In this document: positions 1-64,000 of the stretch, in pieces | How the letters are laid out: each line of letters starts with the position of its first letter | Numbering within the stretch: the stretch's first letter is position 1 | Origin: Membranipora membranacea | Lineage: Eukaryota; Bryozoa; Gymnolaemata; Cheilostomatida; Membraniporidae | Direction of reading: 5' to 3' | NCBI GenBank assembly: GCA_914767715.1 | Contig: OU612072.1 | Span: 18,104,001 to 18,168,000, forward strand | DNA length: 64,000 bases | Made by a program: the position numbers and the translations under genes | Notes under the pieces: model-generated | Seen by the model: only the letters and a program-made list of their open reading frames with translations | What the model was told of the DNA's origin: nothing | Databases searched by the model: none

Positions 1-488
1 GGAGCTAAGGCTTGATTTTCTAAATAAAAAAATAAGGTGGTTATTATAAAATCTGTGAGTGACCCAGGGTTCCACAGCTTGTAACAATTTTGAGCAACTT
101 CTCATTTATATATAACTTAATATAAAGATGAAGAGGGTTTTAATTGCTTGGCGATCAATAAGATTTAACACTTGACATCAAATCATTGTGGCTGACATGC
201 CTTGATGAGTGCTTTTTATATAATCATTTAGGGAAGGCATTAAGCAGAACCTATAAGCAGAGAGATTTCACCAGGGTGGATATTCTCTTCAACTATTTAT
301 GCAAGTTTTTGCAAAGGAATGAAGTTTCCCTAGTTCTGAAAATTTGGCAATTGTATGAAATTCAAAATTATCTAAAAAATTTTGGAGGTATGCAATATGA
401 CAACTGCAAGGGTGTAAGATTAGTAATTTGATACATCTGACTCAACTAAGAGTTTATCATTGTGTCGCCAACTGTTGGCGACATTGTG
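1..488. other. Flank with no supported gene
   Basis: AT-rich sequence downstream of the stop codon of the candidate gene that ends at 489. A short plus-strand open frame at 186-431 shows no recognisable motif, no flanking splice pattern and ordinary composition, so I treat it as chance. This stretch probably contains the 3' UTR of the minus-strand gene; nothing else can be supported. Confidence 0.4.
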
Positions 489-2550
489 TTAAAAGCCGGT
501 TGCATTGTTAGTAGGTGTATAGAGAGGATAATTACCATTCAGATCATCATCAGAATTTCTGCGAGGTTTCACACTAAACTTCTTCTTGGTTGCTTTTATA
601 AATGAGTCTATGGTCTGTTTGAAAGATGAGGATCTTCTTGAAGCTTCAACCTGAGTTGCGCTATCATTTGTTGACCCAGTTACATGATGACGCATGATTG
701 GCTGATTCAGATCTATAGGCCTTGTGATTGGTTGAAGCTGTCTTTGCGGTGACCCTCCGTCTTCTCTAGCAGGTATATCAGATCTAAATTTGAAAAATCA
801 CCAGTTCAAGGGTGTAAATTGTCACTGGTGTGTTGTATAATAACCCCCAAGCAGACTGTACTGGGGAGATTGGTTCAGCAAAAAAGGTTGATTAAAATCA
901 GATGGTCATATCACTCACCACAATCCCAAAGCATGGGCGGCAAAACATTGACTGCCATGAAGGTGCAGCCGAAATTTCTGCGCCAGGTTGCTCTCTGTCT
1001 GCAGGCAGGTCAGAGCACACCTGAGGGCCAACCAAACCCCAGTTATTGATGGACTGCAGTGGGCCACCTCCTCCTATCTTATCTATTATTGAAGGGTCCC
1101 TCTTTGAACAAACTCAGTCAGCGTGGTTTGACAGCTTTTGGTTCAAACTTGATGTCATAGAATTGAGGGGTATTCAAGCCTTTGACTGACTGGCCTATGC
1201 TATTGCCCCTGACCACATCCAGGTATAGGTTTAGGAAATACTGAGCAGATAGGGAAGGGTAGGAGGTAGCTCAGCTGGATAGAGCGCCTGACCTCATACA
1301 CGTATGTGTTCGAGGTTCTGGGTTTGAGTCCTGCTGCAGTCTGACTACTCCTACCTGTATTCCTACCTGCTTACAAACTGAGAGCAACTTAGCGCTGAAC
1401 ATGCTGGCGGCGCCCTTGGGGCACCTCTATTTCGCAGTCCTTGGACAGAGAAGAAAACTTGCAATTTCAACCAACATCAGCAACTGTTTCATATGGCTAT
1501 ACAACCTAGTTTCTCAGCGTTCATTTATTTGAGTGCAGGTTTCATCTGCATGAATCATAGTCTTGTGACAAAGTTTTATAATAGGCGGACGACAAACTTT
1601 TATATTGTGTGATGTTGTTGACAGGTCATGGTGACACAGACAATGTCTAAGCTTAGAATTGAGCTGAAGGCACTGAAGGAGGACGCGGCCACCTACTCCT
1701 CGCTCAGAGATGAGAAGAGTATGTGACTCAACTGGATCAGCCACAGAGACAGCTATCCTTATGTAAGTCACAACAGCCAACACTTACCTTGGTCGCGCTC
1801 CGTGATAGGACTGTGTTGGCTCGCTTTCCTCGTCAGCTGGGGGTAAATCAGCGTAATTACCGCTAACTGACTCTATTTGCCTGTGAGGTAAGGTTCCTGT
1901 AAAAGAAGGCAAAATGCTGTTTCAAATCGAAGAGTAATCACCCTGAAATTGTAATTGCCCATTTTCTTCATGCGACGATACTCGCCAAATTCTTAAGTGT
2001 TTATTGCCCATATCTGGCAAATTTTTAAAAAGGATGAGATATTTGTCTGGTTTCAATTTAAAATTTTAAACGCTTTCAAATTAATATGGCTGAAAACATC
2101 TAGCAATGATAATTTTCCTTCCAAAAAAAAGTTTCTGTGAGTACTAGGCTTACATCTTTAGCCGAACTGGTGTCTTGATTGATCTCGAAAGACCAGAGTT
2201 ATCACCGGAGAGGTCTTACCTGAGTTGGAGTTAGAAGCAGATCGAACACTTCCTGGATTATGGGACAGCTCTCTGTGATGATTGGCTACATTACTACTTC
2301 TAGGCCTATCATCTACACCTCTACTAGTAGTACTACCAGTTCTATTGCTATGTCTATTATCTATATTCAGCTGATCACTACGACTGGGTAGTTCTACTGA
2401 GTAAACTCTTTGTCTTGTGTCAGCGGCAGCTGGTAGAGGGTTTAGTCTTACACAGACTTCACAGTTTGTGATAGAATGTAGCGTACACAAAGCCCCAGCG
2501 GATGGCCATCCACCTGAAGCCATTCCTCTATCACCGCACAAACGAGTGGA
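489..2550 (-). CDS. Candidate three-exon gene for a disordered, Ser/Thr/Tyr-rich protein (5' end uncertain)
   Basis: I do not recognise the family. Three minus-strand exons join with matching phases and GT-AG sites: 2220-2550 (donor GTAAGACC, ends phase 1), 1788-1896 (acceptor after TTTTACAG, donor GTAAGTG, ends phase 2) and 489-783 (acceptor after CAAATTTAG, stop at 489). The first exon may start at the methionine in [10 protein letters not shown], or continue from an upstream exon through the acceptor at 2551; upstream exons could not be joined in frame. The product has a small Cys/His-containing stretch ([14 protein letters not shown]) followed by long Ser/Asn/Arg-rich low-complexity sequence. 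A basic patch ([18 protein letters not shown]) and tyrosines in NYADLPP and NYPLYTP lie near the end. It could be the cytosolic tail of a receptor or an adaptor; that is speculation. The phase agreement across both introns is the main support. Confidence 0.5.
1261..1450 (+). mobile_element. tRNA-derived SINE
   Basis: The 5' part looks like a tRNA: an A-box-like TAGCTCAGCTGGATAGAGC at about 1268 and a B-box GGGTTTGAGTCC at about 1321. The ends do not pair as an acceptor stem, so it is not a functional tRNA gene. The 3' body (gagagcaact...gcgc...tatttcgcag) recurs at about 48125-48210, which shows that this is a dispersed family. Confidence 0.65.
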
Positions 2551-3063
2551 CTACAAAGATCTGTGGCTGACGTTGGTGATTGGGACTGTATATTATCTGA
2601 GCTCCTAGCTTTATGCTCCTGAAAGCAAAAGGGGAAGTTTTTTTTTCAAAAGTTTGCAGAACAAATTTTAATATGGAACTTACTGTGCGTACTGTCTTCT
2701 GTGTCAAAGTCAAGGTGACTTTCCTGGATTTTGATATCCAGGGGGATCTTAATCCCAAATCACTCACTCATTTATAGAACTATACACATGTTGAGTGAAC
2801 GCTTTGGAACAATTCTATAATTGAACGACCGAATGAGTGATAATTTTGAGCTTAATGATAGCTAATTATTTATTTAAAAATCTCGCTCCAATTTAATTAA
2901 ATTTCTTCATCAAAGATACATTAAAATAGTAAATCTTAGTAAAAACATGTATTTCTAGTTTCATGAGTTTTCAGTGTTTTGTGTGACTGACAACATACAC
3001 ATTAAATTATGAGCTACCAAACTCCGAGAGGGATGATCAAGAAGCAAAACGAAAGTGGCATTT

Positions 3064-3421
3064 ATTACCCTATAGGAGTTTAGTTTTCGCGGCATTTAGG
3101 ATTCGCTTATTCACGTTGTTGCCTAGGTTGCGAAATTGAGTGTATCTTAAATTTAACTCACTCGCCATAGTTTCATAAACAATGTACAATTATACAGGAA
3201 TACACCTCACCTAAGCATGCAAGCTAGCGTGGTGTAGTGGTTTAAGTGTCTGCCTTGCGATCAATGGAGATTTATGCCCTGGGTTCGAATCCCAGCTTGG
3301 ACATTTTAAAAATAATTTTCACTAGTAGGCCTACTAGCGAAATTTAGTACTAGTGAAATTAAGTACCGGGTCCAGATAGCGAAATTAAACTCTAGCCAAA
3401 TTACACTCCTATAGGGTATAA
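3064..3421. mobile_element. Small TIR element (MITE-like) enclosing a tRNA-like sequence
   Basis: The sequence near 3067-3083 (accctataggagt) reappears in reverse complement at about 3408-3420 (actcctatagggt), which gives terminal inverted repeats of about 15 bp. Further weaker similarity runs inward (tttagttttcgc against gcgaaattaaac). The two ends are about 358 bp apart and there is no coding sequence between them. No clear target-site duplication was found, so the exact ends are uncertain. Confidence 0.45.
3229..3302 (+). mobile_element. tRNA-like SINE head
   Basis: It has A-box-like TGGTGTAGTGGTTTAAGT at about 3235 and a perfect B-box GGGTTCGAATCCC at about 3282. The ends do not form a 7-bp acceptor stem, so I call it a tRNA-derived SINE head or tRNA pseudogene and not a working tRNA gene. 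It sits inside the TIR element at 3064-3421. Confidence 0.55.
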
Positions 3422-4212
3422 GGAGTGCAACAAACCAAGGAGTCTCTAACTCCTTGAACAAACACACAGGTTGACTGACGTACCTTTTGATTGACCAGCT
3501 AAGAGATGTTAACAGCTGACAGTCAAGAGTAGTCATGTAGACTACTCTTAAATCAGTAGTGTCAAGGAGTAATTTGTAACTCCTTGGTTCTGTGTAGCTA
3601 GCTTAGTCAGTTTCTAAACTCCTTGATTAGTTTGTTCAGTTGTATCTATCAATCATCAATTGAATCAATGACTGAAAGTGAATGAGGCATCGTACACTCC
3701 TAGCTGAACCCAGATACACATCAATTTTCCTAGTACCCAATACACAAAAGTTTGGCTGGTAGATTATCTGGAGCTTGGTTGTATCAATGAGTCCATTGTT
3801 TGATAACTGACCCACCCACTGACTAACTTTACTAACAAATAATCTAGCTAGGTTTATCAATTTAACTACTAGTACTAGAGTCTAGCTAGTGTAGTGAAGT
3901 AAGTAAGTATTCAATCAGAAATAAACTATCTAGCTCTAGCAAAATTAACAACCAATACTTACTTAATAGTTGAACCAACTGTTGATCAGGGATGTCTAAA
4001 GAATAATGATATCACAACACTCTCTTTTATGTAGTTGAGTGATTGTAATAGTTATAGTATCGTATAAGAGGCACTATCACCAACCTGTCACTCAGTCTCA
4101 CTCAGTAAATATGACGTCAAATTAGCCTCAAACTCTCTTTGTAAGATGAAGATAAAAAACACAAGTGATATTCGCGGCTATAATACGCAAGAGAGGACAA
4201 TCACATTGTATG

Positions 4213-7200
4213 AATTTAGAGGACAACTCCTAGTTAGTGACAATTTTATTTTTATCCTTTTCATTTATTTGTTGAATTTATTTGTTGAATCAATACATAT
4301 TCAACGGCATAAATTCAGATTTGGAAATCCAAAACCTCTACAGCCACTAAGGGTTTCATTCCCATCAGGACGGTAGGGCACCCCTAAAACAGTCATCAAA
4401 GGCGAGGGGCTAAGTACGTTGACATTCAATTGTCACTATGACGCAGCCTGCCATCCATCTAAAGTTAGTCCTGTCAACATAAATATATTACATTAAAATA
4501 CAAAGCCGTGCACTCGCAAGTACCTAAAAACATGCTCATCACTACTCATAACTGTCCAATTGATCATCTGTAATATTCCACACCAGTCATTTAGCTAAAT
4601 TTTATTTTTAATTCCGCATGTTATGTGGTCATTCATAATATTCCTGCAAACAGACAAACTAACTTGCATTCAACATTATGCCTGCGAATATAGGCAATTT
4701 TATTTTTCTTCGTTTGATCTCGAATAAAGATTTAACTAACTAACTAACTGAATCACTCTTTCTGCTGGAATTCCACCATGTGTTCAATATAAAAACACCT
4801 CATCACTGCGGTGCAGTCTCATTTTGAATTGGGCTTCTCGCCTGTGAAACATCTAAACATAAAAGACATGCAGTGACAAGACAATTGTTTTTTTCAGGTA
4901 AGGTAAGGCAATATTATCTTTAGCTGTTGCCTGTTGCCTGGAAATGTTAGAACTACTTACTCAATTGGAATTATAGAATCATCAAAAATAGACATATAAA
5001 TCGAAATCAAGTTTTGAAATCAAAATATTCGTATCACCTAAATGTCAGAAGTACAATTCAAAAGACATGTGACAACACTCCAACTCTAATACAGATACAT
5101 AAACGTAAGCTTTGATATTTCATCGGTACAGTGTTCCACAGAGGGAGATGTAGTATAGTGGTCACAGAACAGCCTGATGTTAGCGCTGTTATTATCTTGT
5201 GAACTCATAGTGCCACAAAAGTGACTCCTTGCCACAGCATGAGTTGACCAAGACACACGGTTTCAAGGAGTATGTCATGTGATGAAGATACATGCGGGTA
5301 GTCGTATTTGGTAGAGCTGTTTTACGATCATTTCACAAACTCATAATTTACAGAGTAAAATCTGTTTAATCAGTGCCAATCGCCCAATTTGAATCACATC
5401 AACAAGACTTTACACTATGGCCCTAGCTTTGTCATGCGGCCACTTTATTGTTTAAGTAGATGAGAAGCAAAACAAAAAAAGGTGGACATATGACAAGGCT
5501 ACATCGACACACATTATCTTCTTTTGTATGATTAGAAACGAAAATCAGTTGCGTAGTGATGAATACACAGACTGCTCATGACATCACAAAGTATCGGCAT
5601 ACCGCAACATGTAAAAAGATATTATCAGCATTTTTACTTTTTTCAGGCAAATTATTTGCATTTTGAGGTATTAACTAACCTGAGAAATACAGCGCTGCTC
5701 TCAGATTTTGATTGATTGATTTAGCTAGGACTTATCTTCTCTCTATATCTGAGAGGATAACTCACAAGGATTGTGCTCTCACAAAACTAATAAAAAATCA
5801 CCTACAGTTGATGTCGTTGAGATAGAGTCACTTGTTGGGTACAATTATAAAGAAGAGTGTGATGTGACCTGATAAGCTGTATGGGTTACGTTTCAGTCAA
5901 CAGATTTATTTAGAAAATCACTGTATTGTTTATGATTCGTCATCGAAGACCTTTCATCGATGCACCTATTGAGTAATATCTCAAGGTCCTTTTTCTGCTC
6001 AAAATATTTACAAGGGACGGATCATACTACAACTGCATCTCCTGACTTTGCGCTTTGAGTGGGTGGGGGGGGGGGGTGGTGAAGGATTGAACCTCTTTCA
6101 GTTTCTTGTTCCATTTTAAGTTTACAGAAGATTTTTCTAACAACTCATGTTTTTTTGCAATTCTCATGCAAGCAAAAGCTGATCTTATAAAAGAGAAGAT
6201 ATCACTATATCCTAATCCGCACGATTGGGCTTTCATCATTCCCACCCCCATCCACTCGAAGCCCGAAGTCAGGTAATGCAGTAGCCCTATGGTATATGAA
6301 TGTATTGTTTTATTAATATCACAAAATGAGAAAAATATAACCCAACTTTTGTTTGCAATAACCCTCCGCCACCACAGAGGGAAGAACAGACTTGTTCTAG
6401 TCCATCCGGAATAAGCACACCCCATAATAGCCAATACTTGACAGCTTTGTTTGTATTCTGCCAGCACCCACAAAATGTATGTATGTTTTGTATTGTCTCA
6501 GGAAGAGAAATAAAAATGTTTATGTGGGTGCTCTCTAAAAATATTCTCTAAAAAAAAAGCTCAGTTTGAATGTAATGTAAAATTATATGGATATAAAACC
6601 ATATATGGAATAAATTTGTATAAAAAATGACATTTCAAATCTATTTACGAAAAACTGTGTGTATATATCTGACGGAATGGGCTCTAAAACAGTTAGAGCG
6701 TAGCTGAGTTCTTTGTTTTATTGCCTGAAACCGGCCTGAGGGAAGCATTTTTAATTTTAGCACTGGATCAGATTGGTTGCCAGCAACCATTCTCAGGCTC
6801 GGCTCTTGGTTTTCAGTTTGTGCACATATAGGTCTTGTATATTAGTAAAAGATTGACCGCCTGCTAGTTATTCTGCTGTGCTGATAAGATGTTTTAGTTT
6901 TCGATGGGAGTCTGATTTGAGATGTTTGAGGACCACCACTAGATTATAGCTGATAACACTTTCTATGAATGATTTGTAACAGGTTCGTATGATTTTCTCG
7001 TTTATGCTCAGATGGTAGAGTTTGGCAAGTAGGTGAGTTCTGGTTCGAGCTTTCTTGTTGGTCTTCTCAGTATTGAGTGTAAAGTCTAGTTTTATTAGAT
7101 AGAACTGTGCCGAGATAGGTGAATGAGTCTACAACTTCGATGTTAGTATTGTCAATGATTAGTGACGGCGCTGGCAGAGGGTTACCTCTTACATTGCTGG

Positions 7201-8738
7201 ATACTAGCTCTTTCGTTTTCTTGGCATTGAGGAGAAGGTCGTTGGAGAAGCACGAGTTTTCCAAATGGGCAGCTTCTTCTTGTAACTTTGTTTGTGTTGT
7301 TTCAGAAAGATATTCTAGTAGAATTGGTCGTCAGTGAATTTTATAACAGTTGTTGATTGATGGACTAAAGCCATCTGTGCTTCATACAGAGAGAACATGA
7401 ACGGACTCAGGACACAGCCCTGTGGACTTCCTGTTGACGTGCTGCTGATTTTGGATGTGTTGGTTGATGTTATTACCTTCTGTTTCGGTTGATCAGAAAA
7501 CTATAAACCCAATTAACTATGTTTGGATGGAAGTCATAGTCACTGAGTTTATCTGTGAGTAATTTTGGATTGATGGTATTGAAGGTACTTGTATAATCGA
7601 TGAATAGAGCTCTGACATGGTTCTGGGCATTCTATCCAGATGTTCACTGATCTTGTCAATCAAAGTGATGAGAGCGTCTTCAGTTGACCTGTTTGGTTTG
7701 TACGCAAACTGTGATGAGTCATTCAGCTTTGGTGACATTCTTGTTTTTCCAGGCATTTACCGACCATCGATGTTAGAGCTATTGGTCTAAAATCCTTAGG
7801 TTCATTTGCACCAGCACATTTAGGTATGGGTTTGATACTTGCCATTTTCCACACTGTAGGTATGCATCCCTGTTTGATCGACATGTTGAACAGGTCAGTG
7901 AGTGGTTGTGCAATCGTTGGCGTTGATTATTTGAGTAGACGGGCTGTGATATTATCTGCCCTTGGGCTCTTATTCATTTGGCGCCGCACAGAGTTGAATA
8001 AACTTCGTCAAAACTAAAAAACTCATCGCAATATGGCAAAAGAGATGGTAAAACAGTCATGACAGACTCACGCCATATTAAAGTTCCCTGCAATCAAGAA
8101 TGCTGGCGGTGATGAGATAATATATGAATTAAGTCTGCTATCGCTTAGAGTTATATGCTGAACTGCATGAAAGGAATGTTGCCTTTTTGTAATGATCGAA
8201 ATACATTCATTGACACAGACAAAAAACTCATGGAAGGTAACACCATACCTTTTTTTGCATTGGAAACAGCACTTTTCTAATAGGGACGTTTTGCTTGGAT
8301 TGATTTTGACTTTCTATATTGACAGTTATTTATTTGATGATCAGTTAATCCAGTCGCATATCAAATTGCAAAGCATACCAACATATGCAAGCAACCGTGC
8401 AGTAATCACTATGACCAGCAAAAAATAAATCTATAAAAATTAGAATTCAAAGCAAATACAGTACCATCTACATACTCTACATTTACAATCCCTATGATCA
8501 TAAACTGGAAAATCCCATACTCAATCGTTTTGGGATTTCCATGAGTAATGGAAAATCATTCAACCATAATCCTGTTTTATTCAGTTTCTATTCATCAGTT
8601 GTCAGGCTTTTCATAGTGAAGCTAGTAGTTGAGGTGACTACTATTGAATCTAACCTCAGCCGGATAAAATATAATAAACAGTGAATCATAGTTAATCTGT
8701 ACCAAACACTGCCTATCAGAGAGTTCTGTTAGTATAAG
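4213..8738. other. Non-coding left part of duplication copy 1
   Basis: It holds possible LINE 3'-end sequence finishing in an AATAAA-like signal and a (TAAC)n tail at about 4725-4751, a decayed hairpin with TTGTCATGCGGCC at about 5430-5505, and the reverse-transcriptase fragment at 6868-8015. The open frame on the minus strand at 6027-6473 is conserved in copy 2 only because the DNA is duplicated. It crosses a poly-G run and shows no domain, so it is not called as a gene. Confidence 0.5.
6868..8015 (-). mobile_element. Decayed non-LTR retrotransposon RT fragment (CR1/L2-like), copy 1
   Basis: This is the 3' part of a LINE reverse transcriptase, 5' truncated and broken. The minus strand encodes QFAYKPNRSTEDALITLIDK (a typical non-LTR RT block), then NDLLLNAKKTKELV and SFTYLGTVLS near the end of the RT domain. 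Compared with the better-preserved copy at 24010-25153, it has frameshifts (around 7630 and 7320) that destroy the region of the FADD catalytic motif. No endonuclease domain is present. The insertion predates the 17 kb duplication because both copies carry it at the same place. The CR1/L2 assignment rests on recalled motif similarity only. Confidence 0.8.
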
Positions 8739-11699
8739 ATGGCTTCAGCTGACTTCTCGACTACTACAGAGTGTGAGGGTCTTCTGACTGAGTGGATACA
8801 GGCTTACTTCACTGAGCTGAAGGAGTTGGATGATGAGTTTGTTAATAATCTTGACTTGGGGATATACTTTGATAGAAGAGAGGGTGTTCCAGAGAGGATA
8901 TCTAATCAGCATGGCGACCTGAAGTCTCTATTAGACAATGTGGATGTGACAGAAGGCTGGAGGATTCTGATGAGCATGACCAGTCAGATTAAGAATATAT
9001 TTCGTAGACGGAAGAGTGATGTGCTGTGTGAAGCTATCAACAGAGGACATAAGAACATTGCAGAGACTATAATAGAATATCTTACACCAGATCAGCTTCT
9101 TCAGTACTTACAACTGGAGGATGAGAGAGGAAATAAGTATCTGTATTCATCTTACCTATACCGTCAATCATCGCTGCTCGCTAAGCTTCTCTACAGACTA
9201 CCTGAAGTATCACAGAGATATGAAGTATTAAATATTAGAGACAGGTCAGGTAATACTGTACTACATAGTTCTGCTACTACTGAACTACTACAGTCATTAG
9301 AATCAGAAGATTTGTGTTATAAGCTTCTCACCACACAGAATAACGAAGGACAAACACCACTGTATGTATTGTGGCCATCTCATATAAAGGCAGCATTAGA
9401 CTCAGTGACTGCTGATCAGCGTCTGACTCTGATAGACATGAGAGATAATAAGGGACAGACTGCTGCTGAGTACCGGGCCAGAGAGATCAGTGAGGATCAG
9501 GATCAGGGTCTCAGATCCATTTTCTTTAGGAAGGAATGCTTAGCAGTTATAGAGTACAGTAGATGTGAGGCTAGAATAGAGATAGTCATATCTACACAGC
9601 ATGAGTCCGGTAAGTACATCATTGTTTATGCTTTGTACTGTACACAGCAATCATAATTTCTTTTGTTTGTTTACAATTATATTGGATGGACTTTAACATA
9701 TAGTAGATTATGGAATGTTGGTTTGATTCCTAAGCCTCTCTTCAAACAAGGATATCAAGCCAGCGACGCCAAACTTGTACAATAGGCCTATATACAGTTT
9801 TTTAGTTCACTGGTTCTTTTCTGATTAAAGTCTTAACATATGGTATGGTTATTGATGGAAATTGTCATGTGTACACAGCACATATTGTGGTCTATAATTG
9901 ATCAGTACACAAAATTAATTCTACCAGTCATTTAGCACAAACACAATTATTGAGTTTCACTGCCATATTCAATGAAAACTGACTGAACCAAATATTAGAA
10001 ATGGCCTAATAAAGCAAACATGGAAGCAATATACACTTTGCTTTATTATACTAATGCTTAAAAATACTTTGGTGGTCGATTGAGTATTGTCTGTTGTTAG
10101 CCTTTTGCAGTTCGATCATGAGTTTCTCGTATGAAAGACATCAGTAAATACAGTCATGAGAAAGTGATACCTCATTACTTCATCTTCCGCTCTTTATGGA
10201 GAAAGTTGTGGTTTTCATTTTTTTTGTAGATTTGTTGATCGTTTCGTTATTAAATATTAAAAATGAGATACTATAATAGAGCTCTTAATTCAATACTCTC
10301 TGTTATCTATTTTCAGTAAGAGATGATATGCTGAGAAGGATCATACAGGAAGAGTCTCTGACACAAGATGAGATACAGAAGTTATCTCCACTCACCTCAC
10401 AGTATATCATACCTCGTCAGCGGAGGCAGGAGCGGCTAGATGAGCGGCTAGATGAGCCAGATTTTAGATTCATTCTCGGTGAACATCTAGCAACAATCAA
10501 CTCACAGCGCGAGAAGCAGACATCTAGGTACAGTCTTATCTTCTACAACACAGAACAGAGAGAGAATGGAGCTGAAGCCGAAGCTAGTAATCTAGAAAAA
10601 GCCCTCTCTCACACAGGATGTGATGTCATCAAAGCAAAGTGGAGTCACACTGACGAGCTGAGACAGATGATCAGTGATAGGCTGAGTGATATAGGAGGAC
10701 GATGTAACTTCCTGTTTGTCTGTATCATGTCACATGGAGAACTGGGTCAGCTGAGAGGAAGTGATGACTCACTAGTATCTATCAGTACTATCATCAGAGA
10801 CTTTGAACAGAATCTACCAGCACATGTTCCACTAGTCAGTATATTTAGATGTACCATTGCCTATGTTATAATCAATTACACTTCTGGAATCCTATTGACC
10901 TGGTGTAAGGTATTGTTTTTGGCAAACAAGTATGTGCATTTATCCATGAAAAAACTTCAAACTGACAGAATGTTGTCTACAATAACACAATTATTGAATG
11001 GAGTGATTACTGCTCTGATTTCTGATATTGTTATCTCTCTGTATGTTACAGGTACTAATGATCCAGGCGTGTCAGAACTCAGAAGTTGGAGCTCTATCAG
11101 CGACCACAGCAGATATGCCTGCAGTTCACACTTCATCTAATTCTACTGATGACAAACATGTGGTCCTTACTAGAGATAACACTGTACTACTTCTCGCCTC
11201 TAAACCAGGTGTGATATCAAAAATATTGTAATCATATTGGAGTTATCTACATCGGTTCATTGCCTGGGAATTCCCTGTTGTAAACATCCTTTTTTAGTTG
11301 ATAAACCAAATGTGTAGAAGTTGCCTCTGAACCAGGTGTGATACTATGTTTATATTATACTTATATCGGGGATATCTTCATCTGTTGGCGGAAAATGGCT
11401 ATATTATAACGCCATCTTTGGCTTAAAAAGAAACAAATTAAAACAGTGCAATAGCAGTTGACTAGCTATACCCTGCTATAAAGATTTACATATAGATCAT
11501 ACTTATAGGAGGCGTGGCCTACAGAGGAGTTTACACTGGAGAATTAGCCGATCAGATTAGACAATCTAACGGGAATATCTCCCTACACGACATGCACAGT
11601 GAGGCTGTTATTGGACTGAGAAGAAATTATGGATCAGAACAAACCCCTGTCTACAGTGATACTCTGGACAAACGGCTTCTCATGCCAGGGAAGGCTTAG
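8739..11699 (+). CDS. Caspase with ankyrin-like N-terminus, copy 1
   Basis: Predicted cysteine protease of the caspase family (cleavage after Asp, cell death or immune signalling). Four exons: 8739-9609, 10317-10834, 11052-11208 and 11509-11699, with phases 1/0/1 and GT-AG sites throughout. Exon 1 (about 290 residues) has no recognisable CARD or DED. Its second half has ankyrin-like motifs (RSGNTVLH, NEGQTPLYVLWP, NKGQTAAEY). Exon 2 gives the p20 core: YSLIFYNT, GAEAEASNLEKAL, and the catalytic histidine in CIMSHGELG. Exon 3 gives the catalytic cysteine in MIQACQN, where most caspases have QACRG. Exon 4 gives the p10-like part; GVAYRGVYTGELADQI matches the YSWRN loop, whose Arg helps bind Asp. 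The gene is convergent with truncated WDHD1. It differs from its duplicate at 25886 mainly in exons 1 and 4. Confidence 0.88.
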
Positions 11700-12641
11700 A
11701 AGTTTTGTTATCTTTACTATTCAAGGCATTATGACCTAAGTTCTCTCGGTTAGTTTGATTTATGCTTTGTATTATGGGCAAAAGTCTATAAAGCTGTTAG
11801 GCCCTTGGGCGATTTTGTTCAACTTATGGCTATGCAGGCTTTCCCTGTCCTATATTTGAAGGCTACTTCTTTAGCTTGACATAATCTAGATCAGTGGCGA
11901 GTAAATTACATTTGACGAAGATATTCAAGACTGCCTGACATGTCTTTGATTAACACAATAATATGATATGCTTATCACATATTCCGATGGTCTAACCATG
12001 TTTGTCCTCCCATAGTATTAGATCTCCTTTAAATTAAAATCAATGGTACAGTCTATTTGGAGAAGCTTGTCGTGACTGTTGAAAATGATGTTTAGGTGAT
12101 TTTCTCCAAACAGAGCACGTCTAACTGTTCCTTGGCAACAAAAATGTGTCCATTCTGTTACTGAGTCACATTTTTATTATGATTATACTATTTACTCACA
12201 TATGTAAGCGTATATCAGCATGAATTGATTCCAATTCTGATCGAGAACTAAGAAACATTTTCGATGTTCACAGTCATATAAAATAAATTTCTACCACTAA
12301 TGATGGCAATCACAAACTGGGGAGTAAGCGGGATAGGAATCCTTTGATAAATATATTGATCAACGTTTTTGTAAAAACCCGATTGAGCCTGATTTGGCCC
12401 CTTCTTGTCAGCATACTTCCGAGGCGTATCCAAGTCATCTAAGGTGGAAGACTACTCACATACTATGCCATTCTATGTCTATTCAGATAATCGAGAATTT
12501 TCTAAATGTCATTTTATCTATTTTGTAATATGAAGACGAACAAGTTGGAAAATACATGAATAGCATGAATATGATTTTATATGAAATAATTTACTGAAAT
12601 AAAAGCTGTATATAATATGTTTGGTTTTGGGTGAGGGACAA
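11700..12641. other. Intergenic gap between convergent caspase and truncated WDHD1
   Basis: It holds the presumed 3' UTRs of two convergent genes. The equivalent interval in copy 2 (28837-29446) is shorter and barely alignable, except near the WDHD1 end, where tttatatgaaataattta resembles ttttatgaaataattact. I see no gene here; the minus-strand frame at 12248-12433 has no domain. Confidence 0.5.
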
Positions 12642-15600
12642 TTAATTGGCAGCAAAGGCAGCCAGTTTAGATTTGGTATTCTCACTTGTTGTGGTCAGTG
12701 TTTGTTTTTTATGTGAAGGTGTGTCAGATAGTGGACTAGCTTCTGACGAGTCTATTTTTCTCTTTTTCTCAGAGGTTGGATTATTTTTGATGTTTTCTAA
12801 GTTTAGATTTTCACGATCCGCTTGATCACAATATGCCTGTAACAAAAAATAACTTGTAGTCATATACTATCTCTTGTTTGTTGTCTCCATATGATTCTGT
12901 TATTGGGTACTCAAACACTCATCCCCCGATAAAACCAGCTCAGATAGGTTCCCAAGCTAACACAAAAGCGTCATTTCGATATCATTTTGTAGCTCCATCT
13001 CATCCCTGTTAGATTAACTCCACATACTGTGTCTTGAGCAGCATCAATACTCATGCTACCAGCATACCTAGCATGGATAACCGAACTGTCAACATTCTGA
13101 ATCTTGATTCAACTTTTTACCATCCATAAACCAAAAAGTGAGCTCTCGAACCTTCTGTTACTATTCTACTCAATTAACAAGGTCCGTGTTTCATGTGAAA
13201 GGATGACTTGCTATCTTCCATTTCGGAATAAGCTTGATAAACGTTCAAGATGATGATGTTAGTCATGGAACACAAGAACACTTACCTTTTTGACATCCTT
13301 ACTGAGTGACTTGAATTCAGAGAAAGCATCAGCCCGAGATTGTCCGGCGCATTCCTCCTTGTGAAACAGCTCAAAGGCCGTCCTGTCAACAAGAGAGTGC
13401 TTAGTATCAGAAGTAAGGTAGCTTGGTCAATAATTTGTATGATAATTAACTTTTGGTACCCACTATGACTTTGATGATTTTAATTCAGATAACAATATAA
13501 TTTTCACAGTACTTGCATCCCATTTACCAACAGTCAGACAATATGCTATGAAATGCTGAATAAACTATGGTGAATCCAATATGTAAATCCAAGTAGTTGC
13601 GTAAAAGTGTGTTATTCAGTCATAGAATGTCACTTAAAATAATAAGGTTACTAGGTCCACCATCTTCAAAATTTCACATTATTACCATCAAGAGACGTTT
13701 AAAATATTTAACTGGCTTCGATCACTATTGATTTCTTTTCCCCGGCAGTCTTGAAACTCGCAGGGATTAACATAAGATATACAATTACTGTACTCACACT
13801 TTAGGTTTATCAGAGTTGGTCTCTCCAGTCGATGAGTTCTCATCAGTGATTGGTTGTTTGTCAGAGGAGATCTGTTCTGTGGCTGTTATCTTTTTATTAG
13901 ATGTATCTGTTTTCTGCTGCTGCTGTGTTCTTTCTTTACTAAACAGCTTAGTCTGCTTCGACTGAAATTGAATACAATATAATTAAACTAAGCAACACGC
14001 AACATATGCAAAGGAAGGTCGAAGGTCATTATAATGGACAATGTTCCTAAGTGACTGAGAGGTAATGCAATTAGGCTGTATATGACTTCAAGCCTACGAC
14101 TAATAGGTCTCAACTCCTGATTAAACAATCCAGCTCTCATCCCCACAGGACAGGTTCAGGATGTTCATTATTTATGTGGTTACCGGTTTACCTTTGCAGG
14201 CTGCAATGGCAGGTTTGCCAACTTCTTTTGTTCCTGTTTCTGTGACGTTGCGTCATCGATCATTTTATGTAATGATTCAATTGATGTTGGCTTGGCTGTT
14301 GTAAGCGATTTCCTCTGAAAAAAAATTACCGGAAACATTCAGATAATCTGTTTTCTGGGGAAAATAGCAGTAACAGATGTGACACCGATGTACTTGAGAT
14401 CATATGGGCTTGAGGAAATCCCACAAAGATACAAGTAAAGACAGACCTAAATTCAATTAGCTGGGTACCTGATGACAAATTGTGAACATAATGAGGATCT
14501 ACCTTAAATGGATTTTGTCGACTTGATTGACTTTCCTGAGATATCTCATCAACAGACGGCTGTGACAAGGCATTAGCAAAAGATGTCCTCACTGCAAAAG
14601 AAAGATCAAAGTAAATCCCAAAGTGCTGATTGACTCCTAAACGGTAACTTGTGAAAGGAGTAAAAAAATTAAATATCATAGCACTGGCAACATAAGAGAG
14701 TGTCTGACTCGAGGCTATCTGATGCCAAAAGACAGATAATTGGCTGCCTTTGATGAGTATAAGCACAGAAACACATTAAATAATAACCCAATACACTCAC
14801 AAGTCTGAGTCTCAGACACACTGGTGTTCCCTGCAGTAGGTGAATGAGGCTGGGACTTCTGACTTAGTATAGCAGCAGCTTTCTCTTTACTGGGTGTTGT
14901 AGAGAAGCGAGCAGCTGTAAATCTGGATAAATCATCCTCCTCTTGTTGATGAGTGTCTACATCAAGTTGATTTGTACTCTGTCTGTAGGTAGAATGAAGG
15001 AGAATATAAGATTTAGAAACTAAAAATACTCATAGACTCATAATGACCTATTGAATGCTATGTATATACAACACTAAGCAGCGAAAAAAACTCATCTTTT
15101 CTCCAGCGGCCCATAAATCCCAATTCTCCACTTCCGACACCATGTTAGTGCCAGGCACTAAGCAAAGGTGTAGATGTGCCAAACAATCTCTCTTCTGTGG
15201 ATGTGAGAGGGCACTAATCCCAATGTCAATTTCAGTGACCCTCAAAAAAGCTTAGCCCTAAACTCTGAAATGTACTCAAAAGTCAACTTGACTGCAATCA
15301 ACAGTAAACTACAATCCCAGGATAGCCAAAATGACCACAGGTAAATTTGCCCGGTGTCTTGCTTCAGTGAGACTCTACACTGAGAATTTTTATGCTGTGC
15401 TCTCGTATTCTTGCAACAAGGGTAATGGAAACCAGGGTTTTCCTATGTAAGAGGTCTACAATAAGTGTTTGTCGTGACGTGATATTCTTAGGATCGCCGA
15501 AACAGTTTTAGGAACCAGAGTTTTTCCAATTAATATTCGAAGGTCAATGACACCTACCTGCTGACATCATTGAATGAGTTGATAGGCTGAGCGATCAGAC

Positions 15601-18600
15601 CAAACACACTCTCCTGCTCCTCCCCTTCCTCTACTGTATTATATATCTTCTGTTGAGCGAGCTGTAGAAGTTTCTGAGCTAACTCTACATTATGTGTTCT
15701 GTTAGCATACTGAGCTGCTATTCTCAGATAACTCTCAGTCATTAGCTGAGATATCTGATACGCTCTGTCTATTCTCTCCTCTCTACACGCCGTCTGTGTA
15801 CAGAAGAAAAGCTTAGTTACTGATGGGGTATAAGATGTTGTCAAACTGTGACTGGGATGGTGTTAGGGCTTATCGCTGTGCAGACTCAGCTTACTGAAAT
15901 ATTTGTGCTCCGCGTAGTCCCACCTATTGAATGGTGCTGAGGGATTCCTAATGTCAAAAATGCAAGTTAAAGTCTCAAAAGATGATATGCAGTATACTAG
16001 TCGTAACTGCGCGGATAACTTGCAAAACAAAACTAATAGCTACATGAGTCAAGTCATAGCTCTATCGGCAAGTTGCTTACATTCCAGCACTGGTAATCTT
16101 TTTTAATTTCAGAACAAGGATTAGGATATGTTCATTTGATTGACATTAGTTGGCTCAAGGTAATGTCGAAGACCGATCCGAATATCAACATTTACCATTA
16201 TAAAACGCGCGTGGATTTATAGTCTCGATACCCTGTGATACTGTGTGAGAAACCTTGATATTGCTTGTTTTTTTTGTTTGGGTATCAGTACGGGTCTACG
16301 GACTGGATCCTGATTGGGCACAAGAGCATATGAGGTCGGATGCTCTTCCTGACACCACCGTGATACGCCAGGTATCGAACACAGGACCTCTCGATTGAAA
16401 GGCCCATGCCTTACCCATTGCACCACGGCATTTACATTTACCATAATATACCATTGAAAAGCTGCCGGCCAACTGAATATGAGTACCTGAACAAAAACGT
16501 TGACTTTACGAACTCACAGAGAATAATTTGATGAGTGAGGTCTGTTCATGTTTCTCATAAGATGAGGTATCCAGACTTCTGTCGCATATCCAGTTATCGG
16601 CAGACTGTGTTAAAAGTTTGTGTCTCCAAACTGTTTCCTGCAGATCAGAAAAGTTAAGAAATTAGCACTGGCGGCAAACCTAACCATTACGGGAGCAACA
16701 GGGTGGTCTAATTGATCCTAAAACCTGTAGCTTGTCAACAATCCTGGATAAACTATAGCAATACTACAAGCAAGTCAGATTGCAACAAATTATCTTTAAA
16801 GGTATGAGATAAGAATCATATCATACCATTGAATATCAAGTTATTGATGGCACACTTTTCTGGCTGGTTAAGTTGGTACATTACCAAGTTTACCTCTTGA
16901 CCACCAGTTTCTGTTTCCAGATTCAGTAACGGTATCTTATAGTCTAAGATTCCTACAGTTGGACGTGGTGAGACTGCTGGGTACTTGGAGCCGCCCCGAC
17001 ATGTAATACATCTGACTTGAGCTGGAACCTCTGCCAAGCTGACAATAAACTGTGTGTTTTTATCTTTGGACTGTAAAATAAAAAATTCACATGATTGACA
17101 AACGTATGCTGCTGTAAAATAGTGCCTTGGTTTCCTGATTTTGGCATTTAAACAGAACCACCAATTGTAGAGTAAGTTTTTAAGTAATTTAAGATTTATT
17201 GCATATTGTTCAAAGAAGACAACACACAATTCTGCCTGTTTAGTCTATCATATTTCTTCTGTTATATATCGATATCACTTTGAACAACATAAGATACACT
17301 CTCCTAGTAACAGTGATTGTGCAAAACAATAAATTTCATAGCACATAATATTATTTGTTCATGAGATGAGTTATCAGTTGACAGTTTTTACAAGATACCG
17401 TTCGTACCACTAGATATTTTAAAATTACGATTCAATAGCTGGGCTGATAAATTCCATGATGACTCATAGTGGAACAGAGTCATGTATGATAAAAGTGATA
17501 AAGAGTGGAAATTTCCTATGAAGTGTTTCTTTTATCCGTCGCAACTCCTACTCAACTTTGATATAAGAATATCATGGTACAAACAGGCACAAATACTTTT
17601 TAGCTCTCAAATTGTGAGAGATGACTTCTTTCCATAGGCAGAGGAAGTGATTGTATTGCCCTATATGATCTCATGAAACAAGGGGCAATCGCACCACACG
17701 GTGTTGGGGGGGGGGTGAAATTCAAATTATTTACATACATGAAAGAGTCTCAGAGACAAGTTATTGTATTAGCGACGCACAATCAACAAGCGAATTATTA
17801 AGACAACATAACTTTCACAGCGGGTAGTAGTTGTAGGATCATACAGTACCTTTGTGTTAAGTACAGGAGTCCAGAGACCGTGTCCATTAATTCTATAGAA
17901 TGATAATATACCACTAGAGTCATACATGGCCGGGGTACCTTCTGATGTAAACCTATCAAAAATAACATATACGGGCCTGTCAAACATATATACATATACG
18001 AACCTGTCAAACATATACATATACATTTACATCAGCAGTGTCGGTCGCTCATGAGTAGTAAGCCAACACACTAACTTATTTACGGTATGGATATGTTGCA
18101 GTCAAAACAAAATTATGGGTGAAGGATTGAGTGAGGTAATTAGGAATCTTATGTTATCTTGAAGTCAAATTTTCCACTTCCAATTAAACAGCTGTGTAGC
18201 ATCGTCAAAGTGATTGCGTGTCAAAAGTCCCCTTAGTGAATGGCTCATGATAGCTCAGATGTAGCTATTATCAATTTGCCATGGGGTTTACGATGCTTTA
18301 GACAAGTTTCTTTGCTCCATTGCGAATGAATTTTTCAAATTCTGAGAGCAAATATTGAACATTCCTCTCTTCATTCAAGGCATAAATATTAGCTAGGGTT
18401 TAGGTTGGCTAGTTTGGAAACAAGAAAATGTTAGCTAGCATCAATTTTAGCTAGCTAAGGCAGAAATTTATATGAAGTAATGGGGTAACATAAATGTCAG
18501 CTAGCCATAACTTTCGCTATTTCAATAATGTGTATAGAGGCAACTTTTCCTTCGACGAACACTTAACACCTCTAGTGTGTATTGATATATAGGGATGACA

Positions 18601-21167
18601 TACCCGATCCATTGTAGAGTAGTATTACAGCTGAGAGGTAGTTTACCACAGTGTGTCAGAACTTCTCTTCTACCTGTCATGGTTAATATACTCATAGACA
18701 GGTGCTGGTAACCGCTCTCAGCTGTCAAATATAATATACCATGTCAACTGCATGATGTGTGAATACTCCCTCAGTACAACAAAAGAGAGTCTCAAGTCTC
18801 GTCTCCAAAAAATCGTGGATAAAGTGATCATCATTATGATACCTGTGTATACTAATGGTGATAAATTTCTTAGGATCAATTGGATCGTGTCACAGAGATT
18901 GGGAATGGTGGTGAGGAGGGGGGATGTATGTTGGTGTATTGGGTCACATCCTGGTCAATGCTATCAGTAATGAGTATGTGCTGTTAGATTGTGTCTAGTA
19001 TGTGCCTTGGCACTTATTATGCCTCGAATGATCTGAGTGACATCCCTCTGAAAATTCATCTATAATGTGATCAACATCATGACACACTTTTGGATATAAA
19101 TGGTAATAAACTTCTGATTAATCAGGTCACGAGCAGGGGGATGGGGAGGGAAGGATGTGGTCATGTGTCACATCCCGGTTAATGCTATCTGTAGTGAGTA
19201 TATTCTTTCTGATGGGATAGGGGTTTTGTATACACTGAGAAACTTCCAGCAGATCTTTCCACTCACCAGGCGCTGTATGATAGACCACAAAGAGCACATT
19301 ATTATATCCACTCATAGCTACAGGTGCTCCTGGTAACATGAATGGTGCTAGCTGGAATCCTGCTGTGGAAAACCCTCTGATCATGTGACTGCTGGTTGCT
19401 CTGGCGACAAACTCTCCGCCCACACAAACACACTGCACTGTCTCGTGTTTATCTAGTGTAGCTGACCATTGAGTTTTATCATCGCCTCCCGCAAAGTTTA
19501 TACACAGTAAGGAACTACATATAATAAATAACATGTTATATAGTATTTTTTTCTTAATGGCGGAACAAGTTAAACCAAATTACAATCAAAACAATTCTAC
19601 GTGGTGTATGGCCTTGACAAACCTTGAAACTTGTAGTCTGAATATGGCTTGATAATAAAGTCATATTGCATTTTAGCCGTGTCCAATTACAAATGTCATA
19701 TCCCGGCTTTGCATAGTTTTGATGGGTACACCGGAAAAATTGATATCAAATTGATAAAAAAACTAAACCAATGTGAAGACCCGGAGCTTGCTTTACCCGA
19801 CTTTCTAAATTAATACAAATTTTATATTTCCATCATGGTAGTAATTTCAACTTCTAATCCAACATTACCACAAACTTGAAGACCAAAATTTTATAATTCT
19901 ATAATTTTATAGGAACTCAATTGACTTGGAACATGCAGATGATTTAAAAAGCAGACTTGATAGTGTTCAAGTTCCATTTGAAGTACTAACCTGCGGGCGT
20001 TACCGTTATCTTCACTAGCTAACAGAACACACTGATCTCCTAGGTCTGCCATACTCAGGTTATCTGTGTTATTTATATGTATAGTGTGATGTTTACTCGT
20101 GTCGTGGAACTCAATATCGATCGTGTTATCATCCTCTGATGAGTAACATCGGATCAGTCCAACTTCATTCCATACCTGTGGGACAATACATAGAATATTT
20201 AAAACTCGATAGACAAGGAATGAGTTTAGAGCCAGATTCGAAATCCCAATGCTTCAATACATGTATGTACTCACAAATTTTCGTCACACTGCTGCCATCC
20301 ATTGTTGAGAAATAGGCAACAATACCTGATAGGTGTATAAACAAAAAGTGACATGGATAGAGGGAACTCCCCCAGGTCACGTGACAAATTGCGTTGAAAA
20401 GCATTAGGTATTTTAGTAATCTAGTATCTGATTAGGCTCTTGATCTAGAATTATGACCTCTAAACCCTCTCATGAGCCTATAGAAAAGTATGTTTAGAGT
20501 GTCTCCATCCAGCTATAAAAGCCTCTGTTTCCAAAAATTACCATAATTCACACAATGCTCATCAAACATCATCATTGAACTCTGTCGACGTCATCGAATT
20601 CCGGATTTATCTCTACCTAATTCCAAATTTTGTTTACACACTATTTGGAAAAACTTCTAGGTAAATGAGCATGGAGATTCCAAATCTGACAGCCATTAAG
20701 CTCTCAACTCTTTCCTTATCTAACAACCTTTAAGGACTGCGCTACAAGCTGGAAATAGGCTTGATCCCTCTGATTCTCGGGCAATAGCGGATATCGTATC
20801 AAAAAGAGGGCGACTGATTTCCCCTTTGCCAAGTTAAAACAAGAATTTATCATAGAGGCAAGTTTTACCAATGGGTATTCAAGTGGCTAGCTGTAGCTAG
20901 GCGTTTGATTAGTTAAAAGAAATCCATAAAATATATTCAGATGCAACATTACCTGCAATATGTAGGTTAGCTATTCAAAAGTATATTAGCTACTAACCAA
21001 GTAACATGACTTCTGATTAGCTGGAGTAGGTTGGAATGGCGACTGTTCCTCTGTATGTGGAGCTCTACTAGTCTTACTGACAGAGAGGGTCACATCAGCT
21101 CTGGTTGTCGGATCAGCAGGCTTATCTATAACTGATGTGGTGGCCAGAGAACCGGTCATCTCAGAAC
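12642..21167 (-). pseudogene. WDHD1: 5'-truncated WDHD1 paralogue, exons 9-22 only (still open)
   Basis: Partial duplicate of WDHD1, the Ctf4/AND-1 replisome hub. Exons on the minus strand: 20998-21167, 19991-20175, 19267-19514, 18604-18721, 17850-17952, 16894-17070, 16518-16637, 15558-15793, 14801-14982, 14503-14591, 14192-14314, 13798-13961, 13286-13382 and 12642-12836. Every splice site is kept and no exon has a frameshift; length changes against the full gene are in frame (exon 9 is 6 bp shorter, exon 20 is 3 bp longer). It retains the SepB/Ctf4 middle propeller, the helical part and the HMG-like tail. It lacks exons 1-8, which encode the start codon, the WD40 propeller and the acidic linker. 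Upstream DNA is the left end of copy 2, so it has no native promoter. I call it a pseudogene by structure, but transcription from a captured promoter is possible. Confidence 0.85.
16203..16433 (-). mobile_element. tRNA-derived SINE in WDHD1 intron, copy 1
   Basis: On the minus strand it reads TGGTGCAATGGGTAAGGC (A-box region) and then TGTTCGATACC (B-box), followed by a body that ends near ctcgagactata-type sequence at about 16219. It is flanked by imperfect 15-bp repeats, acatttaccattata at 16188-16202 and acatttaccataata at 16434-16448, consistent with a target-site duplication. The same insertion is present in copy 2 (32962-33161), so it predates the duplication. A fragment of the family lies at 63012-63143. 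Confidence 0.75.
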
Positions 21168-24100
21168 CTTAATATAATTAAAGGTAAATAATTAGGGTAT
21201 CATAAAAGTTTGTTACGAGTAAGATAACGACAACTTCCGGACATAATGTGAGAAAACATATAGACAAGAAAGAACAAGTGAAATATGTATCGAGTCACTC
21301 TATGGCCTCATAGGGAATATGGTTCTCAAGAGGTGCAAACTCCCTCTTAACCATGCTGGAAGAGCCAGCGTTGTCAAAATTTAGAGGACAACTCCTAGTA
21401 AGTGACAATTTTATTTTTTTATCTTTTTTGAATCAATACATATTCAACGGCATTAATCCAAATTTGGAAATCAAAAACCACTACAGGCACTAAGGGTTCC
21501 ATTCCCATTAGGACGGTAGGGCACCCCTTAAACAGTCATCAAAGGCGAGGGGCTAAGTACACTGACATTCAATTGTCACTATGACGCAGCCTGGCGCCTG
21601 CCATCCATCTAAAGTTAGTCCTGTCAACATAAATATATTACATTAAAATACAAAGCCGTGCACTCGCAAGTACCTAAAAACATGCTCATCACTACTCATA
21701 ACTGTCCAATTGATCATCTGTACTATTCCACACCAGTCATTTAGCTCAATTTTATTTTTAATACCGCATATTATATGGTCATTCATAATATGCCTGAAAA
21801 CAGACAAACTAACTTGCATTCAACATTATGCCTGCAAATATAGGCAAGTTTATTTTCTTTGTTTAACTAACTAACTAACTAACTGAATCACCCTTTCTAC
21901 TTGAATTCCACCATATGTTCAGTATACAAACACCTCATCACTGCGGTGAGGTCTCATTTTGAATTGGGCTTATCGCCTGTGAAACATCTAAACATAAAAG
22001 ACATGCAGTGACAAGACAATTGTTTTTTTCAGGTAAGGTAAGGCATTATTATATTTAGCTGTTGCATGTTGCCTGGAAATGTTAGAACAACTTACTCAAT
22101 TGGAATTATGGAGTCATCAAAAATAGACATATAAATCAAAATCAAGTTTTGAAATCAAAATATTTGTATCATCTAAACGTCAGAAGTACAATTCAAAAGA
22201 CATGTGACAACACTCCAACTCTTATACAGATACATAAACGTAAGCTTTGATATTTCATTGGTACAGTGTTCCACAGAGGGAGATGTAGTATTAGTGGTCA
22301 CGGAACAGCCTGATGTTAGCGCTGTTATTAACTTGTGATCTCATAGTGCCACAAAAGTGACTCCTTGCCACAGCATGAGTTGACCGAGACACACGGTTTC
22401 AAGGAGTATGTCATGTGATGAAGATACATGCGGGTAGTCGTATTTGGTAGAGCTGTTATACGATCATTTCACATACTCATAATTTACAGAGTAAAATTTG
22501 TTAAATCAGTGCCAATCGCCCAATTTGAATCACATCAACAAAGACTTTACTCTATGGCCCTAGCCTAGTCATGCGGCCACTTTATTGTTTAAATAGATGA
22601 GAAGCAAAACAAAAAAAAGTGAGCATATGACAAGGCTACATCGACACACATTATCTTCTTTTCTATGATGATTAGAAACGAAAATCAGTTGCATAGTGAT
22701 GAATACACAGACTGTTCATGACATCACAAAGTATCGGCATACCGCAACATGTAAAAAGATATTATCAGCATTTTTTTACTTTTTTCAGGCAAATTATTTG
22801 CATTTTGAGGTATTAACTAACCTGAGAAATACAGCTCTGCTCTCAGAATTTGATTGATTGATTTAGCTAAGACTTATCTTCTCTCTATATCTGAGAGGAT
22901 AACTCACAAGGATTGTGCTCTCACAAAACTAATAAAAATTCACCTACAGTTGTTGTCGTTGAGATGGAGTCACTTGTTGGGTACAATTATAAAGTAGAGT
23001 GAGATGTGACCTGATAAGCTGTATGGGTTACGTTTCAGTCAACAGATTTATTTAGAAAATCACTCTATTGTTTATGATTCGTCATTGAAGACCTTTCATC
23101 GATGCACCTATTGAGTAATATCTCAAGGTCCTTTTTCTGCTCAAAATATTTACAAGGGACGGATCATACTACAACTGCATCTCCTGACTTTGCGCTTTGA
23201 GTGGGTGGGGGGGGGGGGGTGATGAAGGATTGAACCTCTTTCAGTTTCTTGTTCCATTTTAAGTTTACAGAAGATTTTTCTAACAACTCATGTTTTTTTG
23301 CAATTCTCATACAAGCAAAAACTGATCTTATAAAAGAGAAGATATCACTATATCCTAATCCGCACGATTGGGCTTTCATCATTCCCACCCCCATCCACTC
23401 GAAGCCCGAAGTCAGGTAATGCAGTAGCCCTATGGTATATGAATGTATTGTTTTATTAATATCACAAAATGAGAAAAATATAACCCAACTTTTGTTTGCA
23501 ATAACCCTCCGCCACCACAGAGGGAAGAACAGACTTGTTCTAGTCCATCCCGAATAAGCACCCCCATAATAGCCAATACTTGACAGCTTTGTTTGTATTC
23601 TGCCAGCACCCACAAAATGTATGTATGTTTTGTATTGTCTCAGGAAGAGAATTAAAAATGTTTATGTGGGTGCTCTCTAAAAATATTCTCTAAAAAAAAG
23701 CTCAGTTTTAATGTAATGTAAAAATATGTGGATATAAAACGATATATGGAATAAATTTGTATAAAAAATTACATTTCAAATCTATTTACGAAAAACTGTG
23801 TGTAAATATCTGACGGAATGGGCTCTAAAACAGTTAGAGCGTAGCTGAGTTCTTTGTTTTATTGCCTGAAACCGGCCTGAGGGAAGCGTTTTTAATTTTA
23901 GCACTGGATCAGATTGGTTGCCAGCAACCATTCTCAGGCTCGACTCTTGGTTTTCAGTTTGCGCACATATAGGTCTTGTATATTAGTAAAAGATTGACCG
24001 CCTGCTAGTTATTCTGCTGTGCTGATAAGATGTTTTAGTTTTCGATGGGAGTCTGATTTGAGATGTTTGAAGACCACCACTAGATTATAGCTGATAACAC

Positions 24101-25885
24101 TTTCTATGAATGATTTGTAACAGGTTCGTATGATTTTCTCGTTTATGCTCAGATGGTAGAGTTTGGCAAGTAGGTGAGTTCTGGTTCGAGCTTTCTTGTT
24201 GGTCTTCTCAGTATTGAGTGTAAAGTCTAGTTTTATTAGATAGAACTGTGCCGAGATAGGTGAAGGAGTCTACAACTTCGATGTTAGTATTGTCAATGAT
24301 TAGTGACGGCGCTGGCAGAGGGTTACCTCTTACATTGCTGGATACTAGCTCTTTCGTTTTCTTGGCATTGAGGAGAAGGTCGTTGGAGAAGCACGAGTTT
24401 TCCAAATGGGCAGCTTCTTCTTGTAACTTTGTTTGTGTTGTTTCAGAAAGATATTCTAGTAGAACCGTGTCGTCAGCAAATTTTATAACAGTTGTTGATT
24501 GATGGACTAAAGCCATCTGTGCTTCATACAGAGAGAACATGAACGGACTCAGGACACAGCCCTGTGGACTTCCTGTTGACGTGCTGATGATTTTGGATGT
24601 GTTGGTTGATGTTATTACCTTCTGTTTCGGTTGATCAGAAAACTATGAACCCAATTAACTATGTTTGGATGGAAGTCATAGTCACTGAGTTTATCTGTGA
24701 GTAATTTTGGATTGATGGTATTGAAGGCACTTGTATAATCGATGAATAGAGCTCTGACATGGTTCTGGGCATTCGTATCCAGATGTTCACTGATCTTGTC
24801 AATCAAAGTGATGAGAGCGTCTTCAGTTGACCTGTTTGGTTTGTACGCAAACTGTGATGAGTCATTCAGCTTTGGTGACATTCTTGTTTTTCCAGGCATT
24901 TACCGACCATCGATGTTTGAGCGGTCTAAAATCCTTAGGTTCATTTGCACCAGCACATTTAGGTATGGGTTTGATACTTGCCATTTTCCACACTGTAGGC
25001 ATGCATCCCTGTTTGATCGACATGTTGAACAGGTCAGTGAGTGGTTGTGCAATCGTTGGCGTTGATGATTTGAGTAGACGGGCTGTGATATTATCTGCCC
25101 CTGGGCTCTTATTCATTTGGCGCCGCACAGAGTTGAATAAACTTCGTCAAAACTAATGCTGGCGGTGATGAGATAATATATGAATTAAGTCTGCTATCGC
25201 TTAGAGTTATATGCTGAACTGCATGAAAGGAATGTTCCCTTTTTGTAATGATCGAAATACATCTTTATCTAAAGCGTTCTCTGCAATCTTTATAGTTGTA
25301 AATCGATATAAAAAAAGCAGTCAAAGTTATTGATCAGTCAATAAAATTGAGCCATTGACACAGACAAAAAACTCATGGAAGGTAACACCATACCTTTTTT
25401 TGCATTGGAAACAGCACTTTTCTAATAGGGACGTTTTGCTTGGATTGATTTTGACTTTCTATATTGACAGTTATTTATTTGATGATCAGTTAATCCAGTC
25501 GCATATCAAATTGCAAAGCATACCAACATATGCAAGCAACCGTGCAGTAATCACTATGACCAGCAAAAAATAAATCTATAAAAATTAGAATTCAAAGCAA
25601 ATACAGTACCATCTACATACTCTACATTTACAATCCCTATGATCATAAACTGGAAAATCCCATACTCAATCGTTTTGGGATTTCCATGAGTAATGGAAAA
25701 TCATTCAACCATAATCCTGTTTTATTCAGTTTCTATTCATCAGTTGTCAGGCTTTTCATAGTGATGCTAGCAGTTGAGGTGACTACTATTGAATCTAACC
25801 TCAGCCGGATAAAATATAATAAACAGTGAATCATAGTTAATCTGTACCATACACTACCTATAAGAGAGTTATCTGTTAGTATAAG
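21168..25885. other. Duplication junction and non-coding left part of copy 2
   Basis: It includes the end of copy 1 (21168-21379), the junction, and sequence equivalent to 4213-8738: a (TAAC)n tail at about 21866-21885, a poly-G run at about 23208-23219 and the LINE fragment. Copy 2 has about 90 bp at 25261-25352 absent from copy 1, while copy 1 has about 80 bp after 8015 absent here. The minus-strand frame at 23164-23613 is considered spurious. Confidence 0.55.
24010..25153 (-). mobile_element. Non-LTR retrotransposon RT fragment (CR1/L2-like), copy 2
   Basis: The better of the two duplicated fragments. Minus-strand motifs in order: NKSPGADNITARLLK, VWKMASIKPIPKCAG, QFAYKPNRSTEDALITLIDK, ALFIDYTSAFNTI, GSPQGCVLSPFMFSLY and the catalytic KFADDTVLL. 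These are followed by the thumb-like ESVISYNLVVVFKHLK and a stop at 24010. At least one frame break exists near 24900 and another near 24600, so it is not active. There is no endonuclease or ORF1; it was truncated at the 5' end, as is usual for LINE insertions. The fragment lies between the duplication junction and the caspase promoter region. Confidence 0.88.
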
Positions 25886-28836
25886 ATGGCTTCAGCTGAC
25901 TTCTCTACTACTACAGAGTGTGAGGGTCTTTTGACTGAGTGGATACAGGCTTACTTCACTGAGCTGAAGGAGTTGGATGATGAGTTTGGTAATAATCCTG
26001 ACTGGGGGATATACTTTGTTAGAAGAAAGGGTGTACCAGAGAGGATATCTAATCAGCATGGCGACCTGAAGTCTCTATTAGACAATGTGGATGTGACAGA
26101 AGGCTGGAGGATTCTGATGAGCGTGACCGGTCAGAGTAAGGATAAATTTGGTAGACAGTGGAGGGATGTGCTGTATGAAGCTATCGGAGAAGGATATGAG
26201 AACATTGCAGAGACTATAATAGCTTATCTGACACCAGATCAGCTTCTTCAGTACTTACAGTATGAGGATGAGGAGGGAGAGAAGTATATGTATTCATCTC
26301 TTCTATACCTGGGGCCATCGCTGCGCATAAAGCTTCTCTACAGACTACCTGAAGTATCACAGAGATATGAAGTGTTAAATATTAGAAACAAGTCAGGTGA
26401 TATTGTACTACATAGGTTAGGTGATATTGTACTACATAGTTCTGCTACTACTAAACTACTACAGTCATTAGAATCAGAAGATTTGTGTTATAAGCTTCTC
26501 ACCACACAGAATAACGAAGGACAAACACCACTGTATGTATTGTGGCCATCTCATATAAAGGCAGCATTAGACTCAGTGACTGCTGATCAGCGTCTGACTC
26601 TGATAGACATGAGAGATAATAAGGGACAGACTGCTGCTGAGTACCTGGCCAGATGGATCAGCGAGGAGCAGGATCACAGATTCATTATCCTTAAAAGGAA
26701 GGAACGCTTAGCAGTTATAGAGTACAGTAGATGTGAGGCTAGAATAGAGATGGTCATATCTACACAGCATGAGTCCGGTAAGTACATCATTGTTTATGCT
26801 TTGTACACAGCAATCATAATTTCTTTTATTTGTTTACAATTATATTGGATGGACTTTTACATATAGTAGATTATGGAATGTTGGTTTGATTCCTAAGCCT
26901 CTCTTCAAACAAGGATATCAAGCCAGCGACGCCAAACTTGTACAATAGGCCTATACACAGTTTTTTAGTTCACTGGTTCTTTTCTGATTAAAGTCTTAAC
27001 ATATGGTATGGTTATTGATGGAAATTGTCATGTGTACACAGCACATATTGTGGTCTATAATTGATCAGTACACAAAATTAATTCTACCAGTCATTTAGCA
27101 CAAACACAATTATTGAGTTTCACTGCCATATTCAATGAAAACTGACTGAACCAAATATTAGAAATGGCCTAATAAAGCAAACATGGAAGCAATATACACT
27201 TTGCTTTATTATACTAATGCTTAAAAATACTTTGGTGGTCGATTGAGTATTGTCTGTTGTTAGCCTTTTGCAGTTCGATCATGAGTTTCTCGTATGAAAG
27301 ACATCAGTAAATACAGTCATGAGAAAGTGATACCTCATTACTTCATCTTCCGCTCTTTATGGAGAAAGTTGTGGTTTTCATTTTTTTTGTAGATTTGTTG
27401 ATCGTTTCGTTATTAAATATTAAAAATGAGATACTATAATAGAGCTCTTAATTCAATACTCTCTGTTATCTATTTTCAGTAAGAGATGATATGCTGAGAA
27501 GGATCATACAGGAAGAGTCTCTGACACAAGATGAGATACAGAAGTTATCTCCACTCACCTCACAGTATATCATACCTCGTCAGCGGAGGCAGGAGCGGCT
27601 AGATGAGCCAGCTTATAGATTCATTCTCAGTGAACATCTAGCAGCAATCAACTCACAGCGCGAGAAGCAGACATCTAGGTACAGTCTTATCTTCTACAAC
27701 ACAGAACAGAGAGAGAATGGAGCTGAAGCCGAAGCTAGTAATCTAGAAAAAGCCCTCTCTCACACAGGATGTGATGTCATCAAAGCAAAGTGGAGTCACA
27801 CTGACGAGCTGAGACAGATGATCAGTGATAGGCTGAGTGATATAGGAGGACGATGTAACTTCCTGTTTGTCTGTATCATGTCACATGGAGAACTGGGTCA
27901 GCTGAGAGGAAGTGATGACTCACTAGTATCTATCAGTACTATCATCAGAGACTTTGAACAGAATCTACCAGCACATGTTCCACTAGTCAGTAAATTTAGA
28001 TGTACCATTGCCTATGTTATAATCAATTACACTTCTGGAATCCTATTGACCTGATGTAAGGTATTGTTTTTGGCAAACAAGTATGTGCATTTATCCATGA
28101 AAAAACTTCAAACTGACAGAATGTTGTCTACAATAACACAATTATTGAATGGAGTGATTACTGCTCTGATTTCTGATATTGTTATCTCTCTGTATGTTAC
28201 AGGTACTTATGATCCAGGCGTGTCAGAACTCAGAAGTTGGGGCTCTATCAGCGACCACAGCAGATATGCCTGCAGTTCACACTTCATCTAATTCTACTGA
28301 TGACAAACATGTGGTCCTTACTAGAGATAACACTGTACTACTTCTCGCCTCTAAACCAGGTGTGATATCAAAAATATTGTAATCATATTGGAGTTATCTA
28401 CATCGGTTCATTGCCTGGGAATTCCCTGTTGTAAACATCCTTTTTTAGGTGATAAACCAAATGTGTAGAAGTTGCCTCTGAACCAGGTGTGATGCTATGT
28501 TTATATTATACTTATATTGGGGATATCTTCATCTGTTGGCGGAAAATGCCTAAATTATAACGCCATCTTTGGCTTAAAAAGAAACAAATTAAAACAGTGC
28601 AATAGCAGTTGACTTGCTACCCTGCTATAAAGATTTACATATAGATCATACTTTTAGGGGGCGTGGCCTACAGAGGAGCTTACACTGGAGAATTAGCCGA
28701 TCAGATTAGACAAGCTAACGGGTATATCTCCCTACACGACATGCACAGTGAGGCTGTGAGTCAACATGGGTCAGAGCAGACTCCTGTATATATAGACACA
28801 CTCAAAAAAAAGCTGTTTATGCCTGGAAAAGCTTGA
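25886..28836 (+). CDS. Caspase with ankyrin-like N-terminus, copy 2
   Basis: Paralogue of the gene at 8739. Exons: 25886-26777, 27480-27985, 28203-28359 and 28658-28836, with the same phases (1/0/1). The catalytic histidine (IMSHGELG) and cysteine (MIQACQN) are kept, with the same non-canonical pentapeptide. The p10-like exon reads GVAYRGAYTGELADQI and ends FMPGKA. Exon 1 differs from copy 1 at about 45 residues, concentrated at residues ~35-48, ~80-118, ~125-155 and ~255-280. It also has an extra 24-bp tandem repeat that adds eight residues (a second GDIVLH). Exon 2 lacks a four-residue RLDE repeat present in copy 1. Intron 1 (about 700 bp) is almost identical between copies. Unlike copy 1, intron 2 carries an early in-frame stop. 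The gene is convergent with the complete WDHD1. Confidence 0.88.
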
Positions 28837-29446
28837 TCATTCAAGCGCATCACAATAGATCACCTCATTGATTAGCGGTGATACGAGAATAAGTAGAGAC
28901 ACACTGTTCATCTATGGGTATTTTTGGTAACACCTGGACAAACGATTTGCCTTGCTTTTGTTGGGGGGTTATCTAGTTATATTGCTGTATCAGTAACAAG
29001 TCGCACTAATCATCCAAAACAACTTAACTTACATTTTATGGTACATTTGATCATGCTATTGAGTTATAACAATGTCAGTTCCTGCTTGGGCGAATTAATC
29101 ATTCATATCATTTGTACAGGGCATTTGTTTTCAACATTGGGCTTCTACTTGTTTCATAATTTTTATATTTCAAGACAAGTTGGAGAATCTAAAGTGAAAA
29201 CTCAATAGAAGTGTAGAAATCATCTCTGAGTTTAATAACGTTATATAGATAACCCACACATATTCATGAGTATAAGCATATCGCTAGATTTCTATCATTT
29301 GTCAAGAGAATTTTCGATTGTCTTGGTAAAAAAAATCCAACAAATTTATAAGAAAATACCTACCCCAAAAATAATATATTTTTATGAAATAATTACTCGG
29401 AAATAAAATCCATAATATTACTTGATGCCGTCTTCGTTGATACCAG
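28837..29446. other. Intergenic gap between convergent caspase copy 2 and WDHD1
   Basis: It holds the presumed 3' UTRs of both genes. It is not clearly homologous to the same gap in copy 1, except for about 50 bp next to the WDHD1 stop. The plus-strand frame at 28924-29208 shows no domain and is not called. Confidence 0.5.
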
Positions 29447-32400
29447 TTAATTAGCAGTGAATGCGGCCAGTTTAGATTTAGTATTCTCACTTGCTGTGGT
29501 CAGTGTTTGTTTTTTATGTGAAGGTGTGTCAGATAGTGGACTAGCTTCTGAAGAGTCCAATTTTCTCTTTTTCTCAGAGGTTGGATTAATTTTGATGTTT
29601 TCTAAGTTTAGATTTTCACGATCCGCTTGATCACAATATGCCTGTAACAAAAAATTTACCTGCAGTTATAAACCATCTCTTGTTCGTCTGAGCGGGCTTG
29701 CTTAAGTGCTCACTCTATCCGTACCTGATTCAGTTACTGGGCATACTAATGAAACCGAGACCGCAAGGTTAAACCAGCTTAGGTACTCAAGCTAGCAAAT
29801 TATCGATTCACCTTCGTCAATGATCCCTTATAAATATTCATTTAAAGACTACTACCCTTAGATCAAAACATATTAGAGTCAGGCAGTTACTTATGATAGA
29901 GTTGTACCTGATTTGCATGGTGAAAAAAATTCAATGCTCTATTGGCATGAATTTTTGATTGGGAGAAGAGTGCTTAAGAGAAGGTAACTCTCATTCTCTG
30001 CATTTTGATGTCACAGCCTCCGTTGTGCAATACAAGAAACAAGCACTTCCGGGAGACTGTGACATCATAATGTAGAGAATGAGAGTGACCTTCCCTTATG
30101 GGGAAGCACTTGTTCTTTTCATCGTCAATAATTCATGCCAAGCATTGAATTTGTTTGCCATGTAAAAATCGGGCAGAACTTTATCGTAAGTAACTGCCTG
30201 ATTATAACATGCTTTGTTCTTTGGGTAGTCTTTAACATGATGCTATAGCTACCATTCAGATAACACCAACTGTTTGACTTTTGTTACCGAGTGGGAAAGC
30301 TTTCTATGTCAATTGTTTCTGCTCCTAGCACCCTCAGATAAAAGCTCTTTCTTCCTGTATGTTACAGAAGAGAAAACACTAACCTTTTTGACATCCTTAC
30401 TGAGTGACTTGAATTCAGAAAAAGCATCAGCCCGAGATTGTCCAGCGCATTTCTCCTTGTGAAACAGCTCAAAGGCCGTCCTGTCAACAAGAGAGTGCTT
30501 AGTATCAGAAGTAAGGTAGCTTGGTCAATAATTCAGAATGTGAATAATAGCATTTTGAGTTGACTTAAACGGTTATAACTCAGATAACAATATATTTTTA
30601 CTGTAGTTGCATCCCATTTACCAACAGTCAGATAATATGTTACGGCATGCTAAATTAACTATGGTAACACATACAATAAGTAGTTGCGTAAAAGTGTGTT
30701 ATCAATGCATAGTGAGTCACCTAAAATAACGATGTTACTAGGTCTATCATCTTCAAAATTTTACACTATCACCACCAAAAAATTGACTGGTTTCAATCAC
30801 TTTTGATTTATTTCCCCGGCAGTCTTGAAACTTAGAAGTTATAGTTAAGAATATAAAAGTACTGTACTCACACTTTAGGTTTATCAGTGTTGGTCTCTCC
30901 AGTCGATGAGTTCTCATCAGTGATTGGTTGTTTATCAGAGGAGATCTGTTCTGTGGATGTCATCTTTTTATTAGATGGATCTGTTTTCTGCTGCTGTGTT
31001 CTTTCTTTACTAAACAGCTTAGTCTGCTTCGACTGAAATTGAATACAATGTAATTAAACTAAGCAACACGCCACATATACGAAGACCGTCATTATGATGG
31101 ATACTGTTCTGGTCTGTATTGAGAGGTCATAAAGTTAAGCTCTATATGGCTTCAAGCCTACATCTAATTGGTCTCAATTCCAATCCAGCTCTCATCCCCA
31201 CAGAACAGGTCCAGGATTTTCATGATTTATGTGGTTACCGGTTTACCTTTGCAGGCTGCAATGGCAGGTTTGCCAACTTCTTTTGTTCCTGTTTCTGTGA
31301 CGTTGCGTCATCGATCATTTTATGTAATGATTCTATTGATGCTGGCTTTGCTGTTGTAAGTGATTTCCTCTGAAAAATAAAATTACCAGAAACGATCAGA
31401 TAAACTGTTTCTGGGGAAAATAGCAGTAACAGATGTGACACCGATGTAAAGACAGACCTAAATTCAATAAGCTGGGTAGCTGATGACAGATTGTGAACAT
31501 AATGAGGATCTACCTTAAATGGATTTTGTCGACCTGATTGACTTTCCTGAGATATCTCATCAACAGACGGCTGTGACAAGGCATTAGCAAAAGATGTCCT
31601 CACTGCAAAAAAAAGATCAAAGTAAATCCCAAAGTGCTGATTGACTCCTAGAAGCTAACTTGTGAAAGGAGTAAAAAAATTAAATATCATAGCACTGGCA
31701 ACATAAGAGAGTGTCTGACTCGAGGCTATCTAATGGCAAAAGACAGATAATTGGTTGCCTTTGATGAGTATAAGCACAGAAACACATTAAATAATAACCC
31801 AATACACTCACAAGTCTGAGTCTCAGACACACTGGTGGTCCCTGCAGTAGGTGAATGAGGCTGGGACTTCTGACTTAGTATAGCAGCAGCTTTCTCTTTA
31901 CTGGGTGTTGTAGAGAAGCGAGCAGCTGTAAATCTGGATAAATCATCCTCCTCTTGTTGATGAGAGTCTACATCAAGTTGATTTGTACTCTGTCTGTAGG
32001 TAGAATGAAGGAGAATATATGATTTAGAAACTAAAAATACTCATAGACTCATAAAGACCTATTGAATGCTATGTATATACAACACTAAGCAGCGAAAAAA
32101 AACTCATCCTTTCTCCAGCGGCCCATAAATCCCAATTCTCCACTTCTGACACCATGTTAGTGCCAGGCACTAAGCAAAGGTGTAGATGTGCCAAACAATC
32201 TACAGGGTTTTCCTATGTAAGAGATCTACAATAAGTTGTCGTGACGTGATATTCTTAGGATCGCCGAAACAGTTTTAGGATCCGGCGTTTTTCCAATCAA
32301 TATTCGAAGGTCAATGACACCTACCTGCTGATATCATTGAATGAGTTGATAGGCTGAGCGATCAGACCAAACACACTCTCCTGCTCCTCTCCTTCCTCTA

Positions 32401-35400
32401 CTGTATTATATATCTTCTGTTGAGCGAGCTGTAGAAGTTTCTGAGCTAACTCTACATTATGTGTTCTGTTAGCATACTGAGCTGCTATTCTCAGATAACT
32501 CTCAGTCATTAGCTGAGATATCTGATACGCTCTGTCTATTCTCTCCTCTCGACACGCCGCCTGTGTACAGAAGAAAAGCTTAGTTACTGATGGGGTACAA
32601 GATGTCGTCAATCTGAGACTGGGATGGTGTTAGGGCTTATCGCTGTGCAGACTCAGTTTACTGAAATATTTGTGCACCGCTTAGTCCAACCTATTGAATG
32701 GTGCAGTGGGATCCCTAATGTTGAAAATGCAAGTTTAAGTCTCAAAAGATGATATGCAGTATACAAGTCGTAACTGCGCGGATAACTTGCAAGACAAAAC
32801 TAATAGCTACATGAGTCAAGTCATAGCTCTATCGGCAAGTTGGTTACATTCCAGCACTGGTAATCTTTCAGAACAATGATTAGGATATATTCATTTGATT
32901 GACATTAGTTGGCTCAAGGTAATGTCAAAGACCGATCCGAATATCAACATTTACCATTATAAAACGCGCGTGAATTTTATAGTCTCGATACCCTGTGATA
33001 CAGTGTGAGAAACCTTGATGTTGCTTGGTATCAGTATGGGTCTACGCACTGGAGCATTTGAGGTCGGATGCTCTTCCTGACACCACCGTGATACGCCTGG
33101 AATCGAACACAGGACCTCTCGATTGGAAGACCCATGCCTTACCCATTGTACCACGGCATTTACATTTACCATAATATACCATTGAAAAGCTGCCGAGTTG
33201 CTGAATATGAATACCTGAACAAAAACGTTGGCTTTACAAACTCACAGAGAATAATTTGATGAGTGAGGTCTGCTCTTGTTTCTCATAAGATGAGGTGTTC
33301 ATACTTCTGTCGCATATCCAGTTATCGGCAGACTGTGTTAAAAGTTTGTGTCTCCAAACTGTTTCCTGCAGATCAGAAAAGCTAAGAAATTAGCACTGGC
33401 GGCAAACCTAACCATTATGGGAGCAACAGGGTGGTCTAATTGATCCTAAAACCTATAGCTTGTCAACAATCCTGGATAAACTATAGCAATACTACAAGCA
33501 AGTCAGATTGCAACAAATTATCTTTGAAGGCATGAGATATGAATCATATCACACCATTGCATATCAAGTTATTGATGGCGCACTTTTCTGGCTGGTTAAG
33601 TTGGTACATTATCAAGTTTACCTCTTGACCACCAGTTTCTGATTCCAGATTCAGTAACGGTATCCTATAGTCTAAGATTCCTACAGTTGGACGTGGTGAG
33701 ACTGCTGGGTACTTGGACCTGCCCCGACATGTAATACATCTGACTTGAGCTGGAACCTCTGCCAAGCTGACAATAAACTGTGTGTTTTTATCTTTGGACT
33801 GTAAAATAAAAAAGTCTCATGATTGACAAACGTATGCTGCTGCAAAACAGTGCCTTGGTTTCCTGATTTTGGCATTTAAACAGAACCACCAATTGTAGAG
33901 TAAGTTTTTAAGTAATTTAAGATTTATTGCATATTGTTCAAAGAAGACAACACACAATTCTGCCTGTTTAGTCTATCATATTTCTTCTGTTATATATCGA
34001 TATCACTTTGAACAACATAAGATACACTCTCCTAGTAACAGTGATTGTCCAAAACAATAAATTTCATAGCACATAATATTATTTGTTCATGAGATGAGTT
34101 ATCAGTTGACAGTTTTCACAAGATACCGTTCGTACCACTAGATATTTTAAAATTACGATTCAATAGCTGGGCTGATAAATTCTATGATGACTCATAGTGG
34201 AACAGAATCATGTATGATAAAAGTGATAAAGAGTGGAAATTTCCTATGAAGTGTTTGTTTTATTCCTCGCAACTCCTACTCAACTTTGATACCAGAATAT
34301 CATGGTACAAACAGGCACAAATACTTTTTAGCTCTCAAATTGTGAGAGATGACTTCTTTCCATAGGCAGAGGAAGTGATTGTATTGCTCTATATGATCTC
34401 ATGAAACAAGGGGCAATCGCACCACACGGTGTTGGGGGGGGTGAAATTCAAATTATTTACATACATGAAAGAGTCTCAGAGACAAATTATCGTATGTGCA
34501 GCGCACAATCAACAAGCAAATTATTAAGACAACATAACTTTCACAGCGGGTAGTAGTTGTAGGATCATACAGTACCTTTGTGTTAAGTACAGGAGTCCAG
34601 AGACCGTGTCCATTAATTCTATAGAATGATAATATACCACTAGAGTCATACATGGCCGGGGTACCTTCTGATGTAAACCTATCAAAAATAACATATACGG
34701 GCCTGTCAAACATATATACATATACGAACCTGTCAAACATATACATATACATTTACATCAGCAGTGTCGGTCGCTCATGAGTAGTAAGCCAACACACTAA
34801 CTTATGTACGGTATGGATATGTTGCAGTCAAAACAAAATTATGGGTGGATTGACTGAGGTAATTAGGAATCTTATGTTATCTTAAAGTCAAATTTTCCAC
34901 TCCCAATTAAACAGCTGTGTAGCATCTTCAAAGTGATTGCGTGTCAAAAGTCCCCTTAGTGAATGACTCATGATAGCTCAGATGTAGCTATTATCAATTT
35001 GCCATGGGGTTTACGATGCTTTAGATAAGTTTCTTTGCTCCATTGCGAATGAATTTTTCAAATTCTGAGAGCAAATATTGAACATTCCTCTCTTCATTCA
35101 AGGCATAAATATTAGCTAGGGTTTAGGTTGGCTAGTTTGGAAACAAGAAAATGTTAGCTAGCATCAATTTTAGCTAGCTAAGGCAGAAATTTATATGAAG
35201 TAATGGGGTAACATAAATGTCAGCTAGCCATAACTTTCGCTATTTCAATAATGTGTATAGAGGCAACTTTTCCTTCGACGAACACTTAACACCTCTAGTG
35301 TGTATTGATATATAGGGATGACATACCCGATCCATTGTAGAGTAGTATTACAGCTGAGAGGTAGTTTACCACAGTGTGTCAGAACTTCTCTTCTACCTGT

Positions 35401-38400
35401 CATGGTTAATATACTCATAGACAGGTGCTGGTAACCGCTCTCAGCTGTCAAATATAATATACCATGTCAACTGCATGATGTGTGAATACTCCCTCAGTAC
35501 AACAAAAGAGAGTCTCAAGTCTCGTCTCCAAAAAATCGTGGATAAAGTGATCATCATTATGATACCTGTGTATACTAATGGTGATAAATTTCTTAGGATC
35601 AATTGGATCGTGTCACAGAGATTGGGAATGGTGGTGAGGAGGGGGGATGTATGTTGGTGTATTGGGTCACATCCTGGTCAATGCTATCAGTAATGAGTAT
35701 GTGCTGTTAGATTGTGTCTAGTATGTGCCTTGGCACTTATTATGCCTCGAATGATCTGAGTGACATCCCTCTGAAAATTCATCTATAATGTGATCAACAT
35801 CATGACACACTTTTGGATATAAATGGTAATAAACTTCTGATTAATCAGGTCACGAGCAGGGGGATGGGGAGGGAAGGATGTGGTCATGTGTCACATCCCG
35901 GTTAATGCTATCTGTAGTGAGTATATTCTTTCTGATGGGATAGGGGTTTTGTATACACTGAGAAACTTCCAGCAGATCTTTCCACTCACCAGGCGCTGTA
36001 TGATAGACCACAAAGAGCACATTATTATATCCACTCATAGCTACAGGTGCTCCTGGTAACATGAATGGTGCTAGCTGGAATCCTGCTGTGGAAAACCCTC
36101 TGATCATGTGACTGCTGGTTGCTATGGCGACAAACTCTCCGCCCACACAAACACACTGCACTGTCTCGTGTTTATCTAGTGTAGCTGACCATTGAGTTTT
36201 ATCATCGCCTCCCGCAAAGTTTATACACAGTAAGGAACTACATATAATAAATAACATGTTATATAGTATTTTTTTCTTAATGGCGGAACAAGTTAAACCA
36301 AATTACAATCAAAACAATTCTACGTGGTGTATGGCCTTGACAAACCTTGAAACTTGTAGTCTGAATATGGCTTGATAATAAAGTCATATTGCATTTTAGC
36401 CGTGTCCAATTACAAATGTCATATCCCGGCTTTGCATAGTTTTGATGGGTACACCGGAAAAATTGATATCAAATTGATAAAAAAACTAAACCAATGTGAA
36501 GACCCGGAGCTTGCTTTACCCGACTTTCTAAATTAATACAAATTTTATATTTCCATCATGGTAGTAATTTCAACTTCTAATCCAACATTACCACAAACTT
36601 GAAGACCAAAATTTTATAATTCTATAATTTTATAGGAACTCAATTGACTTGGAACATGCAGATGATTTAAAAAGCAGACTTGATAGTGTTCAAGTTCCAT
36701 TTGAAGTACTAACCTGCGGGCGTTACCGTTATCTTCACTAGCTAACAGAACACACTGATCTCCTAGGTCTGCCATACTCAGGTTATCTGTGTTATTTATA
36801 TGTATAGTGTGATGTTTACTCGTGTCGTGGAACTCAATATCGATCGTGTTATCATCCTCTGATGAGTAACAACGGATCAGTCCAACTTCATTCCATACCT
36901 GTGGGACAATACATAGAATATTTAAAACTCGATAGACAAGGAATGAGTTTAGAGCCAGAAATCCCAATGCTTCAATACATGTACTCACAAATTTTCGTCA
37001 CTCTGCTGCCATCCGTTGTTGAGAAATAGGCAACAATACCTGATAGGTGTATAAACAAAAAGTGACATGGATAGAGGGAACTCCCCCCAGGTCACATGAC
37101 AAATTGCGTTGAAAAGCATTAGTTATTTTAGTATTCTAGTATCTGATTAGGCTCTTGATCTAGAATTATGACCTCTGAACCCTCTCATGAGCCTATAGAA
37201 AAATATGTTTAGAGTGTCTCCATCCAGCTATAAAAGCCTCTGTTTCCAATAATTACCATAATTCACACAATGCTCATCAAACATCATCATTGAACTCTGT
37301 CGACGTCATCGAATTCCGGATTTATCTCTACCTAATTCCAAATTTTGTTTACACACTATTTGGAAAAACTTCTAGGTGAATGAGCATGGAGATTCCAAAT
37401 CTGACAGCCATTACGCTCTCAACTCTTTCCTTATCTAACAACCTTTAAGGGCTGCGCTACAAGCTGGAAATAGGCTTGATCCCTCTGATCCCTCTGATAG
37501 CTGATCCCTCTGATTCTCGGGCAATAGTGGATATCGTATCAAAAAGAGGGCGACTGATTTCCCCTTTGCCAAGTTAAAACAAGAATTTATCATAGAGGCA
37601 AGTTTTTCCAAAGGGTATTCAAGTGGCTAGCTGTAGCTGGGCGTTTGATTAGTTAAAAGAAATCCATAAAATATATTCAGATGCAACATTACCTGCAATA
37701 TGTAAGTTAGCTATTCAAAAGTATATTAGCTACTAACCAAGTAACATGACTTCTGATTAGCTGGAGTAGATCCAGGTTGGAATGGAGACTGTTCCTCTGT
37801 ATGTGGAGCTCTACTAGTCTTACTGACAGGGAGGGTCACATCAGCTCTGGTAGTCAGATCAGCAGGCTTAACTATAACTGATGTGGTGGCCAGAGAACCG
37901 GTCATCTCAGAACCTTAATATAATTAAAGGTAAATAATTAGGGTATCATAAAAGTTTGTTACGAGTAAGATAACAACAACTTCCGGACATAATGTGAGAA
38001 AACATATAGACAAGAAAAATCAAGTGAAATATGTATCGAGTCACTCTATGGCCTCATAGGGAATATGGTTCTCAAAGAGTGCAAACTCCCTCTTAACCAT
38101 GCTGGAAGAGCCAGCGTTGTCAAAACTGAAAACAATTGCATGCAAATAAGGGGTCGATATCAGTGCCATCAACCACCAGGCACGATATCAAATTTGAATT
38201 TTTGCTATCTCAAAATGCATAAAATGGTAATTATACTCACCATTGAAATACTGGCAATATTTTCATTGGAACCTTGTATAACAGAATTTTAAAAACGAAA
38301 TTAACTCATTTTTTTACCTGCGTCACCCTGACCAGGATTCTTTATTTTGACCTTAAAAGATGTCAACAAAGAGAGATAACCAAAGGGGGACAGTCTCCTC

Positions 38401-41400
38401 TCAGAGTGGAATATTCTACTCTGATTGGCTAAGGGTTTCGCTCGACTCTAGTTTCTCTGGTACATACCTAAATCATCGTTGTCATCCATGTTGATATCAT
38501 GGCCAGCCTCGTCATCATCACTATCATCTTCTATAGCGTTAGATTTCCGGCTGGTTTTCCGAGTTTGTACTTCTTCTTCTTCGTGCTCCTCGACTAGATC
38601 TTTGTACTCATCCTCTGCAGCTTCTGTGGCCTCTGTATCCATAAAGTCAGCATCATCATCACTGCCATCGAACATGTCAGCTATCTCCTGATTGGATAGC
38701 TAAAAAAGAAAAAAATGTCAGCTATCCCCTGATTAAACAAAAATATGAAAACATGTCAGCTGTCTCCTGATTTGGCATCTAAAATACAAAAACATATCAG
38801 CTATCTCCTAATTGGGCAGCTAAAATACACAAATATGTGAGTGGTAAATAACAATGCATGCATTTCATTATCTACCATTTTTGGTGAATTGGGAAAGTGG
38901 TTGATAATGAAATGCTACTACCAGCAATCCCGACATACGATACAGCAAAATAGTCAGATAGACCTGAGCTATTAGGAAAACATGAGATGAATACCTAGTA
39001 TGCAGCCTTTATGGATGTTTGAGCCTTTGCTGGCTTGCAAACCACTGGACTGGGGCTGTCACAGCCCTTATTTGGAGCTACCCGATTGTCCCCATGTTTG
39101 AGTTCTTTTTCAATACTTAACTTTAACGGGTCCCCTTAAGCGCAGGTGGTTTGTGTGGGTAGACAACCTTTACCCTTGCCAGCTACTCGTTTTCCGAAGA
39201 GGCAGAGGATCTTAATACTATATCTATGGTCCTGATATGAACAGACCTGGCTAGGGTAAACGCTTGACAGTGCAAAATCATAAATGATATGAATCAGGAA
39301 TCGAACCTGGATCATAAGATCGCAGTTCTTGCCCTTAACCGTCAGACCAATCCTGACTCTCCATTACTCTCAATGAAACTAAAACTATTTCAATGTAACA
39401 AGAACTTTTATTCATACTGATGGGGAGATTATGGATACCAACCTTTTCCTGTGATTTAGCTGCAGCTCCATTGGTACCTGCTGGAGCGCCTGGTACATCA
39501 ACACATCCAAAACAGCCCTGTGAATTATATAGATAATAATGATATTTATTCTAACTGTGATAAAATGAAATTTGAGTATTATTGTAGTTATAATTATGAC
39601 AAAATGAAATGCGGGTGAAGCCAAAACACCTTCATCAAGGTGCCTAATGATGGTACTGTGGGGTCTTTCAATGAGACAAATCCGTTTCCAAATTGCTCAC
39701 TCAGAATGTATATAGTTCCATCATTGAGCGATGTATTAGCGAAACCCCAGCAGGTCTCATTGATTGAGCTGATCAGATCACAATTTTTGCTGTTTCCAAT
39801 TAAAAGACCTTGTCACTGTATCACAAGTTGATTGGGTGAATAGAATTCAAACTAGGAAATATAGTATTTCCAAGGAAAGGTTCTTGAATCGACACAGCCT
39901 AGCATTAGTCACTAGATAGAAAAAGTGATCCAATTTGCCTGCATTCGAGTTTCTCCCTTCCACTTCTCGCCGCAGTCGTGACCAGTCAAGGACAGAAACT
40001 CTGAATGCAGGCAAATGAACCAAACTTGGTCTAGTCACTAGTGCATAGAAAAGCCTACAAACTCGATAAAGGGATAACAAGTCAATGTCAATCCATGTTC
40101 AACAATAGATCTTCCACGAAAAACTATAGGCACATGAACCATTATGTGTGTTGGATCTGTTTGAAAAGCATAACTTTGTGAATGAACTTGGCAAGCTGCC
40201 ATGAGGCCTTAGGGTTGAGAGATGCTAGGAGTTTGTGCACTGAGTCTTGCTACTTAGTTGAAAGAAATCCCTTTGTTTTCTATCTCTCTATAGATCAGAC
40301 ATATACACATACATAATATACACATAATATAGATACAAACATAATATACATGTTCACAATATATGTACAATATGTATACAATGTACGAACACAATATACA
40401 TAAAATGTAATATGCACATAATAATACACAAACCTGATTAGTAGCGTAGAGTAGCTTGTCATGACTGTACCAGCTAAGTGATGTTATAGATGACTTATTA
40501 TCTAGAGAATGAGAGTGTAGTTTAGTCTGATCCTCTGTTCTCCATACTAATATAACCCCATCAGTGGAGGCAGCCGCTAACAAACTCCCATCTCCACTGT
40601 AACTGCATACATTCACAGGCTATAATAGAGAGTAAATCTGATGGGGGTGGAAGGGTAGCTTAGTGATTAGGATTCGAGCTTCTCAATCTGAGAGTTGCAG
40701 GTTTGAATCCCAGGGACTTCCTATGACTGTTAATGGAGGAGAGCTCTTCATACATAACCCTCGCTCGTCCACCCCTACCTTTTACAGGGGTGCGCTAAAT
40801 AGATGTGACAAATTTTAATCTTGTAAGCATATCCTCATCTGTTCCGAAAGGGGCCTTGAATGGTAATAAGTTGATATTATTAATTATTCATGAACACTTT
40901 GCAGAGGAATTATTATTTTTGGGCTTGATTTCACTATGCATGAAACTGAGTGTGATGGGAGCATTCAAGGCAGCCGTATCATTTGATGCTATGCTTATAT
41001 GTTGGGAGATTGTGGGGTATCATTTAACCAAGTTCCACAGCCCCTCATTTTTCATTGTGACATCAAACAGCCAAAATATGGCAGAAAAAGTTAGTCCGTA
41101 AGATGCCTACTTGAACACAACACCTAGACCAGACCAGGAGTTTATCGATTAGTAGTGGGAGAGGTATACACCCGAGGGTGCTGGGGGCTGGAACAATCAA
41201 CCTTGAAAGCTCTCCAGTGGGACTCAAACCCACAACTCCTGCGGCACTAATGGCCTGGCAGTGAATAGCGTGCTAACCGCTTGTGCCATCTCACAATCCC
41301 AAACCAATTGGTTGATGGTGCCAATTAGATAGCCTGCTATTCACTACTCGGAGTTGTGTTCTCTCATCTCATAACACATTCGAATCCACCATTGCCACCC

Positions 41401-44400
41401 TATGATACACAGCATACACGTTGGGGTCATTGGCCTTACATGGCTCATTGCTGTATTACATGTCTAATCTTCACACAGAGCTTTTCACAGTGTAGCGGTT
41501 AAATGATACCCAAAGACCAAAGCATGATACAGGCAGGCAGTTACTTACGATAAAGTTGTGTCAGATTTAGCTGCCTGACAATAACATGCATTGGTCTTTG
41601 GGTAATCTTTAATAAATTTTCTCATAGAGCAGTAGTGGGTTGATCTGTATAACGCTCCAAATGTTCACACTGAATTCTTCACAGTGTGGTGGTTAAACTG
41701 AACTTTGAGAAGCCCTTAAAATTCAAGCTGACTGTACTGTCCAAAGGTAAATGTACTAAACAACAAGTCAAAATGCCTGCCATGCATAACAATATATGGT
41801 GAATCAATATTTTTAGGTTGACAAAGTATTATTACATGAATTGCATACCTTCACCATGATGTCATCTTTAAGTATAAACAGAGGTTCCTCAATATCCTTG
41901 TTGTAAATATGTACTTCTTTGTCTACTGGAATAGCGAAAGTTTTACCATCGGACTTCCAGCTCGTCTTACATAAACTCTGGCTCAGACTACAAGAATAAT
42001 ATCATTCAATTGTTTAAGGGCAACCATTGTTTCAAACAAGTTCTCAACGATTGATAGCAGATTGACCTTCTGCATAGGGAAAAAGAAAAAATCTAATTTG
42101 GATGATTGTTCAGTGAGAATTCTTGGGAAACAATTTTTCCATCAGGTACTCAAACTCAGCTAAAATAGAATACCACAGAGCAGTTTCCTGTTCCTGTTAT
42201 TATTTAGCCTGTGCTCTATCATTATTTCAGCAATGTCTTGGAACCTCCCCTAAACTGAAGTGTAACCCAGCCTAGAGTCGGCAACTACTGTGAGTTTTGC
42301 ACCACATCATGCACAAAGCTGATGCTGCCTAGCACATTATTTACTACCCACTAATGCATTTAACAGTCACTGATGTGTATTGATTGGAAAATGGGTTTGG
42401 GTCACAAAACTTTGAAATAAATACACAAGCTGGGATGCTATTGTTGTATGTTTTATGAGAACTTTTACATAGTTCACATAGTACCGGGGAGACAACTCTC
42501 AAAGCACAAGATGATGTGATAAATAAACCAATATGTCTCAATTTATTATTACTTTCATTACAATTAAGATATTTTCAGTCTGTGCTACGGACACAGTTGA
42601 CGCAGGGTTGAAAATAAAAACAGTTGTCGCACTAAAAAGCAGCTTTTCTCACAAAATAGGATCATGATGATCAATGTCAGTCTAATTAATTACCACAACC
42701 CTCGTTCTACACAACAATGTATTATGTGGTCCACCAACTCTAACTGATGATCATAAAGAAAATTATTAAAGTAAATTTGAAAGAACCAGGTTCTTGGTAT
42801 CATACTTAAGTTCTCAGTCTAATTTAGAAAACTGCTATAAAATGTGTTAACAGCATCTAGCCCAGTTTCAACTGATTTTCACTTAAAAATAAGATTGGAA
42901 GGTACTAAAAAGGTACTATTTTGTATATACTATCATTAAAAAAGTACCTCTTTCATACCTTCACATCTCAACTTTGGGAAACTGGGTCATAATATTGAGT
43001 AGTTTTCTAAATTGGACTAAGAACTCCAGAATGGTATTAAAATCCTGATTTCCTCACAGTCATTATGACCTTACCTCACATCAGAGTATTTAGGCAGTAT
43101 ATTGTATGTGTTGAGACAGGCTTTAGTATTAAGAGTCCACAGTTTGACAGTACCGTCACAGCTAGCTGACAGTAGATAATGTGACACTGGTGACAGACTG
43201 ACACTAATGACAGGTGCTTCATGACCTGTCAGAACTGCGACGTCACCTTTTAGGTTCACAGAACGCATGTTAAAATCACTGTAAACAATCAAACAAATAA
43301 TAAAATATGATTTAGAATATTTTTCCTAATAAAAACAAGTGAGGACCTGAGGTTACCAATCTCTATTTTGACAAGTTTGATAGCAATGTAAGCGATGTAA
43401 GCAATGTCAGCTATGTCAGCAGATCAACAACAGAAATATGACTTGTCATTCCACATTTATGACGATAATAAACTAATAATAGGTGTATCTCAGATCGTAA
43501 AGAGCCAATTCAATCTAAGTATATAAAGAAAGCCTGGCCATAATATTAGAACGGATTTAAATTCACATCAAATTAAGCTACATTTGTTAATTCATGCTTT
43601 ATTGAGGAGTAGTGATAGTGATAGTGATAGGCCAACAACCCTAACATGTACGCTGTGTTGCATAGAGTGGCACTGGTAGAGTGGACTGAGCTATGTGACG
43701 AGAAAACACAACTTTGGGTATTGAATAGTGGGTATGCTAATTAGCGTCATCAACCCATTCTTTTTTTGGGGACGGTGAGATGGCGAAATTGGTTAGCACG
43801 GTCGCTATTCACTTCCAGGCGATTGGTGCCGCAGGAGTTGTGGGCTCGAATCCCATTTGGGAAGCTTCCAAGGTTGATTGGTCCACCCCCGGCACCCTCG
43901 AGTGTATACTTCTTTTACATATGTACATACATACAAGGGGAGGCTGACATGCAATAGTTATAACACACAAACACAAAAATAATTACACATGTTTAGCGTG
44001 TCGTCATTCTCGATCTATTTCACAACATACCTGGAGGCAGCGACTACATGAGTCTTATTAGAAGTGATATCAGTTATATCTGCTGTGAATCTAGTTACTA
44101 ATCCTTCTGTCTGTCCGTCTGTTAATGTATAACTGGCTAATCCGCTACCTCTCTCATTTACTGTGTATATAACACCCTCCTAGTCAATTATATATCATAG
44201 AATGTTATCAGAAGCAAATATGTGCCGCTTCTTTCTTTATGATACAAAATGCTTGGGCAATTCAACTTAATTATCAACATTTGCTATTCCCTTTGGAGAT
44301 ATAGCCTATGTATATTTTGTATTTGTCTCAATCTCTGAGATTCAAAATCTTTAAACAGGGTGCGCTGATAAAACTTGTAAAATTTGATATATCACATTAT

Positions 44401-45592
44401 AATAAATGGGTAAAAAATTAGTATAGAAATATTATATCTCATACAATCCATGGCATGAATGGTTTGAGAGCTTGCTGTTCACTGCTAGACAAATAGTCTT
44501 GTGAGGAGGGGTTGTATTGATTGTTCTAGTCCAGTAAGGAAGGACAGTCAAAGATGAAATCTAAACTGAATTTGTATTTTAGCCTAGAGATGTGAAGTAC
44601 TTAATGTACACAGATTCGCTTCAAGGTACAAAGGAAGTGAGTGCTCACAAAGATATATCATCCCAAGCTGGCAAACTTTACCATAAAACAGTTTTGATAA
44701 GCCCTTCTAAATAGACAACCCGCTCGACATGACAGTATTTGAAGCTTACCCTTATAGCTAGTGGATGTACATCATTACTATGAAGTTTGAATGTCTGAAG
44801 AGGCTCATCATCATCCAGAGAATCCCAAACTGTCACCTTACCATCTGTACCCGATGTGATTATCTGCTCCGACCTGTAGGTTATATAACATGTGACACAA
44901 GTCATAACCGAGGCACGGCTAACTAGTGCATGTTGGGCCAGATCGGGGTGGTGAGATGGTGCAATCGGTTAGCGCGCTTGATATTCACTGCCACGCGAGT
45001 TTTCATGACCGAGGCACAGCTTACTATTGAATGTTGTGCTAGACATAAAACTTAAGAAGTTTTGAAAACTGTTGTGTATCCGTCACCCACAGACAAGGGT
45101 TTGTCAGTGCACCGCACAGTCAAAATGTCCCTGGATAATTACCGACGAATATGTCGACAGGCTAGTCTTATGTTGAGCTGAAGTTGGACTGATAAGCGAC
45201 ATAGAAAGAGGAAGAATATAGATGATATCTCAATAGGCCTACTTATCTCAATTGATTCAGGACATGAGCCTGAGCACAAAATAATATACTTCCAGAAGGT
45301 CGAAGCTAAGGGGCCAAATAATATAGGGGGCTGGCCCTGCCTTTTTATTTACTTTAAGCTTGAATGAAGCAGGAATTTTTACTTTGTTGCAGCCGACATC
45401 ATGTCCATAAAACCAGCTGTCAACTGACAACCACTGACTGTGACATTTTTATATTTATTTATATGATGCTGATGGATTGGAATTAATTAACTACACACTT
45501 GCTAACTATAAAAATTGTATATGTTATTGTTCTTACCCTTTTTCGTAAAGGATTGTTGTACAGCCAGGAGAATGCACTGATTTCTCTGTCAT
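29447..45592 (-). CDS. WDHD1: WDHD1 / AND-1 (Ctf4) replisome adaptor, complete 22-exon gene
   Basis: Trimeric hub linking CMG helicase to DNA polymerase alpha-primase in the nucleus. Exons: 45537-45592, 44750-44873, 44031-44179, 43075-43278, 41849-41987, 40434-40619, 39443-39517, 38468-38699, 37738-37913, 36714-36898, 35990-36237, 35327-35444, 34576-34678, 33622-33798, 33246-33365, 32325-32560, 31812-31993, 31514-31602, 31247-31369, 30872-31032, 30384-30480, 29447-29641. All phases match and sum to 3,375 nt (1,124 aa; human about 1,129). Exons 1-6 form the WD40 propeller (GTDGKVTVWDS, SASCDGTVKLW, STDGVILVW). Exon 8 is acidic. Exons 9-15 are the SepB propeller (VWNEVGLIRCYSSEDDN). Exon 16 is helical. 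Exon 18 ends with RQNPFK. Exons 20-22 carry a short HMG-like box (TAFELFHKEKCAGQ) and the C-terminal KSKLAAF motif. The start is chosen by the first exon aligning gap-free with the family N-terminus. Confidence 0.93.
29842..30235. mobile_element. TTAA-flanked foldback MITE in WDHD1 intron 21
   Basis: Long terminal inverted repeats: the left arm includes caggcagttacttatgat and the right arm its reverse complement taagtaactgcctga. An inner pair also matches (aatgctctattggcatgaat and atgccaagcattgaatt; ggtaactctcattctctgca and gagaatgagagtgacctt). TTAA lies at both ends (29842-29845 and 30232-30235), which suggests a piggyBac-type target. It is absent from the equivalent intron of copy 1. Relatives lie at 41499-41612 and about 54156-54310. 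Confidence 0.75.
32962..33161 (-). mobile_element. tRNA-derived SINE in WDHD1 intron, copy 2
   Basis: Duplicate of the SINE at 16203-16433, with the same imperfect flanking repeats (32947-32961 and 33162-33176). An internal deletion removes part of the body. The B-box region is slightly changed (the plus strand reads ctggaatcgaacac). Confidence 0.7.
38672..38835. repeat. Tandem repeat multiplying the WDHD1 exon 8 acceptor
   Basis: About four units of 38-50 bp share the core gtcagctatctcctgatt followed by ggatagctaaaa. The first unit is the real start of exon 8, with its polypyrimidine tract and acceptor. The next units lie in the intron and mostly repeat TTTTAG followed by exon-like sequence on the minus strand. 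Confidence 0.7.
39282..39362 (-). mobile_element. tRNA-like SINE head in WDHD1 intron 7
   Basis: On the minus strand: GGTCTGACGGTTAAGGGC as the A-box region and CAGGTTCGATTCCTG as the B-box with paired T-stem. The whole does not fold as a cloverleaf with an acceptor stem, so it is taken as a tRNA-derived repeat. Confidence 0.55.
40640..40780 (+). mobile_element. tRNA-derived SINE in WDHD1 intron 5
   Basis: It has A-box-like GGGTAGCTTAGTGATTAGG at about 40650 and B-box CAGGTTTGAATCCCA at about 40699, followed by a short body. It begins and ends with short ggggtgg / ccacccc complementary words. The insertion lies just upstream of exon 6 (minus-strand sense). Confidence 0.55.
41155..41300 (-). 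mobile_element. tRNA-derived SINE, family shared with 43768
   Basis: On the minus strand: GTGAGATGGCACAAGCGG, GGTTAGCACG, then TGGGTTTGAGTCCCA, followed by the body caaggttgattgttcc and caccctcgggtgtata. The same head and body occur on the plus strand at 43768-43915 and partly at 44946-45000. These are three insertions of one family within one gene. Confidence 0.7.
41499..41612. mobile_element. Short internally deleted copy of the TTAA foldback MITE
   Basis: TTAA at both ends; the arms tacccaaagaccaaagcatg and catgcattggtctttgggta are inverted. The inner motif ggcagttacttacgataaag matches the element at 29842-30235, but the centre is missing. It lies in WDHD1 intron 5. Confidence 0.7.
42779..43062. 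mobile_element. Foldback MITE in WDHD1 intron 4
   Basis: Near-palindromic: gttctcagtctaatttagaa on the left matches the reverse complement of ttctaaattggactaagaac on the right, and inner arms ggtactaaaaaggtacta and aaaaagtacc also pair. A second member of the same family lies at about 50468-50751. It ends about 13 bp from exon 4. Confidence 0.7.
43768..43915 (+). mobile_element. tRNA-derived SINE, family shared with 41155
   Basis: Head: GGTGAGATGGCGAAATTGG, GGTTAGCACGG, then GTGGGCTCGAATCCCA. The body contains caaggttgattggtcc and caccctcgagtgtata. Opposite orientation to the related copy at 41155-41300. Confidence 0.7.
44946..45000 (+). mobile_element. Truncated SINE head between short direct repeats
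   Basis: GGTGAGATGGTGCAATCGG followed by ttagcgcgcttgatattcac matches the SINE head at 43768 and stops there. It is bracketed by two ~40 bp similar segments (ccgaggcacggctaactag at about 44909 and ccgaggcacagcttactat at about 45010). Confidence 0.5.
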
Positions 45593-47016
45593 AATGATGT
45601 GCTGATGAACACTTTATTGATTGTTGAGAAGGAATACAAGTTGAAAGAAAGCCTACAATTTTTTCTCTGAGCAATCTCAGAATCCGGTTTATCAAGTTTT
45701 CTCCTTCCCGCCACAAAATCCCGGAAATTGCTTTGTTGTGTTGACAACAACCCAATCAGAATCACTGTAAGAATAACCTTCGAATACCTGGAAAAACTTT
45801 TGCATGAGAACATAATACACAAAAGTCTCTCACCAGCTGCACCACATCCAAACAGCAGGGAGGGTGGGAGGGAGGGTGGTATATCCCATCCTCCCTGCAA
45901 GCAGCAAGTAAGTGACACTTGAATTGTGTTCATGAGTAATATTTTGCCCCTCAGTTGTGCACAGCAAAGTACTGAAGTGAACAGTTCTTTGTGCACACCA
46001 ACTGTCCGTGTCGTGAGATGTGGCTTAGCCTGTCCGGAGTCCTGACAAGCTTTGTTAGGGGTCCCCTCCACCGTACAAAGCTTGTCAAGACAGGCTAGAT
46101 GTGGCTTTGGTTGTCAAAAGCTATATAGATTATGGTCAAAATTCAGATAATCTGACAAAATTTAGCTAAGCTCACTGTTTGACTTTTGTTCAGTTTATCT
46201 CCGATATTTAGGAACTGCAAGCCCTTGCATATGCTCCGTGCGTTTTTGAGGAAGCCTTGTCTGTCCTGTTGATTCAAAAGGTGAAACGAGATGTCAGTAA
46301 GCCATCAGCCATGGACAGAAGAACTTATTCGCAAAAGTTCATTACCCAAATCACACAAAAAAATGGTCGGTAACTTGGTTTTACGAGGTACATGCTATAT
46401 TTTGGATTGTTAGACCCGAAAAATCACAGTGAAACAGAGGAATTATACACCTTTGACAGCCATATATCAGAGTTATTGTACGAAATACTCATGTGTGATC
46501 GGTTATCACTGGAAGTTCAACATACTACGCGTATATATTGAGCTTTGGAAATACAGAATCAAAATCATTATATAGAGCAGAAAGCAGACAACTATGAACA
46601 CTAAAACAGTTTGATATTCATAATTGCCAAAGATTTTGGCATCGAGATCAACCATGACATATATTAAATTTTTATGAGACACACATGATCTAATCCAAGG
46701 AAATTTGGATGTGTACACATTTATAAAAAGGCTATGGGTTAGGCAATATCACATATTGTAGCATTTTCCTAATTCGATTTTCAAAGAGAAAATTTATCTA
46801 ACTCAGATGAAAATAATAGAACCTCATTTGACATGGCCTAATTGGGTGCTGAGAATAAATAGCCTAGGTTCTGTATATTAAGAGATGTTCTTGCGCGGGT
46901 CGGGTTGAGTAGGAGTAGGACCTTGTAGATTTGCCACAAAATAAACAGCCTAGGTTCTGTAAATTGAGGGATGTTCTTGTGCGGGTCAGGTTGAGTAGGT
47001 TCTCGTAGATTTGGCA
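45593..47016. other. Region upstream of WDHD1 and downstream of TMED copy A
   Basis: It should contain the WDHD1 promoter and 5' UTR and the 3' UTR of the p24 gene. A hairpin-forming sequence lies at 46035-46096 (tagcctgtc...tgacaagctttgt paired with acaaagcttgtcaagacagg). An ~85-bp imperfect tandem repeat spans about 46855-47017 (agcctaggttctgta...). No coding exon is supported; short frames at 45589-46071 and 46506-46718 are dismissed. Confidence 0.5.
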
Positions 47017-47017
47017 C
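46855..47017. repeat. Imperfect tandem duplication (~85 bp x 2) at the 3' end of TMED copy A
   Basis: agcctaggttctgtatatta and agcctaggttctgtaaattg start the two units. Both continue through gatgttcttg, gcgggtc, gttgagtagg and gtagatttg. The right unit abuts the stop codon of the p24 gene, so this lies in its presumed 3' UTR. Confidence 0.65.
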
Positions 47018-50000
47018 TAAGTTGAGGCGGTGGTCTTTTTGTTCTTTTTATCAGAGAAGAAGCTACGTACAGTGAACACCTGACCTATCATTATAGTAAG
47101 TATACAAACAAACTCCATAACACTCCACCACATAACCCTGTAACAGACAGAAATTAACATTATGTAAGAAATTAATTTTTTAGATTGAGATTGTTTGTGT
47201 ATTTATGAGTTAGCTTCTCATGGTTAATGAGGCTTTCCTCACAGCTTGGTTATTGAAGCTACTTAGAATTCTGATTGGCTGAACATCAGGATATTTAGTG
47301 GTGGGCAAAGGTCATAAGTCTAGCCTTCCTTTCCTTTCTCTGCCTCAGACAAGGTGACAGCTGTACTGTTTCTGATATGACAGGACATGGAAAAACATAC
47401 AAATTTCTGATTTGCTAGTAAGAACAAGTTTTTTTATTCAAGATAGTTTTTATGAATTGTTTCACACCTATCCAAGACTTTGACAAAATATCGATGCCTT
47501 TCATCAATAAATTAAAATATCGAAACTTGCTTATACTTTAGCGTATCCTTATTATCCTTGTCTTGTCATATGTGGGGGAGGGTAGTGGTATGAGAATGTA
47601 CTCTCCAGAGAACAGGTGATGGACACCTCTAGTGCTCAAAGACCCCTGGACAATTTTGATTAATACTAATAGACCACATCCTTGATGTTAGAAGGATGAG
47701 TATGTTCCATCAGTGTTGTGATTATGAGAGTAGTCTGATGTTGAGATATGAGATATCCTTATTACCCTGTAGGGAAGAGCATTTGAACAAGAACTGGTTG
47801 GGGAACTTTTCGCTCGAACCTATCCAAACAAAACCTAGGTATATTTAATGCTTGGGTTACTTTGTTTTGCATTTTGACGTGCTTAAGCCATTCGGCAAGT
47901 TTCACCAACATGAACAAGAATACATTTCTACTGGTAAGTTTTATAGTAATCTCTCGAAGAAATGATTGTGCATGTCTAGTATCATGCCAAAACATCATTA
48001 TAGATTACTCATACACAACTTATATGAACACCAGAGCGTTGTTCCTATAGCATGCAAATGTTGAAGGTCGTGGGTTCGCATTCCACTGCAATCCATCAAC
48101 TACTAGGGTTTGGTTGGCCCCCAGGTGTGCTCCGACCTGCCTGCAAACAGAGAGCAACCTGGCGCAGTAATTGCGGCCTAGCCACTGAGGCACTAATATT
48201 TCGCAGCCCATGCTTCGGGATATGAAGTGTGATCAGACCCCTCGTTTTTATTCAATTTTTAATCAACATTGTCAAGAAACAAGAATATATAACATACCTT
48301 TCGTTGACATCCTCCGCAAAGGCTCTGCCGCCCATCTCCTTCAATCTAAAGTGTTTCTGATAATCAGCAATTACATTCAGTGACTCGTGGATACTACCTG
48401 CAGACATCTCCAACTGTGTGAGAAAAATATAAATATAACCAATAAAAAGTGAGCTGAGTTCTCTGAGTAGTTGTGTCCACTTGTGTTATGAGCGGATAAC
48501 TATTCATATGGGGTGTATCACCTCGGTTTAGCCTGTCTTGCCAAGTTTTTTGGAAGGGGGCAAACAGTTGTTTGTCCTCCCCCATTTACTATAAAAAATA
48601 CCAACTTTTCCTCCCCCTAATGCTTGTGTCCCTCTAGGGTGAATAAAGTTTATTACAAAAAAAAATATCAATGTTTCATCCAGCAAGTGCTTGGGCTCTT
48701 CTATGGCGCAAATGTAACTTTAAAAGATACCAACTTTTCCACCTGGAAATGCTTGCGCTCTTCTAAGGTGAATAAAACATACCAAATTACACTGATTATG
48801 TGATATACTGTTGCGTGTATATCTCTGATTGATAGAGAGGGAACTGACTTACTTAGCATGAGTAGGTACATCACAAGAACGTTTTTTGGTGTAACGACCC
48901 GAGTTCAAATTAATTGATGTTTGCTAAGAAACAGAAGATTGGGCTGCTCCTAAAGAGGGACGCAATGTGCCCTAATCCTCATACTGAGAATGTGATACAT
49001 TCTAGAAAACTAGAATTCATCCTAGAGGTGAGGCCATAGAGGACCTCCTAATCATAAGTGTGCAGCAAGCTGCCAAAACTGAACTGGCACTAATCGGCCA
49101 TTGGCAGTGACACTTTGATCTTAGCCAATAGGCCGAGAAGCGAGTTCAAATTAATTAATTAGGGGTGGGTACATGTACGGTACTGTACTCTAACGATCAG
49201 AGATACACATGATAATAGTGTAGTCTCTATGTCAGTGTGGTACCTAATATATCTGTACTCACAGAGGTCATGGCGATACCAGCTCCCGCTCCTGTTTGTA
49301 CAGGGATCTGTGGCTCCTCATCTCCGGCCATAAAATCAAAATATATCAGCTTAGATGTGAAGGTGGAGAACTTATTACTGAAGCACCTGTAAGAGGGATA
49401 AGTCAAGATTAGGTGTCAATGAGTATACCACAATGCAATCCTTAGGAATTCCTATTCGAGATGAATGAAAAGCATCATGGTCTTGATCAAATCATATAAG
49501 CAGTCCTATGTGTAAAAGGGATAAGTCAAGATTAGGTGTCAATAGTATACCACAAGTATACAACAAGTATACCACAATGCAATTCTCGATGGATGACAAG
49601 AGATTAGGTGTCAATGAGTATACCACAATGCAATTCTTAGGAATTCCCATTTGAGATGAGTGAAAAGCATCATGGTCTTGATCAAATTACTGAAGCACCT
49701 GTAGAAGGGATAAGTCAAGATTAGGTGTCGGTGAGTGTACCACAACGCAATTCTTAGGAATTCCAATTGAGGCGAGTGATAGCATCATGGTATTGACCAA
49801 TAGACCTGATAAAACTGTCTTTTAACTTTATTGGCATAATATCAGCATTATTATAACTTTGAATCCAATAGGCAGTTTTCTGAGCTCCGATTTAGACCTC
49901 AATTTGGAGTTGTCCTCTCTCCAGTTTGGTACTTTTAACCCACGCCGCATAGGAAAATGTGCTGAAAAGAGGGATATCTTATAATTGGATAAAAATTGTT

Positions 50001-52738
50001 TTTGATTCAGAATCTGCAGCATTGAAAACTCATAATTTGGGAAATCATTTTAGTATTTGGATAGTCAATTAAAGCATTTTCTGCCTGTTTTGCGGACAAC
50101 TTGGCAGAATTTTTCATGAGTTTCGTCACTGAAATTAAGATTTGATCAACATTCAAGCCTCCAATGATTTGGAAACCCTGGGCTTTCAATGGTGCAGACT
50201 CTGAATCAAAAATCATTTTTATCCTATCAAAAGCGGTTTTCAAGATAACCCTCTTTCAGCAGGTTTTTCCTATGCGGCGTTGGTTGAAAGTACCAAACTG
50301 GAGAGAGGACAACTCCGAATTGAGGCAAAAATAAGAGCTCAGAAAACTGTCTATTATTGAAAAGTCCCTGCAGATTTAATGAATTGTATAGTTGTGAGAG
50401 AATATAGTAGGTCCTAGGACCAAAGGTGACATATATAACCTCAATATGGAAAAGGACATTTTAAAGTGATTGTGAATGGATAAGGTTTTTGGTAACTTTC
50501 TGGAGTTCTCAGTCTAATTTAGAAAACTGTTATAACATATGGCCCAGTTTCACCTCATTTTCACTCAATGTTGAGATGAGGTACTAAAAAGATACTATTT
50601 TAATGATATTATATACAAAAAAGTACCTTTTTAATACTTTCCAATCACAACCTTGAGTGAAAATCAGAAAAACTGGGCAACTTGCTGTGGCAGCTTTCTA
50701 AATTAGACTTAGAACTCTAGAATGATACCTAAAACCTGATTCCTTCCCAATCACGATGTCACCAGGCCATCAGATGAGTAAATAAATCACACCTGTGGCC
50801 GTTAGTTGGAAGTTACATGCAGCTTTATTGCCATCATAATATAATGAAAATAATGAGATCTGAAATCTGTCTCAGTATAAGTGATAGCTAACAAAGTTTA
50901 CTCAACAGCTAGCCATACTGAGTATTGGGCAAAATTGCTGTAAATTATATAGCTAAATATAGAAAATTCTTGAGATTTTCCCAGCCAAAGTAGCAATTCA
51001 TTGGCATTTTCATTGTGATTTCCCAGCAGAAATTGAGCAACGCGATGTGATACGTTGGCTGGAAATCATTGCACTTGTGGTGATGGAAATAAGTAATTGG
51101 GCTGAAGTATCAAAACTAGACCAACCCACTCTAAGAAAAGTGCAGTTTCTCTTGTCATTGTCAAAGTTTCATTGAAATCAACTTGAAGTGCCAACTGCAG
51201 TACATCCGAGTTATTATATAATTATATATATTATTTAATAACTCTACGGTACAAACAGTGATCAACCACTACCCTACCAAATACATCTAGTACTTAGGCC
51301 TATCACTAAATATATGATGTAGCATACTTATGATGCAAGACTATTCTCATGGGCCGCAAAAAAAAGGCACTGAATAGCAGTAAAGCTCATAATAAACCTC
51401 TTAATATGAACAGATGCACGGTTTTCAGCATGAACTTAGAAAGAAATCCTTGATACAAGGTCATATTTTTGAAAAATCTTAGAAATTGAAAGAATCAGCA
51501 TCGGCCTACATGAATCAATGATAGTTGGAGTATAGGATGTTTCAGGCTGTTGTTGATAGAACTAGCGTAGTCCAGAGAAAAGAAACCTAATTCTAGCGGT
51601 GGACCTAAAACATACCATTCATAAATTCCTTCTTCAGTAGTTTTCCAAGTGTGAGAGTCATATTGTTTCTGTGTGTCCTGGTATAATATTTTACCTCCAG
51701 GTGACTTCAGAGTCAAGTCTACATCTAAATTTCCTCCTTCTATCACCTATAATGAAATATCCAACATCAATGACAGGCAGTTAGGGGATGATTGCGTGAC
51801 TATGTGAGTTTCCTGGTTAGCCATTGGTATCGGTATACTAGTAGATCTAGGCAAAACATCTTCAATCAAAGTTGTATTTTTTGCAATGTTGATTCGATGT
51901 TGAGACCATTTTTAGTGTGATATAATCGATGCTCATAGTTGATCGATGCTACATAGTTGATTGCTTGAAACGCAAAACATAACACTAAGTCAAAATCGAT
52001 GAGTTTGCGATTTTAATCCAGGCTGCGTATCAAATAATGTGATATTTTATCATATAAGGTCTTGCCCAAATTTTAGTCAATAGTTATCAACTGCCCTCTG
52101 CCATGCAATTGGACAACTATCTATACAATACGTTGTTTCTCAATCCCTAGACTTAGTCTTAGTTTAATTTATTAAACTAAATACATAGAAGGCCATAGAA
52201 AAGATGATCTAGTTGTTAGGATTATTTTAGCCTACATATCCTGCACTTTCTTTTATTGAATATTCCTTCCTTGCCATAATTCATTTATTTATAGAGGTTG
52301 GCTTGTCAACAAGTTACTCTTTAACTACTCTGTTATCTGAAAACTTTCTAAAAAACCTCTTTGAACAAATAAATTAAATGTAGTGAAAGTATACAATAAC
52401 AAATAGTATAAAGACAACCAATCACAATGGTATCCTATATAAATCAAGTGATAACAAGTAAGGAAATTGACAAAGAGACATTAATAAGTCTAAGTTGAGT
52501 TCATAAATCTGAAAGTGAAACTATTGTCAATGATAATAATTTCTTTTATTTAATTAATTAAAATTAATGTAATGTTGATTACCTGAAATTCAATGACAGT
52601 TTCCTCTCCCTGCTTTACATGCTCATAAAAGCACATTTCATCCTTTGCTTCGAGCATAAATGTGAGCTCAGATGAACAATTAACTGCATAAATCAGTATG
52701 GATAGTATCAGGCACCTGAACAATGACAATTCATTCAT
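47017..52738 (-). CDS. TMED7: p24-gamma family cargo receptor (TMED3/TMED7-like), copy A
   Basis: Type I membrane protein of COPI/COPII vesicles that sorts cargo between ER and Golgi. Five exons: 52583-52738, 51616-51746, 49263-49386, 48298-48413 and 47017-47137; phases 0/2/0/2 all match and total 648 nt (215 aa, usual for p24). In order: signal peptide ([17 protein letters not shown]), GOLD domain starting [18 protein letters not shown] with the second conserved cysteine in [13 protein letters not shown], a coiled-coil stretch ([20 protein letters not shown]), a transmembrane helix ([17 protein letters not shown]), and the tail [15 protein letters not shown] with the family's FF and dilysine-type COP signals. 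QYDSHTW and the tail point to the gamma subfamily; TMED3 and TMED7 cannot be separated here. A tandem paralogue lies just upstream. Confidence 0.93.
48030..48210 (+). mobile_element. tRNA-derived SINE, 5'-worn copy
   Basis: The B-box GTGGGTTCGCATTCCA at about 48068 is followed by the body tgcaaacagagagcaacctg and tatttcgcagccca, which matches the SINE at 1261-1450. The A-box part is hardly recognisable. It sits in the last intron of TMED copy A. Confidence 0.6.
48525..48600. repeat. One arm of a hairpin repeat shared by the two TMED introns
   Basis: ggtttagcctgtcttgcc followed by aagttttttggaagggggca matches 55807-55870, where a second inverted arm is present. The surrounding intron (about 48414-48510) is almost identical to 55697-55795 in the paralogue, down to the words tatgagcggataactatt. 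Confidence 0.55.
48916..49140 (-). mobile_element. U2 snRNA-derived SINE with 16-bp target-site duplication
   Basis: On the minus strand it starts CTTCTCGGCCTATTGGCTAA and continues GATCAAAGTGT, the conserved 5' end of U2 snRNA. The similarity then stops and about 190 bp of unrelated body follows. Perfect 16-bp direct repeats (cgagttcaaattaatt) flank it at 48900-48915 and 49141-49156. It inserted in a TMED copy A intron. The truncation after the first ~30 nt of U2 excludes a functional U2 gene. Confidence 0.85.
49375..49790. repeat. Tandem repeats expanding the TMED copy A exon 3 acceptor region
   Basis: Three to four imperfect units share gggataagtcaagattaggt, gagtataccacaatgcaa and ttcttaggaattcc. 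The first unit includes the real acceptor and first bases of exon 3 (attactgaagcacctgta). The same sequence recurs at about 49687-49703, giving a decoy acceptor. The paralogue has only a single diverged unit (about 56350-56450). Confidence 0.75.
49867..50355. mobile_element. Foldback element with ~120-bp terminal inverted repeats
   Basis: The left end aataggcagttttctgagct is the reverse complement of agctcagaaaactgtctatt at the right end. The pairing continues through gttgtcctctctccagtttg / caaactggagagaggacaac and cgccgcataggaaaa / ttttcctatgcggcg. Between the arms lies a 78-codon open frame on the minus strand (50007-50243) without a recognised domain. The element lies in TMED copy A intron 2. 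Confidence 0.8.
50468..50751. mobile_element. Foldback MITE, same family as 42779-43062
   Basis: gttctcagtctaatttagaa at about 50501 and its inverted partner ttctaaattagacttagaac at about 50695 match the other copy. Inner arms gaggtactaaaaagatacta and aaaaaagtacct pair too. It lies next to the 489-bp foldback element in the same intron. Confidence 0.7.
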
Positions 52739-53945
52739 TTTGAAATGAGATGTATCAGAAACCAGGAAAGAGAAAATTTTATTTCTTCAACTTTTAAGCA
52801 ATAACCATTAATCCGATATAGCGTCGGGCAATGCTTTGGGTGTTCAGCTAGCCAACCTGATTGTAAATTATAGACTGAGTAAATACTGGGAACAAAATAA
52901 ATTCGGATCGCCGATATAGCCTCTAATGACAAGTGGCAGAAATAATAGTGGACGATCTGATTTAATTGAGAGTAACGATAACAGAATAAGATAGAGTTGT
53001 CCACTTTACTGACGTGAGAGAACAACTTATATATATTGAGTCATTCGTTCTGAAAACACTAAACAACAATTTTTTGCCTACATGCGGGTAAGGTTCATCA
53101 AGGAGTTAGCTCTTTGGTTCATCATACAGTAATTGCATGGTCTGTTATGGCCTCACCTATATTGGACAACTCGTGAGATTGCGGCGAACTGTACTTCTTC
53201 CCTACTCATTCTGAACTTAAACTGTGACAGAAATAAGTGTGAGTTAGCTGATAAGATCTTTTAGTGGTGTAACAATATAATAAAAATAGAAAAAATAGAC
53301 GATTTTAAAAAAAATAATGAAGTGAGCCCTGAGTAAAAGAATATTGGGATGTATATACCAAAATGTGAGATGGAAATCTCAAAAATGTAACAAAAGCAAC
53401 AGGATGCTCATTATTGCATCATCGTCAGGGATAAGACTTGAAGGGAGCCAAAATTAGCCTTGTCACGCAGCTACTATTTTGTTTTGGGTCCCAAAACAAA
53501 AACATAAAATTGCCACGTGACAAGACATGGCCAGAAGCATTAATGTTAATATCTGACGTGCCCTATCAGTTTAAATTTACCTCTTCTTCCGATATCATGG
53601 CGTTAATAAAAATTTAAGCTACGGCGTAAATGGATTAACATAGTATCGGTATATGAATAGTATTGCAGCAAGGGTATGTTATACTATGATTCCTAATCAT
53701 ACGATTAAAAATAGGGTGTGTCTTATCATCAGCTATTTGTATGAAATAATTCTTGCTCATTTCAATATTAATGGCACTAAATGAAAACTAATTCTCTCAA
53801 TCTTGGGAGTCATTTGCACACTGATATCTTTCTGTCTGAGCCTAAAACTAACAACCTCAATACTCCGAAATTACAAATCAAATTACATACGGAAAATAAC
53901 ATAACAGCTGGCTTAGTGAACTTCTCAGAGAATTTCTATCGCACT
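52739..53945. other. Spacer between the two TMED genes
   Basis: It contains the presumed promoter of copy A, the 3' region of copy B and a small hairpin element at about 53458-53530. The minus-strand frame 52735-53025 has no family features. The sequence around 52905-53040 resembles 58540-58660 upstream of copy B (cctctaatga / cctccaatga and gagaacaactta / gaggacaactta), so the promoter regions were duplicated too. Confidence 0.5.
53458..53530. mobile_element. Small hairpin element (CCTTGTCACG ends)
   Basis: ccttgtcacgcagctact is paired with cacgtgacaagacatgg, and inside it attttgttttgggt pairs with cccaaaacaaaa. Related hairpins lie at about 59488-59566 and, decayed, at about 5430-5505 and 22556-22630. 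Confidence 0.55.
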
Positions 53946-55418
53946 TCATAGATGTTCGATGAAATGATCGTTTGATGAATGAGACAAAAAGGAGGAAATT
54001 TTATGAGGGAGCATCTTAGAGGAGGCGCTGTACCTCCGTATAATGTATACCTGTACGATCATTACGGTTAGTATACATATCAACTCCATACTGCTCCACC
54101 ACATTATTCTACAACATACAGAAATACAACATCAGTGCTGAAATATTGTACTATCCAAAGACTACTGCATGTTATGGTCAGGCAGTTACTCATTATAAAG
54201 TTATGTCACATCTAGATGGTAATAAATTCAATGCTCTATTTGGCATGAATTATTGATGGTGGAGAGAGTACCTCCAATAAGAGTAGGTAACTCTCATTCT
54301 CTGTATCTCGCCTTTAAGAACTACTTGCGCCAATTCACCTTTTCTCTGTGGTGTATAGTCTAATACCACATAATCCCCCCTCACCTAAGACAGGACAATC
54401 TAAATCCTCGTGTTTATCATAGAAATTTTGATAAAATTGACATCCATCTTTCATTACTTTGAACTCTATATCAACAACAAGCCAGACAACAACGGTCTGC
54501 AAACATTGCCAGTTCCTAGAAGCACCCTTGAAATGCCCAAATCAGCGACGCTGAAAGCTTTTTTCTGTTGGCAATTTTTCAAACCGATTATTTCCCTTCT
54601 TTGGCTCTTTATTCATGTTGATATGGGCAACCAGGCCACTTCAGATCAGTCCAAGTGTTGAGTGTTTCACATGTATAATAAGGTTATGATTATATTTCCT
54701 TTCCCTGAAGAGAATTTTATTTGACAGTGATTTTGACACAACATTGTTGTCTTATGTGACAAGATTTCAGAAATCAAACTGGCCAATTATGTGAATTAAA
54801 TAAGCTACTTAATCATCTGGTGGCAGGTTTCATTGGGTGGACATTCCTATCTCGTAGGATGGAGTAGTTGAACAAGTAGAGCCTAGGGAACAGTTGTCTC
54901 TGAAAACTTTCCGAACAAATTTAGAAAAATTAAATACTGAGGTTCTTGTTTTCCCCGCCTCTGTTATGACATTTCATCAGCATGAACGGGGTCAAACTAA
55001 GGACAGTTCTCAAATTTCAAATTCAAGAAATAGTTTCCATTACTTAGCTGTGCCAGCTCATGTTATTCGTAATATATGTATATGTATATATACTTTGCTA
55101 CTACAATATATTCATGATGACCAACATTTTATAAATGACTTTCTTGAAAAGTGCCCATCAGGACGATATCGTACTATTAAATACAGAAGCACATGGGGCA
55201 GAGATTCTTTTTTACGCCAGGGATCACTCAAGCTAAATAAACTTGTATAATAATTTTTGTTAAATGACTTCCAGCCTCAGAGACTTTTTACTCCTATTTT
55301 AAGCCATGTATGCTACACTATTATCATTTTTAATATCATAGGCATCAGTATTTAACACCTTTTTTCACAACATATATCATGTTAGTGATAGAAATAAAAT
55401 TAATCAATCAAACAATCA

Positions 55419-55516
<98 letters not shown>

Positions 55517-58360
55517 TTATAATAAATTAAACGACCAATGATCCACATTCTCGACAAATAAGTATAATTATACAACATACCTTTCATTGAGTTCCTCAGC
55601 ATAGGCTCGACCACCTATCTCCTTGAACTTGAGCTGCATCTGATAATCAGCGATTACATTCAGTGACTCGTGGATACTACCTGCAGACATCTCCAACTGT
55701 GTGAGAAAAATATAAATATAACCAATAAAAAGTGAGCTGAGTTCTCTGAGTAGTTGTGTCCACTTGTGATATGAGCGGATAACTATTTGTATGTGGTGTA
55801 TAACCTAGGTTTTGCCTGTCTTGACAAGTTTTATGGAAGGGGGCAAACAGTCCTCCCCATCCACAATCAAGGCTTGTCAACACAGGCTAAACCAAGACCA
55901 GATTGAGGCCATCACTAAGTCCATAAGTTTGAACTGTAACTGCATTGGAAAAAAAAAAACAAACCTAAGTCTAATGGCAACGGAACTAAGAATGAGTGTA
56001 TTCCCAAAAAATGGAATGAAAGGGGCACAAAGTGCCATCAAGCAGTGAATAAAACGAGAAACAATCTATATTAAGAGCTTCGATTTTGTTCAGGTAGCTG
56101 GTTTACTGTGGTTGATAATGATGATATGCCACCAACAGCAACCCGGGATCAGTTTGTGAACTATCAACAAGTCCGACACAGGCAATAGTGTCATACTACT
56201 GAACCCGAACCCTAAGAGTAGATAGTGTGATGTGTAAACATATATAACGTACCATTGAAATCGCCCCACTCGAAAACGGAATCTGTAGCTGCTCGAATCC
56301 CACCTGGAATTTAAAGTATATCAGCTTGGATGTGGTTAGGAAGATTTTATTGCTGAAACACCTGCAAAAAGAATAAGTTGAGATGAGGCGACATGTGGGC
56401 ATAAGGTCATGTAAATGAGTATCCCACAATGCATTTATTTGGAAATCTTATTGAGATCAGGTGACTGGGATTTACCTGTAAACATGCAAATATTTATGTG
56501 TATTTATAAGTATTTATGTGTTTTTGGATTAACCCATTGACATAATGAAATCGTTATTATATCTATCTAATTAAATTGATTTTTGCAAAGTCCTTGCAAA
56601 CTGAGAATGCTGCATTGTATACGATTACCAAGCATTTCCTTTCATCATAACTCTTTTTAAAATGGATGGTGCCATATTAATGATCTTTCGCTTAGCTGAA
56701 AACAAAAAATACCCCGATTAGGGCAGGGATTTATTGTGACCATACTGACTAGCTAGAGAGAACAACAGTGACCATCGTGTGTAATCAAGTGGTATTGAGT
56801 CATGTCAATTTTTTCAGAAGAGAAAGTTTACAAAGTTGACCGATAAAGCCAACCTGTTTTCAAATTCAGACTGAGATCATTAAACTTACAAAGGCCATTC
56901 TACTGGAAAACAAGCAAAAAGAAAATTTTCCATTAGAGCACATTTCCATCTTCGCAAGTCTTTAATACCTCCCTAGATTAGGGTTGATGTACAAAGAGCA
57001 TACACTAAGTTCTATTGGTGAATCAAGAACATACCATTCATATATTCCTTCTTCAGCAGTTTCCGATGTAAGAGAGTCATACGGTACCAATGTATTCCTA
57101 TGTAGTCCTGAGTAGCGCTGATATGATATTTTACCTCTGGGTGACTTCAGAGTCAAGTCTACATCTAAATTACCTCCTTTTATTACCTTCAATAAAATAT
57201 ACAGACATCAATACCACAAAAAGACTATGGGTAATGTGTTAGGGCCTAAGGCTAGAGCATTATTTTCGTGTAAAGCGTAGAGGAGTCACAGTCCAGTTTC
57301 GCTACAGATTATTTGACGGATAATTCAAATGACAAGTGGGTTGGCTACATATACGTAAAGCTGTCATTAGGCAATTTATATAACATGATTTTTAACCTTT
57401 CACAACAAATCATTTGTTCGGCTGGTTTACAAAAAAAGTAGGCTACTCATGTAAATAAAACCTTGACGTACAGTTGTAGGATATACACTGTAGTGTGTCT
57501 ATCGATACTTTACTGATCACTAATGCACTATGTCAACAAAACAGTGTAGGCCTATGGAGTATGATACATTATAGTGTGTTCTAGCCTCGAGTCTTCTGGC
57601 ATGACAGTTTTAAGTCTCATTTCAATTTGACAGATGCTCGATTTGTTAGTTAGGATCCATTGTCGTAGGGCCTCTTTGATGCTTGCATAGGGCCTACTGT
57701 ACACATGAGCTATTGCACCACAGCACAATGCACATGACAAGCCTTAGATCATCAGATCATGCAAAATTTGGTATGAATTAGTTCCAAAATACATACTGAC
57801 CTGCAGACATGAAACCAAGGTGAAGTATATTTCGCAACTGAGCTGTATTTTTGAATAAATAATTTTCTTAATAGAAGGCACATTCCATTACTGATCCTTT
57901 TTTTGTAATGAACCTAATGAGTTATGATAACAACCCTGGTTATGTACAACAACGAAATCATATAATATCTATCTATATAGGCCTACATACCCTATTATTA
58001 TGCAGCCCCTTAACTAACAAGACACAAGCCCTCTCAAGTTCATCACAGCCCATGTTAAGTTGGTAATTTTGGATGTAATGATCAATACAGATGATTTGTT
58101 GAAGTTTTGTTACCAAGGGCAGGAGTAATTGCTTGAACTTGTTTTTCTCAGCAAGTAGTTAAACTTAAGATCTCAGTGTCTGAAAATGATGTGTTTGTTG
58201 TTACCTGAAATTCAAGGACAACTTGCTCTCCCTGCTTTGCATGCTCATAAAAGCACATTTCATCCTTTGCTTCAAGCATAAATGTGAGCTCTGAAGAAGA
58301 CTCCACTGCATAAATCAGTATGGATAGCATAAAGTATTGGAACAATGACAGTGCATTCAT
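53946..58360 (-). CDS. p24-gamma family protein (TMED3/7-like), copy B with a changed tail
   Basis: Tandem paralogue of the gene at 47017-52738. Exons: 58205-58360, 57035-57186, 56253-56361, 55581-55696 and 53946-54108; all phases match and total 696 nt (231 aa). Signal peptide [18 protein letters not shown] and GOLD start [18 protein letters not shown] are kept, as is the second cysteine (WCFSNK). Exon 2 carries a seven-residue insertion (RYSGLHRNTLVPYDS), and exon 3 is five codons shorter. The coiled-coil exon is close to copy A ([20 protein letters not shown]). The last exon has a good transmembrane helix (MELICILTVMIVQVYII), but the tail reads RRYSASSKMLPHKISS and continues to DHFIEHL, without FF or a C-terminal dilysine. 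This suggests altered trafficking or relaxed constraint. The start chosen is the methionine equivalent to copy A; an upstream in-frame ATG exists at 58402. Confidence 0.88.
54156..54310. mobile_element. One arm of the TTAA foldback MITE family
   Basis: ggtcaggcagttactcatta, attcaatgctctatttggca and ggtaactctcattctctg follow in the same order as in the left half of 29842-30235. The right arm is missing. It lies in the last intron of TMED copy B. Confidence 0.6.
55400..55515 (+). repeat. (CAAT)n microsatellite, possible LINE/SINE tail
   Basis: About 25 near-perfect caat units follow an aataaaatta sequence. Such tails are seen at the 3' end of some non-LTR elements. The preceding open frame (54894-55250) has no recognised domain, so the origin of the tail is unproven. 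Confidence 0.8.
55807..55905. mobile_element. Hairpin (MITE-like) repeat with TTGACAAG / CTTGTCAA arms
   Basis: taggttttgcctgtcttgac is inversely matched by gtcaacacaggctaaacc. Related arms occur at 46035-46096 and 48525-48600. It inserted in the TMED copy B intron before exon 4 was spliced away from its paralogue, or was shared with it. Confidence 0.6.
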
Positions 58361-60448
58361 TTTAAAATAAGATATAAGATGTGTCCCTGAAACACCAACC
58401 ACTGAAACAAGGATAGTGAAAATTTCTTGATTTTTGAGGAAATAACCATTAATTCAACATAGCTTAAGGGATTCTCACAATAAACCCACATGAAAAGTTA
58501 TAGCCCGAGTTCGAATTGAGAACATAGTGTATTTTAATCACTGTTATAGCCTCCAATGATTAGTTGCCGAAGTTTTAGTGAGTGACATATTTTAACCCTG
58601 ATTTAATTGAGATTATAAGTTTCTCTATTCAATCGAGTTGTCCTCTTTATCACAATGAGAGGACAACTTATCAAATTGCCACTAAATTAGCTCTGCGTAT
58701 ACAGGGAGTTTGGGACCTCCCTGGTGTAAAGACAAGGATCAATGGCTGATCGTGACAATGCCAAGCAGTGTTCTTTATCTTTATCAGCGTTGATGACAGT
58801 CAAATATGTGATCTTCTGTAGTCATACCGGTAGAGTATCAGTATTAGTAACATCAACTGTAAAAAATACAACAAAATTTGCTTGGATGGTTTACAAAAGT
58901 CCGTACCCAGCCGGCACATTGTATGTGGAATCATGTTTCCAATGTCGCAATTGGATTGTTTCTGTGTTGCATGGTTCGCGTTTAACATTCGTATGGTTGC
59001 AGACACATTAGAAATTGCTGACGTAAATGTACACAAAAAAGAATAACAATTTATTTATTATTCCGCAAAAGTAGGGTGTATCGGTTTTTCAAAACGGCAA
59101 ACATCGGGCTGATTGGTCTACATGTTGATGCAGCAGTAGATTGTTGTACGTCGCTCGTTTATATGGTCATTTTGGAAGGTTCTGTAGGCTCCATCTTTAC
59201 TTCATTGTTACAGGCATGGTGTCAGGGTGGCACTTGGATATAGAGAGAAGATAAGTCTTAGCTAAATCAATCAATAAAATTCTGAGATCCAAGCTGTATT
59301 TCTCAGGTTAGTAAACACTTCAAAATGCAAATAATTTGTCTGAAAAAAGTTAAATGCTGATAATGATTATGTTACATGAAGGCGTAGAGAATGTTAATAC
59401 TATGTGATGTGAAGAAATATATTCATTAATCTAACTAACTGCGATTTTTGCTTCTCATCATAGAAAAGAAGATAATGTGCCTCGATATAGCCTCGTCACG
59501 CGGCCCTTCCCTTTTTTTGTTTTGAATTTCACGGACTACAAAAAAGTGGCCGCGTGACAAGGCTAGTGTCGTTGTGTGAATTCTCACTCGATGTGATTCA
59601 AGTTGGGCGATTTTCACAGATCAAAGGATTCCATCCTCTAAATTATGAGGAGCATGTGAAATGATCGCATAACGGCTCTACCAAATTTATCTACCCGTCT
59701 GTACCATGAACACCTGACATATCAGTCATTTCGTGGTGTGGGTAAGAATCATTTTATTGGCACTATGAAAGTACAAGCTAAAAACAGCGCTAACATCAGG
59801 CTCTTCTGTGGCTACCTTACTGTACGTCACACTGTAGAGTACTGTACTAGTGGAATATCATAGCAAACCTTTATGTACAATGTGTTAGAGTTCTGATATT
59901 ATCACACTTCCTTTAAGTTTACTTCTGACAATTTAAGGTGATAAAACTATCTTAATTATCAAAATTTGACTTGAATTAAAATGTGTATATTTGATTACGC
60001 GAGGAATCAGTCTTGGATACTTTTTCAGTAGTTTAATTGGATTTACAGGCAACAGCTAAAAATGAAACGGCTTTACATTACCTGAAAAACAAGCTCTCAA
60101 ACCAATTTGTCATCCACGAAGTATTCCCAAATAATTATTTGTTATCATAAAGAAAAAAGCGACGCATATTTGCCTCTGATAAAATATGATATCAGGTTGT
60201 TTGAGGCATGTGCCGGGCAAACACTAGACGTGAGTTTTTTTTTTTCATATTTAAGGAATTATCATCCATCCTATTTCTCACAAAACCGCTGTCTAAGTGT
60301 TAACAATAAAACAATTAATCTACAGCAACCCGCATCACTGTTTTACAACCAGGTGGGAAATTTGAGGAAATATTATGGCCTTGTCGATATTACACAAAAC
60401 CTGCAGTTGACCATAATACACTTAACATTATTGTATTATATTTGACAG
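58361..60448. other. Upstream flank of TMED copy B and inverted unit remnants
   Basis: 58361-59230: presumed promoter region of TMED copy B plus AT-rich sequence; the frame at 58742-59011 is not supported. About 59236-60085 is the reverse complement of about 4885-5757 in the duplicated unit, much more diverged than copies 1 and 2 are from each other. About 60090-60440 has no recognised match in the window; its 112-codon frame (60107-60445) has no domain and ends at a WDHD1-type intron/exon border. Confidence 0.6.
59236..60085 (-). repeat. Inverted decayed copy of the left part of the 17 kb unit
   Basis: Read on the minus strand it follows 4885-5757: e.g. cttagctaaatcaatcaat, gtatttctcaggttagt, caaaatgcaaataatttg, gaagataatgtg, gtgattcaagttgggcgat and gtgaaatgatcg are all reverse-complement matches in the same order. 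Substitutions and indels are many. It includes the hairpin with GCCGCGTGACAAGGC at about 59488-59566. Confidence 0.8.
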
Positions 60449-62180
60449 CTGAGAGCGGTTACCAGCACCTGTCTATGAGTATATTAACTACGACAGGTAG
60501 AAGAGAAGTTCTGACACACTGTGGCAAACTACCTCTCCGCTGTAATACTACTCTACAATGGATCGGGTATGTCATCCTTATATATCAATACACCCTAGGG
60601 GATTGAAGTATTGGCTTAAGGAAAAGTTCGCATTCATGCACATGCTAGAGACAGCGAAAGTTACGGCTAGCTCACATTGACTCAACTCCATGACTTCACA
60701 TACATTTCCACATTACCTAGCTAACATTACCTAGCTAACATTACCTAGCTAACATTACCTAGCTAAAATGGATGCTGGCTAATATTATGTTGTTTCCAAA
60801 CTAGCCAACCTAAACCTTAGCCAGCTCATACTCCTGTACTTAATATCAAGGTACTGTAAGATTCTACATCTACAACCGGCTGTGAAAGTGATGTTGTGTG
60901 ATATTATTTGCTTGTTGTTTGTGCGTTGCTAATACTATTACTTGGCCTGAGACTCTTCCATATAAATGTATATAACTTGTATTTCAACCCCCCCCCCCCC
61001 CCCATCCCCACTGTGTGGTATGTTTGCCTCTTGGTTCATGAGGCTATAGAGCAATACAATCACTTCCTCTGCCTGTGGAACAAAGCTATCACATAGCTCA
61101 CCATCTTAACGTTGAGAATTATACGTGCCTGCCTGTTTGAACCAAAAATTAGAAATACTATTATTGTTTGTACTGTGTTAATCTGATATCAAAGTTAGAA
61201 ACTTGATAGATAAAACCACAGAATTCAATTCTTCTCATAGAATGCAGGGGCGTATATTCTAAAAAATTTCACTCACTGACTTTTCAGAGATGAGCATAAT
61301 AATCGGGCGCAGCCCGATCCACACGCCGTAGGCGTGGCGGGGAGGGTGTGGGAGGGGCGCTTAAGAGCCCTCCCACCACGGAAATTTTTGCATATCGGTA
61401 GCAAAATAGTGCAAGCAGAGAGGTATTTCAATAGCTCACTGAGCTGTTGGGTACTTTCAGAAAACAACTCAATAGCAGTAGAAGATTACGGTAAAAATGC
61501 TCCAGTTATAAAGCACCCATTTGAAAAAAAGCTGACTTTGATGGGATTCGAACCCATAACAATCTAATTCACAGTGATTATTAGGCGGACGCTCTACACA
61601 CTGAGCTATTCAGCCACTCACGGAAATCCGTGGGCCGTGAGTGCCAATATACGCCACTGATAGAATGGAAATATTATCATAACCCTATCCAATTAAAACA
61701 CTCAACACGGGAGGGGGAGGGGGGAGGTGCTGATCTGACAATGATCTCATTGGCTGTCCCTACTAGCATGCAGAATATAGATAGCCTGGGAAATTGTCTT
61801 GTTTACAAAACTGCAAACGAACGGTAATAAAATGCCTTCAGTGGTACTGATTTTGGGCATTTGAAAGAAATGCTACTAGGGACTGGCTATTTTTGCAATC
61901 CCTTTATTTGGCAGAAGAAAGCTAATTATGCTATTCCAGGTATGGATTTCAATGGATAAAACAAACGGGATCGTAGAAAATTTCCCATGCTATCATCCAT
62001 GATTCTATTCCACTATGAGTCATCATGGAATTTATCAGCCAAGCTATTGAATCATATTTTATATATACAGGGCTATGTAACGGTATCTTTTTAAAACTGT
62101 CAACTGGTAATACATAACATGAACATAATATAATATTATGGGCTATGAAAGTTATTGTTTTGGACAATCAAGCTGTTACT
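60441..62180 (+). pseudogene. WDHD1: Inverted WDHD1 fragment: exon 12, end of exon 13 and introns
   Basis: 60449-60566 is a 118-nt copy of WDHD1 exon 12 in the opposite orientation, with acceptor (tttgacag) and donor (gtatgtc) kept and the frame open, reading AESGYQHLSMSILTTTGRRE and ending QWIG. Then come intron 12 remnants with four nearly identical acctagctaacatt-type units (60715-60765). Only the last ~25 nt of exon 13 remain (about 60822-60870, ctcctgtacttaatatcaag then gtactg). Intron 13 pieces follow at 60880-61080 and 61930-62180. Most of exon 13 is deleted, so this is a dead fragment. It is clearly older than the two tandem copies. Confidence 0.85.
61536..61615 (-). mobile_element. 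tRNA-like SINE head
   Basis: Minus strand: GAATAGCTCAGTGTGTAGAGC as A-box region and TATGGGTTCGAATCCCATC as B-box with paired T-stem. The anticodon region is expanded and the acceptor stem is poor. A neighbouring GC-rich stretch (61305-61380) may be part of the same insertion. tRNAscan-SE would be needed to exclude a tRNA pseudogene. Confidence 0.5.
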
Positions 62181-62184
62181 ATAT

Positions 62185-62541
62185 GTGGGCCGCGTAACGA
62201 CATTGGAAGGTGTAGTAGCATTGGTGTTATCATTGACTTGTAGCTCATAAACCAGGATTTTTGTTGATAACTCGATCAATTTTGATTTGATTTTGAGTTT
62301 GAAAATTACAATAGATTTAGCAGCTTGTCGTTAACAGTTTGATACAAATTCTAGGGAACAAATTTTGTTGAAGATAAATAACATCAAGTTGATAAAAAGA
62401 TGCTGTTGATTTTCAAGCAGTTTTCAAATTTAAAATCCGATCAACGTTGATCAAGTTATGGACAAAAAACCTGGATTATGGACTGTAAATCAATGATAAC
62501 ACCAATGCTACTACAGCTTCAAATGTTGTTACGTCGCCCAC
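62185..62541. mobile_element. Foldback MITE (~357 bp)
   Basis: The left end gtgggccgcgtaacgacatt pairs with the right end's reverse complement (gtgggcgacgtaacaacatt). The arms continue through gtagtagcattggtgttatc and its inverse gataacaccaatgctactac. The centre is AT-rich and non-coding. It lies exactly where the inverted unit remnant ends. Confidence 0.8.
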
Positions 62542-63539
62542 AATTACGTGCCTCACTTGTCAATCGCTCAATCACTAGGATTTTGGTTGTTTCTAAATTC
62601 AAATTTCTGACTCATGGTAACCCATGTGACAGCATGGATAAGGATTCAGGGATCTCAGCAAAATGACCATGAAAGTACCCATATTTCTGACTGAGTTAAT
62701 CTTGTGCAGAGTTGAGATAAGAAGCAGGATGAAAGATTGAAGAAGTTTTTCTGTCTGTGAGGTGAAAACCCCAGATAACAATTTATCATTTTATCACTGT
62801 ACAAACATAAAATAAATACGAAGCCTTCAACCTCTTTCTCATTTCATCAGCGTTGTAAGTGCTATTGACTGTAGCTATTTTGTGACGACAATCTGTTGAT
62901 ATATAGTAATTACATGGTCCGTAGCCTCACCTATGTTAGACCACTCATCAGATGATGGCCAATAGACTGTCTTCCCTATTCAGTCTAAACTAACCCAACT
63001 CACATCCATTTATAGTCTCGATACCCTGTGATACTGTGTGAGAAACCTTGATGTTGCTTGTTTTTTTTTTGTTTCAGGTATCAGTACTGGTCTACGGACT
63101 GGATCCTGATGGGGCACAGGAGCATTTGAGATCGGATGCCAGTCTGGTATGTACAATCTACCATCAGTAATCATTCTGATAGGACCAGAATAATAATAAT
63201 GTTGACCTGCATAAGTTCTGGTTTGCATTTGTATTCGGTCTGCATACCTATTGAGCGCATGTGTACCCATGGTAATTTGGTTGTACTTATCTTGTATCCT
63301 GGTTACAAGCCCCTCTCAATAGAGCAGACAATATGACGGCGGCACCTGTTTGGAAATATATTCATCAATATTGGTTGAATGGGAGATGTAAGAATAAAGT
63401 GAGCCCTGCTCTTATATACTCATCATTTCAACATCAGATCCGGGTGGGGGGGGGGGGATGGGCGGATTCTGTTATCAAGGTGAACAGTTAATATATCTGG
63501 GAAGTGGGATTAGAAGTTCCATTCATCATTACGGCTCCA
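62542..63539. other. Region with a SINE fragment and no supported gene
   Basis: Apart from the SINE fragment at 63012-63143, there is a poly-G run at about 63444-63458. The sequence around 62918-62990 resembles 53140-53215 (tacatggtccgtagcctcac / tgcatggtctgttatggcctcac). Short frames here lack domains or splice support. Confidence 0.45.
63012..63143 (-). mobile_element. 5'-truncated SINE of the 16203 family
   Basis: tatagtctcgataccctgtg followed by atactgtgtgagaaacc and ctacggactggatcctgat is the same as 16219-16340. The tRNA-like head is missing after about 63143. Same orientation as the SINE in the tandem units, hence a separate insertion and not part of the inverted unit remnant. Confidence 0.7.
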
Positions 63540-63778
63540 CTAACTAACTGCTCTCAAGTTTGGATGATGAAGTTTCAATAGCATTCCAGACATTTCTCTG
63601 AGTTCATGTGACTGCCGACGAGAAGATAAGGAGCAAATCGCACCCAACACCCTTTTTAAAATATAGAGGTCAGATGATATTGTGGACGCGATGGTCGCCT
63701 GAGTGAATGCGAGACTTGACGATGAAGTTACATCGAGCCTACCAGTTATTGGTGGTGGATAACAGACAACAACCAACT
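63540..63778 (-). CDS. Possible last exon of an unidentified minus-strand gene
   Basis: I do not recognise the protein. The exon would start after the acceptor ATTTTTTATTCAG (plus-strand boundary at 63778/63779) in phase 1 and end at the stop at 63540. It encodes 78 residues from LVVVCYPPPITGRLDVTSSS to a C-terminal HHPNLRAVS, with a helical-looking stretch (LYILKRVLGAICSLSSRRQS). The open frame continues further upstream into hydrophobic AT-rich sequence, which looks like intron. The rest of the gene would lie to the right, outside the window. Support is the good acceptor and protein-like composition only. Confidence 0.35.
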
Positions 63779-64000
63779 CTGAATAAAAAATATGAGGAAA
63801 ATTGAAATGAAAAGTAAATGTAAAGGAAATGTTGCAAATCAGGGTAAGTAAAAAAATTAAAAAAAGGTCAAATATAAAACCTATTCTAAGCAAGATTGAA
63901 GACTACGCATTTGTCTCCTCAGTTGGCTGCCTTTTGGCAGATGGTTCCCATAACCCAAGTGGGTAGAAACTAGGAACAAAACATTAATTAGTCGCGAAGT
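63779..64000. other. Right edge, probably intron or intergenic
   Basis: AT-rich, with a run of a and t at 63785-63870. No exon is supported. Confidence 0.3.

Follow-up and report, generated by a model that had tools for sequence, protein, structure and literature searches.

Two neighboring caspase genes of the bryozoan Membranipora membranacea, here called A and B, differ strongly in an ankyrin-like first exon but hardly at all in the intron that follows it. The question raised by this locus is whether such a pattern reflects diversifying selection on a recognition surface, gene conversion, or some combination of the two. The initial annotation of the locus invoked strong diversifying selection or conversion from other family members, and considered a caspase with a variable sensor-like part to be a candidate single-protein receptor for immunity or allorecognition. 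The present study analyzes a window of 64,000 nt of chromosome 8 (positions 18,104,001–18,168,000), which contains both genes, together with related genes elsewhere in the assembly.

Results

Gene structure and predicted domains

A 17-kb duplication on chromosome 8, arranged head to tail, contains genes A and B, with one plus-strand caspase gene in each tandem unit (Table 1). The junction between units is at 21377/21378, and the outer flanks were dissimilar over the 150 bp compared. Four-exon models, built from splice signals and the open frame, give proteins of 578 aa for A and 577 aa for B, both with open frames. The joined proteins matched Peptidase_C14 (PF00656) in Pfam with 63.7 bits for A (E 2.6e-17) and 64.1 bits for B, over a cut-off of 21.4; gene A aligned to solved caspases; and the catalytic motifs MSHG (His) and QACQNS (Cys) were kept in both genes. 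By domain and catalytic residues A and B are caspases (MEROPS C14, PF00656) with predicted protease activity.

Exon 1 of gene A, taken alone, fell under the Pfam ankyrin cut-off (Ank_2, 18.5 bits against 27.3, E 0.003). Residues 99–249 had 39% identity (E 7e-14) to a frame of the same genome that carries Ank_2 at 2e-25, the predicted model of the exon matched ankyrins and DARPins from residue 91 onward with middling Z, and a profile of the family's exons matched solved ankyrin chains (among 60 of 243 matches). An ankyrin fold is thus predicted for this exon. Residues 80, 82, 84 and 86, which immediately precede the first ankyrin repeat, are variable and alternate as they would on a single face of a strand. 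Neither A nor B had a NACHT or NB-ARC domain in Pfam at E up to 1 or a CARD or DED over cut-off, the only CARD signal being in B (15 bits against 23.9, E 0.026). Among 5.8 billion predicted proteins, no homologue was found at E 0.001, with 8000 candidates scored.

Other genes are touched by the duplication. A WDHD1/AND-1 gene is cut by it, with pieces at about 12640–21377 (−) and 29440–45600 (−) of the window; Mcl1_mid is present in both copies, copy A retains only the 3′ part, and the WD40 exon is found only at 40254–40619, where WDHD1 was the best model but under its cut-off. A reverse-transcriptase fragment (RVT_1) lies in the duplicated unit at 24208–24642 (−), with similar frames at 7070–7500 (−).

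Table 1. Positions, within the window, of the duplicated units, the two genes and tracts of unusual similarity or divergence
Feature	Position	Strand	Detail or basis
Tandem unit A	4213..21377		Head-to-tail copy of 21378–38125; aligned pieces 86–96% identical
Identical tract, 412 bp, just upstream of exon 1	8208..8619		Alone within permuted maximum of 438
Gene A exon 1 (variable): helical N-terminal part plus ankyrin repeats	8739..9609	+	
Gene A intron 1, nearly the same as in B	9610..10316	+	3/702 bases differ
Identical tract, 655 bp, just downstream of exon 1	9794..10460		Exceeds permuted maximum of 438
Gene A exon 2: linker and caspase large subunit	10317..10834	+	His of MSHG at 10733–10735
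Gene A exon 3: catalytic Cys of QACQNS at 11070–11072	11052..11208	+	Translation
Gene A exon 4: caspase small subunit and stop	11509..11699	+	Gene model
Strongly diverged block of the duplication	11600..14200		Not homogenized, or replaced
Tandem unit B	21378..38125		Second copy of the duplication
Gene B exon 1: ankyrin exon, 8-residue insertion repeating its neighbor	25886..26777	+	
Gene B intron 1	26778..27479	+	Gene model
Gene B exon 2: caspase large subunit	27480..27985	+	Peptidase_C14 E 2e-17
Gene B exon 3: catalytic Cys 28221–28223	28203..28359	+	Gene model
Gene B exon 4: small subunit, much changed relative to A	28658..28836	+	30/178 aligned bases differ

Divergence between A and B

The raw divergence was essentially as the initial annotation had described it. 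Where about 45 of 290 exon-1 residues had been said to differ, 46 of 289 aligned residues do; fewer than ten silent changes had been counted, and there are 8 purely silent codons; and intron 1, said to differ at only a few bases, differs at 3 of 702. The changes fall in the patches originally described plus one small extra patch, at residues 35–48 (5 changes), 80–113 (15), 126–148 (10), 168–182 (5), 246–267 (10) and 282 in A numbering. The insertion in exon 1 of B is a 24-bp tandem duplication, accompanied by a 1-residue gap relative to A. Introns 2 and 3 differ at 2 of 217 and 7 of 298 bases.

Diversifying selection, as had been proposed for these two genes, was not borne out by them. Path counting (NG86) in exon 1 gave 17.3 synonymous and 60.7 non-synonymous changes, i.e. 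dS 0.098, dN 0.095 and dN/dS 0.98 (Fisher test for dN>dS, p 0.57), a value within the range (no higher than 1) that the initial annotation had named as refuting its proposal. Silent divergence in exon 1 exceeded that of intron 1 (p 1e-9 when paths are counted, p 3e-4 with silent-only codons), with dS reaching 0.43 in alignment columns 121–150 and 0.34 in columns 241–270; in the last 38 codons of the A/B comparison dS was 2.8. The duplication as a whole is a mosaic in which identical runs, the longest of 1097 bp, alternate with blocks that differ by as much as 40–45%. Identical runs of 1097, 747 and 655 bp compare with a permuted maximum of 438 (1000 permutations, leaving out 11.6–14.2 kb), so that the identity of the introns looks like conversion rather than youth. 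Within the 11.6–14.2 kb block, two non-coding parts are 40–45% different and others 16–21%, with many gaps. Because dN/dS is 0.98, silent sites exceed the intron and the duplication is a mosaic, intron identity is best read as homogenization, and exon 1 as the place where homogenization stops, between the conversion-like tracts of 412 and 655 bp.

The second proposal, conversion from other family members, found no support in A and B: with 135 of 307 candidates scored in an exon-1 search of the assembly, A and B were the only close matches, the next best, an ankyrin frame, was 39% identical, and no close donor for the variable patches was found outside the pair. As sole cause of the differences between A and B, conversion from other members was rejected, as were an assembly artefact and relaxed constraint, and we read the A/B pattern as mostly conversion-shaped.

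The ankyrin-caspase family

A genome search with the catalytic part gave at least 140 exon matches, 6 of them in A and B and many in arrays (135 of 467 candidates scored), and another six-frame search gave at least 145 (140 of 515 scored); since six-frame searches count exons, these are not gene counts. Local profiles were inspected at 55 caspase loci. At 29 of them the caspase exon was preceded by an ankyrin exon of like orientation, representing 28 distinct genes because L046 and L069 are the same; a Roc-type exon with caspase was present at 11; at 10 the stretch inspected, which reached approximately 1.5–2.2 kb upstream, showed the caspase alone; and the caspase profile made no call at 5, including L003 with a Roc-type exon. 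On this sequence evidence, A and B are members of a large family in which a predicted ankyrin recognition exon is followed by caspase exons. One member, L084, has ankyrin and caspase in a single 509-aa open frame (Ank_4, 25.0 bits with a cut-off of 22.7; Peptidase_C14 exactly at the cut-off of 21.4), and the fusion therefore rests on more than splice inference. Pfam ankyrin matches exceeded cut-off in L069, L076, L087 and L061, and in L084 via Ank_4, with L057 and L091 below.

L053 and L071 are 92% identical in exon 1 and for about 450 bp into intron 1, with caspase exons only 65% identical; on this alignment the difference is a recombination inside intron 1 that swapped putative sensor and effector. 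Around these genes on chromosome 9, L070–L073 and L053–L056 have one ankyrin-exon type and two caspase-exon types in a single array. Some members are broken, with stops in exon 1 of L072 (1) and L073 (2) and in the caspase exon of L059. An insertion in L047 resembles the tandem duplication in B, and in-frame tandem duplication may be an additional way of changing the sensor. L066 and L067 (chromosome 8, 14.86 and 14.89 Mb) are alike through the ankyrin and caspase exons and unrelated farther downstream, representing either a very recent copy or an assembly duplicate. On chromosome 3 there is a second caspase group in arrays (L077–L083, L089 and L090), with a Roc-GTPase-type upstream exon; the one such exon tested, that of L080, matched PF08477 just over cut-off.

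Selection in the arrays

Pairwise comparison in the ankyrin-caspase arrays on chromosomes 11, 9 and 8 (C11, C9 and C8) gave exon-1 dN/dS above 1 in 33 of 39 pairs (14 of 15 in C11, 18 of 21 in C9, 1 of 3 in C8), these being counts that recombination affects. They cover 202–258 codons in C11 and C9 and 322–353 in C8, with exon 1 shortened at the 5′ end except in L069, L070, L075 and L076, and exclude L067 (like L066), L072 and L073 (stops), L064 (whose ankyrin frame is broken), L074 (where exon 1 could not be located) and L050 (which lacks its own exon 1). Close sister genes in C11 and C9 had approximately 47–58 non-synonymous changes in the ankyrin exon, with nearly identical caspase exons and introns; for L069/L047 there were 50.5 non-synonymous changes in exon 1, and the 135 caspase codons compared had neither synonymous nor non-synonymous changes. 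Because pairs within an array share ancestry, four close pairs without a common gene, chosen by similarity, were pooled. Their exon 1 had dN 0.099 and dS 0.045, a ratio of 2.21 (p 1.3e-5), which became 2.22 with a fifth pair added and was still 2.21 without L059, whose exon-2 numbers look like alignment artefacts and were not used. The pooled ratio was 3.27 for C11 pairs alone (p 9e-5) and 1.67 for C9 pairs alone (p 0.028).

Exon-1 dN exceeded intron-1 divergence in each of the four close pairs (p 2e-8 to 8e-11). Exon-1 dS was not clearly higher than intron 1 in the two C11 pairs (p 0.06 and 0.4) and was higher in the C9 pairs (p 0.048 and 0.002); the excess over intron 1 in C9 and in A/B suggests that conversion contributes in both. 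We read C11 as a product of positive selection and C9 as a product of selection together with conversion. Four-gamete tests found 508 of 903 site pairs incompatible in C11, with a near-neighbor signal of 3/1000, and 188 of 325 in five of seven members of C9, with a signal of 81/1000. Since recurrent change at selected sites also yields incompatibilities, exchange is supported in C11 and weakly so in C9.

Two comparisons bound the pattern. Control arrays of Roc-caspases had dN/dS of 0.24–0.88, below 1 in 12 of 12 pairs (one pair, L082/L083, having only 174 codons and a long gapped intron that is 17% different), indicating that the high ratio belongs to the ankyrin exon and not to caspase arrays generally; because the Roc exon encodes a different type of domain, this is a control for arrays and not for ankyrins. 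The ankyrin pair L085/L086 on chromosome 10 is conserved, with 4 synonymous and 6 non-synonymous changes in 135 codons, so diversification does not occur in every ankyrin-caspase.

Variable positions in the repeat

With repeat positions numbered by the TPLH motif, mean variability across four data sets was highest at positions 14, 5, 3, 13, 10, 16, 1 and 2 (0.42–0.71) and low at 6–9 (0.10–0.14) and 17–26 (0.07–0.28). Positions 2, 3, 5, 13 and 14 varied at 0.72, 0.68 and 0.60 in C11, C9 and C8, compared with 0.17, 0.22 and 0.23 elsewhere, and in each array none of the 20,000 permutations or 30 register shifts did as well; in C8, one of seven repeats is present only in L076 and contributed no data. 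In A and B alone the enrichment is suggestive (0.36 against 0.19, equaled in 907 of 20,000 permutations and tied by 1 of 30 shifts). Pooled dN was 0.56 at these five positions and 0.086 elsewhere in the repeats, although non-target ankyrin positions also had a ratio of 2.3. The five are among the positions randomized in DARPins, as are 26 and 33, which lie outside the tested set; position 26 varies little here (0.07). DARPin residues 46, 48, 56, 57, 78, 79, 81 and 89 (PMC3602593) fit the numbering used. The changes in the arrays are concentrated on the face by which ankyrins grip targets, ligand binding by these proteins being putative.

Discussion

Patterns detected are probably best explained by germline diversification of an ankyrin recognition region fused to a caspase effector, with conversion homogenizing the rest of each gene and a putative role as receptors. 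The core of the original proposal, a caspase with a diversifying sensor, is thereby supported by the family, through C11 and C9, better than by A and B. Several observations count against this reading, including the A/B ratio of 0.98 and the no more than suggestive enrichment of the five positions in that pair, the single C8 pair of three with a ratio above 1, the lack of variability in L085/L086, the broken members, the ratio of 2.3 at non-target positions, and conversion in C9 and A/B. Mechanistically, variable ligands, whether pathogen or non-self molecules, would be bound by the concave face of the ankyrin repeats; binding would bring caspase domains together or free them; and caspases in proximity would cleave themselves and their substrates, leading to cell death. 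Selection would favor new ankyrin faces and remove copies whose difference conversion had erased, introns and catalytic exons would be kept alike by conversion, and intron 1 could serve as the joint for swapping sensor and effector exons.

An alternative explanation could be conversion alone, such that A and B are old duplicates whose differences have been erased nearly everywhere, exon 1 being simply one of the small number of patches left over. Identical runs beyond chance, non-coding parts still up to 40–45% different, and high silent divergence in exon 1 and in the last 38 codons all agree with this, and conversion is a real part of the A/B pattern. As a complete account it is unlikely, predicting neither dN above dS in C11 nor specificity for ankyrin positions, nor would it account for other ankyrin arrays leaving the same exon unconverted when Roc-caspase arrays do not. 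The likelihoods given to the different readings need not exclude one another, because conversion also belongs to the preferred one. Somewhat less probable again is that each ankyrin face follows its own invariant host protein, such as a substrate or an adaptor, in a subfunctionalized signaling family rather than one of non-self receptors. Ankyrin domains usually bind host partners and one ankyrin pair is not variable, but a high level of change at concave positions between copies otherwise nearly identical in exons and introns would be more typical of conflict.

That the ankyrin exon is dispensable and drifting under relaxed constraint is very improbable: the A/B ratio and the stops in some members would fit, but exon 1 keeps an open frame in A, in B and in each of 16 array members counted, dN is greater than intron divergence in the four close pairs, and framework positions 6–9 and helix 2 change little as concave positions change. 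Least credible of all is that two haplotypes were placed in tandem by the assembly, for although alleles of a marine invertebrate could plausibly differ by a few percent and the assembly's curators took out 17 haplotypic duplications (PMC10290214), the assembly is based on HiFi reads at 66x with purge_dups (PMC10290214), no N was found in the window, copy A lacks the 5′ part of WDHD1/AND-1, the gene in which the junction falls, the same pattern occurs in other arrays, and the 11.6–14.2 kb block is hard to see as allelic unless replaced on one haplotype.

A diversified ankyrin sensor joined directly to a caspase has partial counterparts in known systems. Metazoan initiator caspases have an N-terminal interaction domain, CARD or DED, before the caspase, as a conserved prodomain that binds adaptors; the N-terminal domain is similarly placed here, but is a variable ankyrin. 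Roc-GTPase-caspases of the same genome have related caspase exons, several of them in arrays with similar introns, but a conserved first exon. Plant NLRs have an LRR sensor and an NB-ARC switch, unlike the ankyrin-caspases. For highly variable plant NLRs, receptor diversity has likewise been used to predict binding sites (PMC8226289). Closest in the pattern of variation are fungal NOD-like receptors with ANK, TPR or WD repeats (PMC4986451), where ankyrins are likewise positively selected at concave inner-helix and β-hairpin positions, the same face being under selection in Podospora (Dyrka et al., PMC4986451), and where gene families likewise exchange between members and are linked to non-self recognition. 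Fungal loci studied there have NACHT or NB-ARC, whereas A and B are without a detected NOD domain, and the protease effector listed in that paper is Peptidase S8, with "caspase" appearing only in a reference, as opposed to a caspase in the same chain (PMC4986451). DARPins share with these genes a constant framework and the ankyrin positions that vary on it, but are engineered binders without an effector (PMC3602593).

The finding has three implications. First is that ankyrin repeats diversifying at the positions used in artificial binders, fused directly to a caspase, would constitute a type of animal receptor that works without NOD switch or adaptors. Secondly, diversification of a repeat surface, familiar from fungal NLRs, is seen here in an animal. 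Thirdly, ankyrin-caspases are concrete candidate genes for self/non-self recognition in bryozoans, in which allo-incompatibility is mentioned in PMC8195603. Among the matches listed in a search of titles and abstract openings in open-licence literature, no description of variable ankyrin-caspase receptors was found. A bolder possibility, offered tentatively, is a natural DARPin-like germline repertoire in which each binder carries its own caspase and exons are exchanged through intron 1; one protein would then convert non-self recognition into cell death without NOD switch, adaptor or inflammasome, and could decide colony fusion or rejection or kill infected zooid cells.

Diversified ankyrins may also extend beyond the caspases. 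The exon-1 search of the assembly brought up, at 0.03–3.3 Mb of C7, an array whose open frames are very long, the largest of 2345 aa; three tested pieces of these frames are ankyrin repeats, and the array is possibly another diversified ankyrin family.
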